From contig NZ_CP015224.1 in assembly GCF_001629735.1 (NCBI RefSeq), positions 1-64,000 on the forward strand: a DNA stretch of 64,000 nt, written 5' to 3'. The notes under the pieces are model-generated. The model worked only from the letters and a program-made list of their open reading frames with translations. It was not told the origin of the DNA and searched no databases. This document shows positions 1 through 64,000 of the stretch, piece after piece. The first letter of the stretch is position 1; each line of letters begins with the position of its first letter. The position numbers and the translations under genes are program-made. The DNA is from Lysinibacillus sphaericus. GTDB lineage: Bacteria; Bacillota; Bacilli; Bacillales_A; Planococcaceae.

Positions 1-268
1 AAATTGTTATTTGAGCTTTTACAGGAAATCCATTGTTCTACTAATATTCCATTAGTTATGCATGGAGCCTCGGGGGTGCCAGAAGAGGATGTGCGTAAAT
101 CTTTGAAATATGGAATTGCGAAAGTAAATTTTTCTACGGAGCTTAAAGACTTATTTGCTGAAGAATTAAGAGCTTATTTTAAGGATTATCCAACAGAAAA
201 TGATCCAAGAAAGTATTTTCCTTCCAGCACGGGAATCTTTAATTAAATTAGTAGAGCAAAGATTGTGA
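1..268 (+). pseudogene. Class II ketose-bisphosphate aldolase (tagatose/fructose type), 3' end, frameshifted tail
   Basis: This is the C-terminal part of a KbaY/GatY/Fba-type zinc aldolase; the 5' part lies outside the window. The HGASG loop and the VNFSTE stretch that follows are family motifs around the metal and phosphate site. The open frame ends at a TAA at 244-246 with an unrelated tail (KYF-PSSTGIFN). One base shifted, from 221, the frame reads LPARESLIKLVEQRL and ends at TGA 266-268, which looks like the true family C-terminus. I therefore infer a one-base insertion near 220. The next genes (kinase, SIS isomerase, ROK kinase) suggest tagatose-1,6-bisphosphate cleavage. Such a late shift might be tolerated, so activity is uncertain. 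Confidence 0.72.
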
Positions 269-278
269 TGTTACAAAA

Positions 279-1187
279 ATGATTACTACTTTAACCTTAA
301 ACGCAGCCATTGACCAAGTATATGAGCTGGACTCTTTAATGATTGGTCAGACAAATCGTGTGTTACAGAAGTCACAACAAGGTGGTGGAAAAGGGGTTAA
401 CGTAGCTCGTGTTATTGCATCACTTGGTGGTGAAGTGAGTATTGGCGGTTTCGTTGGTGGATTAAATGGTAGTAAAATAGCCGAGCTTTTACAGGAGGAA
501 AATCTCCAAACTGATTTCGTACAAATAGTGGAGGAAAGCCGGATTTGTTTAACGATTATTAATCAGCAAACGAAGGAAATGAGCGAGTTGTTAGAGGTAG
601 GACCTACAATTCATGAACAAGAGTGGATAAAAATGTTAAGCTGGATTGAAACACAAGCGGAACATGCTACCTATTTTGTATTGTCAGGAAGCCTACCCCA
701 AGGTATACAGAAAACGGCATATGCAACGATTATCAAATTATTAAAGGAAAAAGGTATTAGAGTCGCACTTGATACAAGTGGCGATGCTTTGAAAAAGGGT
801 ATTACGGCAATACCTTTCATCATTAAGCCTAATAAGGATGAAATTGCTCAATTAATCGGTAGGTCTGCTTTGACTCAGGAAGACTTAGTTCATACTGGTG
901 TAAAATTACAAAAAATGGGCATTGAGCATGTATGTTTTTCATTGGGCGAGCAAGGCGCTCTATTTGTTCATCCGTCAGGGGTTTACAAAGTGAATGCACC
1001 ATCGATAAATGTGGTCAATACAGTAGGAAGTGGTGATGCCTTTTTAGGAGGACTTATTTATAAGCTCTCACATGGTGCAGACCATACAGAGGCATACAAA
1101 TGGGCTGTTGCCTGTGGCTCAGCGAATGCAGCACATAATGAAATTGCAAAAGTCCAAAGAAAAAATGTGGAAAAAGCTTATCGATGA
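279..1187 (+). CDS. PfkB-family sugar-phosphate kinase (1-phosphofructokinase / tagatose-6-phosphate kinase type)
   Basis: The 302-residue protein is full length for the LacC/FruK branch of the ribokinase fold. It should phosphorylate a ketohexose phosphate with ATP in the cytosol. The substrate-side glycine motif GGGKGVNVARV lies near residue 36 and the anion-hole/catalytic-base motif NTVGSGDAFLGG near residue 247. A KPNKDE segment near residue 185 is also typical. No strong ribosome binding site precedes the ATG, so translation may be coupled to the aldolase, whose ancestral stop lies 10 bases upstream. Next to an aldolase and an AgaS-like isomerase, tagatose-6-phosphate is the likeliest substrate, though fructose-1-phosphate cannot be excluded. 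It is the only intact enzyme gene of this cluster. Confidence 0.85.
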   Translation: MITTLTLNAAIDQVYELDSLMIGQTNRVLQKSQQGGGKGVNVARVIASLGGEVSIGGFVGGLNGSKIAELLQEENLQTDFVQIVEESRICLTIINQQTKEMSELLEVGPTIHEQEWIKMLSWIETQAEHATYFVLSGSLPQGIQKTAYATIIKLLKEKGIRVALDTSGDALKKGITAIPFIIKPNKDEIAQLIGRSALTQEDLVHTGVKLQKMGIEHVCFSLGEQGALFVHPSGVYKVNAPSINVVNTVGSGDAFLGGLIYKLSHGADHTEAYKWAVACGSANAAHNEIAKVQRKNVEKAYR

Positions 1188-1228
1188 GATACAAATAACT
1201 AAAATATAAGAGAAGTAGGGATTTGGTT

Positions 1229-2261
1229 ATGTACACATACAATGAGATTATGGCACAAGGACAAAAGTTAGAAAGAACAAAGGACACTGTTCAATTAATT
1301 ACTTTCCATGAAAAAGCTGTAGATGTAGTGCTTTTCACTGGATGTGGAACATCCTATTATTTAGCCATTGCAGCAGCGCGATATTATCAAGCCGTTACGG
1401 GAGAATTTGCCATTGCGGTACCAGCATCTGAGTTATTTTTACACACAGACACTTTTATATTAAAGAATAAAAAGTATCTTATTATTGGAATTTCACGATC
1501 GGGGACAACTTCGGAAATCATTATGTCCTTAGAGCATTTGAAGGATGCGAAAAATATACGTACTATGGCAGTACATGTAATGGTGACACACCTATGGCAA
1601 ATTAACAGATGAATTGATTGCTTTAAATCATATATCAGAAAAAGCGTGGTCATGACACAAATCATTTTCTAATATGCTATATGCCTTGCAATTATATGCT
1701 ACGAAATTAGTGGAAGAGCGGATATGCTGGAACAATTAGAGAAAATCCCGCTCTTGTGCATTCAGCATTAGGCAATGGACAGCAGTTAACGCAGGTGACT
1801 GAAGATGCTTCCATAAAGCGCTTTATTTTTTAGGTCAGGTGTTTTTAATGGGTTGGCTAAAGAAGCAACATTAAAGCTGAAGGAAATGACCCAAACGGAA
1901 TGTGAAAGTTACTCCAAATTTAGAATTCCGACATGGTCCAATTTCTATTGTCGATCAGGAAACGGTTGTTATTATATTTACACAAAATGAAACGAAGGAA
2001 TATGATCAGGCATTAGTGAAGGATATTCCAAAAGCTTGGAGGCTTCGTTGTTATTAATCGGTATAGCTTCTGAAGAATTAGAAGCAGATTTAATTTTTAA
2101 GCTATCTGCAGAAGTAGATGATGTAAATCGCCTTGTTGAGCGGTTCCTTACTTCCAACTTTAGCTTATCAGCATGCCATATTTAAAGGGCGTAATCCCGA
2201 TAAACCACGTAATTTAACACAAGTCGTCAACTTTCATAATAGTAGACTCTTCCATAGGTAA
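1229..2261 (+). pseudogene. SIS-domain sugar-phosphate isomerase/deaminase (AgaS-like), broken
   Basis: The first 120 codons read cleanly (FTGCGTSYYLA and GISRSGTTSE are SIS-domain phosphate-binding motifs), then the frame ends at about 1612. The homologous reading continues in other frames: CNGDTPMAN, TDELIALNHISEKA, SNMLYALQLYATKL, then KLKEMTQTECESYSN and FRHGPISIVDQETVV, finishing at TAA 2259-2261. At least four one-base indels are needed to join them. Intact relatives convert galactosamine- or glucosamine-6-phosphate to ketose phosphate and ammonia. The start is the ATG with AGTAGGG upstream; a TTG two codons earlier is the alternative. Cluster context supports amino-sugar catabolism, now lost if the sequence is correct. 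Confidence 0.75.
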
Positions 2262-2338
2262 TAGATATATTTCTATCTTTTACTTTCTGATAATTTTGAA
2301 TTTAAGTGAATCCTGTGTGGAAAACTGGTGATGAAAAG

Positions 2339-3209
2339 ATGAGTCATATTTTAGTAGCCGATGTTGGTGGGACAAAGTTAGCCACAGCTTTATTCAACCA
2401 ACACCAGCAGCTCTTAATTAAAAGAGAGGTACCAAGTGATATTTTCAACTAGAGACGCTTTATTCCATTGTTTAATCAACAGCTTGAGTTGCTCTGTATG
2501 GAGAAGAAGCTCTCTTTTAAAGATATCTCTAAGGTAAGCATTGGTTTACCTGGTATTGTTGATGTTCAAAAGGTCTAAGCCATCTATCAAAATAATATAC
2601 CGTGGCGTAACTTTCCGATTTGTGAACGCTTAGTTGAATTTTTTCCCCATGCACAGATTATGATGGATAACGATGTGCATATGGCAGCCTGGGAGAGTAT
2701 AATGCTAGAGGATTTCAGAAGGAAACGATGGTATATGTAACATTAAGTAAGGGATATCTTGTTGTACCATCGTTAATGGTGAATTTTTACGAGGAACAGG
2801 ATTAGCTGGTGAAATAGGGTTTAATATTGTCGGTCATGCTGGTGAAACGTTAGAGGAAAGTGTCGCTGGGCCAGCTATAGAAAAGCTGGGAAGAGTATTA
2901 CTAGGAAATTCAGCTATTCGATTAAAGATATGATGGAGCTCTATTACAAGGGTGACCCTATCATGGAGAAGGTGTTGCAGCAAATTATTGATTGCATGGA
3001 AAACAGTTACACCAAATGATTTTAATGCTTGATCCACACTGCATCGTATTAGGCGGAGGTTTTTTTAATCATCAGCCGAAATCATCGAGCAGATTAAAGA
3101 GGTCATTCAGCAACGTTTGTTACGTACGCCTTTTGAAGGGAAAGAGCAAATTATAGAGAGTAGTATTCGGAAAGCTGAGGCAGGTCTGTATGGTGCAGCA
3201 ATGAAGTAA
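2339..3209 (+). pseudogene. ROK-family sugar kinase, broken
   Basis: The N-terminus has the ROK/ASKHA phosphate-1 motif (ILVADVGGTKLATA). An in-frame TAG at 2450-2452 is followed by further stops and indels. Later pieces match ROK proteins: SIGLPGIVD, the catalytic-aspartate segment MMDNDVHMAAWE, the GEIGFN-like stretch near 2810, and a C-terminus EAGLYGAAMK ending at TAA 3207. Intact relatives phosphorylate glucose, N-acetylglucosamine or related sugars. With the AgaS-like isomerase, a kinase for an amino sugar is plausible. The many lesions make function very unlikely unless this stretch was badly sequenced. Confidence 0.72.
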
Positions 3210-3266
3210 TAAAAAACAGTGGTGCGATTAGGAAAATGGGAAATTACATCGATAAAAATTTCATAA

Positions 3267-3315
3267 AAAGACCCAACTTCTTTCTATCCCCTATATAGAG
3301 AAATTGGGTCTTTTA
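3267..3315 (+). terminator. Rho-independent terminator after the ROK pseudogene
   Basis: A long hairpin has AAGACCCAA at its base pairing with TTGGGTCTT and an inner A/T-rich stem, followed by a short T tract. It closes the plus-strand sugar cluster. Confidence 0.65.
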
Positions 3316-3432
3316 CATTTGTATGTTTTTAGTACGTAAATGTCATGAATGGTAGAGGAGAATAACTAACTGTCAAATAGAACGGTTAATCTGAAATTAG
3401 TGAGGTTGATTGCACATTAAACTGTAAAAAGA

Positions 3433-3464
3433 GAAACAGACTTGTTGTAGTCTGTTTCCTTTTC
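3433..3464. terminator. Bidirectional terminator between convergent units
   Basis: A perfect 10-bp stem (GAAACAGACT / AGTCTGTTTC) has a 6-base loop, with A-rich flank on the left and T-rich flank on the right. It lies just beyond the end of the minus-strand ABC ATPase gene and can serve both strands. Confidence 0.7.
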
Positions 3465-3490
3465 AATGAGGCTTATACTTGTCTATTATT

Positions 3491-4586
3491 CTAACGAATG
3501 CGTTGCTCTGTTTCTAAGTCAAAGAAATGAGCTCGTGACATATCAAAAAGTAGGTGTGCTAATTGGCCCTGAGTAATTTTGGTATCAGAGTTTACACGTG
3601 CAATATAAGGCTGTCCATTTAACTGTGCATGTAGCATAAGCTCAGCACCTGTTAATTCGGATACATCAACATTTGCTTCAATAGCTGAGAAGAATGGCTC
3701 AGAAATGACAGAAGATTTTCATATATATGTTCAGGACGAATGCCAAGAATCAATTCTTTTTGTAAGTATCCTTGCTCTAATAATAATTTGGATTTTTCTG
3801 CTGGAATGGTTAATGTAATAGGTCCTAATTGAATCCCTTCCTCATAGAAACCCCTTTAAAAAAGTTCATTGATGGTGAGCCTATAAAACCACCAACAAAT
3901 TTATTTTCAGGTAATCTGTATACTTCTTCAGGCGTACCAATTTGTTGAACAATACCATCCTTCATGACAACAAGGCGTGTTGCCATTGTCATTGCTTCAG
4001 TTTGGTCATGTGTTACGTAAATTGTCGTTGTTTTTAATCGTCGATGAAGCTTAGTAATTTCTGCACGCATTTGCACGCGTAGCTTTGCATCTAAATTGGA
4101 CAATGGCTCGTCCATTAAGAAAATATTTGCATCTCGGACGATTGCTCGACCAAGGGCAACTCGTTGTCTCTGACCACCCGATAGAGCTTTAGGCTTACGA
4201 TCTAAATACTTTTCTAAATCGAGTATGGCTGCTGCGTTGTGAACACGTTCTTTAATTTCTTGTTTTGAAAATTTTCGAAGCTTTAAGCCAAATGCCATGT
4301 TGTCATATACTGTCATATGTGGATAGAGTGCATAGTTTTGAAACACCATCGCTATATCACGTTCCTTAGATGGCACATCATTCATTTTCCTGTTATCAAT
4401 TAAAAAATCGCCTTCCGAAATTTCCTCTAACCCTGCTATCATACGTAATGTTGTTGACTTTCCACAACCTGAAGGACCAACAAGTACAATAAACTCTCGA
4501 TCCTGAACTGTTAAATTAAAATCAGATACAGCCGTTACACCACCATCGTATATTTTATAAATATGATTAAGTACAATTTTCTCCAT
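3491..4586 (-). pseudogene. Sugar ABC transporter ATPase (MsmX/UgpC type), frameshifted in the C-terminal domain
   Basis: The nucleotide-binding domain is complete: Walker [13 protein letters not shown] signature LSGGQRQR, Walker [14 protein letters not shown]-loop YVTHDQTEA. After residue about 246 the frame is lost near 3845. The expected MalK-type OB/TOBE domain reads on in shifted frames (LEQGYLQKELILGIRPEHIY, later FDLETEQRIR) and ends at 3491, with a second shift near 3715. Family members are about 365 residues and energise several carbohydrate importers; the truncated open frame is 253 residues. Loss of the regulatory domain need not abolish ATPase activity, so partial function is possible. 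The gene lies 82 bases downstream of the PucR-type regulator on the same strand. Confidence 0.8.
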
Positions 4587-4668
4587 ATTTAATCCCCTTT
4601 GTTCTTTTATTCAGTGTAAATAAAGTAAGGAAGAAAACCAATGTTTAATGTGCATAATTTTCAGTTAA

Positions 4669-5574
4669 TTAATTTTGTGCATTTTGTAAAAAGGACCAAA
4701 GATAACTAGCAAAGTAAACAAGAATAACACCATCTAAATTTTTGATAGTAATATTGGTGATTTCTTGAAACTTTAATAATCGATAGGTAAGCGTATTACG
4801 ATGTATATGTAATTTTTTGGATGTCGACGAAATATTGAAACCACATTCACAAAAAGTTTTAATTGTTTCCAATAATTCCTTGTCTGACTTTAAAGGTAGA
4901 ATAATCTGCTCTTCAATAAATTTAAGAATAGAAGTGGGCAATTGTTCTGTTAATAAAATAGGGAATATTGTTTGAAATGAATAATAAGGTTCAGCAGTTC
5001 TTAAATGTAAGCATTCTTTGAACCATTGTGCTTCTCTTTGGAATTTAACTGGAAAATTTTGATCAATTACATAAAATTCTCCTACATATAAATGGATGCG
5101 GACATAAAAATCTACTTCAATCGTACGAATAAGGGCAAGTAAATCTTCCCTCTCATTTATGGAACAGTTTTCAGGTTCAATAAGTAAAAAGTGATTAGTA
5201 GCAACTTGAATGAATATCGTATCTTCCTGAAAAAAATTGTATAGCGCTTCTTTTAATGCTTCTAAAGGAGGGTTTTCGTTTATAAAAGTTATTTGAATAA
5301 CACGTGCTTTCTTAAAGGTTAATTTGGATGGCATGTCACCATTTGAGTAAATAAATTCATACCATATATCCGAGGCTTGAAATAGTGACGAAGTAACTTC
5401 AGTATAAAAAACCGTCAGCCATTCGTAGTCCCGGTGTGAAACCTCATGCTTTGAGATAGAGAACCATTCCTTAGTTTCGTGATGGTAAAAAATATGACAG
5501 TCATTTGATAGTTGAGTTGGCTTGGAACGATAATAACGATAGGAAGGAAACAATGCTTTGAGATTTAAGTTCAT
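4669..5574 (-). CDS. PucR/CdaR-type transcriptional regulator
   Basis: The 301-residue protein has the C-terminal PucR-type helix-turn-helix (HIHRNTLTYRLLKFQEIT, around residues 255-275), preceded by FCECGFNISSTSKKL. The N-terminal two thirds are not recognisable as a standard sensory domain; CdaR-like regulators of sugar-acid or purine catabolism share this layout. The start is the ATG with AAGGAG seven bases upstream; an in-frame ATG 12 codons earlier lacks one. It is the likely local regulator of the sugar cluster and of the ABC ATPase downstream. Ligand unknown. Confidence 0.72.
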   Translation of the reverse strand: MNLNLKALFPSYRYYRSKPTQLSNDCHIFYHHETKEWFSISKHEVSHRDYEWLTVFYTEVTSSLFQASDIWYEFIYSNGDMPSKLTFKKARVIQITFINENPPLEALKEALYNFFQEDTIFIQVATNHFLLIEPENCSINEREDLLALIRTIEVDFYVRIHLYVGEFYVIDQNFPVKFQREAQWFKECLHLRTAEPYYSFQTIFPILLTEQLPTSILKFIEEQIILPLKSDKELLETIKTFCECGFNISSTSKKLHIHRNTLTYRLLKFQEITNITIKNLDGVILVYFASYLWSFLQNAQN

Positions 5575-6056
5575 GAAAGACTCCTTTTCTTTCGATATAT
5601 AGTAAAACATTTAACTGAAAAGTCATACGGGAAAAATTCGTAAAAATATATAATCAAACGTGCTTTAAAATTTTCTACCATTACTAGTAATAATAAATGT
5701 TAGGGTGAAAAAAGTTAAGAAGTGTAAATAAATTCATAGCCATGAAGATGGTGAATAAGAATGGTTAATTCTTATTCATTAGGGCCCCCTGTTCAAAAAA
5801 GAGTAAAGATAGTAGAATAGCCTAATGTTTCAATACCGTAGACAAACTTTAAAAAGTTTAGTTGTGTTTTCCGCAGAAGTTCCCCTTCGTTCCCATCAAC
5901 TTTTCCCCATTTAGTATTGATTGTAAAGGAGTGTTAGTTATTGGTGGAATGAACTTGCACTTGATCGACAGCACAGGGGTCACAATTTAAAACTAGTTTC
6001 AAGGTGATCACTTCTAAAAGGAGGATTACAGTTGTAAGTAGTCCATTATAATTAGA
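5575..6056. other. Gene-free interval with a possible deletion scar
   Basis: I see no supported gene in these 480 bases. The stretch 5930-6040 contains short frames that could be remnant coding sequence. At 6018-6034 a perfect AAAAGGAGG is followed by TTG and then immediately TAA, as if a gene body had been removed just behind its start codon. Confidence 0.35.
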
Positions 6057-6095
6057 AAATCCATTTACTAGTGATTAGTAAATGGATTTTTTCAT
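6057..6095 (-). terminator. Strong terminator of the betaine-binding protein gene
   Basis: A perfect 14-bp inverted repeat (AAATCCATTTACTA / TAGTAAATGGATTT) with a 5-base loop directly follows the stop codon on the minus strand. T-rich sequence on both sides makes it potentially bidirectional. Confidence 0.85.
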
Positions 6096-6970
6096 TTATG
6101 ATGACTTCCCGTCTTTTGTCCAGTCAGCTACTTTATCTTGATTGTCGTTAATCCATTTCTTGGCTGCTTCCGTAGCACTCATACCTTCCATAATATCAAA
6201 CATCACACTTTCAATATCTTCGGCAGTCCAATAGAAACGATCTAGGACATCATACGCCTCAGATGCATCTTCTTTTAATCCTTTACGAGCGAATGTACCA
6301 ATATATTCTTCTGTACCATATAAACCTTTAGGGTCTTCTAAATATTTTAAATCGTAGGCATTAAAGATCCAGTGGGGTGACCAACCTGTAATAATGATTT
6401 CATCATGGTTTGAAATGGCTTGACTAAGGGCTGCGGTCATGGCACCGGCTGAAGAGGTTAAAACATTCCAACCTTCTAAATTGGGATATTCCTTATAGGC
6501 ATTTTCGGTTGTAGCCATCATATTAGCCCCTGGTTCAATGCCTGTAATTGTTTTATTGGCTTGAGTTGTTAAGTCTTCAATTGAATTAACATCCATATAA
6601 CTTGGAACGACTAAGCCAATTTTAGCACCAGTAAGGTTTTCGCCTAAATTCTCAATTTTATCTTTGTATTTCTCTACTTGAGGAGCATGTGTTTGCGGTA
6701 ACCAGGCAGATACCATACCGTCAACCTCACCGTTCGCAAGTGCCTCCCACATGATGCCATTGTCTAATGGTGTTAGTGTTACATCATATCCTAAATTTTC
6801 TAATACTTGTCCTACCACATGAGTAGAAGCAACCTCTGTATCCCATTCAACATACGCCAAGTTAATTTCTTTTTATCTTTCGTACCAGCATCTGCAGAAC
6901 CACATGCAGCTAATAGTAGTAGGCATGAAAAAACAAATCCTATCTTCCATACTTTTGAATATCTCATCAT
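6096..6970 (-). pseudogene. Glycine betaine/proline ABC transporter substrate-binding lipoprotein (OpuAC-like), frameshifted
   Basis: The start at 6970 gives a lipoprotein signal peptide with lipobox LLAAC, followed by GSADAGTKDKKKLT. About 36 codons in, one T appears to be missing (TTAACTTGGCG where TTAACTTTGGCG would keep frame). The remaining 254 codons read cleanly as an OpuAC domain (TLAYVEWDTEVASTHVV, GWSPHWIF). The total of 875 bases is one short of a multiple of three. Intact relatives bind betaine or choline at the outer face of the membrane and feed an importer. No partner permease or ATPase lies beside it. It may be a true pseudogene or one sequencing error. Confidence 0.8.
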
Positions 6971-7022
6971 ATTCCCCTTTCAATAATTCCTTACCTCTTA
7001 GTGAAAATTAATAAATATCAAT

Positions 7023-7065
7023 AAGTAACAACTTAATTTTATATACAAGTTGTTACTTTTGTCAA
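7023..7065 (-). promoter_or_regulatory. Promoter overlapped by a 12-bp inverted-repeat operator
   Basis: On the minus strand TTGACA (7065-7060) and TATAAA (7043-7038) are separated by 16 bases, upstream of the betaine-binding gene. A perfect inverted repeat (AAGTAACAACTT at 7023-7034, AAGTTGTTACTT at 7047-7058) fills the spacer and the region just after -10, a classical repressor arrangement. A GbsR/OpcR-like regulator is a plausible but unproven binder. Confidence 0.65.
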
Positions 7066-7209
7066 ATAGAGGTTTCCTGTAACTCATGCAATAAAATGAA
7101 GAATGAATCATGGAAAAGGTGCTGAATAAGGGACTAAGAAGCCCATAGATTTTTAACTCGATTACATATGATAGGTGAAAATGGAGACTGGGTTTTGAGG
7201 AGGCTTAGT

Positions 7210-7782
7210 ATGCACTGGATTACTATTATTCTAATAGGGATTGCTGCAAATCTAGACAATTTGGGGATTGGGCTTGCTTATGGTGTCAAGCAAGTTAAAA
7301 TCCCTATTTTATCGAATGCAGTGATCGCTGGCATGTCAATGATTGTCACATATGTCGCTGTAACAGCTGGCAGCACTGTTGTTGAATACATTTCACCGCA
7401 TACTGCCAATTTATTAGGAAGTTTACTATTATGCGTTATAGGCATATGGACCTTGATGTCCAATAACTTTTCTAAACAGCGGATAGCAGGGAACCCTGAG
7501 CTTTTTGATGAAGATAAAAATTTAGTGATCTCAACTCGAGAGGCAATGGCACTCGGTTTTGTATTGTCAGCTAATTGCTTGGCAGGGGGCATTGCCATTG
7601 GAGCAAATGGCATCTCTGCAATATGGACAGTAATTTCCATCGGTGTCTTTTCTTTTGTTACGGTGGGGGTAGGCAGTCAATGTGGGGCGTTGCTCGCCAA
7701 AACGTTTATTGGCAGGCATTCAACAGCTATTTCAGGATGGTTATTATTATTGATTGGTATTTTAGAGATGTTTGCTAAATAA
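7210..7782 (+). CDS. ytaF: YtaF-like sporulation membrane protein (MntP/YtaF superfamily)
   Basis: The 190-residue integral membrane protein has about six hydrophobic helices. The repeated NLDNLGIGLAYG and LSANCLAGGIAIGA segments mark the two halves of the LysE/MntP-like fold and match the YtaF group of Bacillales. YtaF is annotated as sporulation-related, with its substrate unknown. The start is the ATG seven bases after TGAGGAGG; an upstream in-frame ATG lacks a ribosome binding site. It is monocistronic, ending at a terminator. Confidence 0.75.
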   Translation: MHWITIILIGIAANLDNLGIGLAYGVKQVKIPILSNAVIAGMSMIVTYVAVTAGSTVVEYISPHTANLLGSLLLCVIGIWTLMSNNFSKQRIAGNPELFDEDKNLVISTREAMALGFVLSANCLAGGIAIGANGISAIWTVISIGVFSFVTVGVGSQCGALLAKTFIGRHSTAISGWLLLLIGILEMFAK

Positions 7783-7797
7783 AATGATGAGCGAGAG

Positions 7798-7830
7798 TAT
7801 CACCAAATTTTGGTGATATTCTTTTTATTA
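7798..7830 (+). terminator. Terminator after ytaF
   Basis: Arms TATCACCA and TGGTGATA with a short AT loop are followed by TTCTTTTTATT. Confidence 0.75.
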
Positions 7831-7920
7831 GGAGGAAAATTTGACATATTGAGGACGAATTTGGATTAATAGTTGACATTGACTGGCAGTAACGATTATT
7901 CTTGGGAGTAGAATCGTAAT

Positions 7921-7935
7921 TGAGAATTATTTTCG
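7921..7935 (+). promoter_or_regulatory. Candidate Fur box upstream of the heme locus
   Basis: TGAGAATTATTTTCG matches 11 of the 14 defined positions of the Bacillus 7-1-7 Fur motif TGATAATnATTATCA. It lies 64 bases before the first NEAT gene, where iron repression would be expected. Confidence 0.5.
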
Positions 7936-7998
7936 TTTACATGGAAGTGAATCTATCAATTAGGATGTTTTATTATGACTAAGGGAGGCGTGCAACAC

Positions 7999-8616
7999 AT
8001 GAAGAAAATGCTCATGTTGATCATGCTTGTTAGTATTTTTTTCGTTAACTTCGGGTTAACGCAAGCATCTGCTCAGCTGGCTGATGGCACTCATTCGATA
8101 AAATATCAGGTCAATAAACCTGAAAGTAATTCCGCATCCATTGCTAATGATTATTTTGTAAAACCGGCTAAAGTGACGGTGAAGAATGGCACTGCTGTAG
8201 TACAAATTACATTAAAAAACAGTGCATGGATTACGAAATTTCAACCACCAGGTGGAGCAACTGTAGTGAGTGAAGATCAAGCAACAGATACACGAACGGT
8301 ACAATTCACTGTTAAAGACCTAACAAAACCTGTAGTAACAGCGATGAAAATTGATATTGATGATATCAATTATCATCATGAATACAGTGTATCACTTGTA
8401 TTTGATGCCACATCAATTGCAAATACAGCGACTGCTTCTACTCAACAGACAGAATCCAGTAAATCTCAACCTACTTCTTCAGCAACTACAACTGGAAGTC
8501 AAGTGCCCAATCCACAAACAGATGATGCAACACCTTATCTATTAATCGTTGCGTTAGTGGGGTCAGCATTTTTACTTTATAGAAAAAAACTACAAACAAA
8601 AACGGAGGGTCAATAA
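7999..8616 (+). CDS. isdC: IsdC-like NEAT-domain heme-binding surface protein with sortase B signal
   Basis: The 205-residue precursor has a signal peptide ending near ASA (residue 25), one NEAT domain (about 28-137), a Ser/Thr/Gln-rich linker and a C-terminal sorting signal: NPQTD (171-175), hydrophobic helix, then YRKK. The NEAT domain has the SAWI loop and the heme-ligand motif YHHEY (125-129), where the first Tyr ligates heme iron in IsdA/IsdC-type domains. NPQTD fits the class B sortase pattern, and a class B sortase closes this locus. It should be fixed to peptidoglycan and relay heme inward to IsdE. GGGAGG 11 bases upstream supports this ATG rather than the one eight codons earlier. 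Confidence 0.9.
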   Translation: MKKMLMLIMLVSIFFVNFGLTQASAQLADGTHSIKYQVNKPESNSASIANDYFVKPAKVTVKNGTAVVQITLKNSAWITKFQPPGGATVVSEDQATDTRTVQFTVKDLTKPVVTAMKIDIDDINYHHEYSVSLVFDATSIANTATASTQQTESSKSQPTSSATTTGSQVPNPQTDDATPYLLIVALVGSAFLLYRKKLQTKTEGQ

Positions 8617-8617
8617 A

Positions 8618-10042
8618 ATGGCTAAAAAACGTCAATCACGTGCAACTAAAATAGTACTAGCTTCATTGTTAGCAGCATCTCTTACAGTTCCTTCCTTTGC
8701 ATCTGCGGCAGAATTAGTAACAACAAATACAGAAGTGAAGGCAGAAACAACGAAAGCTGCTAAAACGGATTCAGTTATTAATTTCCAAATTTTTAAAACA
8801 GGTACAACAGAAGCACAGCCTGCAATTAGTTCTCATTTAGTACCACAAGGAACAATCGTTGAAAAAGACGGTAAATTTGAAGCTCAATTAACAATCACTG
8901 CTAAATCTGCACCAATGATTGCAGGTCTACAAACAAAACAAGGCGATACATTTTTAGATGCTAAAGAAGTAAAAAATAACGACGGTACTATTACATACAG
9001 TTTCCCTGTGGTTGTTGATGAAGTTAAATCAGCAAAAATCCATGTAGTTGTTCCTTCCGCAAATATGGATAAATGGTATGATTTTGATCTAAAAGCAGTG
9101 AAAGAAGTAAAAGAAGAAGTGAAAGTGAATGAAGTTGCTGTCACTGTTTACAAAGATGGTACAACAGAAGAGTCGATGATGAAACAATATATCGCACCAA
9201 AAGTAGGAGTTACTGTAAAAGACGGTAAAAATGTTGTGACAATGACATTCCCTCAAGGTCAATATGTAAAAGGTTTCACTGTAGAGGGGAAAGAAGCAAC
9301 TTTAGTGAAACAAGACGATGCAACAAATTCACGCACATATTCATTTGAAGTTAAAGATTTGAAGAAACTGGTAAGTGCTCAATTACACATCGTTGTAAAT
9401 GAACCAGCCCAAGGTGTGAAGTATGATTCGAATCATACAGTACAATTTAGCTTTGCTGTGGAAGGTGCAGTGAAACCAGTTATCAATCCATTTAAGGACA
9501 TTAGTAAAGATGCGAATAAAGATGCCATCCTATCACTTTACAGCTTAGGAATTGTGAAGGCACAAGACAATTTTAGACCAAATGACAACATTACACGTTC
9601 TCAATTTGCTTTAATGGTGGCACGTTCATTGAACGTATCTTCTACAAAAGATGCTGGATTTAAAGATACAGGTAAGCTTAGTGCGGAAGCTGTTCAAGCT
9701 ATTAATGCATTAGCTGAAGCAGGCATTGTTAAAAAAGCGACAAACTTCAATCCAAATGATACACTTACTCGTCAACAAGCAGCTGTCATGATCTATCGCA
9801 CAATAACACATGTAGCAGGAAAAGAAATGAGCTTTGGTGACACAGGTCTTTCTTACTATGCTGATGGAGCAAAAGTGAAAGACGAAGAAGCAAAAAAAGC
9901 CTTTGCACTTCTATATGCAGGTAAAGTAATGACTGGTTCTCCAACTGCTGATGGCAAAACAGTTATTGATGCCAACAGTCCATTAAAACGTTCACATATG
10001 GCGAAAATTTTAAATGGCTCATTGCAATACATGAATAAATAA
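8618..10042 (+). CDS. Two-NEAT-domain S-layer-homology surface protein (BslK-like)
   Basis: The 474-residue secreted protein has a signal peptide (1-30), two NEAT-like domains (about 52-162 and 172-283) and S-layer homology repeats (about 289-474), including FKDISKDANKDAI and NFRPNDNITRSQFALM. The SLH part should hold it non-covalently on secondary cell-wall polymer. The usual YxxxY heme motif is altered in both NEAT domains: M150-D-K-W-Y154 in the first, Y269-D-S-N-H273 in the second. The gene starts one base after the IsdC-like stop codon, with GGAGGG upstream, so the two are co-transcribed. It probably captures heme at the outermost layer; ligand use needs testing. Confidence 0.88.
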   Translation: MAKKRQSRATKIVLASLLAASLTVPSFASAAELVTTNTEVKAETTKAAKTDSVINFQIFKTGTTEAQPAISSHLVPQGTIVEKDGKFEAQLTITAKSAPMIAGLQTKQGDTFLDAKEVKNNDGTITYSFPVVVDEVKSAKIHVVVPSANMDKWYDFDLKAVKEVKEEVKVNEVAVTVYKDGTTEESMMKQYIAPKVGVTVKDGKNVVTMTFPQGQYVKGFTVEGKEATLVKQDDATNSRTYSFEVKDLKKLVSAQLHIVVNEPAQGVKYDSNHTVQFSFAVEGAVKPVINPFKDISKDANKDAILSLYSLGIVKAQDNFRPNDNITRSQFALMVARSLNVSSTKDAGFKDTGKLSAEAVQAINALAEAGIVKKATNFNPNDTLTRQQAAVMIYRTITHVAGKEMSFGDTGLSYYADGAKVKDEEAKKAFALLYAGKVMTGSPTADGKTVIDANSPLKRSHMAKILNGSLQYMNK

Positions 10043-10125
10043 TAAGGATTTTTACAGCAACTTCCTTTCTCATATTTTATGGGGAAGGAAGTTCCTATGT
10101 GTTTAAAATGGGAGGAGACCATGCA

Positions 10126-11397
10126 ATGACAATCATAAAAAAGCACATTTGTATTTCGGCTGTTTTGGCAGTTTTATTGCTTGTTTTCCCTCCATCCATT
10201 CTTATGCAAGCAAAAGCTGAGAACCTTGGCATAATAGATGGTAGTTATCAAGTTGAACTAAGTTTTTCTCCTATTGAAGGGTTTGAAGGAAATCTTTTTA
10301 AACATAAAGCAACTCTCACCGTAAAGGATGGTCAGTATCAATTAACTTTGGCACTTGAACAATCATATTCTGTACGCGACATACATATCGAACAGCTTGG
10401 CAATGAAATTTCTTTGACTCAAGATATAGAAAATTTAGTTCAGTTTGATGTTTTGGCATTACAAGACCCGATTGTTATAAAGGGCAATGTGGAGCTTGCA
10501 GCTGAAGAATCTTATTTTTCGTTCACTCAAGAGCTGCGAATAGAGATAGCGGGACTTACTCCGAATGTTCCTCAGGAAAAAAACAAAACGGATGAAGCTG
10601 AAAACTTAGTTGTAGAAGAAACAAAAGGCCAAGAATGGGCAGTGGACTATGTATTATTAGCGGATGGTAAAAATGAACCTTCTATTTTGAATAACTATGT
10701 GAAGCCAATCGCAAAGGTTATTGAAAAGGGTGGTAGATACTATGCGCAAATGACTATTTTACAATCAGCTTGGGTGACAGGTCTACAGATAGATGATAAG
10801 GGAAATCAGATTGAACCAAAGCAAGTTTCTCTTTTAGATAATGTACGCATGGTGGAATTTGAGGTTGAGGACTTAACACAGCCGTTAAGAATGTGGGTAA
10901 AGATTGATATTCCTGACATTTCTTATCATCATCAATATTATGTTCAGCTAGTATTCAATCAAAAGCAGGTTTCATTGCTTTTACAAAAACCCACGAACGA
11001 AAAACCTACTACGCAAGTCGTACGTGACAAGTCGGTGGAAACGGAGCAACAGGAGCAGGTACAAAAGCCACCAATACAAATAAGTAAAGAGAATGTTTCT
11101 AGCAATGCCACACAGACATTACCAGCTATTCAAACACCCTTGCTTAGACCAAAGGAAGAAAAATTAACATTTGATCGTACACTTGATGAACCAACTGATG
11201 AAGCTTTAGAAGAAGCATTAGAGGACAGCAAAACAAATGAGGAAACTACGGAAACAAAAGTAGTAAAAAAATCGACTGCAGATCAGCAAATGGAGCCGTT
11301 AAACTTCGTAAAAATTATTGGGCTAATCGTTATTTGTCTGGTATCAGGATGGTTACTGATTAAGCGTATTAGGAAAACCAAAAATTTAGCTGACTGA
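10126..11397 (+). CDS. Membrane-anchored protein with two NEAT-like domains
   Basis: The 423-residue protein has a signal peptide ending near QAKA, a divergent NEAT-like domain (about 30-155), a canonical NEAT domain (about 172-282) with SAWV loop and heme motif Y267-H-H-Q-Y271, a long Glu/Thr/Gln-rich linker and a C-terminal transmembrane helix followed by KRIRKTK. The first domain lacks YxxxY (YFSFT at that place) and may bind something other than heme or serve structurally. There is no NPxTx or LPxTG signal, so membrane retention is predicted. The ATG preceded by GGGAGGA at 10110-10116 is chosen; a nearby ATG at 10121 is out of frame. Third gene of the heme operon. Confidence 0.85.
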   Translation: MTIIKKHICISAVLAVLLLVFPPSILMQAKAENLGIIDGSYQVELSFSPIEGFEGNLFKHKATLTVKDGQYQLTLALEQSYSVRDIHIEQLGNEISLTQDIENLVQFDVLALQDPIVIKGNVELAAEESYFSFTQELRIEIAGLTPNVPQEKNKTDEAENLVVEETKGQEWAVDYVLLADGKNEPSILNNYVKPIAKVIEKGGRYYAQMTILQSAWVTGLQIDDKGNQIEPKQVSLLDNVRMVEFEVEDLTQPLRMWVKIDIPDISYHHQYYVQLVFNQKQVSLLLQKPTNEKPTTQVVRDKSVETEQQEQVQKPPIQISKENVSSNATQTLPAIQTPLLRPKEEKLTFDRTLDEPTDEALEEALEDSKTNEETTETKVVKKSTADQQMEPLNFVKIIGLIVICLVSGWLLIKRIRKTKNLAD

Positions 11398-11422
11398 GCA
11401 GAAATAAGTGGGGGATGACACA

Positions 11423-12328
11423 ATGAAAAAAGATTGGAAAATGAAGGTACTGTTGCTGACATTACTATCACTAATTCTTGCTGCATGTAGTAGCAGCGAT
11501 CAAACAGAAAAAAAAGAGACAGTTACTGATAAAGAACAGGTAACAGAAGATAGTGAGCAACGTATTATTGCTGGGACTGTAGTGGTAGCGGATATCCTTG
11601 ATAAGCTGGAGCTTGATGCAATCGCTGTACCTGAAACAGAAAAGCAATTAGCAAAGCGTTTTGATGGTCTGCCAACAATCGGTAATGCGATGGAGCCAGA
11701 TATGGAAATTGTTAAGTCATTAAATCCAACAGAAGTATTATCCGTTTCCACTTTAGAATACGATTTACAGGATAAATTTAAACAACTTAATATTCCTGTT
11801 GATTTTCTTAATTTCCAAAGCGTTGATGCCATGCTAAAGGAGATAACATCTCTAGGAAAACGCTATGATCGTGAAGCTCAAGCCGATGCATTAGTAAAAG
11901 ATCTACAGAAGAATATCGAGGCAGTCCAAAGCGTAGCTGCGAATAAAGAAGGTCCTCGCGTATTAATTTTACTAGGTATACCAGGGAGTTATCTAGTAGC
12001 AACAGAAAATTCCTATGCCGGGGATCTTGTCAAACGAGCAGGGGGTATCAATGTAATGGAAGGGCAAGATGCAGAATATCTATCTTCTAATACGGAATAT
12101 CTTCATAATAGCAATCCGGATATTATTTTGCGCTTATCACATGGCATGCCCGATGAGGTTGTGGAAATGTTTGATGAAGAATTTAAAACTAATGATATTT
12201 GGAAACATTTCGATGCAGTGAAAAACGGTAAAGTCTATGATTTAGAGGAAGAATTATTCGGGACGACATCCTCCTTGCAGGTACCACAGGCTTTAGGACA
12301 GCTGATGGAAATTTTCTATCGTAAATAG
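11423..12328 (+). CDS. isdE: Heme ABC transporter substrate-binding lipoprotein IsdE
   Basis: The 301-residue protein has a lipoprotein signal with lipobox LAAC and a class III (BtuF/FepB-like) binding fold: IIAGTVVVADILDKL at the N-terminal lobe, a central helix around residues 150-170, and GGINVMEGQD in the second lobe. It should receive heme from the NEAT proteins and pass it to IsdF. Translation starts at the ATG eight bases after GGGGG; a GTG five codons upstream is less likely. A hairpin terminator lies between this gene and isdF, unusual for a transporter operon. Confidence 0.87.
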   Translation: MKKDWKMKVLLLTLLSLILAACSSSDQTEKKETVTDKEQVTEDSEQRIIAGTVVVADILDKLELDAIAVPETEKQLAKRFDGLPTIGNAMEPDMEIVKSLNPTEVLSVSTLEYDLQDKFKQLNIPVDFLNFQSVDAMLKEITSLGKRYDREAQADALVKDLQKNIEAVQSVAANKEGPRVLILLGIPGSYLVATENSYAGDLVKRAGGINVMEGQDAEYLSSNTEYLHNSNPDIILRLSHGMPDEVVEMFDEEFKTNDIWKHFDAVKNGKVYDLEEELFGTTSSLQVPQALGQLMEIFYRK

Positions 12329-12340
12329 TAACTCGAATGT

Positions 12341-12383
12341 CGCTCGTATGATCAGTATTTTTACTCGTCATAGAGCGTTTTTC
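12341..12383 (+). terminator. Terminator or attenuator between isdE and isdF
   Basis: CGCTC and TATGA pair with TCATA and GAGCG, giving a ten-pair stem with one bulged base, followed by TTTTTCTT. It could keep the surface proteins and lipoprotein at higher levels than the permease, ATPase and sortase. Confidence 0.6.
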
Positions 12384-12423
12384 TTATCCTATATGGAATA
12401 AAAAAAGAAAAAGGAAGTCCGAT

Positions 12424-13389
12424 ATGACAAAAAGAATCGTCAGTTTTTTACTTGTAATTTTTTTATTACTGGTGACAGTGATTTATTCAGCATCAACAGG
12501 TAGCATTAAAATGGGCTTTTTTGAGTTTATAGGGGCATTATTTAATGAGGGGAATAGTCAAATGGAGGCTATTCGTGATTTACGCTTCCCACGTATCATT
12601 GTGGCATTATTTGCAGGTGCCGCCCTTTCAGTTTCTGGGGTGCTTTTACAATCGGTGATGCGTAACCCATTGGCAGATGCAGGGATTATCGGAATATCTT
12701 CGGGTGCAGCATTTGTCCAATTGTTTATTGTTGCCTTTTTCCCCACATTATTTTTTATGACACCCGTGTTAGCATTTATGGGTGGAGCCTTAGCCTGTAC
12801 GCTTGTCTTTGCATTATCTTGGAAATCTGGCTTAAGCCCGCTCAAATTGATTTTAGTAGGGATAGCGATTAACGCTATGTTTACAGGCTTAACCGAGGCT
12901 ATGATTAGCTTAGGCGGCTCCTTAAATATGTCCGCATCCAGTGTTATTGGTTCTAATCTAACCATGCGAACATGGAAAGATGTTTCAACAATTGTGACAT
13001 ATGGTTCAATCGGATTAATAGGTTCTCTTGCTTTATATAGTTGGTGTAATTTACTCGTATTACAAGACAAAACTGTTAAAAGCTTAGGATTTCAAGTTGT
13101 GCGAGCACGGTTATTAATTGCAGCAGTGGCTGTCTTACTAGCAGCTGTTTCAGTTGTTGTTGCAGGAGTTATTTCATTTGTGGGTCTTTTAGTACCTCAT
13201 ATTGCTCGCAGATTAGTTGGCCATGATCATGCTGTGCTTATTCCGTTTACAGCATTGGCAGGAGCATTACTAATTTTATTAGCAGATACAATTGGACGTA
13301 CAATTGTTGCACCACTTGAAATCCCGGCGTCCACCATTATGGCCATTATCGGTGGACCCTTCCTAATATTCTTATTACGAAAAGAGTGA
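12424..13389 (+). CDS. isdF: Heme ABC transporter permease IsdF (FecCD family)
   Basis: The 321-residue polytopic membrane protein is of the BtuC/FecCD family. Family landmarks are RFPRIIVALFAGAALSVSG, QSVMRNPLADAGIIG, and near the C-terminus FVGLLVPHIARRLVGHDH, the coupling-helix region that docks the ATPase. It should form the membrane channel with IsdE and the ATPase encoded next. The ATG follows AAGGAAG. Its stop overlaps or abuts the start of the ATPase gene, indicating translational coupling. Confidence 0.88.
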   Translation: MTKRIVSFLLVIFLLLVTVIYSASTGSIKMGFFEFIGALFNEGNSQMEAIRDLRFPRIIVALFAGAALSVSGVLLQSVMRNPLADAGIIGISSGAAFVQLFIVAFFPTLFFMTPVLAFMGGALACTLVFALSWKSGLSPLKLILVGIAINAMFTGLTEAMISLGGSLNMSASSVIGSNLTMRTWKDVSTIVTYGSIGLIGSLALYSWCNLLVLQDKTVKSLGFQVVRARLLIAAVAVLLAAVSVVVAGVISFVGLLVPHIARRLVGHDHAVLIPFTALAGALLILLADTIGRTIVAPLEIPASTIMAIIGGPFLIFLLRKE

Positions 13390-13394
13390 CAAGC

Positions 13395-14165
13395 ATGAAT
13401 ATACAAGACATTATTGTATCGCATGATAATACACGTAATCATTTAAAGGGTGTTTCCACATCAATTACAAAAGGCAAAATTACAACAATAATTGGTCCGA
13501 ACGGCTGTGGGAAATCAACTTTATTAAGTGTCATCTCTCGTCTGCATTCACCTAAATCAGGAAATGTCCTGTTAGAAAATAAAGACTTACTAGATTATAA
13601 GCCTAAGGAATTTGCTAAAAAACTAGCCATAGTATATCAGCAAAACGATATACCGAAAGATTTAACAATTGAAAAATTAGTCGGTTTTGGTCGTCTTCCC
13701 CACCAAACATTGCTGAAAAAGGACAATGAGGGAGATGAAAAAGCCATTGAATGGGCACTGGCTTGTACAAATTTACAACAAAAGAGTTCAACAAATTTAG
13801 AGGCGTTATCAGGTGGGGAGCGGCAACGTGTCTGGATTGCTATGGCTTTGGCACAACAATCAGAAATACTATGCTTGGACGAGCCGACAACATATTTGGA
13901 TATTTATTATCAGCTAGAATTATTAGAGCTTGTCAAAACATTAAACGAGCAGCACGGCTTAACGATTATCATGGTGCTACACGATATTAATCAAGCTATT
14001 CGCTATAGTAACCATATTATTTTAATGAAGGATGGTAAAATATTTGCAGAAGGTACCCCACGTGATGTAATTACGAAAGATGTTATTAAAGAGGTATATG
14101 GGGTTAACGCGGTATTTAATGAAGATCAACAACTTGGCTATTATATGATGCCAATGGGGATATGA
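13395..14165 (+). CDS. Heme/iron ABC transporter ATP-binding protein (FecE family)
   Basis: The 256-residue cytosolic ATPase has Walker A GPNGCGKST, Q-loop in AIVYQQNDIP, signature LSGGERQR, Walker B EILCLDEPTTYLD and H-loop MVLHDINQA. It powers heme import through IsdF. The ATG at 13395 gives the usual family N-terminus; a GTG at 13386 overlapping the isdF stop by four bases is an equal alternative. The following sortase gene begins within or just after the end of this one. Confidence 0.87.
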   Translation: MNIQDIIVSHDNTRNHLKGVSTSITKGKITTIIGPNGCGKSTLLSVISRLHSPKSGNVLLENKDLLDYKPKEFAKKLAIVYQQNDIPKDLTIEKLVGFGRLPHQTLLKKDNEGDEKAIEWALACTNLQQKSSTNLEALSGGERQRVWIAMALAQQSEILCLDEPTTYLDIYYQLELLELVKTLNEQHGLTIIMVLHDINQAIRYSNHIILMKDGKIFAEGTPRDVITKDVIKEVYGVNAVFNEDQQLGYYMMPMGI

Positions 14166-14176
14166 ATGGTGATGGG

Positions 14177-14950
14177 ATGAAAAAGAAGGCGTCAAAGTTT
14201 GTCACATTTCTATATGTAGCAATATTTTTATTTTCTGCATTTTCCCTTGCAAAGTATCTATATACGTACTATGAGACATCAAAATCGCTGAAGGAAGTGC
14301 AGGATATATATCAAGCTACATTAAGCACTATTGAAGATCAGCCTGTAAATCAAGAGGAAGAAACTCAAGCTCCTTCAACGATAAGACCTCAATTCCAAGA
14401 TTTATTAGCAATGAACCGTCAAATTGTAGGATGGATTTCAGTGGATGGAACAAAGTTAAATAATCCAGTACTACAAGCTGACAATAATGATTTTTATTTA
14501 AATCATAATTTTAGAGACGAGGAAAGTCGTGCAGGCAGTGTCTTTATGGATTATCGAAATAATATTGTTTCTATGAGTCAAAATACAGTTTTATATGGTC
14601 ATGCTATGAAAAACAATACGATGTTTGGCAGTCTAAAAAATTACTTAAAGCAAGACTACGCGAATGACCATCCCATTATTTATTTAGATACCTTATATGA
14701 AGGGTATGATATCGAGGTATTTGCAGCATATGAGACAACTATTGATTTCTACTATATTGAAACGGATTTTACAAGTGACGGAGCTTATAAGCAATTTCTA
14801 GAGGAAATTCAAAAGCGATCATCCATACAAATGGATGTCGCTATAAGTCCCGGTGATAAAATCCTGACATTGTCTACCTGTAAGGATTCAGTGATGAGTG
14901 ACGAGCACCGCTTTGTTGTTCAGGGTAAATTAGTAAAACGTGGTGAATAA
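14177..14950 (+). CDS. srtB: Class B sortase
   Basis: The 257-residue protein has an N-terminal membrane anchor (about 7-28), a Glu-rich linker and a sortase B catalytic domain. Catalytic residues are visible: His in LYGHAMKNN, Cys in LSTCKDS and Arg in EHRFVVQG. Class B sortases cleave NPxTx signals, and the IsdC-like protein at the head of the locus has NPQTD, so that protein is the natural substrate. The start may also be the in-frame ATG 15 bases earlier, which overlaps the ATPase stop. A strong terminator follows, ending the locus. Confidence 0.9.
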   Translation: MKKKASKFVTFLYVAIFLFSAFSLAKYLYTYYETSKSLKEVQDIYQATLSTIEDQPVNQEEETQAPSTIRPQFQDLLAMNRQIVGWISVDGTKLNNPVLQADNNDFYLNHNFRDEESRAGSVFMDYRNNIVSMSQNTVLYGHAMKNNTMFGSLKNYLKQDYANDHPIIYLDTLYEGYDIEVFAAYETTIDFYYIETDFTSDGAYKQFLEEIQKRSSIQMDVAISPGDKILTLSTCKDSVMSDEHRFVVQGKLVKRGE

Positions 14951-14976
14951 ATAGAGCTTGACTTTCTTTTTATTGA

Positions 14977-15011
14977 GGAGAACCTTCACTGTCAAGGTTC
15001 TCCATCTTTTT
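14977..15011 (+). terminator. Terminator at the end of the heme locus
   Basis: A perfect 10-bp stem (GGAGAACCTT / AAGGTTCTCC) with a 7-base loop is followed by CTTTTT. Confidence 0.85.
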
Positions 15012-15019
15012 AGCCTTTT

Positions 15020-15457
15020 TTATTGGATTTTCTCCGCCAACTCTAAAATAATGCCCTCAGGACCACGCACGTAACATAATTTATAACTTTCTTCATATTG
15101 CTGTATCTCACTAAAAATTTTTGTACCCCTTTTTTTCAATTTAGCAATAATACCTTCAATATTTTCAACATTAAAGCAAATATGTCGGATTCCAAGCGTA
15201 TTTGCAAAAGTTGGCTGTATACCTTTTTCATCAGAAGGCGAGTAAAATTTCACTAGCTCTATCCATGTCTGACCATCAGGCATCCCCAATCCTACACATG
15301 CCGTTTTTGTATAATTAAGCCCTACAATTCGGCTCAGCAGTTCTCCTTGTAATTCCCATTCTGCTTTCACTTCAAGCCCTAGCTCAAGAAAAAATGCTTT
15401 AGCCTCTGAAAGATCATTCACGTTTATGCTCACATGATCCATTCTATTGATTTTCAT
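15020..15457 (-). CDS. VOC-family (glyoxalase/dioxygenase superfamily) protein
   Basis: The 145-residue protein covers one vicinal-oxygen-chelate module pair. Candidate metal ligands are spaced as in the family: DHVSI near the N-terminus, WIELVKF in the middle, RHICFNV, and IILELAE at the end. Possible roles include methylmalonyl-CoA epimerase-like, glyoxalase or ring-cleavage chemistry; I cannot choose. It is divergent from yceI, whose promoter region carries redox-type operators, so a part in electrophile or quinone stress is possible but not shown. Confidence 0.72.
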   Translation of the reverse strand: MKINRMDHVSINVNDLSEAKAFFLELGLEVKAEWELQGELLSRIVGLNYTKTACVGLGMPDGQTWIELVKFYSPSDEKGIQPTFANTLGIRHICFNVENIEGIIAKLKKRGTKIFSEIQQYEESYKLCYVRGPEGIILELAEKIQ

Positions 15458-15666
15458 ACCTCATACCTCCAAGTCCTCTTCGCAGAATTATATAACAAAT
15501 GGATGAAAAAAAATCCTGATACGATCATGAATTTTGATAGACAAAGGATGATACATAAAAACTCTTTAACGTTATGCTTTATTTATGGCTAATGTGGACA
15601 AACCTATGCTTGTTCGAAATCGTAAATTGAATATTTCAAATTTCAAAAAGAACTTTTAACAAAAAA

Positions 15667-15695
15667 TAATTAAATTACTTGACGTAATTTAATTA
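15667..15695 (+). promoter_or_regulatory. Palindromic operator 1 upstream of yceI
   Basis: A perfect 12-bp inverted repeat (TAATTAAATTAC / GTAATTTAATTA) with a 5-base spacer contains TTAC-N5-GTAA. The same core recurs at 15711-15723 and upstream of the DoxX gene at 46268-46280. Confidence 0.6.
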
Positions 15696-15710
15696 TTAAT
15701 ATATAGTAAG

Positions 15711-15733
15711 TTACATAAAGTAATCAATTACTT
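15711..15733 (+). promoter_or_regulatory. Palindromic operator 2 upstream of yceI
   Basis: A second TTAC-N5-GTAA (15711-15723) overlaps the palindrome AAGTAAT-CA-ATTACTT (15718-15733). The arrangement suggests repeated dimer binding by one regulator, probably of the HxlR/DUF24 or MarR type. Confidence 0.55.
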
Positions 15734-15878
15734 TTCATAACCAAAGTAGTACAAAAAGATAAGTAACTACAAATGTTTAGCCTAATCAATGTTGGGTAAC
15801 ATAATTCATGTAGTTGCTTCATATTTTAAAATATATCTCGAAATCGAGATAAAATCAACTTATTGGAGGAATTTTAAA

Positions 15879-16406
15879 ATGGCAAAATGGAATATTGATT
15901 TAGGGCACTCAGCAATTAACTTTCAAGTAAAACACATGATGGTATCAAAAGTGAAAGGTGTATTTGATAAATACACAGCGGACATTGAGGCGGCAGATCT
16001 TGCAGACTTAACAACTGCTAACATTAGCTTTACTATTGATCCAGCAAGTATTAATACACGTAGTGAAGATCGTGATAACCATTTAAAAGCAGCGGATTTT
16101 TTTGATGCTGAACAATATCCAACAATTACGTTTAAATCAACAGACATTACTAAAAAATCTAGCGATGAATATTCAGTAACAGGAGACTTAACTATTAGAG
16201 GTGTAACAAAATCAGTAACATTTGATACAGAATTTAATGGCAAGGGTACTAATCCTTGGGGGCAAGAAGTATATGGTTTTGAAGCTGAAACAACTATCAA
16301 TCGCGAAGACTTTGGTTTAACTTGGAATGCAGCCTTAGAAACTGGTGGAGTACTAGTAGGTAAAGATATTAAAGTATCAGTTGAGTTAGAAATTAACCCA
16401 GCTTAA
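15879..16406 (+). CDS. yceI: YceI-family lipid-binding-type protein
   Basis: The 175-residue protein is a full YceI lipocalin-like domain, starting KWNIDLGHSAINFQVKHMMV and ending VSVELEINPA. There is no signal peptide, so it is cytosolic, as in other Firmicutes. The family binds polyisoprenoid or amphiphilic ligands; its physiological role is poorly defined. Translation starts at the ATG eight bases after GGAGGA. The promoter carries two palindromic operators shared in type with the DoxX/HxlR pair at 46 kb, suggesting induction by reactive electrophiles. Monocistronic with its own terminator. Confidence 0.85.
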   Translation: MAKWNIDLGHSAINFQVKHMMVSKVKGVFDKYTADIEAADLADLTTANISFTIDPASINTRSEDRDNHLKAADFFDAEQYPTITFKSTDITKKSSDEYSVTGDLTIRGVTKSVTFDTEFNGKGTNPWGQEVYGFEAETTINREDFGLTWNAALETGGVLVGKDIKVSVELEINPA

Positions 16407-16421
16407 TAAAGAGATTTTCCT

Positions 16422-16454
16422 GCATGCTTGAAGGTATATTCAAGCATGCTTTTT
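16422..16454 (+). terminator. Terminator after yceI
   Basis: A perfect 11-bp stem (GCATGCTTGAA / TTCAAGCATGC) is followed by TTTTTAT. Confidence 0.85.
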
Positions 16455-16592
16455 ATATGTCCAAAAAAAGGTATGTACTTAAGAAATATTCTAGTAATGA
16501 TATTTTGTAAATTAATTCCATCGAGTATGTTTTTTGCATATTTTTAGCAAATTCTGCATATAAATCATCATATTGTTTTTGGGGGCGATAGG

Positions 16593-17519
16593 ATGAATGT
16601 ATTAGTGACAGGTGGCTATGGTTTTATTGGCAGTGCAGTAGGTAGGCGTTTTTTTGAAGAAGGTGCATCTGTTTATATTATTGATAATTTAAGTACAGGT
16701 CACTTACGGAATGTTGATTTTGAGCATAAATCTTATCTTTTAAATGTGGAGGATGAGGTTTGTGAGCACCTTTTTAAAGAGACACATTTCGATGTGGTCA
16801 TTCATTGTGCAGCACAAACGAGTGTTCAACAATCCTTACAGGAGCCAGTAAAGGATATTTTGACGAATATTGTTGGGCTAAGTCAAATGCTCTTTTTATC
16901 ATCTAAATATAAGGTAAAGCATTTTGTTTTTGCCTCCTCAGCGGCTGTGTATGGAAATAGTCACTATCCGCCACTAGAAGAAACAGATGTGTGCGAACCT
17001 ATATCAATGTATGGGCTAAACAAGAGCATAGGGGAAACCTATTGTGAAAAATGGCAAAAGGATTATCGGTTACCTATCCTTATTTACAGATTCGCCAATG
17101 TTTTCGGTCCAAGACAACAAATGCAAGGTGAAGCTGCTGTCATCCCAAGTATGTTAAAGAGTAGCATGGAGGGAAGACCCTTTACAATTTATGGTGATGG
17201 TGAACAGACACGTGACTTTATTTACGTCGATGATATTGCAGATGCCATTTATGCCGGTGTCCATTCAAGATTACAAGGTATCTATAATGTGTCCACAAAT
17301 GAAGCGTGGTCTCTTCATCAAGTGATTTTGTTGCTTCAGCATTTAAATCATCCACTTGAAATTCAATATGCACCCGCAAGAGAAGGAGATATTGAACATT
17401 CATTTTTAAATAATGACAAATTAGCCAATGCAATTGGTTGGAGACCCAAAATTTCTTTTGCAGAGGGAATTGAACGTACGTTGAATGCTTTACAAGTTGA
17501 TAAATTGGCGGAAATTTAA
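16593..17519 (+). CDS. NAD-dependent nucleotide-sugar epimerase/dehydratase (GalE-like extended SDR)
   Basis: The 308-residue extended short-chain dehydrogenase has the NAD-binding GGYGFIGSAV at the N-terminus, a catalytic serine region FASSAAVYG and YGLNK (YxxxK). The sequence YRFANVFGPRQ and the later GDGEQTRDFIYVDD are typical of UDP-glucose/UDP-GlcNAc 4-epimerases. Likely substrate is a nucleotide sugar for surface polysaccharide, but the exact sugar is not decidable. It stands alone, without glycosyltransferases, and ends at its own terminator. Confidence 0.8.
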   Translation: MNVLVTGGYGFIGSAVGRRFFEEGASVYIIDNLSTGHLRNVDFEHKSYLLNVEDEVCEHLFKETHFDVVIHCAAQTSVQQSLQEPVKDILTNIVGLSQMLFLSSKYKVKHFVFASSAAVYGNSHYPPLEETDVCEPISMYGLNKSIGETYCEKWQKDYRLPILIYRFANVFGPRQQMQGEAAVIPSMLKSSMEGRPFTIYGDGEQTRDFIYVDDIADAIYAGVHSRLQGIYNVSTNEAWSLHQVILLLQHLNHPLEIQYAPAREGDIEHSFLNNDKLANAIGWRPKISFAEGIERTLNALQVDKLAEI

Positions 17520-17534
17520 CTATATAGAGGATTC

Positions 17535-17566
17535 GGCATATTACACAGTGTAATATGTCTTTTTCT
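17535..17566 (+). terminator. Terminator after the epimerase gene
   Basis: The inverted repeat CATATTAC / GTAATATG with a short loop is followed by TCTTTTTC. The same interval carries TATAAT at 17577-17582, a likely -10 for the downstream pair. Confidence 0.7.
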
Positions 17567-17620
17567 ATGTCTATAGTATAATAATTCATTAAAGAAATGG
17601 ATGTGGACGGAGGCTTACAT

Positions 17621-18901
17621 ATGCTTGTAGATTTTAGAGTGAACAATTGTCTAAGCTATAAAGAGGATACATTATTTTCAATGGTAGCAGGAAGTCGTCT
17701 ACGAAAATGGAAGGATACCCATACCATACCGTTGGATGATTCACTTCGTGTCGTGAAAAGTGCATTTATTTTTGGGCCGAATGGAAGTGGTAAATCCAAT
17801 CTATTTACCGCGCTTAAAGTTTTGAGAACCTTACTCTTTAACTTTGAGAATCTGAACAATGTTAAACAATTACGCCTGCCTTATCAACCTTTCAAGCTAG
17901 GAAGTCAGCAGGGCCAACCAACAGAATTTATGATTTCACTATTTTTGGACGGTGCTTTGTATGAGTATGAAATTCAGTACAATGCTTCCATCATTCTATA
18001 TGAGCGTCTTCACAAGACAACTCATAATTTGAAGGAAGAGCTTTTTGTCCGACGATGGGATGGTGTGGATTATTCGTATGAAACAGCTCATTCGACTGCA
18101 CAGGAATTAACAAAATATACGCGGAATAATACAGCCTTTATATCAGTGCTACATGTTTTTAATGATTCAGACGCGTTAAAGGTATTCGATTGGTTTTTAC
18201 ATAAAATGCTGTTTCTAGATGAAGCGAATCGGTTATCAAGTCATCCTCTAATTCGTAAACTTGAAGAGGAGCCCTTTAAAAAAGAGGTCATCAAACTTCT
18301 TAAAATTGCCGATTTTTCAATTCAAGATGTCACGGCAAGACGTGTGGAGCGCAGAGAAAAAAATACCATTGGCTACGAATTTGACAGCCCTGAGGTCATT
18401 CAAGAAGTTGATATTGACCTACATTATTTATCATTTGATGAATCGGGTGTGCCCATCGGAAACGAGACGATCAATTGGACGATGGATTCTAAAGGTACAG
18501 TGCGCATGTTGCATTTAGCTTGTGTGATGGTAGATGCTTATAATAAAGGAAAAACTATTTTTATTGATGAATTCGATACAGCTTTTCATGTATCAATTTG
18601 CGAATTTCTAATGGCAATCATGAATAGTAAACGTAATACGAGTAATCAATTTGTCGTGACGAGTCATGAAATAGAGTTATTGGATCAGCCATTGCGTTCT
18701 GATCAAATTTGGTTTGTTAATAAAACCTTTAAAAATGAATCTGAGCTCTATTCTTTATTTGATTTTGCAGACTTGCAAAAAAAGCGTGGCGACCTTTCTT
18801 ATGCAAAACGTTATTTAAAAGGAGAATTTGGCGCAACGCCCGTTATTAATGAATATTTATCTGAACAATATTTAGAAGAAGCGGAGGTATCTGAGCAGTG
18901 A
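17621..18901 (+). CDS. AAA-family ATPase of the RloA/AbiLi type
   Basis: The 426-residue ATPase has an OLD/ABC-like head: N-terminal strand FRVNNCLSY, Walker A GPNGSGKS (52-59), Walker B TIFIDEFDTAF (about 309-319), a following switch ending VVTSHEIELLD, and the C-terminal KRYLKGEFGATPVI typical of RloA/AAA_15 proteins. GGAGG seven bases upstream fixes the start. It overlaps the next gene by four bases (GTGA). ATPases of this group pair with RloB in anti-phage systems; AbiL of lactococci has the same composition. A defence role is inference from family and pairing. Confidence 0.82.
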   Translation: MLVDFRVNNCLSYKEDTLFSMVAGSRLRKWKDTHTIPLDDSLRVVKSAFIFGPNGSGKSNLFTALKVLRTLLFNFENLNNVKQLRLPYQPFKLGSQQGQPTEFMISLFLDGALYEYEIQYNASIILYERLHKTTHNLKEELFVRRWDGVDYSYETAHSTAQELTKYTRNNTAFISVLHVFNDSDALKVFDWFLHKMLFLDEANRLSSHPLIRKLEEEPFKKEVIKLLKIADFSIQDVTARRVERREKNTIGYEFDSPEVIQEVDIDLHYLSFDESGVPIGNETINWTMDSKGTVRMLHLACVMVDAYNKGKTIFIDEFDTAFHVSICEFLMAIMNSKRNTSNQFVVTSHEIELLDQPLRSDQIWFVNKTFKNESELYSLFDFADLQKKRGDLSYAKRYLKGEFGATPVINEYLSEQYLEEAEVSEQ

Positions 18902-19473
18902 GAGTACGTCAACAAGGGAACCGAACACTGCGGAAAACTATTTTAATTTATTGTGAAGGTGAAACGGAGCGTATTTATTTTGAACAGCTACGTATTTTGA
19001 AGCGCTCTAAAATGGTGAGTGTCAAAATAAAAAATGTTAAACGATCTGCCATCAAGCTTGCTCAACATGCTTATCGGGATTCTAGTTATCAATATTTTGA
19101 TGAGGTCTGGATTGTTTTTGATAAGGATGATTTAACAGAAAAGCAATTGGAGGAAGTAAATCAATTTTGTGAGGAAAAAGAGATTCAAATTGCCTATTCT
19201 AATGAGGCTTTTGAATTGTGGTTACTTTTGCATTTTGAGGAAGTGGATAGCTCGGAAAAATATCCACGTGCCGTCTTAAATGACAAAATGGAACAACACC
19301 TCGGTGTGAGCCGATATTTCCGTCATAAGGCTGATGAGACGATTATTGCCCCCATTGCATTACGTCATGAAGTAGCGATTAAAAATTGTACAGACATGAT
19401 GGCTCTTCGTAGTTCGGAGAGCCGTGACAACCCTTACTGTAACATACATGAAATGATACGATACATATTTTAA
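18898..19473 (+). CDS. RloB-family protein (AbiLii-like, Toprim-like effector candidate)
   Basis: The 191-residue protein begins with basic residues, then ILIYCEGETERIYFEQL (acidic EGETE at 20-24) and DEVWIVFDKDD (acidic FDKDD, 74-78). This spacing of Glu and Asp pairs is Toprim-like metal binding. NEAFELWLLLHF (about 101-112) is the RloB hallmark. It starts with GTG inside the ATPase stop region, with GGAGG ten bases upstream, so the two are translationally coupled. The likely role is nuclease or RNA-targeting effector controlled by the ATPase; enzymatic activity is not evident from sequence alone. Confidence 0.8.
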   Translation: MRVRQQGNRTLRKTILIYCEGETERIYFEQLRILKRSKMVSVKIKNVKRSAIKLAQHAYRDSSYQYFDEVWIVFDKDDLTEKQLEEVNQFCEEKEIQIAYSNEAFELWLLLHFEEVDSSEKYPRAVLNDKMEQHLGVSRYFRHKADETIIAPIALRHEVAIKNCTDMMALRSSESRDNPYCNIHEMIRYIF

Positions 19474-19613
19474 AAACGGTAGGTTCTTTTTGTGACGTAG
19501 GGGTCCTACTCTTTACTTTAGTGGAAATAGATTGTCAAATAAATGCATGTTTAATCCAAACAAACATATAGTGTCTATTGAGCGAAATCAGTAATAGTAT
19601 GAAAGGGGATTGC

Positions 19614-21680
19614 GTGGATAAGCCAAATTCGAATCAACGCAAAAATATAGAGGAAAATGCCAAGGATCAGCAACTAGAGCCATTTCGTGTAGAGAACGAA
19701 GGCACAAAAATGACTACGAATCAGGGTCTTAGAGTGTCAAACGATGAGGATTCCTTAAAAGCAGGAGTCCGTGGTCCGACAATTATGGAGGATTTTCATC
19801 TTCGAGAAAAAATTACACATTTTGACCACGAACGAATTCCGGAACGTGTCGTGCATGCTAGAGGTTTTGCTGCACATGGTGAATTCGAATTGTATGAGTC
19901 GATGAGAGAGTATACGAAGGCGAAATTTTTGCAAGACCCGAAAAAGAAAACGCCAGTGTTTGTCAGGTTTTCGACAGTGGTAGGTAGTTTAGGTTCAATG
20001 GATACGGCTCGTGATGTACGGGGATTTGCAACTAAATTTTACACGGATGAAGGAAATTATGATTTAGTAGGCAATAATATTCCAGTCTTTTTTATTCAGG
20101 ATGCCATTAAGTTCCCAGATTTAATTCATGCAGTAAAGCCTGAGCCGCATAATGAGATGCCACAAGCTGCCTCTGCCCATGATACGTTTTGGGATTTTGT
20201 GGCGAACAATCAGGAGATTGCACATATGATTATGTGGCATATGTCAGATCGAACAATACCTAGAAGCTTCCGTATGATGGAGGGTTTCGGGGTGCATACA
20301 TTCCGTTTTGTTAATGATAGAGGAAGATCAAGATTTGTGAAGTTTCATTGGAAGCCTGTACTAGGTGTGCATTCACTAGTTTGGGATGAAGCTCAGATAA
20401 TAGCTGGGAAGGACACAGATTTTCAGCGACGGGATTTATGGGAGGCCATTGAAATTGGAGATTATCCAGAGTTTGAGTTAGGGGTGCAAATACTTGAGCC
20501 AGAAGACGAATTTAAATTCGATTTCGATATTTTAGATGCCACAAAACTTTGGCCAGAAGAACTGATACCCGTAAAAATAATTGGAAAAATGACCTTAAAT
20601 CGCAATGTGGATAATGTATTTGCTGAAACTGAGCAAGTTGCCTTCCATCCAGGAAATGTTGTACCAGGCATTGACTTTACCAATGATCCACTATTACAAG
20701 GTCGACTCTTCTCCTATTTAGATACACAGTTAATACGTTTAGGGGGTCCAAACTTTACAGAAATCCCTATAAATCGCCCTCTTTGTCCTGTGCATAATAA
20801 TCAACGTAATGGTTTTAGTCGACAGGCAATTAATCTAGGAAGAGTAAGCTATCATAAAAATTCATTAGCCAATAATACACCTGCAACATCCACTGCAAGG
20901 GAGGGAGGATATGTTCATTATGAAGAAAAGGTTGAAGGGCGAATCACAAGGGCACGTAGTAAATCCTTTGACGATCACTTTTCACAAGCTAGACTCTTTT
21001 GGAACAGTATGTCCCCTCCTGAAAAACAGCACATTATAGATGCTTTTAGCTTTGAGGTTGGAAAAGTCAAGAGTAAATCTGTGCGACAACAAGTTGTAGA
21101 TATGTTTGTTCACGTAGATAAAGCAATGGCTACAACTGTTGCTGAAAATGTGGGTGTTAACCCTCCTAGTGGCGAACAGTCCAAGGTAACAGCCTCTTCA
21201 CCCGCACTTAGTCAAGCCAATACCATTAAATTACCTTATACACTTAGGGTAGGTGTTTTAATTGGTGATGGATTCGATGCGAATGAGGTAGGGGAGGTAT
21301 TAAAATATTTAACAAGGCAGGGGGTGCGCTACAGCATTATTTCTGATCGACTAGGAGTTGTGACTGGAAATAATGGTGTTCAATTAACAGCAAGCGACAC
21401 CTTTATTACAACCGATGCCGTATTATTTGACTCGTTATATGTGGTGGGTGTAAAGGCAAGTAATCAAGCTAAATTTAATACACATATCGTAAATTACATT
21501 AATGAGGCATATCGTCATTACAAACCGATTGGATTTGCCGTTACAGGTACAACGTTTTTCAATATGTCGAATGCCAATGTAGGGCCAGGTATTGTTTTAG
21601 CAACTGGGAATAAGGATTTTTCTAAAAAATTTGTAGACGCCATTGCACAACAAAGATTTTGGCAACGGAATATTTATTAA
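19614..21680 (+). CDS. katE: Large-subunit (clade II) catalase
   Basis: The 688-residue catalase has a C-terminal flavodoxin/DJ-1-like domain (about 545-688), the mark of HPII-type enzymes. Active-site residues are present: His in [12 protein letters not shown], Asn in [11 protein letters not shown], and heme-ligand Tyr in RLFSYLDTQ. It decomposes hydrogen peroxide in the cytosol and is often spore- or stress-associated in Bacillales. The GTG with AAAGGGG five bases upstream gives the usual N-terminus; in-frame TTG (19578) and ATG (19599) lie upstream without good ribosome binding sites. It is independently terminated. Confidence 0.92.
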
Positions 21681-21740
21681 GCCTATTAGTTGGGAAAAAT
21701 ATACGCGTAATGAAAGTAAAGTCGAGGCCAGACTGGAGAC

Positions 21741-21777
21741 AAAAGCAATTGAGAGAAAACCTCTCAATTGCTTTTAT
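21741..21777 (+). terminator. Terminator after katE
   Basis: A perfect 15-bp stem (AAAAGCAATTGAGAG / CTCTCAATTGCTTTT) with a 5-base loop and following T-rich sequence; probably bidirectional in strength. Confidence 0.88.
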
Positions 21778-21887
21778 TATTTTTCATCTTTAAGCTTTAA
21801 ATTTCTGAAGGATCCCTTTCAATGACCTTACTGGTAATATTGCATTCAATTTTTGCAAATGATAAGGTGATACATGAGGTGAAAAAT

Positions 21888-23225
21888 ATGGAAAAATTTG
21901 ATATAGCAATTATTGGTGCAGGGCCAGGAGGGTATGTAGCGGCCATTCATGCTGCCAAAAATGGCAAAAAGGTTGCGTTGATTGAACGAGATAAATTAGG
22001 AGGAGCTTGCTATAATGTTGGATGCATTCCATCTAAAATTTTATTGGAGCATAGTAAACTAGTGCAGGCAATAAATCGAGGAAATAGTTGGGGAATAGAA
22101 ACAGACAATGTTAAAATAAATTTTCCTCGATTAATGCAACGTAAAGATACAATTATTCAAGAGCTTCTAACAAATATTGAGCACTATATTATCAACAACC
22201 ATATAACTTTATATCGTGGTGAGGCCACATTAACTAAAGACTTACTGATAACAGTAGGAAATGAAACTTTGACGGCGTCAGATATTATATTGGCAACAGG
22301 CAGTAAACCATATGTTCCACCATTTGAAGGGTTAGAGTCCGCTACCTACTTTACAACAGATACATTTTTCAATCTTAAAGAGCTACCAGCACAGTTAACG
22401 ATTATCGGTGGTGGTGTGATTGCAGTAGAAATGGCCTTTAGTTTAGCCCCCCTAGGAACGAAAATTACAATGCTTAATCATAGTGAGGATATTTTACAAA
22501 CGGAAGAACCAGAGGCAAGACCCCTTATTCGAGAAAAGATGAAGAAACTTGGTATTGAGCTTATAACAGATTTCCAATTCGAAAAATTTGAAGGCCATAC
22601 TATTCATACGACAAAAGGTATATATACATATGAAAATCTTCTGTTTGCGACAGGGCGTCGTCCTAATACAGAAATCGCTCAGCATTTGGAGTTAACTTTT
22701 GAAGGCCGTTTAATTGCCGTGAATGAGCATTTACAGACGAGTCAGCCTCATATTTATGCAATTGGTGATTTAGTCGGTGGTTATCAGCTTGCACATTCTG
22801 CGAGTGCGGAAGGAATCTATGCTGTGGATTATATTATGGGTAATCAACCAGCATTAATTGACCAAGCATCAATCCCGCGTTGTGTATATACACACCCTGA
22901 GATTGCCACATTTGGTTTACTAGAAGAACAGGTAAAAGTACCTTACACGATGACAAAAATGCCATTACAAACAAATCCAAAGGCTTTAATGGAGGGAAAT
23001 ACTGAAGGCTTTGTGAAGCTAATAACAAAAGAGGGCAGCGGTCAAATTCTAGGTGCTTGTGTTGTAGGGGATGGTGCAACAGAAATGCTGAATGCTATAT
23101 TGGCGGCAAAAAACTCAGGTGGTACAGCTCTTTCTTTAGCACAAATGATTTTCCCACATCCGACTGTATCTGAGCATATTGGAGATACTGCCAAAGCTGT
23201 TTTTGGAAAAGCCATTCACCAATAA
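21888..23225 (+). CDS. Dihydrolipoamide dehydrogenase-like flavoprotein
   Basis: The 445-residue pyridine-nucleotide disulfide oxidoreductase has FAD-binding GAGPGGYVAA, redox disulfide C-YNVG-C in GGACYNVGCIPSK, NAD-binding IIGGGVIAVEMA, a second FAD motif AIGDLVGG and the C-terminal His-Glu dyad in HPTVSE. This is the lipoamide dehydrogenase pattern, somewhat shorter than the 460-470 residues of E3 subunits. No E1/E2 subunits lie nearby, so it is an orphan that may serve a distant complex or another disulfide substrate. The ATG after GAGGTG is chosen over an upstream start that lies close to the katE terminator. Confidence 0.85.
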   Translation: MEKFDIAIIGAGPGGYVAAIHAAKNGKKVALIERDKLGGACYNVGCIPSKILLEHSKLVQAINRGNSWGIETDNVKINFPRLMQRKDTIIQELLTNIEHYIINNHITLYRGEATLTKDLLITVGNETLTASDIILATGSKPYVPPFEGLESATYFTTDTFFNLKELPAQLTIIGGGVIAVEMAFSLAPLGTKITMLNHSEDILQTEEPEARPLIREKMKKLGIELITDFQFEKFEGHTIHTTKGIYTYENLLFATGRRPNTEIAQHLELTFEGRLIAVNEHLQTSQPHIYAIGDLVGGYQLAHSASAEGIYAVDYIMGNQPALIDQASIPRCVYTHPEIATFGLLEEQVKVPYTMTKMPLQTNPKALMEGNTEGFVKLITKEGSGQILGACVVGDGATEMLNAILAAKNSGGTALSLAQMIFPHPTVSEHIGDTAKAVFGKAIHQ

Positions 23226-23236
23226 TTGAAAAGCTA

Positions 23237-23264
23237 TTGACATTAAAGAAATATATGTTAGATT
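23237..23264 (+). promoter_or_regulatory. Sigma-A-type promoter with extended -10 before the flavin reductase leader
   Basis: TTGACA (23237-23242), a 16-base spacer, and TGTTAGATT (extended -10, 23256-23264). Transcription would begin near 23271 and yield a leader of about 125 bases. Confidence 0.6.
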
Positions 23265-23270
23265 AATTTT

Positions 23271-23397
23271 ATAAGAATACTTGGTTTTGGAGTTGACTAG
23301 GCAGCTAGAGGCTTCTATTTTACAAGGCGGTTTTCGTTTGATTGTAAAATAGGGGCTTTTTTTAATGGCTTTTAAAAAATTAAGAGGAGCTGGTAAA
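23271..23397 (+). promoter_or_regulatory. Attenuator-like 5' leader of the ssuE-type gene
   Basis: Within the leader, 23309-23325 pairs with 23342-23358 (core CTATTTTACAA / TTGTAAAATAG, extended by G-T pairs) and is followed by TTTTTTT, an intrinsic terminator placed 35 bases before the start codon. About 38 bases precede it, including a small GACTAG/CTAG element. I do not recognise a known riboswitch class; a metabolite, protein or leader-based attenuator is possible. Confidence 0.55.
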
Positions 23398-23931
23398 TTG
23401 ACAAAAGCAGTAATCATTAATGGCAGTAACTCAAAAAGCTCTAGAGTTATGGCAATCCATGAAAAGGTTAAAAATCATTTAATGGCACAGGGTGTAGAAG
23501 TCCATTCCAATTATATTCATGAACTACCGGCTGTAGATCTAATAACAGCCAATTTTGCAAGTGAAAGTATACAGCTAGAGAATAAATGGATTGAGGAAGT
23601 ACAAATAGTCGTCATTTTAACCCCTATATACAAAGCATCGTTTACGGGAATATTGAAAACTTATTTAGATTTACTACCCCAAAAAGCACTGCATGGGAAG
23701 GTCATTCTACCTATCGCTGTTGGGGGTTCTATTGGTCATTTATTAGCATTAGAGTATGCTTTGAAGCCTGTTTTAGCTGTACTAGGGGCGACCTCAATAT
23801 CGCACTCTGTTTATATTGTAGATAAACAAATTATTCGGTTAGATGAAGGAGGTTTTGCCATAGAGGAAGAAGCAATCAGTAGACTAGAAGCAGAGTTAGA
23901 GCAGTTACGGCAATTATTAATCGCTAATTAA
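23398..23931 (+). CDS. ssuE: NADPH-dependent FMN reductase (SsuE-like)
   Basis: The 177-residue flavodoxin-like protein contains the FMN-phosphate loop INGSNSKSSR, LTPIYKASFTGILK and the PIAVGGSIGHLLALEYAL segment, typical of SsuE. It should supply reduced FMN to a two-component monooxygenase, usually for sulfonate-sulfur release. No monooxygenase or sulfonate transporter is adjacent. It starts with TTG eight bases after AGAGGA; the upstream ATG at 23365 lies in the terminator T tract. Expression is probably controlled by premature termination in its leader. Confidence 0.83.
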   Translation: MTKAVIINGSNSKSSRVMAIHEKVKNHLMAQGVEVHSNYIHELPAVDLITANFASESIQLENKWIEEVQIVVILTPIYKASFTGILKTYLDLLPQKALHGKVILPIAVGGSIGHLLALEYALKPVLAVLGATSISHSVYIVDKQIIRLDEGGFAIEEEAISRLEAELEQLRQLLIAN

Positions 23932-23939
23932 ACATGATA

Positions 23940-23974
23940 AAAGCGCATTAAAGGGGTACCCTATAATGCGCTTT
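23940..23974. terminator. Bidirectional terminator between convergent genes
   Basis: AAGCGCATTA pairs with TAATGCGCTT around a 13-base loop; it lies between ssuE and the small minus-strand gene. Confidence 0.8.
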
Positions 23975-23977
23975 CAT

Positions 23978-24130
23978 TTAATTTACTTCAAGATTTTCTT
24001 CGTTTTCTACCGGTGCTGTAGAAAGATATAAGAAAGCCTCATCTTGCAAAAGCAATAATTTTTCTTCACAAATCCCATGTGATAATGGTCCAGAAAAAAT
24101 AGACTCCCACCATGTCGTTGTTGTTGTCAT
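23978..24130 (-). CDS. Small hypothetical protein (50 residues)
   Basis: Not recognised. The frame encodes MTTTTTWWESIFSGPLSHG followed by an acidic, leucine-rich half (EEKLLLLQDEAFLYL, then NEENLEVN). Composition, a GGGGG element about 13 bases upstream of the ATG, and position against a convergent terminator support a real gene. It is soluble, acidic and has no signal peptide. A start four bases upstream is in another frame. A lineage-specific small protein is the best description; function unknown. Confidence 0.5.
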   Translation of the reverse strand: MTTTTTWWESIFSGPLSHGICEEKLLLLQDEAFLYLSTAPVENEENLEVN

Positions 24131-24341
24131 TCATCTACGCCCCCGTTTCGTTTAGTATGTAGTTGTGTAGTTGTATATTTCCCAAGATGAAAAAATTAAA
24201 ACATTTCACATACTCAAATTTCTTCCCCCCTGATGTAGAAAGAGGAATTTTTCCTCCTGATGTTGTATCGTATAGACAATGATAGTTTGTTTCGAAATGA
24301 AAAAACTATGTATGCCATTTTTGAAAAGGGGTGCTTTATTG

Positions 24342-25730
24342 ATGAATTTTACGTCTAAAGATGTGGAAAATATGATAACAGAGCAGCGTCAATTTTATTT
24401 TTCTCGTGCCACTAAAAGTGTCAAATTTCGAAAAGAGCAATTAAAAAAACTAAAGAAATCCATTTTGAAATATGAGAAGGAAATACTGAACGCACTATAC
24501 TTAGACCTCCGGAAAAGTGAGTTCGAAGCGTATGCAACTGAAATTGGCATTGTCTTAGATAGTATTTCTTACATGGTGAAGCATGTGGAAGAATGGATGG
24601 AGCCAGAAGCAGTCAAAACACCTATTCAATATCAGATGGGTAAGAGCTTTATTGTTCGTGAACCGTATGGTGTAACATTAATTATTGGTCCGTTTAATTA
24701 CCCATTTCAATTGGTCATGGAACCATTGGTAGGTGCTATTGTTGGCGGTAATACAGCTATCGTTAAACCGTCAGAAACATCTGTACACACTGCAGCCATT
24801 ATAAAAAAGGTAATTGAAGAAACTTTTCACCCATCCTATATACGTGTAGTGGAAGGGGAAAAAGATGAGGTTACTGCCTTAATCCATGCTTCCTTTGACT
24901 ATATCTTTTTTACAGGAAGTGTAGCAGTTGGCAAAGTGGTTGCTAAGGCAGCAGCAGAACGATTAACTCCAATTGCTTTAGAACTTGGAGGGAAAAGTCC
25001 AGCTATTGTTGATCAAACAGCGAACCTAGAAGTAGCAGCGAAGCGGATTGTATGGGGTAAATTCACAAATACTGGGCAAACATGTGTGGCACCAGATTAT
25101 TTACTTGTTCACAAAGATGTTTATGATCGCTTTATGAAAATTTTAAAAGAGACGATACGTTCTTTTTATGGGAAGAACCCATTAAAAAGCCCTGATTACG
25201 GACGCATCGTGAATCTTAGACAGTTTGATCGTTTACAGCAAATTATTAAGGAAGAACGTGACGCTATAACATTCGGTGGACGGATAGATCGAGATGATTT
25301 ATATATTGAGCCAACAATCATCGAATATGTAAAGTGGACAAGTCCTTCGATGCAGGAAGAGCTTTTTGGCCCTATCCTACCTGTTATGATGTATAACGAT
25401 TTACCACTGGCAATTCATGAAATACGCCAATTACCGAAACCATTAGCGGCATATTTCTTCTCAGAGCATGAAAAAGCGACTCAATACTTTTTAGAGGAAT
25501 TGCCATTCGGCGGAGGATGTATTAATGATACGATTACACATGTTGGTAACTTACACTTACCATTTGGAGGTGTTGGTCCATCGGGTGTGAAAGCATATCA
25601 TGGTAAAGCAAGCTTTGAAAACTTTACACATGCAAAATCCATTTTAAAGAAATCTTCTAAGCTTGAGACGAATGTACTGTTTCCACCGTATAATCAAAAG
25701 GTGAAAATTGTACGCTCTATTATGAAATAG
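24342..25730 (+). CDS. ywdH: Aldehyde dehydrogenase, ALDH3-like (YwdH type)
   Basis: The 462-residue protein matches the shorter ALDH3 branch. Motifs: GPFNYPFQL, KPSETS, the general-base Glu in ALELGGKSP, and the catalytic Cys in NTGQTCVAPD. The C-terminus carries basic residues but no clear membrane anchor. It oxidises medium-chain or aromatic aldehydes with NAD(P). The ATG nine bases after AAGGGGTG is used; earlier in-frame ATGs lack ribosome binding sites. It stands alone with a following terminator. Confidence 0.86.
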   Translation: MNFTSKDVENMITEQRQFYFSRATKSVKFRKEQLKKLKKSILKYEKEILNALYLDLRKSEFEAYATEIGIVLDSISYMVKHVEEWMEPEAVKTPIQYQMGKSFIVREPYGVTLIIGPFNYPFQLVMEPLVGAIVGGNTAIVKPSETSVHTAAIIKKVIEETFHPSYIRVVEGEKDEVTALIHASFDYIFFTGSVAVGKVVAKAAAERLTPIALELGGKSPAIVDQTANLEVAAKRIVWGKFTNTGQTCVAPDYLLVHKDVYDRFMKILKETIRSFYGKNPLKSPDYGRIVNLRQFDRLQQIIKEERDAITFGGRIDRDDLYIEPTIIEYVKWTSPSMQEELFGPILPVMMYNDLPLAIHEIRQLPKPLAAYFFSEHEKATQYFLEELPFGGGCINDTITHVGNLHLPFGGVGPSGVKAYHGKASFENFTHAKSILKKSSKLETNVLFPPYNQKVKIVRSIMK

Positions 25731-25737
25731 TTAAAAT

Positions 25738-25772
25738 GGGGGTATCTTTTTTCAAATGAAGATATCCCCTTT
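25738..25772 (+). terminator. Terminator after the aldehyde dehydrogenase gene
   Basis: GGGGGTATCTT pairs with AAGATATCCCC (one G-T pair), followed by TTTC. Confidence 0.78.
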
Positions 25773-26053
25773 CAAAAAAACCCTCCTTTGTATAGAAAAA
25801 TATCCCCAAAAATCCCAACCTAGGCGTGTCGAAAAATGCCGATTAGTCATTAATTATGAAAAAATTGAAGAAAACGTATTTTTTGTTCAAATGAAAGCGT
25901 TTTCGTTAAAAAAACAGCACGGAGACATTTTATTTATCGCGAAATAAGTAGTAAAATAAGTTCAATAGAGCGTGGGGGGATTCATTTTGTCGTTTTTTGT
26001 CGAATAATCAAAAATGATGACATGAGTGTAGAGATTGATTGGAGGACTATGAA
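25773..26053 (+). other. AT-rich interval upstream of murE, with a cre-like site
   Basis: I see no supported gene. TGAAAGCGTTTTCG at 25892-25905 differs by one base from a good CcpA cre box (TGAAAGCGTTTTCA). It lies about 150 bases before murE. Confidence 0.35.
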
Positions 26054-27520
26054 ATGTATGCAGAGGAATTGTTAAGTGCATTACCTTTGAAAAAAATAAT
26101 TGGCATGTTGCCAGACCAAGTGACTGATATCGTAGTAGATTCAAGAAGTGTACAGCCAAATAGCATGTTTGTTTGTATTAAAGGTTATACAGTGGATGGA
26201 CATGACTATGCTCAAAAGGCTGTAGATGGAGGTGCTACGATTGTTGTAACAGAGCGGGAATTGCCGCTAGGTGAGATGATTGCTCAAGTAATTGTAAAAG
26301 ACACAGACCGTGCAGTAGGCTTGTTAGCCGCAAAGTTTTTTGATTATCCTTCCAAAGATATAACGATGATCGGGGTAACGGGAACGAATGGTAAAACATC
26401 TGTAACAGGTATTATTCAAAATATTATGCATGGTATGGGTGAAAAATCTGCCTTATCTGGCACAATTGGCTTTAATTTAAATGGAATTTTATATGAATCT
26501 GCCAATACAACAAGTGATGCGTTATCAACACAACAAATGATTTTTAGAGCAAAAATGGAAGGCTGTCGTTTAATGACGATGGAGGTTTCATCCCATGGAT
26601 TAGCACTTGGACGTTTAGCAGGTGTTGACTATGATGTAGCTATTTTTACAAATCTAACGCACGATCATCTTGATTTCCATGGTACGATGGAGGAATATGG
26701 GCATGCCAAAGGTTTATTATTCTCCCAGCTTGGACAAGATTTAGAAAAAAATAAATTTGTTGTGCTAAATGCCGATGATGCTTGGTCAGAGCGGTACGCA
26801 GCTATGACACCATTTCCAGTGTGGACATATGGTTTAAAAAATGAAACAGCAGATTTCCGTGCCATTAACTGTGAATATCACGATTATATGACATCTTTTG
26901 ATGTGGAGATGTCAGAAGGAATTTATCGTGTGAAAATGAATTTACTAGGTGAATTTAACATTTATAATGTGTTAGCAGCAATGGTGGCATTTTATGGTCG
27001 TGGCTATTCTATGGAGGCCATTATTGAGCAAATCGAGCAACTTCCACCAGTTAAAGGACGTATGGAAAAAGTATGCTCTGAGCTACCTGTACAAATGTTT
27101 GTTGATTATGCACATACACCTGATGCTATTGAAAAAGCGATTGAGGCAGCACAACCATATAAAAAGGGCAAACTTATTTTCTTAGTTGGGACAGGTGGTA
27201 ACCGTGATAAATCAAAACGTCCTGCCATGGCTGAGAAGGCGTCGGCAGCAGAGTATGTTATTTTGACAACAGATGACCCACGCTATGAGGACTATAATAG
27301 TATTACGGGTGATTTGGCAAAAGGGATGTTACATGACAATTTTGCCTGTATCGGAGATCGTGCAGAGGCAGTTCGTCATGCGATTGAGGTTGCTGAACCA
27401 GGCGATATGATTATTTTTGCTGGTAAAGGCCATGAGGATTATCAAATTATTGAAAATACAAAATTTCCGCATAGTGATGCAGAAATAGCAATAGAAGCTG
27501 GCCGTTTGAAATTTGTTTGA
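26054..27520 (+). CDS. murE: UDP-MurNAc-tripeptide synthetase MurE
   Basis: The 488-residue Mur ligase has an N-terminal uridine-binding domain (VDSRSVQPNSMFV), ATP loop GVTGTNGKTS, central TTSDALSTQQ and the NLTHDHLDFHGTMEEY stretch leading to the lysine that is carbamylated in the family (GHAKGLLF), and a C-terminal ligase domain. It adds the third amino acid to UDP-MurNAc-L-Ala-D-Glu. The specificity motif reads DDPR rather than the DNPR usual for meso-diaminopimelate enzymes, so Lys versus mDAP is undecided. GGAGGA seven bases upstream fixes the start. It is outside the usual division-cell-wall cluster. Confidence 0.9.
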   Translation: MYAEELLSALPLKKIIGMLPDQVTDIVVDSRSVQPNSMFVCIKGYTVDGHDYAQKAVDGGATIVVTERELPLGEMIAQVIVKDTDRAVGLLAAKFFDYPSKDITMIGVTGTNGKTSVTGIIQNIMHGMGEKSALSGTIGFNLNGILYESANTTSDALSTQQMIFRAKMEGCRLMTMEVSSHGLALGRLAGVDYDVAIFTNLTHDHLDFHGTMEEYGHAKGLLFSQLGQDLEKNKFVVLNADDAWSERYAAMTPFPVWTYGLKNETADFRAINCEYHDYMTSFDVEMSEGIYRVKMNLLGEFNIYNVLAAMVAFYGRGYSMEAIIEQIEQLPPVKGRMEKVCSELPVQMFVDYAHTPDAIEKAIEAAQPYKKGKLIFLVGTGGNRDKSKRPAMAEKASAAEYVILTTDDPRYEDYNSITGDLAKGMLHDNFACIGDRAEAVRHAIEVAEPGDMIIFAGKGHEDYQIIENTKFPHSDAEIAIEAGRLKFV

Positions 27521-27537
27521 TGGAATATAAGATTTAG

Positions 27538-27575
27538 GAAACCCTTTTAGATAGTACTAAAGGGTTTTCTTTTTG
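27538..27575 (+). terminator. Terminator after murE
   Basis: AAACCCTTTTAG and CTAAAGGGTTT form a stem with one bulge, followed by TCTTTTT. Confidence 0.78.
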
Positions 27576-27654
27576 GCGATTTCATGTAAAAAGGTTGTAC
27601 GAAAGGCAAGACTTCTTTTATTATTATTAAGTATGAAAAAAGGAGAATGACGAG

Positions 27655-29232
27655 ATGAATTCAAATTTAGAAAAAGATATACAATCCCGTCGTACTTTTG
27701 CCATTATCAGTCACCCTGATGCTGGGAAAACGACGATTACAGAAAAGCTTTTACTTTTTGGAGGCGCCATTCGTGACGCAGGGACAGTAAAAGGAAAAAA
27801 AACAGGTAAGTTTGCAACATCTGACTGGATGGAAATCGAAAAGCAACGTGGTATCTCTGTTACTTCTTCCGTGATGCAATTTGACTATAATGGCTCACGT
27901 GTGAATATCTTGGATACCCCTGGGCACCAAGACTTCTCAGAAGATACTTATCGCACATTAATGGCAGTAGATAGTGCTGTCATGGTAGTGGACGCCGCTA
28001 AAGGGATAGAGGCGCAAACTTTAAAGCTATTTAAGGTTTGTAAAATGCGCGGTATTCCGATTTTCACTTTTATTAATAAATTGGACCGTCAAGGGAAAGA
28101 GCCGCTTGAGCTAATAGAAGAGCTTGAGGAAGTACTGGGGATACATGCATATCCTATGAACTGGCCGATTGGTATGGGGAAAGAGTTTCTTGGTATTTAT
28201 GATCGTTACAATAAGCGTATTGAGCAGTTCCGTACGGATGAAGCTGAACGCTTTCTGCCAATAGATGAAAATGGTGAACTTGCTGTAGAGCATCCGATGA
28301 AAGTTACTTCTTATTATTCTCAAGCAATGGATGATATATTACTACTGGACGAGGCTGGTAATGAATATTCGGAAGAAAAAATTCGTCGTGGCGAATTAAC
28401 ACCAGTGTTCTTTGGTTCAGCTTTAACAAATTTTGGGGTACAAACATTCCTAGAGACTTACTTACAATTTGCACCAATACCACAGCCTAGAATTACGGAA
28501 GATGAGCAGTTTATTGATCCGCTTGAACAAGAGGAATTTTCAGGATTCATATTCAAAATTCAAGCTAATATGAATCCTGCGCACCGTGACCGTATTGCCT
28601 TTGTCCGTATTGTGTCTGGTAAATTTGAGCGTGGCATGAATATGACTTTGTCTCGTACTGGCAAATCCTTTAAAGTCACACAATCTACACAATTCCTAGC
28701 TGATGATCGTGAGACTGTAGATGAAGCTGTTGCAGGGGATATTATCGGTTTATATGACACAGGGACTTATCAAATTGGAGATACCGTAGTGGGTGGTAAA
28801 AAAACATTCCAATTTGAAAAATTACCACAGTTTACTCCAGAGTTATTTGTCCGTGTAACGGCTAAAAACGTAATGAAATCGAAGCAATTCCATAAAGGTA
28901 TTTTACAATTAGTACAAGAAGGTGCCATTCAATATTATAAAACACTGCACACAGAGGAAGTTATTCTTGGAGCAGTGGGTCAACTTCAATTTGAAGTATT
29001 TGAACATCGTATGAAAAATGAATACAATGTGGAAGTAAGGATGGAGCCAATTGGTTCGAAAATTGCCCGTTGGATTGAAAATGAAGAGGATGTTAAAGAA
29101 TCTATGTCCTCTGGACGTTCAATGCTGGTGAAAGATCGTTTTGATAATCTTGTGTTCTTATTCGAAAATGAGTTTGCCATGCGTTGGTTTGCCGATAAAA
29201 ATGAAAACATTAAACTTTATAGCCTTCTTTAA
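27655..29232 (+). CDS. prfC: Peptide chain release factor 3
   Basis: The 525-residue translational GTPase has G1 SHPDAGKTT, switch region [12 protein letters not shown]3 DTPGHQDF and G4 NKLD, then an EF-like domain II and the RF3-specific C-terminal domain ([13 protein letters not shown]). It recycles RF1/RF2 after peptide release. Length and motifs distinguish it from EF-G and TetM-like proteins. The ATG follows AAGGAGA. RF3 is patchily distributed in Bacilli, so its presence is mildly informative. Confidence 0.94.
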
Positions 29233-29237
29233 TAGTC

Positions 29238-29273
29238 AACACGAATCGACAATTTTGCGATTCGTGTTTTTTT
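29238..29273 (+). terminator. Terminator after prfC
   Basis: AACACGAATCG / CGATTCGTGTT stem followed by TTTTT. Confidence 0.85.
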
Positions 29274-29424
29274 ACAAGGAAATTTGACACGGATTGTAGA
29301 ATATATACAGTATTAGGAAATTTGAATTCGCAAATGCGCTTAAGATAGGAAATTAGCTCATTTATAAAATAATGCCCTTTTCGGCTATGATAGAAAGGAA
29401 GAGGTAGAAGAAGGAGTTTTTAAT

Positions 29425-32400
29425 ATGAACATCAGTAATTTTTCGATTAAAAGACCAGTATTTACTATTGTAACGATGCTATTTGTAATTTTATTAGGTG
29501 GTGTATCGTTATTAAAAATACCGATTACTTTAATACCTGAGCTAAATCCGCCAATAGGTGTAGTAGTCACCTCTTATCCGGGAGCCAGTCCAACAGAGGT
29601 GAATGAAAGGGTGACGAAGCCTTTAGAGGCAACACTAGCCACCTTACCAGGCATTAAGAAACTACAATCAACTTCACAAGAAGGAAGCAATTTAATCGTC
29701 CTTGAATTCAATTGGTCCACCAACCTAGAAGATGTCCAGCTTGATATTTTACAGAGAATTGATATGACACCACTTCCCAATGATGCGGGCAAACCAAGCT
29801 TTTTAAAGTTTGATCCATCCCAATTTCCCATTATTCAGCTTTCATTGCGGGCAGAAAATGAAAATGTAGATGTGCGCTTATTAGCAGAGGATTTAGAAAA
29901 GGAGCTTCGACGGACAGAGGGTGTCGCAAGTGTAAATGTTTCTGGGAAGCTTATAGAGGAAATACAAATAACGTTAGATGAGGTAAAGTTAGTCGAAAAA
30001 GGCTTAACACAGGCAGATATTATTCAAATAGTCCAAGCGAACAATGTATCACTTCCTGGTGACCCTGTTTTAACTGATGATGGAAAAATGTTAACAACAC
30101 GTATTGTTAGTACTTTAACATCACCTCAGGATATAGCCGATTTAATTGTTTCCGTGAATCCTTTAACAGGTGAAGCGTTAACAGTTGGCAACCTCGCCTC
30201 TGTTAAAAGGGCAGAACAGCCATCTGTAACGACAACCCGTGCCAATGAGCATGCAGCAGTTCTTATGTCCGTTTTACAGGAGTCGGGTGCGAATACTGCT
30301 GAAGTGTCAAAGGAGTTTCAACAAACCTTAAATGAATTGCTAGAGAAAGAGCAATACAGGGGAATTACAGCAGACATATTAGTAGATCAAGGCAACTACG
30401 TGGATATTGCCATTAGCAACATAGGCTCTTCCTTAATTTTAGGAGGTCTGTTTGCGATGGTCGTTCTTTTTGTGTTTTTACGCAGTGTGAAGAGCCCTAT
30501 CATTATTGGTATTGCCATCCCCTATTCGGTTATTGTGACATTTGTATTAATGTTTTTGGCTGATTTTTCACTCAATATTATGACATTAGGTGCTCTAGCA
30601 TTGGGTATTGGCATGCTAGTGGATAATGCAATCGTTGTTATTGAAAATATTGAAAGACACTTAGGGTTAGGAAAAGATCCTATTACAGCAGCGCAGGAAG
30701 GGACAAGGGAAGTTGCTCTTGCGATTACTGCTTCAACACTAACAACAATCGCTGTCTTTATTCCTGTTATGTTCATCGAAGGACTGATTGGACAAATTTT
30801 TACAGAATTTGCTCTCACTATTTCATTTAGTTTAATTGCCTCTTTAGTAGTTGCCCTTACAGTAGTACCGATGCTAGCGAGTCGGCTATTAAAAATGAAA
30901 AGTATTAACTTTTATGAGCAGCGTAGTAAATCTCTATTTTATAGGCAGTACAAATCGTCTATTGTGTGGGTTCTGCAGCATCGCATGCTCCTACTAATTT
31001 TCACGGTAGTTTGCTTTGGCCTATCATTATTTGGATTGACTAGAATAGGTACTGAATTTTTACCACCTACCGATGAAGGTTTTACAACTATTAGCGTCAA
31101 TCTTGAAAAGGGTGTAGCTGTATCGAAAACTGAACAGGTAGTCAGAAAGATTGAGGAACGTTTAAAGCAGGAAAAAGATGTGGATGTTTATGTTAGTTTA
31201 ATCGGCGGTACACAACAATCACAATCACGTGGACAAACTAGCCCGAACCAAGCAGAGATGTATGTAAAGCTTGTGCCTTTAGCAGAAAGAGAACGTTCAA
31301 TTTTTGAATTTGTTGAAGAGCTAGAGCAAGACTTACTGGGAGAGCTAGAGGAGAAGACTGAACTGACATTTAACGTATCGACAGCAACTGGCTCATCACC
31401 GCATACTTTAACGTTTCGATTAACCGACTCTGATGAACAAAGGCTCCAAGAGGCAGTCAATAAAGTACAACAAGACCTGCAAGCAATTGAAGAGGTGACG
31501 AAAGTTTCCACAGATTTAGATAATACTGTTCAAGAAATTCAAATTGAAGTAAACCGAGAAAAGGCAAAAGACTATGGTTTCATACCCGCGCAAATTGCAC
31601 AGTCTGTCAATCAAATGACAAGAGGACAATTAACCTCCCAATTAATTGCAGAGGATGGTGCTGTATTACCTGTCTACACAGGTTTCGGTCAGCTCTTCAA
31701 TGATAGTATAGATTCACTAAAAGCAATGCAACTGCGTTCACCAGCAGGGGTATTTGTGAAATTAGAGGATGTTGCGACAGTTTCTATAAAAGAGGGACCC
31801 GTCTCTATTCGCCGTTCAGATCAGGCGGCAGCAGTGGCATTTTTTGTTGAATATGAAACGAAGGAATCTTTAGGGGGAATATCGGCAAAAGTAGATAAAG
31901 CAATAAAGAGTGCTCAATTAGCTCCTACTACACAAATCGTATTTAGCGGTGATCGTGAGCTTTATGATAGTGCAATCGATGATATGCTATTAGCAGTGAT
32001 TCTTGCCATTATATTAGTGTATATTGTGATGGCTGCTCAATTTGAATCATTCAAATATCCGTTTGTCATTATGTTTACGGTTCCATTAATGATCATAGGG
32101 GTAGCGGCTGCCATGTTTGCTACAAATACTTTAATTGGTGTGACATCTGTAATAGGAATTTTAGTACTTGTAGGGATTGTTGTAAATAATGGTATTGTGC
32201 TAGTTGATTATATTAATCAGCAAAAAGCAAATGGTATGTCTGCTTATGAAGCAATTTTACTAGCTACTCAGGATCGTCTCCGTCCAATCTTAATGACAGC
32301 GTTAACAACTATATTAGGGTTGTTGCCACTTGCACTTGGCATAGGTGAAGGAACAGAGATGAATCAACCGATGGGAATAGCTGTTATTGGAGGACTTGTG

Positions 32401-32478
32401 ACTTCCACGTTACTAACCCTATATATTGTACCGATTGTTTATAGTTTAGTGGATAAAGAAACAAGAAAGATGCGTTAG
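29425..32478 (+). CDS. swrC: RND-family efflux transporter (SwrC/YerP-like)
   Basis: The 1017-residue protein has the RND layout: helix 1 after SIKRPVFTIVTML, a large extracellular loop, helices 2-6 with the proton-relay motif GIGMLVDNAIVVIENI, helix 7, a second loop, and the final helices with GIVVNNGIVLVDYI. In Bacillus the SwrC relative exports surfactin and allows swarming; other substrates are possible. Gram-positive RND pumps work without an outer-membrane channel. No periplasmic adaptor gene is adjacent. The SDR gene 20 bases downstream is probably co-transcribed. Confidence 0.88.
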   Translation: MNISNFSIKRPVFTIVTMLFVILLGGVSLLKIPITLIPELNPPIGVVVTSYPGASPTEVNERVTKPLEATLATLPGIKKLQSTSQEGSNLIVLEFNWSTNLEDVQLDILQRIDMTPLPNDAGKPSFLKFDPSQFPIIQLSLRAENENVDVRLLAEDLEKELRRTEGVASVNVSGKLIEEIQITLDEVKLVEKGLTQADIIQIVQANNVSLPGDPVLTDDGKMLTTRIVSTLTSPQDIADLIVSVNPLTGEALTVGNLASVKRAEQPSVTTTRANEHAAVLMSVLQESGANTAEVSKEFQQTLNELLEKEQYRGITADILVDQGNYVDIAISNIGSSLILGGLFAMVVLFVFLRSVKSPIIIGIAIPYSVIVTFVLMFLADFSLNIMTLGALALGIGMLVDNAIVVIENIERHLGLGKDPITAAQEGTREVALAITASTLTTIAVFIPVMFIEGLIGQIFTEFALTISFSLIASLVVALTVVPMLASRLLKMKSINFYEQRSKSLFYRQYKSSIVWVLQHRMLLLIFTVVCFGLSLFGLTRIGTEFLPPTDEGFTTISVNLEKGVAVSKTEQVVRKIEERLKQEKDVDVYVSLIGGTQQSQSRGQTSPNQAEMYVKLVPLAERERSIFEFVEELEQDLLGELEEKTELTFNVSTATGSSPHTLTFRLTDSDEQRLQEAVNKVQQDLQAIEEVTKVSTDLDNTVQEIQIEVNREKAKDYGFIPAQIAQSVNQMTRGQLTSQLIAEDGAVLPVYTGFGQLFNDSIDSLKAMQLRSPAGVFVKLEDVATVSIKEGPVSIRRSDQAAAVAFFVEYETKESLGGISAKVDKAIKSAQLAPTTQIVFSGDRELYDSAIDDMLLAVILAIILVYIVMAAQFESFKYPFVIMFTVPLMIIGVAAAMFATNTLIGVTSVIGILVLVGIVVNNGIVLVDYINQQKANGMSAYEAILLATQDRLRPILMTALTTILGLLPLALGIGEGTEMNQPMGIAVIGGLVTSTLLTLYIVPIVYSLVDKETRKMR

Positions 32479-32498
32479 AATCAAGGGGGGAATGGTAG

Positions 32499-33584
32499 AT
32501 GAAAGTTCATTTTTTTACTGGTTTTCCTGGTTTCATTTCAAGTCAATTAATTAGGTCATTGTTCCGAAACAAACAAACGCAACAGGTTATAGCAATCGTA
32601 TTGACTGGCGAAACCATTAAGGCCCATCATGAGAAAAATAAAATAGTAAATGAATTTCCTAACTGTTCGATTCGAATTGTAGAGGGTGATATTACCCTAC
32701 CGAATCTTGGTGTAGATAATCAAGTAATAGAAGAAATCATACCTCAAATTGAAGTACTTTGGCATTTAGCAGCTATATATGATTTAGCTGTACCACGTGA
32801 TATTGCTTGGAAAGTGAATGTTCATGGGACAACAATGGTGAATGAATTTGTGCGTTCTTTACCTAATTTAAAACGCTATATGTACTTTAGTACGGCATAT
32901 GTGGCTGGTACACGTGAGGGGTTACTGCGTGAAAGTGAACTGATCCGACCATTCGCATTTAAAAATTATTATGAAGAGACAAAATATGAGGCTGAGCTCC
33001 GAGTAGAAGATTTAAAATCAGAAATCCCATTAACAATCATTAGACCTGGCATTGTGAGGGGACATTCTGAAACCGGTGAAACTATTAAGTTTGATGGACC
33101 CTATTTCTTTTTAAATTTAGTAGAACGCTTAAAATGTTTACCTATTATTCCGTATATTGGACAATCTACGTCTACAATTAATGTAGTACCAGTAGATTAT
33201 ATATTAAATGCCTCGACTTTTTTGGCATCAGAACAAGAGGCTGAAGGCAAGACACTTCATTTAACAGATCCGAACCCTCATCCTGTACAGGAAGTATATC
33301 GTACTATGGTGAAACTAGTGACGAATGCTTATCCGAAGGGGCGTTTACCGTTTGCGTGGGCAAAACTATCTCTGCAAATCCCTTTTATTCGGAGAAAGTT
33401 AGGGGTGGAACAGGAGACATTAGATTATTTAACATGGAATGCCACATTCGACACGACTGAAGCCCAGAAAATTCTACAAAAAGGTGGAATTACATGTCCT
33501 GATTTTATTCAAACGATGCCGAAAATGATTGATTTTTATTTAGCACATAAAGAAGATACGAGCTACCAGATACAAATTAAGTAA
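32499..33584 (+). CDS. Extended SDR protein of the fatty-acyl-CoA-reductase-like (NAD_binding_4) type
   Basis: The 361-residue protein starts with FFTGFPGFISSQLIRSL, a TGxxGF-type nucleotide loop, and has YYEETKYEAE (YxxxK) with an upstream serine region FSTAYVAG. IIRPGIVRGHSETGE follows as in thioester-reductase and epimerase relatives. Substrate not recognised; lipid or acyl-CoA modification is one option. It follows swrC by 20 bases behind AAGGGGGG, so a functional link with the pump, for example to a lipidic cargo, is possible. Confidence 0.7.
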   Translation: MKVHFFTGFPGFISSQLIRSLFRNKQTQQVIAIVLTGETIKAHHEKNKIVNEFPNCSIRIVEGDITLPNLGVDNQVIEEIIPQIEVLWHLAAIYDLAVPRDIAWKVNVHGTTMVNEFVRSLPNLKRYMYFSTAYVAGTREGLLRESELIRPFAFKNYYEETKYEAELRVEDLKSEIPLTIIRPGIVRGHSETGETIKFDGPYFFLNLVERLKCLPIIPYIGQSTSTINVVPVDYILNASTFLASEQEAEGKTLHLTDPNPHPVQEVYRTMVKLVTNAYPKGRLPFAWAKLSLQIPFIRRKLGVEQETLDYLTWNATFDTTEAQKILQKGGITCPDFIQTMPKMIDFYLAHKEDTSYQIQIK

Positions 33585-33654
33585 TGAAAAAAACCATTTA
33601 GATATTTTTGTCAGCTGTAAATGATAGTGCTATAATATTTGAAAGAAGATACCT

Positions 33655-33857
33655 TCGACACTTTGTCAAAGGGGAGTAGCTAACAGGTTTTGCAATTGTA
33701 CCTGGTTTCACATTCGTCAAGACATGGTTTTACCATCGGATGTGATAGTGAATGGCTCTATACGTAAAATGATGACTGATGACGTGTAGATTGATGTACC
33801 GATAAGGTACTAATTTACTTAGCGAGACCTTTGCCACTTAAGGCAGGGGTTTTTTTC
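33655..33857 (+). ncRNA. yybP-ykoY (manganese) riboswitch
   Basis: The 5' consensus AAAGGGGAGTAGC (33668-33680) and the 3' consensus GCGAGACCTTTGCC (33822-33835) are both present, and CCTTTGCC pairs with GGCAGGGG before TTTTTTT as an expression-platform terminator. The aptamer's variable middle is long, about 140 bases. It precedes a TerC-family gene, exactly as for ykoY. In this class Mn2+ binding favours antitermination and expression of the membrane protein downstream. Confidence 0.9.
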
Positions 33858-33922
33858 TTTTGTAACTTTAGTGGAACAAGTCATTTTGGGGTATTTCGAG
33901 CTTAGAGGAGGCACTAGCATAA

Positions 33923-34681
33923 ATGGAAGCAATAATATTACAATACGGCTGGGTTTTAATTGTCCTAGTTGTTTTAGAGGGTTTACTAGCGGCTGATAAT
34001 GCAGTAGTAATGGCTGTAATGGTCAAACATTTACCGCAAGAACAACAAAAAAAAGCGTTATTTTACGGATTATTTGGTGCTCTGATTTTTCGATTCGCTG
34101 CTCTTTTTGTCATTACTGTTTTAGTAAACTATTGGCAAATACAAGCAGTAGGTGCGGCTTATCTGCTATTTATGTCGGCGAAAAATATTTATGATTTGCG
34201 CAAACATAAAAATGATGAGGAAGAAGATACGAGTGAAAAGGCTGGGAAAAAGGGGTCTGGATTCTGGTTAACTGTACTCAAAGTAGAAGCAGCAGATATT
34301 GCATTTGCTATTGATTCAATGCTGGCAGCAGTGGCTATCGCTGTCACGTTGCCTCATTTAGGGAATTTTGATATCGGTGGCATCAATGGTGGACAATTTA
34401 TCGTTATGCTCCTAGGCGGTTTTATCGGGGTTATTATGATGCGTTTTGCTGCCCAATGGTTTGTTAAAGTATTAAATGATTATCCTTCACTTGAAACAGC
34501 AGCATTTTTAATCGTTGGCTGGGTAGGGGTAAAGCTCGTTGTTTTAACATTAGCCCACGAAAAAGTAGGGATATTACCTGCAGAATTCCCGCATTCCACT
34601 GCATGGGAGTTAACATTCTGGATTGTCTTACTAGGCATAGCATTTTTCGGCTATATAGTAGGTGTTCGAAATAAAAAATAG
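33923..34681 (+). CDS. ykoY: TerC-family membrane protein (YkoY-like)
   Basis: The 252-residue polytopic protein has the paired acidic motifs of TerC proteins in membrane helices: EGLLAADNAVVMAVMV near the N-terminus and KVEAADIAFAIDSM in the middle. A charged loop (KHKNDEEEDTSEKAG) separates them. TerC/Alx proteins mediate Mn2+ export or metalation of exported enzymes; the Mn2+-type riboswitch upstream fits. GAGGAGG precedes the ATG by 11 bases. Confidence 0.9.
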   Translation: MEAIILQYGWVLIVLVVLEGLLAADNAVVMAVMVKHLPQEQQKKALFYGLFGALIFRFAALFVITVLVNYWQIQAVGAAYLLFMSAKNIYDLRKHKNDEEEDTSEKAGKKGSGFWLTVLKVEAADIAFAIDSMLAAVAIAVTLPHLGNFDIGGINGGQFIVMLLGGFIGVIMMRFAAQWFVKVLNDYPSLETAAFLIVGWVGVKLVVLTLAHEKVGILPAEFPHSTAWELTFWIVLLGIAFFGYIVGVRNKK

Positions 34682-34719
34682 CTATTAGTCAGTAGACAAA
34701 AGCCATCGAAAAATTGGAT

Positions 34720-34781
34720 ATGCTCCCTATTAGATAGACAGATTAAAAATAAAATTTGTTTATCTAAGGGGAGCATTTTTT
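34720..34781 (+). terminator. Terminator after terC
   Basis: TGCTCCC pairs with GGGAGCA and an inner segment AGATAGACA with TTGTTTATCT; TTTTTT follows. Confidence 0.75.
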
Positions 34782-34814
34782 GGATGAAATAAACATCCAA
34801 TCGAGTTAAAATGA

Positions 34815-35036
34815 CATATCCTTCAATTGTTCGAGGAAGGTCACTTTACTATCTGGCCATTGTACGAAAGGTTTTCATTACAACCTCAAACTTTATATAG
34901 CTGGAAAATGAAATATGAGGCAAATGGACGTGATGAATTACAGGCAGCTACTTCATGTGAAATTTAATCAAAAGAGTTAAAATGAGCGGCTTTGGAAGAC
35001 TATATTCAATGGAGAGTTAGATTCAGCGATAAATGA
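34815..35036 (+). pseudogene. Decayed IS3-type transposase OrfA remnant
   Basis: One continuous frame with two internal stops (TAA 34965, TGA 34983) reads QLFEEGHFTIWPLYERF, then LQPQTLYSWKMKYEANG, then SKELK and AALEDYIQW. This resembles the helix-turn-helix OrfA of IS3-family elements (xxTLYxWxxKYxxxG). No terminal repeats or OrfB were found. Functionless. Confidence 0.45.
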
Positions 35037-35072
35037 CGCTATTTATTTTAAAATCAATATCGCTACCAGAAA

Positions 35073-35117
35073 CAATTAAACGGCTTGAGTCCTTAGAATT
35101 CAGAGCGCAAGCCGCTT
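35073..35117 (-). terminator. Terminator of the 27-residue peptide gene
   Basis: CGGCTTG (35081-35087) pairs with CAAGCCG (35108-35114); on the minus strand it is followed by TTTAATTGTTT. Confidence 0.6.
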
Positions 35118-35143
35118 TATACATTTTTTATTATTTCCACTAT

Positions 35144-35227
35144 CTATATCAAACCAATTAGTAGTACTACTAATAAGCCTCCAATTGTAAAAATAAAAAT
35201 ACTCCAAGCCTTTAACCACTTATTCAA
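35144..35227 (-). CDS. 27-residue single-span membrane peptide
   Basis: Too short for automatic calling. TTG start five bases after a perfect GGAGGTG; the frame encodes MNKWLKAWSIFIFTIGG, then a run of Leu/Val/Ile, ending GLI and a TAG stop. Positive residues precede one hydrophobic helix, so the N-terminus should be cytosolic. A hairpin terminator follows. It is divergent from the KtrB-type potassium transporter gene, 163 bases away, and might modulate it, in the manner of other tiny transporter subunits; this is inference only. Confidence 0.6.
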   Translation of the reverse strand: MNKWLKAWSIFIFTIGGLLVVLLIGLI

Positions 35228-35390
35228 AACTTCACCTCCAAAATGAAAAAAGTATTTCGAATCATCCAATTATATTTATTCTTTATCGAGTCGAAAAGTA
35301 TAGTAATCACTATTCCTCTTTCTTTTTTCTTGTATTTTTTCTATACTATAATCTATCTAGTTGGGCATCATATGTAGAGGGGTTGTTAAA

Positions 35391-36746
35391 GTGCCTTGGA
35401 AAAAAACTTCCAATAGACTTGTCACACCATTTCAGGTACTTGTATCTTATTATTTCATAGCGATAGCGATTTCCTTCCTGTTATTACGGCTTCCAGGGGT
35501 TCATCAAGAAGGAGTAAAGGTTTCCTTTTTAGATAGTCTATTTACGGCGGTAAGTGCAGTAAGTGTAACTGGTTTAACAACCATTAATATTTCCGAAACG
35601 TATACGAAATTTGGACTTGTGATGATTCTTGTTATTTTACAGTTAGGCGCAATTGGTATTATGTCACTGGGTACCTTTGTGTGGCTATTAGTTGGGAAAA
35701 AAATAGGGATGCGCGAGCGTCAGTTAATTATGATTGACCATAATCAGTACAATTTGTCTGGTGTTGTGAAATTAATACGTGAAATTTTAAAAATACTAAT
35801 TGGTATCGAGGTAGCAGGTACGGTTATCTTAACGCTCCATTTTACCAATTATTTTGATACGTTAGAAGAAGCATTTTTACATGGAATCTTTGCTTCAATT
35901 TCTGCTACGACCAATGGAGGATTTGATATTACGGGAATGAGCTTATTGCCATTCCATGATGATTATTTTGTTCAGTTGGTGACAATGGTACTTATTGTGT
36001 TAGGGGCAATCGGTTTCCCAGTATTAATTGAACTAAAGACTTTCTTACTCAAGCGACATGCGAATTTTCGATTTAGCTTGTTTACAAAAATCACTACGTC
36101 TACTTATGCCATTCTATTTGTTGTAGGTGCTCTGGTCATTTTACTTCTCGAATCCTTCCATTCTTTCAAGGAAATGTCCTGGCATGAGGCGCTTTTTTCA
36201 GCAATGTTCCATTCTGTATCTACAAGATCTGCTGGGCTTACAACTTATGATGTGACGACATTTAGTGAGGCGACAGATATTTTTATGAGCTTTCTCATGT
36301 TCATAGGTTCTTCTCCAAGTTCAGTGGGGGGAGGAATTCGAACAACTACTTTTGCCATAGCCATATTATTTTTAATTACATTTGCAAGAGGGAGAGAGGA
36401 TATTCAAGTGTTTGGGCGAGAAATTCATTTAATTGATGTTTTCCGCTCCTTCGTTGTCATCTTATTAGCCTTTTTCATGGTTTTAATTGCAACGATTATT
36501 TTGCTTATTACAGAGCCACATGCCTCCCTTATTCAAATTATTTTTGAAATCACCTCTGCGTTCGGTACTTGTGGTATGTCATTAGGAATAACTTCTGATT
36601 TATCAGTCATTGGTAAAATTATTATTATTATTTTAATGTTCATTGGTCGAGTCGGCTTAATATCCTTCCTTTATACACTTGGCGGTGGAGGACGAGGTAA
36701 GAAATCGAAATTCCATTATCCAAAGGAACGCGTAATAATCGGATAA
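35391..36746 (+). CDS. ktrB: KtrB/KtrD-type potassium uptake membrane subunit
   Basis: The 451-residue TrkH/KtrB protein has four pore-loop selectivity-filter segments: SVTGLTT, ATTNGGFD, STRSAGLTT and FGTCGMS. The charged C-terminus ends KSKFHYPKERVIIG. It conducts K+ (often Na+-dependent) with a cytosolic RCK partner (KtrA/C type) that is not encoded nearby. The GTG eight bases after AGAGGGG is used as start. No c-di-AMP riboswitch of the ydaO class is visible upstream. Confidence 0.88.
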   Translation: MPWKKTSNRLVTPFQVLVSYYFIAIAISFLLLRLPGVHQEGVKVSFLDSLFTAVSAVSVTGLTTINISETYTKFGLVMILVILQLGAIGIMSLGTFVWLLVGKKIGMRERQLIMIDHNQYNLSGVVKLIREILKILIGIEVAGTVILTLHFTNYFDTLEEAFLHGIFASISATTNGGFDITGMSLLPFHDDYFVQLVTMVLIVLGAIGFPVLIELKTFLLKRHANFRFSLFTKITTSTYAILFVVGALVILLLESFHSFKEMSWHEALFSAMFHSVSTRSAGLTTYDVTTFSEATDIFMSFLMFIGSSPSSVGGGIRTTTFAIAILFLITFARGREDIQVFGREIHLIDVFRSFVVILLAFFMVLIATIILLITEPHASLIQIIFEITSAFGTCGMSLGITSDLSVIGKIIIIILMFIGRVGLISFLYTLGGGGRGKKSKFHYPKERVIIG

Positions 36747-36811
36747 CACTTTCAGAACATTGATATATAAGGATTTGTTGAGGGGTAATCGTGGGATTGC
36801 CCCCTTTTTGC
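36741..36811 (+). repeat. Imperfect repeat copy A (ktrB 3' end and terminator)
   Basis: About 70 bases beginning GGATAACACTTTCAGAAC, with TTGATATATAAG and a GGGGTAATC...GATTGCCCC hairpin plus T tract (36782-36809). It includes the ktrB stop codon. A similar copy lies at 37542-37611. Confidence 0.7.
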
Positions 36812-37541
36812 CCCCATAAGGTCATTATCAAAAATCAATTAGAATATGCAAAATACCTAGAAGGGGCGAAGGCGCTGGTATGTGGAAGTAGAAGCAAAGT
36901 CATCAACTGATGTTTTTGAGCCATTGAAGTTTAAAGTAAAGAGTACTCATCAGTGCTTTTAAATCATTAAAATAGTCAACCAGGCGATCATAAAATGTTC
37001 GTATCTGGTCTTTTCTGTTTATTCACTTTGTAAGTCCTTTTCTTTTGTATTAATTAGTTGCTTTAAACCTTCAAGTCCTATAATCAATTAATATACGTAT
37101 TAAGGCCAGAGCAGCTTTAAACCTAGATACCTAAAAGTTGTTTCTTCTTCGTATCAAATCTTCTTTTATTAAAATACTGGCAACCATAAGTTCATTTAAT
37201 TTTTATTAATTCGTCAATTGGAATTGATGATGTTGCAGGCGGGGGCGGGAAGACTGCAGATCCTTCTATGATTTCATCATCAGTAAATTGCTCAGCAACT
37301 AGTAGGAATTCCTTTTTTTTAATATCATCCTACAGGTATTTGATGTTCTTTTATTTGTTCAAATATACATTTTAATTTCCACCTTTCCAATACATGAAGG
37401 CCATACAATAAAATTGTATTAATACTAGTAGGTGTTGTCAGTGAAATTAATGACTTCCTGTCGAAATACGTCAAGACAAATGTAATGACACTATAATACG
37501 CCAACTACACTAAATCTGTTAAATGAATTAGAGGTTTTAAA
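36812..37541. other. Gene-free interval between the two repeats
   Basis: No intact gene is visible. Short coding-like fragments on the minus strand (for example NRKDQIRTFYDRLVDYFNDL read from near 36950-37010 and the fragment listed at 37192-37400) suggest decayed genes. Confidence 0.45.
37192..37400 (-). pseudogene. Unidentified decayed gene fragment
   Basis: A minus-strand frame reads DDIKKKEFLLVAEQFTDDE, then GSAVFPPPPATSSIPIDEL, ending at TGA (37194-37192). Upstream, after a one-base shift, CIFEQIKEHQIPV seems to belong to the same ancestral protein. I cannot name the family. It has no start or ribosome binding site. Confidence 0.3.
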
Positions 37542-37611
37542 GGATAACACCTTCAGAACGTTGATATATAAGAAACTGTTGAGGGGGAATGTTGATATTG
37601 CCCTTTTTTTG
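37542..37611 (+). repeat. Imperfect repeat copy B
   Basis: Beginning GGATAACACCTTCAGAAC, it matches copy A over most of 70 bases, including TTGATATATAAG and a hairpin followed by eight T. There is no ktrB coding sequence before it, so it is a copy of the gene's tail and terminator without the gene. Confidence 0.65.
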
Positions 37612-37875
37612 TCAAAGCCATTAAGTATTAGTGTTCATGTTAGGGAGCTTCATAGCTGCATGATTGTGCATTCATATTTAAAGCTGTCATTCGAATCCAT
37701 CCTCTTATCGGTAGCTGGTAATAGCATAGAAGGGTAAAGGACTTTCTTCTATTATATATAGAAGAAAGATATAAAATTGTCGAATATTGTCATTACAGAT
37801 GTCTATACACTAAAAAACCATCTATTAATAAATCATATACTTTTTTTAAAATCGAAAATTAACTATTGAAAAGGA
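37612..37875. other. Gene-free interval
   Basis: I see nothing assignable here except AT-rich sequence and a short TTCTTCTATTATATATAGAAGAA palindrome-like element near 37745-37767. Confidence 0.4.
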
Positions 37876-38091
37876 CTAGGTAGTTCCAATAAAATAAAAA
37901 ATACATAAAAACACCATACTAATAAATGTGAAATTATTGGCTGATATTCTAAGACGACCAGATTTTTGGCGTAGAATATAAGGGCTCCATTCGTTACCAA
38001 AATGTCTAAATGAGTAAACTGTCACAAAATTTTTGGAAAATTTAAAAATTAATTTCCCGAGTATGGAAATTTTAATTGGGTATATTTTCAA
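37876..38091 (-). CDS. Doubtful small protein with C-terminal membrane helix (71 residues)
   Basis: A TTG-started frame encodes a very basic peptide (KIYPIKISILGKLIFKF, then FGNEWSPYILRQKSGRLR) ending in a hydrophobic helix (FISMVFLCIFYFIG). No good ribosome binding site is seen. It sits in a decayed, gene-poor interval. It may be a remnant of a larger membrane protein or chance. Not recognised. Confidence 0.25.
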   Translation of the reverse strand: MKIYPIKISILGKLIFKFSKNFVTVYSFRHFGNEWSPYILRQKSGRLRISANNFTFISMVFLCIFYFIGTT

Positions 38092-38237
38092 CCTATAAAT
38101 CGTCTACCTTTAAGAAATTTGCCCTAATCATTTTTAGATTCGCTGTGAATACTTGACTACTAGATTAAGGATGCAGAAAAGCGATAGGAGCTCTACATTT
38201 CCTTTTGAGTGTATCTTTAAGAATTGTTTAAGACAAA

Positions 38238-38276
38238 TAAAAAAAGCTAGTCCTGATCGTTAAATCAGTCTAGCGT
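38238..38276 (-). terminator. Terminator of the radical SAM gene
   Basis: On the minus strand GCTAGACTGAT pairs imperfectly with ATCAGGACTAGC, followed by TTTTTT. Confidence 0.72.
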
Positions 38277-38282
38277 TTCTTA

Positions 38283-40022
38283 TTAAAGAGTGTGGATTGT
38301 TGCAAAGTAAGGAGCTTGACCATGACGGAAATAGGTTAAGAGATAGCCATCTTTTTGTACAATTTTGCCATTCAGGAAATCATCATAATTGAGAGAATGC
38401 GGGATGACCAAAGTATGCTTAAATAGCTCTTTCTCAGTGAGTTTAAAGTCTGCAAATTCCTCACCTGCGATAGCTGGATTTTCACGTAATGTCTGATAGA
38501 TTAATTTTTGTTGCTCTTCTGTTGGACGTTCCTTCCACCATAATTTACGTGGTTGGAATTGCTGAGCCGTTAGATAATCTAGTTGCATTAAGCTCTGAAT
38601 AATGTTTAAATTTGCACCATCCACAGTTTCTAAGAACATTAGTAAACGACGGAATAAATCTTCTAATTGATGGCCAATACGGGACCATCCTTTAGTTTCC
38701 CAATACGTACCAAAGCTTTGGAAAAAGTCAAAAGGTGTATCGAAGACCTCTGTCACTAAATATTCGATTGTATGGTCCATACGATGATCATTCCAATATT
38801 TCTCTAGAACATCCTCTGCATGTTTAATGCGAACAATATCATCAAATGTGAGGACATTATTAGAAAAGATTTCATAAGGAGCTAGGTCAACGTACGTATA
38901 ACCAAACTTTTCAGCCTCCACTCGAAGGCCTGTACCACGTAAAAGTTTTAAAAAACCAAGTTGAAGTTCTTCTGGTCGCATGGCAAAAACATCATTGAAT
39001 GTTTGACGGAAGCTTGCGTAATCCTCTTCTGGTAAACCTGCTATTAAATCTAAATGTTGATCGATTTTTCCGCCTTCTTTAACCATTGTCACGGTTCGTT
39101 TTAGTTTTTCAAAGTTTTGACGACGTTGTACAAGTGTATTTGTTAAATCGTTTGTGGATTGAACACCGATTTCGAAACGGAATAGACCTCTCGGTGCATT
39201 GTCATTTAAAAATTGGATAACTTCAGGACGCATAATATCGGCAGTAATCTCAAACTGGAATACAACACCGGGTTTATGTTCATCAATTAAAAACTGGAAC
39301 ATTTCCATAGCGTAACTTCGGCTTATATTAAACGTTCGATCCACAAATTTTATAGTTCTAGCGCCATTATCCATTAAGAAACGAATATCTTCTTTTATTT
39401 TTTCACGGTTAAAGTAACGAACACCAACTTCTATTGAAGATAAACAGAATTGGCAGCTAAACGGACAGCCTCTACTTGTTTCAATGTACTGTATGCGTTT
39501 CCCAAGATGAGGAAGGTCCTCTTCAAAGCGAAACGGACTTGCTAATTCACGCAAATCTATCTTAGGTGGCTGAGCGTGAATTTTGACTTTCCCGTCCTCC
39601 AAATAGCAAATCCCAGGAACTTCCTCCAATAATATTTCTCCGTGTAAATAACGTAACAATTGTTTAAATGAAATTTCTCCTTCACCCATCACGATGAAAT
39701 CTACTTCAGGTATACGACGTAGCCAATGGTGAGAATCGTAAGAAACTTCAGGGCCTCCAAGCAAAATTTTAACATTTGGACAGACTGTTTTTAACATTTT
39801 AATGACATGAATTGTTTCTTCAATATTCCAAATATAACAACTAAATCCAATAATATCAGGTTTTTTTTGGAACAAATCTGATACAATATTAAAAGCAGGG
39901 TCTTTAATTGTATATTCTGCTATAATTGGATTGAATTCGGGCGCAGCGGCACCTTTTAAATAGCGTAATGCTAAGTTTGTGTGTATATACTTTGCATTTA
40001 AAGTAGTTAAAATAGTATTCAT
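38283..40022 (-). CDS. B12-binding-domain radical SAM protein (DUF4080 type)
   Basis: The 579-residue protein has an N-terminal cobalamin-binding-like Rossmann domain (about 1-130, IIGFSCYIWNIEET, LGGPEVSYDS), a radical SAM barrel with cluster motif CPFSCQFC near residue 190, and a C-terminal DUF4080 domain. The FEIGVQSTN segment is typical of the barrel. Family members catalyse methylation or related chemistry on unknown substrates. The classical DxHxxG cobalamin motif is not evident, so cofactor binding may be base-off without it or absent. The gene is monocistronic. Confidence 0.85.
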   Translation of the reverse strand: MNTILTTLNAKYIHTNLALRYLKGAAAPEFNPIIAEYTIKDPAFNIVSDLFQKKPDIIGFSCYIWNIEETIHVIKMLKTVCPNVKILLGGPEVSYDSHHWLRRIPEVDFIVMGEGEISFKQLLRYLHGEILLEEVPGICYLEDGKVKIHAQPPKIDLRELASPFRFEEDLPHLGKRIQYIETSRGCPFSCQFCLSSIEVGVRYFNREKIKEDIRFLMDNGARTIKFVDRTFNISRSYAMEMFQFLIDEHKPGVVFQFEITADIMRPEVIQFLNDNAPRGLFRFEIGVQSTNDLTNTLVQRRQNFEKLKRTVTMVKEGGKIDQHLDLIAGLPEEDYASFRQTFNDVFAMRPEELQLGFLKLLRGTGLRVEAEKFGYTYVDLAPYEIFSNNVLTFDDIVRIKHAEDVLEKYWNDHRMDHTIEYLVTEVFDTPFDFFQSFGTYWETKGWSRIGHQLEDLFRRLLMFLETVDGANLNIIQSLMQLDYLTAQQFQPRKLWWKERPTEEQQKLIYQTLRENPAIAGEEFADFKLTEKELFKHTLVIPHSLNYDDFLNGKIVQKDGYLLTYFRHGQAPYFATIHTL

Positions 40023-40221
40023 ACAATAATCTTCCTTTCAATTTCTAATTGTATCAGTCAAGTATTTGACGTACAATATAATTCTTTTTACCTATTTATT
40101 TTGTGAACAGTTCGTGAGATAATTTAAAATACTTAAATTTACTAAATTTTGTAATAATAGAATCGTACTGTCATAATGTATAGTAAAGGCTCAAAATTCG
40201 ATTTAGAGGTTTCTTACTCTT

Positions 40222-41700
40222 TTGAAAGGTTCGGTGAGAAAGTTGAAGCAAAATGATATTAATCAATGTTTTGGAAATCTTATGAAAAGTACTTCGTCAC
40301 CAACACTTATACTCAATAAAGCAGGGAAAATTTTGAACGTCAATGAGGCTGCTATCCAACTTTTTAATCTTAATTTAACGTTTATTGGTAATTTGGCTAT
40401 GGACGAGCCGTCTAAATTTAAATGGGCGAAATTCGTCCAACAATTACAAAAGGATTTACGATCAGAAGAAATTTTCAACATTCGCACAGTTGGGAATGAG
40501 TACGAAATGTTATCTTTTAAATGTTTCTATGACCCAAATGCCGAAGAAATTGTTGCGCAAATTTCAACATTAAATGATGATGTTGCCCATAAATTATACG
40601 TTAGTCAAGAGCATGAAAGATCTCAATCCTTTAATGCATATGATTACTTACCTTATGCTGTTATTGTGAGTGATGCTAGCGGTATTATTCTTGGGCTTAA
40701 TAAGTATGCAGAAATGTTTCTAAAAGTAGAAAGCTCGCAGTTACTCCATAAAGCTCATCAGCATATATTTGATTTATTTACATTGAAAAAAGGGCAGATT
40801 ACATCCTATCTTTCTAAATTAATGGGTGAAAAACATGCAAGTCTTCACGTTGTCGATGAAACCCAAGTAAGTAGAACTTGCTATTATGAAATATCCAGTA
40901 TCTTTGATGAATACAATAATATTATTGTCACAGTTATTAATGATGAAACAGAGAAGAAGCAACTTCAACATAAAGTTGAACATCAACATGCTTTAAATGT
41001 TGTTGGACAAATGGCAGCGAGTATTGCGCATGAAATTCGTAACCCATTAACTTCTTTAAAGGGGTTTACTGATTTATTAAAGATAAATGCGGATGATGAA
41101 TCACGCATGTATCTCTCTGTCATTGATAGTGAGCTTCAACGAATGGAGCAAATTTTATCAGAACTTTTAGTTTTGTCCAAGCCATCAACTATGAAAGTGG
41201 AGTTGCTGGAACTAGATCATATCGTGAAGCAAGTCATTGAGTTCATGTTACCAGATGCACTCATGAAAAATATTATGATTCAGTACATTTCAAATCCAAA
41301 TCAAGTTTATATCGGCGGAAATGAAAATCGATTAAAGCAAGTGTTAATGAATCTTATCAAAAATGCGATGGAATCCATGAACAATGGTGGTACGATTACT
41401 GTAGAAATGACTACAAATGACTGCGCGATTGTTGAACTTACAATTAAAGATGAAGGCGTTGGAATGGATAGCACAACCCTTCAAAACCTATTCCAGCCTT
41501 TTTACACGACAAAATCATCAGGGACAGGACTGGGCCTTGCTTTCGTGAAAAAAGTTATAGAAGAGCACGATGGAATTATAGGTGTTAATAGTGAATTACA
41601 GAAGGGGACATGCTTCCATCTGCAGTTCCCAATCTATACATTTAATCAAGTGGATACACTCGAAGTGTCCACAAAAGATTCTGCCTATTTAGTCACATAA
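40222..41700 (+). CDS. PAS-domain sensor histidine kinase
   Basis: The 492-residue kinase has two PAS-like domains (about 20-120 and 140-250), a HisKA helix with phosphorylated His in SIAHEIRNPLTSLKG (near residue 270) and a HATPase domain: N box NLIKNAMESM, G1 DEGVGMD, G2 GTGLGLAFVKK. It has no membrane helices, so it is a cytosolic sensor. The type resembles Bacillus sporulation kinases (KinA/KinE group), but no response regulator is adjacent, as is usual for phosphorelay kinases. The start is uncertain: TTG 40222, GTG 40234 and TTG 40243 are all possible. Confidence 0.82.
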   Translation: MKGSVRKLKQNDINQCFGNLMKSTSSPTLILNKAGKILNVNEAAIQLFNLNLTFIGNLAMDEPSKFKWAKFVQQLQKDLRSEEIFNIRTVGNEYEMLSFKCFYDPNAEEIVAQISTLNDDVAHKLYVSQEHERSQSFNAYDYLPYAVIVSDASGIILGLNKYAEMFLKVESSQLLHKAHQHIFDLFTLKKGQITSYLSKLMGEKHASLHVVDETQVSRTCYYEISSIFDEYNNIIVTVINDETEKKQLQHKVEHQHALNVVGQMAASIAHEIRNPLTSLKGFTDLLKINADDESRMYLSVIDSELQRMEQILSELLVLSKPSTMKVELLELDHIVKQVIEFMLPDALMKNIMIQYISNPNQVYIGGNENRLKQVLMNLIKNAMESMNNGGTITVEMTTNDCAIVELTIKDEGVGMDSTTLQNLFQPFYTTKSSGTGLGLAFVKKVIEEHDGIIGVNSELQKGTCFHLQFPIYTFNQVDTLEVSTKDSAYLVT

Positions 41701-41755
41701 AGAGAGAAAAATGGTTGAATAACAACAATATAACCTTCTAAATCAGATAATGCTT

Positions 41756-41785
41756 TTGACAATGCTTTTCTAATATCGCTATAAT
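41756..41785 (+). promoter_or_regulatory. Consensus sigma-A promoter of the MarR gene
   Basis: TTGACA (41756-41761), 18-base spacer, TATAAT (41780-41785), 35 bases before the MarR start codon. Confidence 0.8.
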
Positions 41786-41820
41786 GTCAAGTATAAAGAG
41801 CGAAGTGAGAGGAAAAGAAT

Positions 41821-42267
41821 ATGACGTCAGAAGACTTAAAACAATCTTTAAAATTATATATTGTATTGTCACGTGCACTTAAGGCTATTAATGAGACAAC
41901 ACATCAATTATTTCAGGATAATGGTTTAAACCCAACTGAATTTGCTGTACTTGAGCTTCTTTATCATAAAGGAAGACAGCCATTACAGCAAATTGGCAAT
42001 AAAATTTTACTTGCCAGTGGGTCTATTACGTATGTCATTGATAAGCTTGAAAAAAGAGGCTACTTATTGCGTGTGTCTTGTCCTTCAGATCGCCGTGTGA
42101 CATATGCAGAAATCACGGATGAGGGCGAAGCATTTATGGGAGAACTATTCCCAAAACACGAGCAGCATTTGCATGAAATAATGAGTGTATTATCTTCAGA
42201 AGAAAAAGAGCAAGCTATTACATTATTAAAGAAAATGGGCCTTTCTATTAAAGATTTATCTTATTAA
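41821..42267 (+). CDS. MarR-family regulator (MhqR-like)
   Basis: The 148-residue winged-helix protein contains GLNPTEFAVLELLYHKG, a recognition helix region LASGSITYVIDKLEKRGYL and wing PSDRRVTYAEIT, close to the MhqR/YkvE group that senses quinone-type electrophiles in Bacillus. It has cysteine in RVSCPSDRR. Its strong consensus promoter implies constitutive expression or autoregulation. Target genes are not apparent next to it. Confidence 0.8.
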   Translation: MTSEDLKQSLKLYIVLSRALKAINETTHQLFQDNGLNPTEFAVLELLYHKGRQPLQQIGNKILLASGSITYVIDKLEKRGYLLRVSCPSDRRVTYAEITDEGEAFMGELFPKHEQHLHEIMSVLSSEEKEQAITLLKKMGLSIKDLSY

Positions 42268-42271
42268 AACG

Positions 42272-42299
42272 TTGTCTCATTCATTTGAGACAACTTTTT
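42272..42299 (+). terminator. Terminator after the MarR gene
   Basis: GTTGTCTCA / TGAGACAAC stem followed by TTTTTT. Confidence 0.82.
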
Positions 42300-42346
42300 T
42301 ATCATGTGGAAAAAGTAAGATATCACAAAGAGCTTATACATACATA

Positions 42347-42385
42347 AAAGGACGATAGAGACAAGTTGTCTATCGTCCTTCCTTA
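42347..42385. terminator. Terminator downstream of the lipoprotein gene
   Basis: AAGGACGATAGA pairs with TCTATCGTCCTT around a short loop, directly beyond the minus-strand lipoprotein stop; flanks suggest bidirectional use. Confidence 0.75.
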
Positions 42386-42395
42386 GTATGAATTA

Positions 42396-43091
42396 TTATT
42401 TTTTAGAAATAGTTGCTGCCATGTTCATCATAGCATCTGTTAAATCTTGCTTATCATTATCGTGAATAGTTAATTTTGTAATGAGACCATCTTTTTCAAA
42501 AACAACCCCAATTACTTTCTCTGTGTCAAAGTCTACAACATAACCTTCAATATTTTGAACATCCTTGAATACAGCTAATTCATCAGTAGTTAAAGCGACT
42601 GTTTCACCTACAGCATTCATATAATCTTGCATTGCTGTTTTTACTTCAGTAAAGCTTGATTGAGATGCCTCAATTGTTTCAATACGCATAAACACTTCAT
42701 CATCTTCATTAGATACTAACATATCTTTACCAGGCTCTTCTTGTGTCAATGTGAATCCTGAAAGTTGTTGTAGTTTATAGCTTTGATCAACGCTTTTAGA
42801 TTCAGTTGCCTTTTCTGTTTTATCTACACCATTTTGTTTGTAAGTCACATCTTGTTGTGGCTGTTTGGAAACATCCTCTGTATTTGTTTCATTTGAAGCA
42901 GGTGTATCTGTATCCTCTTCCTCTTGTGCTTCACCTGCTGTTTCATCACCAGATGGTTTTTGATCGGCAGCAGTATTTGACGGCTCATTTTGTTGAGCAT
43001 CTGAATCCCCTGTTTTTTCAGAGGTATTACAACCTACAACTAGTACTGCTGTTAATAATAATGCAAGAATTGAAACTAATTTTTTTTGCAT
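42396..43091 (-). CDS. Uncharacterised lipoprotein
   Basis: The 231-residue precursor has a lipoprotein signal peptide ending VVGC, then a low-complexity acidic Glu/Thr/Asp/Gln linker (about 23-95) and a folded C-terminal domain (about 100-231) beginning YKLQQLSGFTLTQEEPG. It is anchored on the outer membrane face. The family is not recognised; similar Bacillaceae proteins are annotated only as hypothetical lipoproteins. No operon partners. Confidence 0.72.
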   Translation of the reverse strand: MQKKLVSILALLLTAVLVVGCNTSEKTGDSDAQQNEPSNTAADQKPSGDETAGEAQEEEDTDTPASNETNTEDVSKQPQQDVTYKQNGVDKTEKATESKSVDQSYKLQQLSGFTLTQEEPGKDMLVSNEDDEVFMRIETIEASQSSFTEVKTAMQDYMNAVGETVALTTDELAVFKDVQNIEGYVVDFDTEKVIGVVFEKDGLITKLTIHDNDKQDLTDAMMNMAATISKK

Positions 43092-43152
43092 AAAAAACCC
43101 TCCTTTTCTAAATTAAACGTTAGTAAAGCTAAAATGTTTCCAAATAATAATG

Positions 43153-43770
43153 TTATGATGTTAAAGGTAACACTAAAAATAATAATAGTACAAAAACAAC
43201 ATGAGCTACAATAACAAGTGGCATACTTTTCCGCCATTCATACAAGAAGCCCCAAATAATACTTGTCACAAGTGCAGCAACCACGCCTAGAATAAAGCCG
43301 CTTAGGGCTATGGAAATGGCACATAAAACTGCCGTAACTAGGACAGCCAAAGATGGGCGCATAAAGCGTTTTAATTGTTGCTGAATGTAACCACGCCAAA
43401 ACAATTCTTCGCCGATGGCAACAATAAAAACAAGTAATGCATAGTGCCAAATATTTTGTGGTCCATAATTTGTTAAAAATTTATGAACAGATTGTACTAA
43501 ATTATTATTAATATAGGGAGCAAGCCAATAACCGAAGCGAATAATACCATAAGTGATGGTACCGTATCCAATTCCAAAGAGTAAAAATTGCCATGTCGGT
43601 AATTGATCTTCAATAGAACCGGCTAGTATGGCAATGGCAATACATACTAGTAAAGTAAATGCATACATGTACCAAAATACTGCTTGGTTAGCAAAGGTAA
43701 AGGCAAGCATGCCATAAACGAATAATAGAGAAAGGAGTAATAGTATTGTTTGTTTTGAATTTGTTAGCAT
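43153..43770 (-). CDS. CPBP-family intramembrane metalloprotease
   Basis: The 205-residue polytopic membrane protein has the CPBP (Abi/Rce1-like) motif EELFWRGYIQ with its paired glutamates, and a second motif region ending VIVAHVVFVLLLF, where His is a metal ligand. These proteases process prenylated or bacteriocin-like peptides or confer immunity. GGAGGT five bases upstream selects this ATG over one 16 codons earlier. No bacteriocin gene is evident nearby. Confidence 0.8.
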   Translation of the reverse strand: MLTNSKQTILLLLSLLFVYGMLAFTFANQAVFWYMYAFTLLVCIAIAILAGSIEDQLPTWQFLLFGIGYGTITYGIIRFGYWLAPYINNNLVQSVHKFLTNYGPQNIWHYALLVFIVAIGEELFWRGYIQQQLKRFMRPSLAVLVTAVLCAISIALSGFILGVVAALVTSIIWGFLYEWRKSMPLVIVAHVVFVLLLFLVLPLTS

Positions 43771-43849
43771 ATACGACCTCCATGCTTTAATTTTATCAAA
43801 AAAAAAGCCCCATATCATCTATAAAGACAAATAGGGACTATTCAGACTA

Positions 43850-44038
43850 TTAAGCTTCATTCGTATATAAAATTTTATAACGTTTATGATTGACGACCGT
43901 TTTCTCTTCAATTTCAAGGGAATCAAAATTCTCCATATATGTTAAGTTAACAATCACCGAATTTTCATTTACCTTTTCGACAATACCTTGGAGACCATTT
44001 TTAAACTCGATAATATTTCCAACTTCAGCTATTTTCAC
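43850..44038 (-). CDS. ykvS: YkvS-family (DUF2187) small protein
   Basis: The 62-residue protein IIEFKNGLQGIVEKVNENSV...VVNHKRYKIL matches the DUF2187/YkvS family, a small SH3-like beta-barrel of unknown function common in Bacillales. It lies 80 bases upstream of the CPBP gene on the same strand and may be co-transcribed. Confidence 0.8.
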   Translation of the reverse strand: MKIAEVGNIIEFKNGLQGIVEKVNENSVIVNLTYMENFDSLEIEEKTVVNHKRYKILYTNEA

Positions 44039-44161
44039 AGACAGTCAGCTCCTTCATCGACTAATAATATACAGTTTGCACGAAAAAATGGTAAACGTAA
44101 AGCTTTTTTTAAATAATTCATAATTTAGTACACAAAAGATGAAAAGAAAGGAATAAAACTA

Positions 44162-44350
44162 ATGGAAAAATACGAAAATATGCTTAAACAATTACAAAAT
44201 GGGGAAATAGGAAGTATCGAAATTCAAAAGGAAGATTTTTACGAATTTCGGGAAATACTTGTAAGACATCCTTTATTTAAACATTTTAGGGGTGAGGCCA
44301 AGCAAAATGGACGAATTATCTATACTTATAACGAAATACCAAGGAGTTAA
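44162..44350 (+). CDS. Small hypothetical protein (62 residues)
   Basis: Charged soluble protein (KYENMLKQLQNGEIGSIEI, later FREILVRHPLFKHFRGEAKQ) with AAAGGA before the ATG. It is divergent from ykvS. The amphipathic pattern looks like a real small protein, of a kind seen as hypothetical in Bacillaceae; I do not recognise a function. Confidence 0.6.
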   Translation: MEKYENMLKQLQNGEIGSIEIQKEDFYEFREILVRHPLFKHFRGEAKQNGRIIYTYNEIPRS

Positions 44351-44442
44351 TTTGTCGAACATTGTCGTAAGTTAATGCTGTAAGAAATGAAATATAAATG
44401 TATAATAATGGTATGATTATTTGTGTGTGGAGGGTTGTATGA

Positions 44443-44619
44443 ATGGTCAATCTACTCTTGAAACAAATGGAACAAACTCGTGAGTTGATGATTCGCTCTG
44501 GTGTTGAAAACGGGTTACAAAATGCAAAAACCATTCAACTGAGTCGCAGATTAGACCAGTTAATGAATACCTATTATAGACAGACAGCATTCGATGAAGA
44601 AAAAGACCAAGACGAATAA
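44443..44619 (+). CDS. Spo0E-family aspartyl-phosphate phosphatase
   Basis: This 58-residue protein has the helical hairpin of Spo0E-like proteins and the signature SRRLDQLM (SxxLD), in which Asp is catalytic. It should dephosphorylate Spo0A~P or another response regulator and so delay sporulation. GGAGGG eight bases upstream of the ATG supports translation. The acidic C-terminal tail (EEKDQDE) is usual for the family. It is monocistronic. Confidence 0.78.
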   Translation: MVNLLLKQMEQTRELMIRSGVENGLQNAKTIQLSRRLDQLMNTYYRQTAFDEEKDQDE

Positions 44620-44728
44620 AAAGATTGTTCCAGTATTCAGAGTAATAACATTATAAAAATAGATGTTTAAAATGCATTTCATTGGGGAATAACTTACTAT
44701 GAACACAGCAACATTCTCATTTCCCCCT

Positions 44729-44768
44729 TTAGAGCAGTGATCCCCCAATCACTTGCTCTCTTTTTTTT
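44729..44768 (+). terminator. Terminator after the Spo0E-like gene region
   Basis: GAGCAGTGAT pairs with ATCACTTGCTC (one bulge) around CCCCCA, followed by TCTTTTTTTT. It lies 110 bases past the Spo0E-like stop, leaving space for a 3' UTR or a tiny peptide. Confidence 0.75.
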
Positions 44769-44913
44769 GCTTATTCGGTATATATGCAGGCCATCCTTTT
44801 TTTAGTACAAGTTATAGGAAGAGTTTGAATTATTTTATTTATTCGCCTAAACTGAAAACATCAAGTCACTTAGGTGAAGGAATCCTAACTTTATGACAAA
44901 GGAGTATGTACAT

Positions 44914-45780
44914 ATGAAAAAGCAACGTATTGCATTTATCGGGACTGGCGTTATGGGGACAAGTATTATTAAACACTTATTGAGGAATGACCATGAGGTG
45001 ACGGTGTATACTCGAACTAAAGAAAAAGCAGAGCCACTAGTAGCTTTAGGGGCATCTTGGGCTAGTTCGCCAGCAGAAGCATTTAAAAATAAAGATATTG
45101 CATTTACAATGGTTGGTTACCCATCAGATGTGGAAGAGGTTTATTTTGGAGATAATGGGCTTTTCAAAACAGTTGAACCTGGCAACATTGTTATTGATAT
45201 GACAACTTCAGAGCCTTCTTTAGCTAAGAAAATTTATGAGCATGCTCAATCTATTAGTGTAGAATCTTTAGATGCACCTGTTTCAGGTGGTGATATCGGT
45301 GCGCAAAATGGTACATTGTCCATTATGATTGGTGGCGATTTAACAACCTACGATAAAGTTTTACCGTTGATGAAGCATTTTGGGGAAAATATTGTTTATC
45401 AGGGTGAGGCAGGGGCTGGTCAGCATGCAAAGATGTGCAATCAAATTGCCATAGCTTCAGGTATGATTGGGGTATGCGAATCACTGGCTTATGGTCTTAA
45501 GGCAGGGCTGGATTTACCGACCGTATTGCAGTCAATTGCATCAGGTGCAGCAGGCTCTTGGTCTCTAAGTAATTTAGCACCACGGATGATTAAAGAAGAC
45601 TTTGCACCAGGTTTTTATATCAAACATTTCGTGAAGGATATGAAAATTGCTTTGGATGAGTCCAAGAAAATGGGAATCACTTTACCAGGATTGGCATTAG
45701 CCTATGAAATGTATGAAAAATTGATGGAAGATGGCTATGGTGATAATGGGACACAAGCTCTTCTTCAGCATTATAGATAG
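44914..45780 (+). CDS. Beta-hydroxyacid dehydrogenase family protein (3-hydroxyisobutyrate dehydrogenase-like)
   Basis: The 288-residue NAD(P)-dependent dehydrogenase has the dinucleotide loop FIGTGVMGTSI, substrate motif DAPVSGGDIGAQNGTL and catalytic Lys in KMCNQ. It oxidises a beta-hydroxyacid to the semialdehyde or runs in reverse. The substrate is not fixed by sequence. AAAGGAG ten bases upstream supports this ATG; another lies seven codons earlier. A paralogue is at 56008-56901 in a catabolic operon, whereas this copy stands alone. Confidence 0.82.
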   Translation: MKKQRIAFIGTGVMGTSIIKHLLRNDHEVTVYTRTKEKAEPLVALGASWASSPAEAFKNKDIAFTMVGYPSDVEEVYFGDNGLFKTVEPGNIVIDMTTSEPSLAKKIYEHAQSISVESLDAPVSGGDIGAQNGTLSIMIGGDLTTYDKVLPLMKHFGENIVYQGEAGAGQHAKMCNQIAIASGMIGVCESLAYGLKAGLDLPTVLQSIASGAAGSWSLSNLAPRMIKEDFAPGFYIKHFVKDMKIALDESKKMGITLPGLALAYEMYEKLMEDGYGDNGTQALLQHYR

Positions 45781-45803
45781 TTATATTTGGTTGGATTAAA
45801 ATA

Positions 45804-45847
45804 GGAAACCTGAAATCTCTTCATTTTGAGGAGACTTCAGGTTTTTT
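45804..45847. terminator. Bidirectional terminator
   Basis: AAACCTGAA pairs with TTCAGGTTT, with an inner TCTC/GAGA stem, between convergent genes; T-rich on the plus side. Confidence 0.75.
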
Positions 45848-45849
45848 CA

Positions 45850-46242
45850 TTACTCTTTCCCAAAAAGTTGGGCGTCTAGTGAAAGGCTAGAAGCACCAGC
45901 TAGAGTAAAGTATAGAGCAATAGCACCTAAGGCTAAATCTAATTCGTAACCGGCTAAACCATCAGCCCCAATAAAGCCAATGCTAAGCTTAGCTGTGAAA
46001 ATGGCTACAATCATAGTGATTGTTAGTAGGGCACCAAAAATTCTCGTTGCTAAACCTAATATAAGGGCAATACCTCCCACTAATTCAATAATCGCAACGA
46101 TATACGCCATAAATCCTGGTATACCTATACTGTCAAAAAAGTCTGCCGTATAGCTAATACCTCCTTGGAATTTTTGAAAGCCGTGTACTGCAAAAATAAT
46201 GCCAAGAACGACACGTAAAATAGTTGAACCAATGTTTTGCAT
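45850..46242 (-). CDS. DoxX-family membrane protein (CatD/MhqP-like)
   Basis: The 130-residue protein with four helices has the DoxX hallmarks RVVLGIIFAVHGFQKF and IVAIIELVGGIALILGL. Bacillus relatives CatD and MhqP are induced by quinones and catechol under YodB/CatR or MhqR control. A TTAC-N5-GTAA element lies 26 bases upstream, and a CatR-like HxlR regulator is encoded divergently, making a self-contained quinone-response module likely. Confidence 0.83.
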   Translation of the reverse strand: MQNIGSTILRVVLGIIFAVHGFQKFQGGISYTADFFDSIGIPGFMAYIVAIIELVGGIALILGLATRIFGALLTITMIVAIFTAKLSIGFIGADGLAGYELDLALGAIALYFTLAGASSLSLDAQLFGKE

Positions 46243-46267
46243 ATTATTGTATCTCCTTTTCTTTAAC

Positions 46268-46280
46268 TTACATTTCGTAA
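46268..46280 (-). promoter_or_regulatory. HxlR/DUF24-type operator candidate before the DoxX gene
   Basis: TTAC-ATTTC-GTAA has the same core as the two sites upstream of yceI (15675-15687, 15711-15723). It sits in the divergent promoter region of the DoxX and HxlR genes. Confidence 0.55.
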
Positions 46281-46396
46281 CCTAGTGTATTTTTAAAAAC
46301 GACTTTTGTCAAGTAACTAAATGTATTTTAAGAACTGAATGTCGAAATAAGTGTTATACTGTTGTATATGAACTACTAACAATGGAGGCTTGTAAC

Positions 46397-46717
46397 GTGG
46401 ATCAAAAAAAAATTTGTCCTCGATTTGAAAAGGCGCTAAAAATATTAAATCATCGCTGGAATACTTTACTTATATTTCAATTATTAGATGGTCCACAGCG
46501 ATATTCAGTCATTAAAAATCAGTTAAACATAAGCAGCCGCGTATTAACTGAGCGATTAAAGGAGCTAGAGACCGAGGAAATTGTATTACGCACGGTCATT
46601 CCTTCTACCCCAGTCGTCATTGAGTATGAACTGACGGAAAAGGGATATGCACTTGCTCCGGTGTTAAAAGCAATTGAACAATGGTCTTCTGAATGGGTAG
46701 CAATAACTGAAAAATAA
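46397..46717 (+). CDS. HxlR/DUF24-family redox-sensing regulator (CatR/YodB-like)
   Basis: The 106-residue winged helix starts MDQKKIC-PRFEKAL. Cys7 is at the position of the sensing cysteine of CatR and YodB. The recognition region is SSRVLTERLKELE. It should repress until the cysteine is oxidised or alkylated. The GTG eight bases after GGAGG is chosen; an ATG at 46382 overlaps the ribosome binding site. Divergent from the DoxX gene, which is its probable target. Confidence 0.83.
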   Translation: MDQKKICPRFEKALKILNHRWNTLLIFQLLDGPQRYSVIKNQLNISSRVLTERLKELETEEIVLRTVIPSTPVVIEYELTEKGYALAPVLKAIEQWSSEWVAITEK

Positions 46718-46719
46718 TA

Positions 46720-46762
46720 AAAAAGATATTCAGGCGAGGGGGCTTGAATATCTTTTTTTTTA
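46720..46762 (+). terminator. Terminator after the HxlR gene
   Basis: AAAAAGATATTCA pairs with TGAATATCTTTTT around a G-rich loop. Confidence 0.83.
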
Positions 46763-46927
46763 CTAGAAAAAAATTGAGAAAGGGCTTTGTTTTTCGATCT
46801 ATTAGCAGTTATGTTTTAGGAAATTTACTGTTATATTGTAAATAATATTAATTTTCTTTTAAAAAAGAAATTTTTTATTACGGAAAAAAATTAATGGATT
46901 ATTATAGAGAATGTAAGGGAGGGTTTT

Positions 46928-48250
46928 ATGAAAAAGAGTTCAGCAATAGATGTTCAGCATCGAAGTCAGTTAGCAATTTACTTATCATTACCAATACTGT
47001 CATGGGCCTTCTATGATTTTGCTAATACAATTTTTTCTTCAAATATTAATACGATTTTTTTCCCGTTCTATATGGATGAGGTATTAGGGACAAATGAAGT
47101 TATGCAACAAGTAGCTAGTACATTTATTTCGTACGCGAATGCCATTGCTAGTTTATTACTTGTAGTATTCTCTCCGCTGTTCGGAGTATGGATTGATAAC
47201 ACTGGCTATAAAAAGAGATTTATTGTCTGGTTTGCGTCTATTTCCATTCTTTTTACGTTTATGATGGGGATCTTTGCTAACCTACAGACTACCACTCATT
47301 ACTCAGGCGTCCCCCTTAGTTTATTTTTAGTCGTGGCAAGTTTTGTTATTGCAAAGTTTTTCTTTAATTCCAGTCTAGTATTCTATGATTCCATGATGGG
47401 AGATTTAGGAACGAAAGAAGAAATGCCGCTCATATCGGGCTATGGTGTTGCAATAGGGTATTTGGGTACACTTGTTGGACTTCTCGTTTATTTGTATGTT
47501 GGCAGCAGTGATTTTCATCGTGCATTTATTCCAACAGCAATTTTGTATTTATTATTTTCGCTGCCCTTATTTTTGATTAATAAAGATACACCAATACCAA
47601 AAGCACAGAGGAAGTCTTTAAAATTTTTAGATGGCTATAAGGAAATTATTCAAACCTTCAAGGATATGAAGCAATATAAGGCTATCTTTACTTTTATGAT
47701 TGCTTATTTCTTTTTGAATGATGCTATTGCGACTACGATTGCAATGATGGCAGTTTATGCGACAGCCATTGTTGGGTTTAGTTCAGGTCAATTTATCATT
47801 CTTTATCTAGTCTCTACTGTATCAACGATTATAGGTTCTTTGGCATTTGGCTATATAACGAAATCAGTAGGAGCTAAGCGCGCCATTACTATGGTAGCTC
47901 TAATTATGATTGTCGCTTTAGTGTTTGCTGTATTTGCCAAAGCACAATGGATGTTTTGGCTTGCAGGTAGCCTTTTTGGTATATCACTTGGCTCTATGTG
48001 GGTAACGTCTAGGACCTATATTATTGAATTGTCACCCAATGAGAAACGTGGACAGTTCTTCGGCTTGTTTGCTTTCTCAGGGAAAGTATCCTCCATTATT
48101 GGGCCAGCCGTATATGGAACAGTTACATTGTGGATGAAGGATTATGGTACACTAGCAAGCCGTGTCGCACTATCGACGTTAATTGTAATGACAGTTATCG
48201 GCCTGTTGGTACATCTAAAAGTTAATGATAAAAATGGAAATAGCAAGTAG
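46928..48250 (+). CDS. MFS transporter of the UMF1 (Atg22-like) family
   Basis: The 440-residue, 12-helix protein has the UMF1 opening PILSWAFYDFANTIFSSNI, followed by GVWIDNTGYKKRF, and a late segment FFGLFAFSGKVSSIIGP. UMF1 members are implicated in export of amino acids or other metabolites; substrate unknown. GGGAGGG precedes the ATG. It is monocistronic. Confidence 0.84.
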   Translation: MKKSSAIDVQHRSQLAIYLSLPILSWAFYDFANTIFSSNINTIFFPFYMDEVLGTNEVMQQVASTFISYANAIASLLLVVFSPLFGVWIDNTGYKKRFIVWFASISILFTFMMGIFANLQTTTHYSGVPLSLFLVVASFVIAKFFFNSSLVFYDSMMGDLGTKEEMPLISGYGVAIGYLGTLVGLLVYLYVGSSDFHRAFIPTAILYLLFSLPLFLINKDTPIPKAQRKSLKFLDGYKEIIQTFKDMKQYKAIFTFMIAYFFLNDAIATTIAMMAVYATAIVGFSSGQFIILYLVSTVSTIIGSLAFGYITKSVGAKRAITMVALIMIVALVFAVFAKAQWMFWLAGSLFGISLGSMWVTSRTYIIELSPNEKRGQFFGLFAFSGKVSSIIGPAVYGTVTLWMKDYGTLASRVALSTLIVMTVIGLLVHLKVNDKNGNSK

Positions 48251-48315
48251 GAGAAATGTATTGCCTATGATACAATTGAATTATAAATTGAAGTAGAGAA
48301 AGGAGCGGGGTTGCA

Positions 48316-49218
48316 TTGGAACATAAAGGAATATTATTAGAAAGTGGCACAAATGAGCTAGAAATCGTTGAATTTGAAGTGGCTAACAATAAATTTGGTA
48401 TCAATGTAATTAAAGTAAAAGAAATCATTCAACCGATTCCAGTAACATTTATTCCACACGCGCACCCGCATGTAGAAGGAATCATTCAATTACGAGGTGA
48501 AGTATTACCAGTTGTGGATATGCTACGGGTATTAGGAATTCAGAGTACTGAGCGTAATCCACAACAAAAATATATTGTTGCTGAATTTAATAAGCAACGT
48601 GTTGTGTTCCATGTGGATAACGTGACACAAATTCACCGTATATCGTGGGATCAAATTGAAAAGCCTTCAGATATGTATCAAGGCGGAACATCACAAGTTA
48701 TAGGTGTTATTAAACAAAACGAACAGATGATTCTACTACTCGATTTCGAAAGAATTATGGTGGATATTAATCCTGAATCGGGCATAAGTGTAGAATCTGT
48801 CAAAAAACTGGGCAAACGTGAGCGTACTGGAAAACGCATTTTAATTGCAGAGGATTCACCTTTATTACGAAAATTATTATTTGATACGATGAATGAAGCT
48901 GGCTATGACAATGTAGAATTCTTTGAAAATGGCCGCGATGCTTATGAATACTTAGAAGGAATAGCGAAGAGCGGTAGTGATATTGCAGAACATATTCAAT
49001 TAGTTGTAACGGATATTGAAATGCCACAAATGGATGGGCATCATTTGACAAGAAAAATCAAAGAACATCCTGATCTTCAAAAACTTCCAGTTATCATATT
49101 CTCAAGTCTAATTACAGATGACCTTCGTCATAAAGGTGATCAGGTAGGAGCAGAAGATCAAATTAGTAAGCCAGAAATTGCAGAGCTCATCCTACGTGTT
49201 GACCAATTAATTTTGTAA
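48316..49218 (+). CDS. cheV: Chemotaxis protein CheV
   Basis: The 300-residue coupling protein has an N-terminal CheW domain (about 12-160; GIIQLRGEVLPVVDM) and a C-terminal receiver domain (about 175-300) with phosphoacceptor Asp in LVVTDIEMPQMDG and a conserved Lys in ISKPEI. It links chemoreceptors to CheA and acts in adaptation. It starts with TTG behind AGGAG; no upstream ATG fits. Stand-alone location is usual in Bacillus. Confidence 0.9.
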   Translation: MEHKGILLESGTNELEIVEFEVANNKFGINVIKVKEIIQPIPVTFIPHAHPHVEGIIQLRGEVLPVVDMLRVLGIQSTERNPQQKYIVAEFNKQRVVFHVDNVTQIHRISWDQIEKPSDMYQGGTSQVIGVIKQNEQMILLLDFERIMVDINPESGISVESVKKLGKRERTGKRILIAEDSPLLRKLLFDTMNEAGYDNVEFFENGRDAYEYLEGIAKSGSDIAEHIQLVVTDIEMPQMDGHHLTRKIKEHPDLQKLPVIIFSSLITDDLRHKGDQVGAEDQISKPEIAELILRVDQLIL

Positions 49219-49287
49219 AAATTGTGCCTTACATGATACTTCTCAATTTTAATAATGGGTATCCTGAAAGTATAAATAAATGAAAGT

Positions 49288-49322
49288 AAAGTCGGATGCC
49301 TTTAAAGGGTCCGACTTTTTGT
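49288..49322 (+). terminator. Terminator after cheV
   Basis: AAAGTCGGA pairs with TCCGACTTT, followed by TT; it argues against the long upstream start of the ppx frame. Confidence 0.8.
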
Positions 49323-49378
49323 ATAGGTATACATATTGTGAACAAAATAAACTGAAGATGCTTGAAGGATGTGATTAT

Positions 49379-50932
49379 TTGAATGAATTAAAAACAGCTA
49401 TTATTGATATCGGCTCCAATACTATTCGCTTAGTGATATATCAGTATAACAATGAAGAGGGGCTTCATGAGCTTGGAAATATTAAAACGGTAGCACGTTT
49501 GCGTACATATTTACAGCCCTCTGGTGAGATGTCTAAAGAAGGTATCCATGTGTTAGCGGAGACCTTAGAAACATTTAAAGCGATGTTAGAAGATTTTGAA
49601 GTGACAGAAGTGAAGGCAGCTGCAACTGCTGCTATCCGCCAGGCGACCAACCGCGACCAAATAATAGCAGAAATGAAAGCTCGAACTGGCATCCAAATTG
49701 AGCTTTTATCAGAAGAAGAAGAAGCTTATTTTGGCTTTGTAGCTGTCGCTTTTTCCAGTGGCACAAAATCAGGAGTTACGATTGATATTGGTGGTGGAAG
49801 TACCGAAATTACACTGTTTGAAAATAAAGAAATTCAGCAATCACATAGTTTCCCATTTGGGACAGTTTCATTAAAGCAACGTTTTGTGAAGGGGGACATC
49901 ATTAATAGCAGTGAAAGGAAGGAACTTATTGCCTTTTTAAAAGAGCAATTTCAAACCTTAACATGGATTCAAAATAGTGGTTTACCGATCATTGCAATTG
50001 GAGGAAGTGCGCGTAATATTGCACAAATTCATCAACAAAAACATGATTATCCCATTGCCAGTGTCCATGGATACGAAATGACAAAAGAAGATTTAGATGA
50101 ATTAAGCTTATTTTTAGGCCAATTAAGTTTTCAAGAATTGAGGCAGCTTGATGGTCTATCATCAGACCGTGCCGATATTATTTTACCTGCCTTAGAAGTA
50201 TTTAGAGTATTAATGGAGACTGTAGGAAGCAAGTCTTTCCAACTAACGAAGAAGGGATTACGTGAAGGACTAATTATCAAAAAGATCTTACAAACAGATA
50301 GCAATGCTTTTGATAAATATAATGTTTTTGACGGCAATGCCAGGCGGCTTGCTCGACAGTATGGTCGAACTGAAAATGAGGTCGATTATTTGATGCATTT
50401 AGCCGATCAATTGTATCGCGAATGTTGTCATTTAGGCTATTTACAATATAATGCGGAAGATTTGCAGTTAATAAGAAAAGCAGCAAAGGTATTTAATATC
50501 GGTGAATATATAGAACTAAGCTCTGCAAGTCAACATACCTTTTATTTGATTGCGAATCAATCTATTGATGGTTTAAATCACCCAGAAAGAGTCAAACTAG
50601 CCCTTCTAGCCTCTTATAAAAATAAAGATTATTTTGAACGATTCGCTGCCCCATTCGCTACTTGGATGAATCGTGAGGAGTATCGGAAAATAAGAGATTT
50701 TGGAGCGTTATTAAAATTTGTCTATGCTTTAAATGTCTCAAAGCGAAATGTTGTACATGCAATTGATATGCATCCAGAGGAAGACTATGTACAGCTCAAT
50801 ATTTATATAAAGAACAATGCAGCAGCTGAAAAATATCAAGCTAATCGACATAAAAAACATTTAGAGCGAGCATTAAAAATCCCAATGACAATCAATTTTA
50901 TTGAAGAAGGATGGAATAAGGATGACAACTGA
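49379..50932 (+). CDS. ppx: Exopolyphosphatase (Ppx/GppA family)
   Basis: The 517-residue protein starts with the ASKHA phosphate-1 motif IIDIGSNTIRLVIY and has the phosphate-2 motif IDIGGGSTEITLF and GGSARNIAQ; a C-terminal HD-like domain follows. It releases phosphate from polyphosphate ends or hydrolyses pppGpp. The TTG start has AAGGATG just upstream; the longer frame runs back through the cheV terminator. Its 3' end overlaps ppk by 11 bases, so synthesis and breakdown of polyphosphate are co-expressed. Confidence 0.87.
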   Translation: MNELKTAIIDIGSNTIRLVIYQYNNEEGLHELGNIKTVARLRTYLQPSGEMSKEGIHVLAETLETFKAMLEDFEVTEVKAAATAAIRQATNRDQIIAEMKARTGIQIELLSEEEEAYFGFVAVAFSSGTKSGVTIDIGGGSTEITLFENKEIQQSHSFPFGTVSLKQRFVKGDIINSSERKELIAFLKEQFQTLTWIQNSGLPIIAIGGSARNIAQIHQQKHDYPIASVHGYEMTKEDLDELSLFLGQLSFQELRQLDGLSSDRADIILPALEVFRVLMETVGSKSFQLTKKGLREGLIIKKILQTDSNAFDKYNVFDGNARRLARQYGRTENEVDYLMHLADQLYRECCHLGYLQYNAEDLQLIRKAAKVFNIGEYIELSSASQHTFYLIANQSIDGLNHPERVKLALLASYKNKDYFERFAAPFATWMNREEYRKIRDFGALLKFVYALNVSKRNVVHAIDMHPEEDYVQLNIYIKNNAAAEKYQANRHKKHLERALKIPMTINFIEEGWNKDDN

Positions 50933-53078
50933 AATAACGAATAATGAGCTAAATGAGGAAGAGTTTTTAGAAAATCATAGTCGTTTACTAGAGGAGATTG
51001 CGAAGCCTCAGTACTATAATAATCGAGAGTTAAGTTGGCTTGCTTTTAATGAGCGTGTATTAGAGGAAGCGGAGGATGTGAATAATCCTCTGCTAGAGCG
51101 TTTGAAATTTTTAGCTATATTTAGTTCAAATCTAGATGAGTTTTTTATGGTGCGTGTGGCAGGCTTACAAGATCAAGTTCGTGCAGGGTTCCATAAGGCT
51201 GAGAATAAATCTGGGTTAACACCAAAAGAACAATTAGCGAAAATTGCAGAACGTACACAAGCTTTAGTGCGTCGACAAACTGAAGTATACCGCCATTTAA
51301 TCTATGATTTATTACCACAGCATAATGTACATATTGCAGACATGAAAGATCTAAATAGCACACAAAAAGCTTTTATTAACGAGATGTTTGCAGAAACTAT
51401 ATTCCCAGTATTAACACCTGTAGCAGTAGATGCGTATCGTCCCTTCCCGACATTGCTTGGGAAAACACTAAATTTACTAGTCCTATTAGAGCAGGATGAA
51501 TCAGATCTTGAAAGTCGTGAAAAAGTCGCAATCGTTCAAGTTCCATCTGTTTTAGATCGATATATCAAAGTGCCTACTGAAGAAGGTAAAACAGTCGTTG
51601 TACTACTGGAGGATGTCATTGTAGCACATATTGAAAAATTATTTTATGGCTATAGTGTAAAATCAGCGCAAGCCTTCCGTTTAACGAGGAATGCGGATTT
51701 AACGATCCACGAAGAGGGTGCAAGGGACCTTCTCGTTGAAATTGAAAAAGAGTTGAAGAAACGAAAGTGGGGAGTAGGAAGCCGTCTAGAAGTTCGAGTT
51801 GGAGAAATGAATGAGGAAGTGCTTCTATATTTATTAGATGAATTTGAAATTGAAGAAAATGATGTTTTCCATATTGATGGTCCTTTGGATTTAACCTTTA
51901 TGTTCTCTTTTGTAAAAGGTATAGCTGTTGGCCGTGAACATCTTGAATATGAAAGCTTCATCCCACAGCCACCTTTAGATTTACAATCTGACGAAAATAT
52001 TTTTGAAAAAGCATTAACACAAGATATCTTTTTCCATCATCCATATGAATCATTTGCACCGATCGTTGACTTTGTCTCAGAGGCAGCAGTTAATCCGAAT
52101 GTATTAGCAATTAAACAAACATTATATCGAGTAAGTGGCAATTCACCAATCATTCAAGCACTGAAACTGGCTGCTGAAAATGGCAAACAAGTAACAGTTT
52201 TAGTCGAATTAAAGGCTAGATTCGATGAAGAAAATAATGTGCATTGGGCAAAACAACTAGAGCAAGCAGGCTGCCTTGTTATTTATGGGATGAACAATTT
52301 AAAAACACACTCCAAAATTACATTAGTCGTTAGTCGTCGAAATGGAAAAATTGAACGCTTTGTTCATCTTGGCACAGGAAATTATAATGATGCCACTGCA
52401 AAAATTTACACGGATATGGGCATAATAACGACAGATAAAGAATTTGGGATTGATGCGACAAACTTCTTTAACTATTTAAGTGGCTATACAGAAAAACCTA
52501 CATTTAATCACTTGGTTGTGGCACCATTTGATATTCGAGATGAATTTATTCGTTTAATGGATGAAGAAATTGCTTGTCATAAAAAATATGGGAATGGTTT
52601 TATTCGAGCTAAAATGAATTCATTGACAGACAAAGATCTTATGATGAAGCTATATGAGGCTTCGATTGCTGGGGTAAAGGTAGAACTTATAATACGTGGT
52701 ATTTGCTGTATTAGACCGGGGATTCCTGGCATTAGCGAAAACATTACTGTAACAAGTATCGTTGGTCGTTTCCTTGAACATTCCCGAATCTATTGGTTCC
52801 ATCATAATGGTGAGAATAGAGTATATTTATCTTCAGCTGATATGATGACACGTAACATGATTAAACGTGTAGAAATTTTGTTCCCTGTATATGCAAATGA
52901 AGCAAAAACTCGTATTATTGACATTATGAATACACAATTAATGGATACTGCTAAGGCTCGTATTCAAGACTCCAATGGTAAATATCATTATAAAGATTTT
53001 GATCGTAGTGAAGATCCGCTGAATAGTCAGGAGATTTTCTTACAAGATGCATTAAAGCCTACGCTAGACGAAGAATAG
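50922..53078 (+). CDS. ppk: Polyphosphate kinase 1
   Basis: The 718-residue PPK1 has N-terminal NRELSWLAFNERVLEEA, and the two phospholipase-D-like catalytic domains with the autophosphorylated His region THSKITLVV and HLGTGNYND, then RGICCIRPG. It polymerises ATP gamma-phosphate reversibly at the membrane face. The ATG overlapping the ppx 3' end is used (AAGAAGG upstream); an in-frame TTG lies seven codons earlier. It forms one operon with ppx and probably with the GGDEF/EAL gene. Confidence 0.93.
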   Translation: MTTEITNNELNEEEFLENHSRLLEEIAKPQYYNNRELSWLAFNERVLEEAEDVNNPLLERLKFLAIFSSNLDEFFMVRVAGLQDQVRAGFHKAENKSGLTPKEQLAKIAERTQALVRRQTEVYRHLIYDLLPQHNVHIADMKDLNSTQKAFINEMFAETIFPVLTPVAVDAYRPFPTLLGKTLNLLVLLEQDESDLESREKVAIVQVPSVLDRYIKVPTEEGKTVVVLLEDVIVAHIEKLFYGYSVKSAQAFRLTRNADLTIHEEGARDLLVEIEKELKKRKWGVGSRLEVRVGEMNEEVLLYLLDEFEIEENDVFHIDGPLDLTFMFSFVKGIAVGREHLEYESFIPQPPLDLQSDENIFEKALTQDIFFHHPYESFAPIVDFVSEAAVNPNVLAIKQTLYRVSGNSPIIQALKLAAENGKQVTVLVELKARFDEENNVHWAKQLEQAGCLVIYGMNNLKTHSKITLVVSRRNGKIERFVHLGTGNYNDATAKIYTDMGIITTDKEFGIDATNFFNYLSGYTEKPTFNHLVVAPFDIRDEFIRLMDEEIACHKKYGNGFIRAKMNSLTDKDLMMKLYEASIAGVKVELIIRGICCIRPGIPGISENITVTSIVGRFLEHSRIYWFHHNGENRVYLSSADMMTRNMIKRVEILFPVYANEAKTRIIDIMNTQLMDTAKARIQDSNGKYHYKDFDRSEDPLNSQEIFLQDALKPTLDEE

Positions 53079-53107
53079 AGCAAACACGCTACTTAGTGAG
53101 GGATAGA

Positions 53108-55114
53108 ATGAAAAAATATAGAGAGAGTGTAGCGCCATTTGCAGAATATCAACAGCTCATTCAAATGAATCCGTTTGATGCAGTCGTCTGTTTGAGAATA
53201 GTTGATAAAAAGAGGTTCGAGGTCGTTGATTTTAATGATAAGCTATTATCATTTATGGAGCTGCAGGATAAAGCAGCGACGAACGCTGAACGTTTTTTTA
53301 CCAAGCAATGCTGGCTGCAGTTGTCGAATTTTCTAAACGAAGAAGTCCATACACAGCATGTCCTGAAATTAGGTACCGGTTTTTATGAACGAGCATTTGC
53401 TCTTCATATACAACATTTTTCTCAATCCATGGTTGCAGTTATTTTGAGAGAAACACAAATAGAAGAAAAACCTTATTTACAATACGTGGAACAACATGTA
53501 AGTCCGGTACTGACGGTAGATTTACAAGGCCGAATTATTCATCAAAACATGGCTGTTACGTCAGCAATTTCTAGAGACCAGCAGTGCTTAATAGGACGAG
53601 ATATTTTTTCATTATTGGACAGTAAATATAGTAAAGAATTTAAATTATTATTTGCCAAAACAATTGAAGGTTCAGCTTTTGGTATGCCAAAATGCTTATT
53701 TAAGGACCAATTGTTAAGTAAAGAGCCTTTTTACTTAAGAACACACCCAACCTATTATAATGGGGAGGTTATAGGGGTTCATTTATTTGTTAAAGATGCA
53801 AATTCATTTCTGAATGATCATGAGGCATTTTATTACCTAGCGTTAATGGATGAATTAACTGGCATTTGGAATCGTAAGGCATTCAAGGAGCATTGGTTAC
53901 ATTATCTAAATGACAAAAAGCAAGAGCACAAGCAAGCAGCCCTTATTTTAGTGGATATTGATCGTTTTAAAAAATTTAATGAATCCCTAGGTGAAAGTAA
54001 AGGGGATGAGCTCATGCGTATGTTTAGTCAAAGACTTAATGAACTTTGCTATTCAAAATGTGCCCTTTATCGTTATAACAGTGATGAGTTTATCTTTGTA
54101 CTAAAAGATGCGACTATTCAAAAAATTGAGCATACCGCCAATGCTATTTTGAATGTTTTAAAACAGCCATTTATGATAGATGGACAGGAATATTTTATTA
54201 GCGTTTCAATCGGTATATCCCTTAGTCCAGCAGATGGCAAGGATTTAGAGACTCTTGTAAGGAAAGCCGATAAGGCATTATTTTCTGTTAAAGAGCATGG
54301 GCGATCTCACTATCGTTATTATCGTGAAGATATGACGGCGATTTTCCCAAATGAAGCTTTAATGGAGGCACATTTACGACGTGCTATTGAATTTAATGAG
54401 CTTAGTCTGCATCTCCAGCCTCAGATGGACTTAACAAATAATAGCATCAATAGCTTTGAAGCTTTATTGCGATGGAATAACCGTAAATTTGGTTTTGTTT
54501 CCCCTGCGCAATTTATACCTATTGCAGAGGCTTCAGGATTAATTATTGAAATTGGTGATTGGATTATTGACGAGGTTTGTCGTCATCAAAAAGAATGGCA
54601 ATCTAAGGGCTACCGTCCTGTGCGCATAGCTGTCAATATTTCACCAAAACAGTTTAGGAAAGAGAACTTCGCACGAAAAATAAAGGCAGCATTAAAAAAA
54701 TACGAGGTGCCTGCAGAACTTCTGGAGGTAGAAATCACAGAAAGCTCGATGACAAATGTTCATGAGACATTTTCGATTCTTACAGAGTTAAAGCAATTAG
54801 GGGTTTATGTGTCAGTAGATGACTTTGGAACCGGCTATTCTTCATTAAGCTATTTAAAGCGTTATCCAATTGATATTATAAAAATCGATCAATCGTTTAT
54901 TCGGGATATCGCTAAAGATGACAAAAATGAGGCCATTATTAAGGCCATCATTTCGATGTCTCATAACTTAGGGTTAGAGGTAATTGCCGAAGGAATTGAA
55001 GAGCCCACGCAAGTTGATTTTCTCAAACGTCACCGTTGTCAAAAGGGACAAGGTTATTTGTATAATAAACCACTACCAGTTGAAACCATTGTACAAAAAT
55101 ATTTCGTCAGCTAG
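53108..55114 (+). CDS. PAS-GGDEF-EAL protein, probable c-di-GMP phosphodiesterase
   Basis: The 668-residue protein has PAS-like regions (about 10-240), a GGDEF domain (about 250-410) and an EAL domain (about 420-665). The GGDEF active site reads YNSDEF, losing both glycines, so cyclase activity is doubtful. The EAL domain keeps its catalytic set: FEALLRW, VNISPKQF, EVEITES, VDDFGTGYSS, IKIDQSFI and IAEGIEE. It should hydrolyse c-di-GMP, perhaps with the GGDEF part binding GTP. It follows ppk by 29 bases, linking c-di-GMP and polyphosphate. Start chosen by GAGG six bases upstream. Confidence 0.88.
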   Translation: MKKYRESVAPFAEYQQLIQMNPFDAVVCLRIVDKKRFEVVDFNDKLLSFMELQDKAATNAERFFTKQCWLQLSNFLNEEVHTQHVLKLGTGFYERAFALHIQHFSQSMVAVILRETQIEEKPYLQYVEQHVSPVLTVDLQGRIIHQNMAVTSAISRDQQCLIGRDIFSLLDSKYSKEFKLLFAKTIEGSAFGMPKCLFKDQLLSKEPFYLRTHPTYYNGEVIGVHLFVKDANSFLNDHEAFYYLALMDELTGIWNRKAFKEHWLHYLNDKKQEHKQAALILVDIDRFKKFNESLGESKGDELMRMFSQRLNELCYSKCALYRYNSDEFIFVLKDATIQKIEHTANAILNVLKQPFMIDGQEYFISVSIGISLSPADGKDLETLVRKADKALFSVKEHGRSHYRYYREDMTAIFPNEALMEAHLRRAIEFNELSLHLQPQMDLTNNSINSFEALLRWNNRKFGFVSPAQFIPIAEASGLIIEIGDWIIDEVCRHQKEWQSKGYRPVRIAVNISPKQFRKENFARKIKAALKKYEVPAELLEVEITESSMTNVHETFSILTELKQLGVYVSVDDFGTGYSSLSYLKRYPIDIIKIDQSFIRDIAKDDKNEAIIKAIISMSHNLGLEVIAEGIEEPTQVDFLKRHRCQKGQGYLYNKPLPVETIVQKYFVS

Positions 55115-55116
55115 TT

Positions 55117-55161
55117 AAAAGTAGCACTCATCACTCAACGGATGAGGTGCTACTTTTTTTA
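55117..55161. terminator. Bidirectional terminator between convergent genes
   Basis: GTAGCACTCATC pairs with GATGAGGTGCTAC with one bulge; A-rich left and T-rich right flanks. Confidence 0.83.
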
Positions 55162-55770
55162 TTTGACACTTTTAAGACCGTTTAACACAATAGCTGTAAA
55201 TCGGTTCATCTCAGCTGCCAAGTCAAAGTTTTCGTTATGGATTAACCAATCATAAACATTGGCACGCATACAACGCTGTATGATGGCCTGTATTTCAGTA
55301 GCTGATAAATCCTGTCTAAGTTCACCTTGTTGTAGCCCTTCCTCAATATATGTATTCATGATTTGAAATATCTTCCGCTCGGGATTGATTAAATAATGAT
55401 CCTGTTTTACTTGATTTGTCATTGCAGCAGTATACACAGTGCGTAACAGATCCTTTCCTACAACATTCATTAAGTATTTCATTTGTTCTTGATACACTAA
55501 TAAAATTTTTTCACTTGCTGGCAATGTATGGTCTATATTTTTTTCTAAAGTACTATAAAAATGATCCAGCTCTTTAAATTTTTCTAAAATAACGTCATAT
55601 TTAGAGGGGAAATGTGTATAAAATGTACCCTTGGAGACATGACAAGCCTTGGTAATTTGTTCCACAGTAACATGTTCAAATCCGATTTTACCGAATAAAT
55701 CTAGGGATGTTTTTAATAATTTATCACGAGTTTCTAATGCCTTTTTTTGCCTGCTTGTTAGTGATTCCAT
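55159..55770 (-). CDS. TetR-family transcriptional regulator
   Basis: The 203-residue protein has an N-terminal TetR helix-turn-helix (TVEQITKACHVSKGTFYTHF, about residues 33-52) and a helical ligand domain. It is divergent from the hydroxyacid catabolic operon and a large symmetric operator lies between them, so it is probably the repressor of that operon and of itself. Inducer unknown, perhaps an acyl-CoA or hydroxyacid. Confidence 0.84.
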   Translation of the reverse strand: MESLTSRQKKALETRDKLLKTSLDLFGKIGFEHVTVEQITKACHVSKGTFYTHFPSKYDVILEKFKELDHFYSTLEKNIDHTLPASEKILLVYQEQMKYLMNVVGKDLLRTVYTAAMTNQVKQDHYLINPERKIFQIMNTYIEEGLQQGELRQDLSATEIQAIIQRCMRANVYDWLIHNENFDLAAEMNRFTAIVLNGLKSVK

Positions 55771-55876
55771 AGTGGCAAATTACCTCCGATTTTAAGTATT
55801 GTAAAATATTTTTTAAATTAAAAATTCAGAAAATATAAAATTTTTAATTGACGAGATGGATTTATTTTGATTATGA

Positions 55877-55913
55877 TTTAATTGACCGAAGTCACTGACT
55901 AAGGTCAATTAAA
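55877..55913. promoter_or_regulatory. Large symmetric TetR-type operator
   Basis: Perfect 11-bp arms (TTTAATTGACC / GGTCAATTAAA) flank a centre that is itself symmetric (GTCA-C-TGAC). The 37-base element lies between the divergent TetR gene and the operon starting at 56008. Confidence 0.72.
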
Positions 55914-56007
55914 GGTATCTCGTTATTAATGTTACGATAAAAAACTGTTGTTGGCTAGTGACTATCCAGCACTATTGCTGAATTTTCAAGGATTGGGGGA
56001 TATCCAA

Positions 56008-56901
56008 ATGAATAGAAAATTAGGTTTTATCGGCTTAGGAAATATGGGGTTACCAATGTCTATTAACTTATTAAAGGCAAACTATGAAGTGTATGGCTTT
56101 GATACAAATACGAAGGCAATGGAGCTATTTACAGCAGCTGGCGGTATAGGTCTTGAATCAACAAAGGAAGTTGCAAAGCAATGTGATGTGATAATGACTA
56201 GCTTGCCCACACCTCAAATAGTTGAAATGGTGTATCAAACAGAAGAAGGCATTATACAGCATGCTAAGAAAGGTGCCTTACTCATTGATTTTAGTACGGT
56301 CAATCCCGATTTGAATGATTCGTTACATAAAGAAGCGAGTGTGTTGGGATTACGCTATTTAGGAGCACCTGTAAGTGGTGGTGTCATAGGGGCTATAAAT
56401 GCCTCCCTAACAATAATGGTCGGTGGTAGCAAGGAAGATTATGAAAGTGCAAGCCGAATATTCGGAATAGTGGGGAAAAATATCTATCACCTAGGTTTGT
56501 CCTCAAGTGTAGGTTCGCGTCTTAAATTATTAAATAACCTAATGATAGGGTTTTACACAGAGGCTGTAGCTGAAACAATTGTACTTGGTGAAAAAATGGG
56601 GATTGATGGAGATACGCTATATGAGGTATTAAGTAATAGCTACGGTCAAAGTCGGATTTATGAGCGTAACTATATGGAATATATGAAAAATAATGATTAT
56701 GCACCTGGATTTTCAACGAATCTTTTATTGAAAGATTTAAAGCTAGCAAAGGAAATGGCTGATGAAGCTGGTGTATCTCTTCGAATCGGCGAAAAATTAG
56801 TGGAACTTTATAGCGAGATTGCTCAGCAGGGCTATGGTGAAAATGATATGTCTGCAGCTTATTTAAGCTTAAAGGATACATGTAAAATAAAACAATTATA
56901 A
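56008..56901 (+). CDS. 3-hydroxyisobutyrate dehydrogenase-like / 2-hydroxy-3-oxopropionate reductase-like enzyme
   Basis: The 297-residue beta-hydroxyacid dehydrogenase has FIGLGNMGLPMS, GAPVSGGVIGAINASL and catalytic Lys in LKLLNN. It should interconvert a beta-hydroxyacid and its semialdehyde. Directly upstream of a methylmalonate-semialdehyde dehydrogenase, oxidation of 3-hydroxyisobutyrate or 3-hydroxypropionate is the coherent reading. GGGGGA upstream of the ATG; the longer frame begins in the operator region. First gene of the TetR-linked operon. Confidence 0.82.
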   Translation: MNRKLGFIGLGNMGLPMSINLLKANYEVYGFDTNTKAMELFTAAGGIGLESTKEVAKQCDVIMTSLPTPQIVEMVYQTEEGIIQHAKKGALLIDFSTVNPDLNDSLHKEASVLGLRYLGAPVSGGVIGAINASLTIMVGGSKEDYESASRIFGIVGKNIYHLGLSSSVGSRLKLLNNLMIGFYTEAVAETIVLGEKMGIDGDTLYEVLSNSYGQSRIYERNYMEYMKNNDYAPGFSTNLLLKDLKLAKEMADEAGVSLRIGEKLVELYSEIAQQGYGENDMSAAYLSLKDTCKIKQL

Positions 56902-56914
56902 GGAGGAAATGATG

Positions 56915-58435
56915 ATGACGACAGCTCAAGAGGTTAAAACATTAACGCATTTTATTGGTGGACAGTTAGTTGAAGGAAGAAGTGGAAGATTTGGTTCTGT
57001 ATACAATCCAACTACCGGTGATATTATTGCAAAAGTGCCATTGGCAACTTTTGAGGAGACAAGAGAGGCAATCGAGCAGGCTCAAGCAGCCTTTCCATTA
57101 TGGCGTGATACATCCGTGGCTAAACGTGCAGAAGTCGTCTTAAAGTTCCGTAATCTTATTACTGAGAATATGGAGGAGCTATTACAAATTATTTGCACGG
57201 AAAGCGGAAAAACGTTGGAAGATGCCAAAGGCGAAATTACACGAGGTCTTGAGTCTGTTGATTTAGCTATTGGTGCCCCACATCTCATGAAAGGGGAATA
57301 CTCTGTGAATGTTGGAGGTCAAATAAACGCTTACTCAGCAAAATATCCTCTAGGTGTAGTAGCGGCGATTTCACCTTTTAATTTCCCAATTATGGTGCCT
57401 TTAGCACAAACGAGTATGGCTATTGCGGTAGGGAATGCAGTTATTTTAAAAGCATCTGAACGTGTGCCAATGACCGCTTTATATGTTAGTAAGCTGTGGA
57501 AAAGAGCGGGCTTACCAGATGGGATTTGGACTGTGATAAATGGTGATAAAGATGCAGTCAATGAACTTTTAGAGAACCCAACCGTGCAAGCGGTTTCATT
57601 TGTAGGTTCTACACCGGTTGCCAAGTATATTTATGAAACAGGTTCTAAGTATGGAAAACGTGTAACAGCACTTGGCGGTGGAAAAAACAATATGGTTGTC
57701 ATGCCAGACGCAGATCTTGAACAAGTTGCAAACGCCTTTATTGGGGCAGCCTATGGGGCAGCGTCTCAGCGTTGTATGGCAATATCCACAATCATGCCTG
57801 TAGGCAAAGATACTGCTGATCGACTAGTGTCGATATTAAAAGAGAAGATTACTAATCTGAAGGTAGGTCCATATACAAATCCTGATTCAGATTTTGGTCC
57901 AGTTATTTCTCAACAATCAAAAGAAGCAATACTCGCTGCAATTGATCGTGGAGAATCCGAGGGAGCATCCATTATTTGTGATGGTCGTGTTTTGGATATC
58001 GTTAAAGAGTCAAAAGGATTCTATGTAGGTCCTACACTTTTAGATCATGTAAAGCCTGGTATGGAAATTTATGAGCAGGAAGTATTTGGTCCTGCTCGTA
58101 ATGTTGTACGCGTGGACTCTCTAGAGGAAGCCATTGAACTAATTAATAAGCATGAGCTGGGAAATGGTGTCACTATCTTTACAAATGATGGATTAGCAGC
58201 TCGTAAATTCACAACAGAAATAGATGTCGGCATGGTAGGGGTGAATGTGCCAATTCCTATTCCGGTTGGCTACCATAATTTTGCTGGTTTTAAAGGCTCT
58301 CGTTTTGGTGAAGGGCATATGTTTGGTCCAGATCAGGCGCGATTTTTTACTAAAACAAAGACTATTTCAGAACGCTGGATGGCAAGTAATACTTCCACTG
58401 CGTCTACATTTGCATTCCCAAGCAATAACGACTAA
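56915..58435 (+). CDS. mmsA: CoA-acylating methylmalonate-semialdehyde dehydrogenase
   Basis: The 506-residue ALDH of the MmsA/IolA type has ISPFNFPIMVP, the lysine motif ILKASE, ALGGGKNN in place of the usual ELGGK (typical of the CoA-dependent branch) and catalytic Cys in ASQRCMAIS. It converts (methyl)malonate semialdehyde, CoA and NAD to propionyl- or acetyl-CoA and CO2. AAGGAGG precedes three tandem ATG codons; the third gives the best spacing. It ends 8 bases before an internal terminator. Confidence 0.88.
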   Translation: MTTAQEVKTLTHFIGGQLVEGRSGRFGSVYNPTTGDIIAKVPLATFEETREAIEQAQAAFPLWRDTSVAKRAEVVLKFRNLITENMEELLQIICTESGKTLEDAKGEITRGLESVDLAIGAPHLMKGEYSVNVGGQINAYSAKYPLGVVAAISPFNFPIMVPLAQTSMAIAVGNAVILKASERVPMTALYVSKLWKRAGLPDGIWTVINGDKDAVNELLENPTVQAVSFVGSTPVAKYIYETGSKYGKRVTALGGGKNNMVVMPDADLEQVANAFIGAAYGAASQRCMAISTIMPVGKDTADRLVSILKEKITNLKVGPYTNPDSDFGPVISQQSKEAILAAIDRGESEGASIICDGRVLDIVKESKGFYVGPTLLDHVKPGMEIYEQEVFGPARNVVRVDSLEEAIELINKHELGNGVTIFTNDGLAARKFTTEIDVGMVGVNVPIPIPVGYHNFAGFKGSRFGEGHMFGPDQARFFTKTKTISERWMASNTSTASTFAFPSNND

Positions 58436-58442
58436 TACCTAT

Positions 58443-58472
58443 AAAGAGCTGTAGCGTTATACAGCTCTTTTT
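58443..58472 (+). terminator. Internal terminator or attenuator between mmsA and the permease gene
   Basis: A perfect 11-bp stem (AAAGAGCTGTA / TACAGCTCTTT) is followed by TT. It would lower, or condition, expression of the permease and downstream dehydrogenases. Confidence 0.78.
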
Positions 58473-58493
58473 CTAAAAATGGGGAGGGGTGGG

Positions 58494-59816
58494 ATGTCTA
58501 TGTTGGCGTACATGGGTCTTTTTGGTAGCTTAGCATTATTAGTTTATTTAACAATGAAGGGCGTTAATTTACTTATTTCAGCACCGTTAACCGCACTGTT
58601 AGCTGCTTTAACTAATGGTTTAGCATTTTTTCCTCAAACTGCAAGTGAGAACCAAGCCAATTTTCTAACAAGCTATATGGATGGATTTACTGGGTTCGTT
58701 GGTTCTTGGTATTTAATGTTTATGGCAGGTGCTATTTTTGGGAAAGTCATGGAGGATACAGGAGCAGCGGATAGTGTTTCAACATGGATTATTCAAAAAA
58801 TCGGGGTGAAATATGCAACATATGCGGTTGTGTTAGCAGCAGCGGTCCTTACTTATGGGGGTGTTTCTGTTTTTATCGTAGCATTTTCTGTTTATCCGAT
58901 GGCTATCAGTTTATTTAAACAAGCGAATTTTCCACGACGCTTTATCCCCGCTGCACTTGGTCTAGGCTCAGTCACTTTTACGATGACGTCAGCTGGCTCA
59001 CCTGAAATTCAAAATTGGATTCCCATTCAATATCTTGGAACGACACCATATGCAGGATGGCAAGTTAGTATTATTGTCGCTATTTTTATGGCTGTTGGTG
59101 GTTCTCTTTGGCTGAATTGGATGATTAAACGAGCTGTAAACAATGGAGAAATATTTATAGAACGCTCGACAGATCCAATAGTTGATGAAACGCGGAAGCT
59201 TCCCAGTCCGCTACTTAGTCTAATACCATTGCTAGTCGTCTTAGTGATTTCTTATGTTTTCCATAATTCGCTTGGAACTTCTGCTTTAATTGTTGCTTTG
59301 ACAAGTGGCTGTATTGTCGCCTATTTAGTGAGTTATAAGTATGCCAAATCCGTTGGAGCAACATTAGCAGCGGGAGCAATGGGTGCCATTATTGCCATTG
59401 CTAATACAGCGGCTGTAGTAGGATTTGGTGGTGTCGTAAAAGCAACGCCATCCTTTTTGGCTACCGTAGATGTCATGACAAATATCCCTGGCAGTCCGTT
59501 AATTGGAGGAGCCCTAGCTATTGCTGTCATTGCAGGTTTGACTGGTTCTGCATCTGGTGGTCAAACCATTGCGATGCCTTTGCTTGCACCCCACTATATT
59601 GACATGGGGGTAAATACAGAGGCTTTGCATCGGACAATTGCCATTTCATCAGGATCACTTGATTCATTACCACATGGTGGTTATGTGGTCACTACCATTA
59701 ATTCAGTCTGTAATGAAAAGCACAAGGACGCCTATATGCCATTTGGAGCGTTGACGGTTATTATTCCAACTATCGGCACAATAATAGCTATTATCTTATT
59801 TTCAATAGGGATGTAG
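58494..59816 (+). CDS. GntP-family organic acid permease (YxjC-like)
   Basis: The 440-residue, 12-14 helix carrier has the family segments LTYGGVSVFIVAFSVYPMA and TMTSAGSPEIQNW, and SGSLDSLPHGGYVVTTI near the C-terminus. GntP relatives import gluconate and other hydroxy acids. Immediate coupling to 3-hydroxybutyrate dehydrogenase mirrors Bacillus yxjC with its ketone-body genes, so a short hydroxyacid is the likely substrate. GGGGAGGGG five bases upstream selects this start. Confidence 0.83.
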   Translation: MSMLAYMGLFGSLALLVYLTMKGVNLLISAPLTALLAALTNGLAFFPQTASENQANFLTSYMDGFTGFVGSWYLMFMAGAIFGKVMEDTGAADSVSTWIIQKIGVKYATYAVVLAAAVLTYGGVSVFIVAFSVYPMAISLFKQANFPRRFIPAALGLGSVTFTMTSAGSPEIQNWIPIQYLGTTPYAGWQVSIIVAIFMAVGGSLWLNWMIKRAVNNGEIFIERSTDPIVDETRKLPSPLLSLIPLLVVLVISYVFHNSLGTSALIVALTSGCIVAYLVSYKYAKSVGATLAAGAMGAIIAIANTAAVVGFGGVVKATPSFLATVDVMTNIPGSPLIGGALAIAVIAGLTGSASGGQTIAMPLLAPHYIDMGVNTEALHRTIAISSGSLDSLPHGGYVVTTINSVCNEKHKDAYMPFGALTVIIPTIGTIIAIILFSIGM

Positions 59817-59828
59817 GAGGAATGTTGT

Positions 59829-60590
59829 ATGCAAGGAAAAACAGTGTTCATTACTGGAGCAGCTCGTGGCATTGGTCTTTGCATGGCACAAGCATTTACC
59901 GAGCAAGGGGCAAATGTCGTCATTACGGATAAAAATGAACAGCTTTTAAGAGAGGCTGTTGGAAAAAACCCCTCCTTAACGGCTTATACATGTGATGTGA
60001 CAGATGAAGAAGCCATAAGAGAGGCAATTAATTGGACAATCAATCGATTTACAACGTTAGATATTTTAATCAATAATGCAGGATTTCAACATGTCTCGCT
60101 TATTGAAGACTTTAAGACTGAAATTTTCCAAGACATGCAAAAAGTAATGGTGGTTGCTCCATTTATTGCGATGAAATATGCATTCCCTCATATGAAGAAA
60201 AATCAATGTGGTCGTATTATTAATATGGCCTCTATTAATGGAGTGATTGGATTTGCTGGAAAGGCCGGTTACAATGCGGCGAAGCATGGTGTCATTGGTT
60301 TAACGAAGGTAGCTGCACTGGAGGTAGCGAAGGATGGCATTACGGTAAATGCGATTTGTCCAGGATATGTGGATACAGAATTAGTTCGTCATCAGTTTAA
60401 AGATTTAGCGTTAACTAGAGGAATTCAAGTAGAAGAAGTACTTGAAGAGGTACTCTATCCTCTTGTACCTCAAAAGCGTTTACTTGATGTTTCAGAAATT
60501 ACAGGGCTTGCTTTATATTTGGCAAGTGATTTAGCTAAAGGGTTAACGGGTCAGGCAATTCTTTTAGATGGTGGCTATACAGCTCAATAG
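59829..60590 (+). CDS. 3-hydroxybutyrate dehydrogenase (SDR family)
   Basis: The 253-residue classical SDR has TGAARGIG, NNAGFQHVSLIEDF, catalytic Ser in NMASINGVIG, YNAAK (YxxxK) and PGYVDTELV. The NNAGFQHV and LV-rich substrate helix are close to D-3-hydroxybutyrate dehydrogenases. It oxidises the imported hydroxyacid to acetoacetate. It starts 12 bases after the permease stop with TAGGAGG and is followed closely by the iron-ADH gene. Confidence 0.82.
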   Translation: MQGKTVFITGAARGIGLCMAQAFTEQGANVVITDKNEQLLREAVGKNPSLTAYTCDVTDEEAIREAINWTINRFTTLDILINNAGFQHVSLIEDFKTEIFQDMQKVMVVAPFIAMKYAFPHMKKNQCGRIINMASINGVIGFAGKAGYNAAKHGVIGLTKVAALEVAKDGITVNAICPGYVDTELVRHQFKDLALTRGIQVEEVLEEVLYPLVPQKRLLDVSEITGLALYLASDLAKGLTGQAILLDGGYTAQ

Positions 60591-60606
60591 TGTAGGAGGG
60601 AGAAAA

Positions 60607-61791
60607 ATGATTCAAACAAAAACAATCTTTACTGTTCATTCACCTGGAACGATTGTTTATGGGCGTGATTCCTTTGAAGAGGTGGGTGAGTATGCTAAAA
60701 AACTCGGTACCAAAGCGCTTATTATTAGCGATCCCATTATGGACAACTTAGGCTTTGTGAAGCAATGTAGTAGCTTGTTAAACACAAATGGAATAGAAGT
60801 CGCCTCATACCTTGGGGTAGTAACTGAGCCGGATGACACGTATGTAGAGGAAGGCCTACAGCTTCTTCTGCAAGAAGGCTGTGATGTCATCATTTCTGTT
60901 GGAGGTGGAAGCTGCATTGATACAGCAAAGGCAATTGCAGTGGTGGCTACTAACGGTGGCTACATAGGAGATTACATGAAAATGGCAAAAATTGCAGCGC
61001 AAGCGCCAATCCCACATATTGCTATTCCAACAACAGCTGGAACAGGTTCTGAAGCAACAGATGCTACTGTTATTACCAATACAAAGAGTGAAGTCAAAAT
61101 GATGATTAAACAGCCTGCCTTTATGCCAACGATTGCCATTGTTGATCCTATTTTAACGATAACATCACCGCCTGCAATTACAGCGGCTACAGGGATTGAT
61201 GCCTTAAGCCATGCCATTGAAAGTTATTTGTCACGTTTAGCCCACCCATACTCAAATGTACTTGCTCTTTCTGCCATGGATTTAATCATTCATAACATTA
61301 TGAGAGTTTATGAGCAAGGTGATGATGTAGATGCGAGAGAAGCTATGTCATTAGGTTCCATGCAGGCAGGCCTATCTTTTTCTAATGCTTCGGTCGCGTT
61401 AGTACATGGGATGTCTCGTCCAATAGGTGCGTTGTTCCACGTACCCCATGGTATTTCCAACGCGATGCTTTTACCAGCCGTTTTAGAATTTTCAAAAGAA
61501 GCTTGTATAGATCGGTTAGCAGTTTTAGGAGAGTTCTTTCATAAAAGCAATGAAATATTATCACAAGAGGAGCTTGCTCAGTTAGCCATTTCTTCCATTA
61601 AGGAAATATGTAAACTTTTGAATATAAGTAATTTAAAACAGTGGGGCATAGAGGAGGCAGCTTATTATAAGGCTATCCCTAAAATGGCTGAAGATGCGAT
61701 TGCAAGTGGTAGTCCTAGCAATAACCCGAAGATACCGACAAAAGAGGAACTAATGGAGCTATATCATATAGCTTATACTTATGAATTCTAA
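60607..61791 (+). CDS. Iron-containing alcohol dehydrogenase
   Basis: The 394-residue group III dehydrogenase has SVGGGSCIDTAKAIA (NAD site), PTTAGTGSEATDATV, metal-ligand His in DALSHAIESYLS and the signature GMSRPIGALFHVPHG with two further His. It oxidises primary alcohols or gamma/omega-hydroxyacids. In this operon a hydroxyacid such as 4-hydroxybutyrate is possible. GGAGGG precedes the ATG 16 bases after the previous stop. Confidence 0.84.
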   Translation: MIQTKTIFTVHSPGTIVYGRDSFEEVGEYAKKLGTKALIISDPIMDNLGFVKQCSSLLNTNGIEVASYLGVVTEPDDTYVEEGLQLLLQEGCDVIISVGGGSCIDTAKAIAVVATNGGYIGDYMKMAKIAAQAPIPHIAIPTTAGTGSEATDATVITNTKSEVKMMIKQPAFMPTIAIVDPILTITSPPAITAATGIDALSHAIESYLSRLAHPYSNVLALSAMDLIIHNIMRVYEQGDDVDAREAMSLGSMQAGLSFSNASVALVHGMSRPIGALFHVPHGISNAMLLPAVLEFSKEACIDRLAVLGEFFHKSNEILSQEELAQLAISSIKEICKLLNISNLKQWGIEEAAYYKAIPKMAEDAIASGSPSNNPKIPTKEELMELYHIAYTYEF

Positions 61792-61800
61792 AAAATTTGC

Positions 61801-61832
61801 GAGCTATTCATTATTGTGGATAGCTCTTTTAT
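61801..61832 (+). terminator. Terminator at the end of the catabolic operon
   Basis: GAGCTAT / ATAGCTC stem followed by TTTTATATTTTT. Confidence 0.7.
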
Positions 61833-61905
61833 ATTTTTTATAGAAATTAAAAGGAGTGAAAAGCAGAATTAATATGACATATTCGAGAAAATATAGTAAA
61901 ATTTT

Positions 61906-61923
61906 AATGAATAACCATTCATT
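61906..61923 (+). promoter_or_regulatory. FadR-like palindrome before the dienoyl-CoA reductase gene
   Basis: AATGAAT-AACC-ATTCATT is perfectly symmetric and recalls the TGAATGA/TCATTCA half sites of Bacillus FadR. It lies 22 bases before the start codon. Confidence 0.5.
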
Positions 61924-61944
61924 TTTAATAAAGGGGGAAATGGA

Positions 61945-62712
61945 ATGTTGCAGGGGAAGACAATTGTCATTACAGGTGGATCAAGTGGGATGGGCCTTTA
62001 TATGGCGAAGCAATTTGTTGCTGAAGGAGCAAATGTTGTTATAACAGGGCGCAACGAAGAACGTTTAGCAGAGGCAAAAAAGTTTATTGCAGAGGCTGGC
62101 TCAACTATTGAAACTTTTCAAATGGATGTACGAGTACCAGAACATGCAGAGGCGATGCTAGCGTTTGCTATTGAAAAATTTGGACAGGTTGATGGTCTTG
62201 TTAATAATGCGGCAGGTAATTTCATTGTACATGCTGAGGATTTAACACCTAATGGTTGGAAGGCAGTTGTAGATATCGTGTTAAATGGTACGTTCTTCTG
62301 TTCTTCAGCTGTAGGTAAATATTGGATAAAAAATAAAATTAAGGGCTCTATTTTGAATATGGTGGCTACTTATGCTTGGAATGCAGGAGCTGGTGTGGTC
62401 CATTCAGCTGCGGCAAAAGCTGGAGTATTATCATTGACGAGAACATTAGCAGTAGAATGGGGAAAGCAGTATGGTATCCGCGTCAATGCAATAGCACCAG
62501 GACCAATTGAACGGACGGGTGGAGCAGATAAGCTTTGGGAATCGGAAGCAGCTGCTGCGCGTACATTAGATTCTGTTCCACTAGGACGAACGGGTACACC
62601 TGAGGAAATAGCTGATTTAGCAACATTTATGATGTCTAATAAAGCAAGTTATATGAACGGAGAATGTGTGACATTGGATGGTGGCCAGTGGCTCAATCAA
62701 TATCCATTCTAA
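61945..62712 (+). CDS. fadH: 2,4-dienoyl-CoA reductase-like SDR (FadH/YkuF type)
   Basis: The 255-residue SDR has TGGSSGMGLYMA, NNAAGNFIVHAEDL and the C-terminal GQWLNQYPF, matching the YkuF/DECR group in which the usual catalytic Tyr is replaced by the HSAAAKAG segment. It reduces 2,4-dienoyl-CoA in beta-oxidation of unsaturated fatty acids with NADPH. The following cbpB-ccpC genes are in the same order as Bacillus ykuF...ykuL-ykuM, with intervening genes missing. AAGGGGG lies upstream. Confidence 0.85.
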   Translation: MLQGKTIVITGGSSGMGLYMAKQFVAEGANVVITGRNEERLAEAKKFIAEAGSTIETFQMDVRVPEHAEAMLAFAIEKFGQVDGLVNNAAGNFIVHAEDLTPNGWKAVVDIVLNGTFFCSSAVGKYWIKNKIKGSILNMVATYAWNAGAGVVHSAAAKAGVLSLTRTLAVEWGKQYGIRVNAIAPGPIERTGGADKLWESEAAAARTLDSVPLGRTGTPEEIADLATFMMSNKASYMNGECVTLDGGQWLNQYPF

Positions 62713-62775
62713 AAATGTTTGCATAATGGAGAGCTGGATTGACGCATACTAAGGGAAAAGAAAGGAGTTTTGACA

Positions 62776-63015
62776 ATGGGTATGTGGTTAATACCAGCTC
62801 TAATTGCCATGATAATTATTTGTGTTATTTCGTTTGTATCCACGTTGAAAATTGCAAAGATGACTTCTGAACGGAAGTCTGAAAAGGATACTCCGATTTC
62901 AGAAACGGTTGAAGAGTATGCAACGATGCTCAATCCAATCGTATGGGTATATCTGATATTTTTACTCTTTTTAGGGATCATGATTTTTTATTACTGGAGT
63001 AAGGCTGGCTATTAG
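62776..63015 (+). CDS. Small two-helix membrane protein (79 residues)
   Basis: Two hydrophobic helices (about 3-24 and 54-73) flank a charged segment KMTSERKSEKDTPISE. AAAGGAG eight bases before the ATG supports translation. Not recognised; similar small membrane proteins are annotated hypothetical in Bacillaceae. It follows fadH and precedes cbpB, with a hairpin between it and cbpB. Confidence 0.68.
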   Translation: MGMWLIPALIAMIIICVISFVSTLKIAKMTSERKSEKDTPISETVEEYATMLNPIVWVYLIFLLFLGIMIFYYWSKAGY

Positions 63016-63026
63016 AAATAACGCAT

Positions 63027-63062
63027 CCTCAATCAGAGATGAAACACTTTAACTGATTGAGG
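63027..63062 (+). terminator. Possible weak terminator
   Basis: CCTCAATCAG pairs with CTGATTGAGG around a 16-base loop; the T tract is weak. Confidence 0.5.
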
Positions 63063-63213
63063 GTGTACTTAGTTTTTGTTGAATGATTCAAAATAATTCG
63101 TTATTCCTGAAAAACTCTTCCCGTCCTGATCATGGTCAGACATAGAAAAGTTGTGATATGATGAAAGGGAAGGACTGTTCTGCACAGCCAGGACAGAAAA
63201 GGAGAAGAAGTTC

Positions 63214-63654
63214 ATGATTTCAACTAACAGCAAAGACTTATTAGCAATGCCAATTAGTGATTTTATCATTTCCTCTGAAAAAGTTGCACATGTACAAAGT
63301 GGTAATAGTGCAGAACACGCACTCCTTGTACTAACGCGGACAGGATATTCGTCCATTCCTGTATTAGATATGAAATATCGACTTCAAGGTTTACTGAGCA
63401 TGAAAATGATAACGGAATCGATTCTAGGACTCGAACATATTGAGTATGAAAAGCTTCCTGATATTAAAGTTGACTCTATTATGGAAAAAGAGATCGCTGT
63501 ATTAAAATTGTCAGATACATTTCAGCGAGCTTTGGATTTAGTTATTAACCACGCATTTTTATGTGTAGTGGACGAAGATGGTACATTTGCAGGGATATTA
63601 ACAAGACGTGTTATTTTAAAGCAATTGAAAAAATATATTTATCAAAAAGAGTAG
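63214..63654 (+). CDS. cbpB: CBS-domain c-di-AMP-binding protein CbpB/DarB (YkuL)
   Basis: The 146-residue protein is a tandem CBS pair (about 15-70 and 85-142), with TRTGYSSIPVLDMKYRLQG and HAFLCVVDEDGTFAGILT. Bacillus YkuL (DarB/CbpB) binds c-di-AMP and, when free, activates Rel and pyruvate carboxylase. Neighbourhood with ccpC downstream agrees with ykuL-ykuM. AAAAGGAG precedes the ATG. Confidence 0.85.
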   Translation: MISTNSKDLLAMPISDFIISSEKVAHVQSGNSAEHALLVLTRTGYSSIPVLDMKYRLQGLLSMKMITESILGLEHIEYEKLPDIKVDSIMEKEIAVLKLSDTFQRALDLVINHAFLCVVDEDGTFAGILTRRVILKQLKKYIYQKE

Positions 63655-63660
63655 TAGTTT

Positions 63661-63698
63661 AAGAGGGAGCTCATATGAAAGTCATGAGGCCCTCTTTG
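63661..63698 (+). terminator. Terminator between cbpB and ccpC
   Basis: AAGAGGG pairs with CCCTCTT, with an inner CTCAT/ATGAG stem, followed by TTGCTTG. Confidence 0.68.
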
Positions 63699-63722
63699 CT
63701 TGTATTGGAGGTTTACAGATTG

Positions 63723-64000
63723 ATGGCAACAGAGGCAGAGATTTTAAAAATTTTGGCTGAGGAACGCAATATGCGGAAAGCAGCTGAACGTCTATTTCTA
63801 TCCCAACCAGCCCTTTCTCAACGTTTACAAACCATTGAAAAGGACTGGGGTGCACAATTATTTATTCGTTCACAAAAAGGTTTAACAGCAACACCTGCTG
63901 GTGAACAGGTTATTGCCTATGCAAAGGAAATGCTAGCGAAAAAGGAAGAAATATTTGAAACGATTCAATCTTTAACAACAAAGGTAAATGGGACATTGAA
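63723..64000 (+). CDS. ccpC: LysR-family regulator CcpC-like, 5' part
   Basis: The gene runs off the window. The first 92 residues are a LysR winged helix (EERNMRKAAERLFLSQPALSQRLQTIE, then FIRSQKGLTATPAGE) and the start of the linker helix. The CcpC/YkuM group represses TCA-cycle genes and responds to citrate. GGAGG lies upstream; a TTG directly before the ATG is an alternative start. Position after cbpB supports the assignment. Confidence 0.75.
   Translation, partial: MATEAEILKILAEERNMRKAAERLFLSQPALSQRLQTIEKDWGAQLFIRSQKGLTATPAGEQVIAYAKEMLAKKEEIFETIQSLTTKVNGTL

Follow-up and report, generated by a model that had tools for sequence, protein, structure and literature searches.

Wall, membrane and S-layer NEAT proteins occur together in Bacillus anthracis, so that the combination of these three modes of anchoring is not singular (PMC2515342, in the part available). 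The three-anchor operon described here is a variant of the well-known Isd system. It was found at positions 7921–15003 of the window, a stretch of 64,000 nucleotides from Lysinibacillus sphaericus, a soil bacterium that kills mosquitoes. The isd genes at this place have already been listed for L. sphaericus, but the accessible portion of that account does not name the SLH and membrane NEAT proteins explicitly, and it covers neither the arrangement of the operon nor the Fur-like site and the hairpin reported below (PMC5467902). We are fairly confident that the locus is a single-unit Isd-type operon, probably Fur-controlled, for the import of heme (porphyrin), in which the SLH protein would have a non-canonical role and a hairpin would set the ratio of the products.

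Genes, anchor signals and distribution of the locus

Seven genes, all on the + strand, were found in the order isdC, SLH two-NEAT gene, membrane two-NEAT gene, isdE, permease gene, ATPase gene and srtB, and we infer a single transcript for the whole unit. The features are as follows.

7793–7823, + strand: terminator-like hairpin, 3′ of the upstream mntP-like gene
7873–7902, + strand: promoter-like site TTGACA-18-TATTCT (10/12, consensus match only)
7921–7935, + strand: Fur-box-like site TGAGAATTATTTTCG, matching 11/14 positions of TGATAATNATTATCA
7975–8616, + strand: isdC, with NEAT domain, NPQTD sorting signal, membrane segment and basic tail
8618–10042, + strand: SLH-anchored two-NEAT protein of 474 aa, with two NEAT domains and three C-terminal SLH repeats
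10056–10096 (core 10059–10093), + strand: intercistronic hairpin
10099–11397, + strand: membrane-anchored two-NEAT protein, with C-terminal membrane segment
11408–12328, + strand: isdE, the heme-binding lipoprotein of the importer
12424–13389, + strand: isdF-type FecCD permease (Pfam)
13386–14165, + strand: importer ATPase (Pfam ABC ATPase)
14162–14950, + strand: srtB, class B sortase
14977–15003, + strand: terminator-like hairpin GGAGAACCTTCACTGTCAAGGTTCTCC, followed by ATCTTTTTAG

Terminator-like hairpins were found at 13 sites in 10 kb against 5.5 expected, and the frequency of promoter-like sites in the region was not above that in shuffles. The ATG at 7999 with the SD AAGGGAGGCG is more likely to start isdC than position 7975, and for the membrane NEAT gene the ATG at 10126, preceded by GGGAGGAG, is a likelier start than 10099.

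The first-pass annotation of this DNA had claimed this gene content, with three anchoring modes and a dedicated importer and sortase of the Isd type, and the sequence bore it out. Pfam searches detected one NEAT domain in the first surface protein, two each in the second and third, two SLH stretches in the second, the FecCD permease (279.9 bits) and the ABC ATPase. The third SLH repeat is degenerate and was detected with a profile of our own at a permissive threshold. NEAT1 of the SLH protein scored 42.3 bits, over the Pfam cut-off of 32.8, and NEAT1 of the membrane protein scored 25.1 bits, below it (domains scored singly in the genome); the label ‘two-NEAT’ for the membrane protein depends on this weak match, which is seen again in all 23 genus loci. 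No sorting motif was found in the C-terminal segment of the membrane protein. IsdC, IsdE and SrtB matched TIGR03656, TIGR03659 and TIGR03064 with 177.3, 420.7 and 262.5 bits against cut-offs of 155.85, 298.65 and 153.75, respectively. The permease matched no IsdF-specific model; the models listed for it are those of related permeases, none of which reached its cut-off, and the equivalog search with the importer ATPase likewise gave related ATPases below cut-offs among the 25 matches listed of 193. The best matches of SrtB among solved structures were 1RZ2 (listed as BA4783) and sortase B 2OQW, and its stretches holding His, Cys and Arg, which we take to be the catalytic residues, align with B. 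anthracis 1RZ2. SLH anchoring is available in the host, given CsaB (305.6 bits against a cut-off of 213.1) and a genome-wide count of 74 SLH matches.

Chance gene content was ruled out by family scores far above cut-offs and by the conserved layout. An apparent second copy at 4.66 Mb proved to be a redundant, untrimmed contig overlap, where the end of the contig, starting near 4653142, repeats window positions 1–40761 up to its last base, with mostly single-base indels as differences; the locus is thus single copy.

The three-anchor layout is normal for the genus, being found in all 23 genus genomes with IsdE over the cut-off and in 26 of the 61 loci examined overall, while the nine genus genomes without IsdE over the cut-off had no NEAT match (0/9). 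In 13 Sporosarcina-type loci, both the NPxT sortase motif and SrtB are absent and the SLH protein is kept; SrtB was found in none of their 13 whole genomes. Eight second-type genus loci carry NPxT and lack SrtB, which is present in the first-type locus of the same genomes. On a quick tree, co-loss of SrtB and NPxT gave four pairs, three of which agree in direction (sign test p 0.25), so that the coupling stands on few independent events. In one genome of the genus (G038), a class B sortase scored 160.9 bits, just above the cut-off of 153.75, and no NEAT match was found, which means that SrtB is not tied to NEAT genes without exception. The 13 loci that do without the sortase step and keep the SLH protein are new here and can serve as a natural test of which anchor is important.

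A covarying hairpin behind the SLH-NEAT gene

Directly 3′ of the SLH-NEAT gene, a hairpin divides the surface genes from the importer genes in 26 of 26 three-anchor loci. Folding gave z < −3 after the SLH gene in all 26, and in none of the 26 after each of the isdC, membrane NEAT, isdF and ATPase genes. Eight base pairs changed on both sides, a covariation that 0 of 500 shuffles reached. Over SLH junctions more widely, z did not exceed −2.8 in 44 of 45 (the exception being L102), but for two loci (L088 and L111) the strongest stem sits 57–58 bases farther downstream; the shuffles behind both sets of z values preserved base composition only. An ungapped scan, which misses the bulged Sporosarcina form, scored at least 25 at 31 of 53 SLH junctions versus 30 of 610 random windows. 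The hairpin had no match among the known RNA families searched in Rfam, and the papers found on isd make no mention of a ‘stem-loop’. The covarying intercistronic hairpin after the SLH-NEAT gene is new here.

We consider it unlikely that the hairpin arose by chance or as a dispersed repeat, or that it ends transcription fully like any terminator while a separate promoter serves the genes behind it. Such a reading would suit the run of four T that several genus loci show behind the stem, and a weak promoter-like site in the window (10051–10078, 9/12) that overlaps the hairpin, although such sites are no commoner than in shuffles. It fits poorly with the Sporosarcina form, where no T run follows the stem, and with a hairpin that keeps its place from genus to genus although its sequence changes, in a covarying manner. 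The exact sequence is also unique in the genome except for the redundant contig end, and a genome search, made with the exact pattern only, ruled out a dispersed repeat as its source. The probable role of the hairpin, whose covariation is visible in the alignments themselves, is to keep the surface proteins at a high ratio over importer and sortase. It offers a concrete, testable reason why a shared transcript could yield unequal amounts of surface and importer products.

Heme-binding residues, iron control and the path of heme

The Fur-box-like site at 7921 has three mismatches, a score equalled in 19 of 300 single-base shuffles and weak alone, but it lies at the same place in 21 of 23 genus loci of the three-anchor type. 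Of these, 20 loci match 11–12 of 14 positions and L074 matches 10; it was not found in L062 and L071. It is missing from the Fur list published for this L. sphaericus strain, in the portion available (PMC5467902). The iron response expected by the first-pass annotation gains a degenerate site of conserved position, and iron control of the unit is graded probable. The absence of a heme oxygenase gene from the unit was confirmed, and the rest of the genome, where one had been expected, encodes two IsdG-type heme oxygenases (166.6 and 159.9 bits against a cut-off of 119). These two genes, together with the Fur-box-like control and the placement of IsdE and IsdC in heme equivalogs, speak against uptake of a non-heme porphyrin or a chlorophyll breakdown product from decaying matter. 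We regard that reading as very improbable, even though chlorophyll uptake has been proposed for NEAT proteins of soil bacteria (review PMC7815599, in the part available).

IsdC carries the heme residues SIANDY and YHHEY, with canonical S....Y and YxxxY in 23 of 23 genus loci, and NEAT2 of the membrane protein carries SILNNY and YHHQY, likewise canonical in 23 of 23; no heme signature was found in membrane NEAT1. In the SLH protein, the YxxxY signature is absent from both NEAT1 (residues ~54–160, MDKWY) and NEAT2 (~173–279, YDSNH), and this holds across the genus. The relay from S-layer through wall to membrane proposed earlier is therefore supported only in part, by the residues of IsdC and membrane NEAT2, and is not supported for its start at the SLH protein.

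It is possible but doubtful that the SLH NEATs nevertheless take up heme in the usual carrier fashion and hand it on to IsdC. BslK, an SLH-NEAT protein of B. anthracis, reportedly delivers heme to IsdC, going by the title of Tarlovsky 2010. SLH NEAT2 retains S....Y of the 3-10 helix (23/23) and the tyrosine at the ligand position, and in Hal of B. anthracis, which binds heme, the second residue is Phe (PMC4143258, excerpt). BslK, however, has both tyrosines, whereas in none of the 23 loci does SLH NEAT1 have a tyrosine at the ligand position, and SLH NEAT2 reads YxxxH in 23 of 23, as does IsdX2 NEAT2, the published YxxxH example that does not bind heme (PMC4143258, excerpt).

The same IsdX2 domain reportedly makes contact with hemoglobin although it does not bind heme (PMC4143258, excerpt), and the degenerate signatures of the SLH protein are conserved, with Y269, D270 and H273 invariant in 25 of 25 alignment rows and W153 and Y154 in 24 of 25. 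Both observations would suit an SLH protein that serves as docking site for a heme protein (other than hemoglobin of the IsdB/IsdH kind) and never holds heme itself, a role that we entertain only tentatively. The hemoglobin-receptor motif (F/Y)YH(Y/F) occurs in 0 of 158 NEAT-bearing ORFs in the 61 loci, window included, which rules out an IsdB/IsdH-type hemoglobin receptor by motif, and recent work, as far as its available text goes, doubts hemoglobin binding without that motif (PMC7815599).

Methionine (Met150 in the window) stands at the ligand position of SLH NEAT1 in 21 of 23 genus loci, in a column of average conservation (rank 43 of 107), and in 18 of 25 rows the 3-10 helix ends in His; a second Met in that helix is absent from the SLH NEAT1 of the window. 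It is unlikely that the SLH protein holds heme without a tyrosine pair, NEAT1 via Met (with the helix-end His) and NEAT2 via a Tyr/His pair. If it did, a NEAT relay assisted by Met or His would exist beyond the streptococci, its dose tuned by a conserved hairpin.

In the mechanism that we favor, the SLH protein would sit outermost on pyruvylated wall polymer, where non-canonical capture or presentation of heme or a heme protein is likelier than a role as ordinary YxxxY carrier. IsdC would be anchored in the wall by the SrtB of the locus, and IsdC and membrane NEAT2 would carry heme via the usual tyrosine pair to IsdE, the permease and the dedicated ATPase, with ring opening by the IsdG-type enzymes encoded elsewhere. 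The hairpin would probably keep surface proteins in excess of importer and sortase. While genes, anchor signals, motifs and their conservation are read directly from the DNA, we infer the order of transfer, the ligand, the iron response and the effect of the hairpin.

Comparison with described Isd systems

The isd locus of B. anthracis (isdC-isdX1-isdX2-isdE1-isdE2-isdF-srtB-isdG), taken together with BslK and BasJ, shares with this one SrtB-anchored IsdC, the IsdE/IsdF importer, Fur control (probable here) and a putative ATPase (PMC10147376, excerpt). Its gene list, as available (PMC2515342), includes neither the SLH nor the membrane NEAT protein, while all three anchors are encoded here. The locus encodes secreted IsdX1 and IsdX2 and contains isdG, a gene that the L. 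sphaericus unit lacks, and it comprises three putative units with a Fur box each instead of one unit. Staphylococcus aureus has the IsdC, IsdE, IsdF and SrtB families in common with L. sphaericus, but its IsdA/B/H are anchored by sortase A (PMC5467902, excerpt), it has no S-layer (PMC2515342, excerpt), and its isd operon, in the account available, has no ATPase and uses FhuC (PMC10147376), in contrast to the ATPase in this locus.

BslK of B. anthracis and IlsA of B. cereus also join NEAT and SLH on one secreted protein. BslK has one heme-binding NEAT with YxxxY, whereas the L. sphaericus SLH protein has two NEATs and none with YxxxY (PMC4143258, excerpt), and IlsA has leucine-rich repeats in addition (PMC2777315, excerpt). 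Unlike those of BslK and IlsA, the SLH-NEAT gene of L. sphaericus lies inside the isd operon. Membrane-tethered Shr, and Shp, of Streptococcus pyogenes resemble the SLH protein in having Met at a NEAT heme-ligand position (here a candidate ligand, in NEAT1 only). Shr NEATs use two Met ligands (PMC12796733, excerpt), while the single Met here stands at the tyrosine position, the helix Met being absent in the window's domain. With SLH-anchored, wall and membrane NEAT proteins in one unit, the way in which heme crosses an envelope coated with SLH proteins becomes testable in a single operon.

Seven genes, their anchors and the ends of the contig

Seven genes running in the same direction were found from 7975 to 14950 of the window, and profile searches identified their products as IsdC, a protein with NEAT and SLH domains, a second NEAT protein, IsdE, a FecCD permease, an ABC ATPase and a class B sortase, a gene content that the first-pass annotation had read correctly. 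The C-termini of the three surface proteins carry the following features.

IsdC: NPQTDDATPYLLIVALVGSAFLLYRKKLQTKTEGQ, a class B sorting signal
474-aa SLH-NEAT protein: three SLH repeats, two detected by Pfam and the third by a profile built in this analysis
432-aa membrane NEAT protein: a membrane segment followed by a basic tail; no sorting motif

Judging from Shine-Dalgarno sites, isdC probably starts at 7999 and the membrane NEAT gene at 10126; the first NEAT domain of the latter's product is weak (25.1 bits, under the Pfam cut-off). Terminator-like hairpins lie both upstream and downstream of the unit, and we infer that the seven genes would form one transcript. SLH anchoring of the 474-aa protein is plausible, since the genome encodes CsaB (305.6 bits; cut-off 213.1) and has 74 SLH matches, two of them from a redundant contig end. 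Because SLH domains bind wall polymer, "S-layer" anchoring here means the wall surface and does not prove a position in the S-layer.

The window lies at the beginning of a single contig of 4692801 bases, and NEAT and sortase searches showed a second copy of the operon near 4.66 Mb. We rejected a true second copy because the contig ends match each other and differ chiefly by indels: the end, from about 4653142 to the last base (4692801), matches window 1-40761 in two pieces with 99.8% and 98.5% identity, and the differences are mostly single-base indels (5 mismatches and 281 gap openings). The end copy lacks 832 bases (window 20265-21096), and the whole operon lies inside a stretch (6870-18193) that is identical in both ends. 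The most likely reading of the repeated ends is an untrimmed circular overlap of about 40 kb. About 43 differences, nearly all indels, were seen across the first 20 kb, with dense differences near window 29.4-29.9 kb and 35.3-36.4 kb. The overlap seems to make the recorded size of the genome too large.

Locus layouts and putative iron control among relatives

IsdE matches over the curated cut-off were present in 98 of 261 family genomes and 23 of 32 genus genomes (the genus count being taken from the listing). For 60 of these matches the surrounding stretch was fetched. The set comprises 22 further genus loci of the same type as the window's, by which all 23 genus genomes are covered, the 8 second matches over the IsdE cut-off that genus members have, and a single locus from each of 30 genomes among the 75 with a match outside the genus. 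Among the resulting 61 loci, window included, all three anchors and SrtB were found in 26 (the 23 genus loci and L084, L109 and L110 from other genera), and 13 had the SLH and membrane proteins with an IsdC lacking NPxT and no SrtB. The 8 second-type genus loci encode a giant SLH-NEAT protein, have an IsdG match close by and lack SrtB within the locus. The membrane protein was absent from 6 loci, sortase-anchored many-NEAT proteins without SLH were found in 5, and 3 had none of these anchors, one of which (L091) has one short NEAT ORF. The second-type SLH proteins (L072, L073, L075-L077, L079, L081 and L082) are 980-1339 aa long with four to six NEAT matches.

The 13 loci without sorting motif and SrtB (L093, L095-L099 and L101-L107) keep the SLH-NEAT protein, whose later NEATs there have HTGNY, HTGHY or YTGNH at the heme signature. 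SrtB had no match anywhere in any of the 13 genomes, and two of these loci (L096/L136 and L106/L142) can be assigned to Sporosarcina. The co-loss of NPxT and SrtB was not significant: on a quick IsdE tree, three of four independent pairs went the same way and one showed no difference. From named genomes, 80 of 111 matches were kept and 30 of the 80 (L113-L142) were searched on the + strand; homologues of the SLH protein with at least 260 bits occurred in 22 named-genome loci, all titled Lysinibacillus or Sporosarcina and all 22 with SrtB. One Sporosarcina-type locus (L134/L098) stands under a record titled Arthrobacter beigongshangensis REN13, a name that looks wrong.

No NEAT match was found in any of the nine genomes of the genus that lack IsdE over the cut-off, while the same profile matches in the window's genome. 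Among these nine, G028 has clear but broken fragments of srtB, G057 has one weak fragment, and G038 has a class B sortase just over the cut-off, its broken isdE match lying on a different contig; these remnants look as if the locus had been lost as a whole.

A Fur-box-like site (TGAGAATTATTTTCG) at 7921 agrees at 11 of 14 positions, which is weak alone (equalled in 19 of 300 shuffles). The site is nevertheless conserved: with a varying middle base, it was the best match in 20 of the 23 genus loci, at 11 or 12 of 14 positions; L074 has it with 10 of 14, and it was not found in L062 and L071. Fur boxes were perfect (14/14) in all 8 second-type loci, matched 11-13 of 14 positions in the 13 loci without SrtB, and just 9-10 of 14 in six loci of other genera (L083, L084, L088, L108, L111 and L112).

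PMC5467902 equates L. sphaericus 2362 with CP015224 and tabulates nine Fur boxes. Three of these, all that were checked, lie at the same coordinates in the contig (1030906, 4354641 and 422084), the third with a central base unlike the printed table, and this agreement points to strain 2362 as the source of the contig. The screen used there would miss the 7921 site because two mismatches was its limit. Since isd genes are reported there, the isd system of this organism is already in print; in the passages of that source consulted here, the SLH and membrane NEAT proteins do not appear as Isd parts. No paper joining Lysinibacillus or Sporosarcina with the NEAT domain was found in the open-licence literature.

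The expectation that heme oxygenase is encoded outside the operon was borne out. The genome has five ABM-family matches, two of which are IsdG-type genes over the curated cut-off and two more unclassified.

3.716 Mb: IsdG-type gene standing alone, with a Fur-like site (11/14) 49 bases upstream
1.674 Mb (L015, a stretch of this genome, 1411-3189): IsdG-type gene directly after a LolD/FtsX-type ABC exporter pair

For the 1.674 Mb gene, no Fur-like site was found within 300 bases (best 9/14). The third ABM protein matches only HmuQ, under the cut-off, and looks HmoB-like. A heme exporter, HrtAB, is reported in PMC5467902, and from its position the exporter pair ahead of the 1.674 Mb gene would suit the place of HrtAB; no NCBIfam model matched its permease half.

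A hairpin between surface and importer genes

A stem-loop follows the SLH gene in the window.

10056-10096: stem-loop of 16-18 pairs, directly after the SLH gene stop codon

The junction after this gene folds with z < -3 in all 26 three-anchor loci (median -5.7). Such a fold was found after isdE in 8 and after srtB, the unit end, in 11 of the 26, and in none after the isdC, membrane NEAT, isdF or ATPase genes. We aligned the hairpins of 29 loci (the 26 and L083, L085 and L086; 27 distinct sequences) with the structure drawn on one row: 94.8% of cells pair, 8 pairs are changed on both sides, and covariation was seen in 23 cells versus 4.7 in shuffles, with 0 of 500 shuffles as high and the signal lost on sliding the partner. 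At the same place, 12 of the 13 Sporosarcina-type loci have an unlike stem sequence (GCCGGCGTCAC) with slight covariation (2 cells; 7 of 500 shuffles); no stem was found after the SLH gene of L102, which was left out of this set.

Of the five loci without an SLH protein, four fold strongly behind their final surface NEAT gene (z -5.2, -3.6, -3.4 and -2.7), and the fifth, L100, has a z of just -1.1. An ungapped scan found the hairpin in none of the 8 second-type loci, where the importer genes precede the giant SLH gene. From this placement across locus types, the hairpin therefore seems, as a rule, to divide the surface genes from the importer genes. It may be a leaky terminator or a protector of the 3' end after cleavage, and both fit; the T run after the stem is not proper in the window, comprises four T in several relatives and is missing from the Sporosarcina form. 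A weak promoter-like site (10051-10078) overlaps the hairpin in the window. The exact sequence was found nowhere else in the genome, Rfam gave no match, and a literature search for a hairpin at an isd locus gave no description of it.

Heme-binding residues and comparison with known carriers

According to PMC4143258, heme binding follows S....Y in the 3-10 helix and YxxxY on strand 8, where the first tyrosine binds iron and the second supports; His takes the second place in 31 of 343 domains, as in IsdX2 NEAT2, an example without heme binding. Across the 23 genus loci, IsdC always has SIANDY and YHHEY, and NEAT2 of the membrane protein always has S....Y and YxxxY; NEAT1 of the latter has neither in any locus. 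NEAT2 of the SLH protein has S....Y with YxxxH in all 23, and its NEAT1 has no S....Y helix in any of them and reads MDKWY (18 loci), MDTWY (3), HDVWY (1) or KDTWY (1). When aligned to solved NEAT domains, the His and Met of the SLH protein occupy the two tyrosine positions. All 25 aligned rows share Y269, D270 and H273, and Met150 is present in 22 of 25, with only average conservation. Other members of the genus do have YxxxY domains in an SLH protein, namely the giant one of the second type.

Because the SLH NEATs lack YxxxY and no further NEAT match was found beyond the operon in the window's genome, the outermost step of the relay has no canonical carrier here, and the proposed relay starting at the SLH protein is not supported in that form. 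This protein may serve as a dock for a heme protein, hold heme in an unusual way or have some other ligand.

What this analysis mainly adds is the strain identity, the non-canonical outer NEATs, the relatives that naturally lack the sortase step, and the conserved hairpin. By the sequence features examined, the operon belongs to the Isd kind, with possible Fur control and a layout normal for the genus, and the earlier interpretation is right in part. By its residues, the SLH protein is unlike a carrier of the BslK type.
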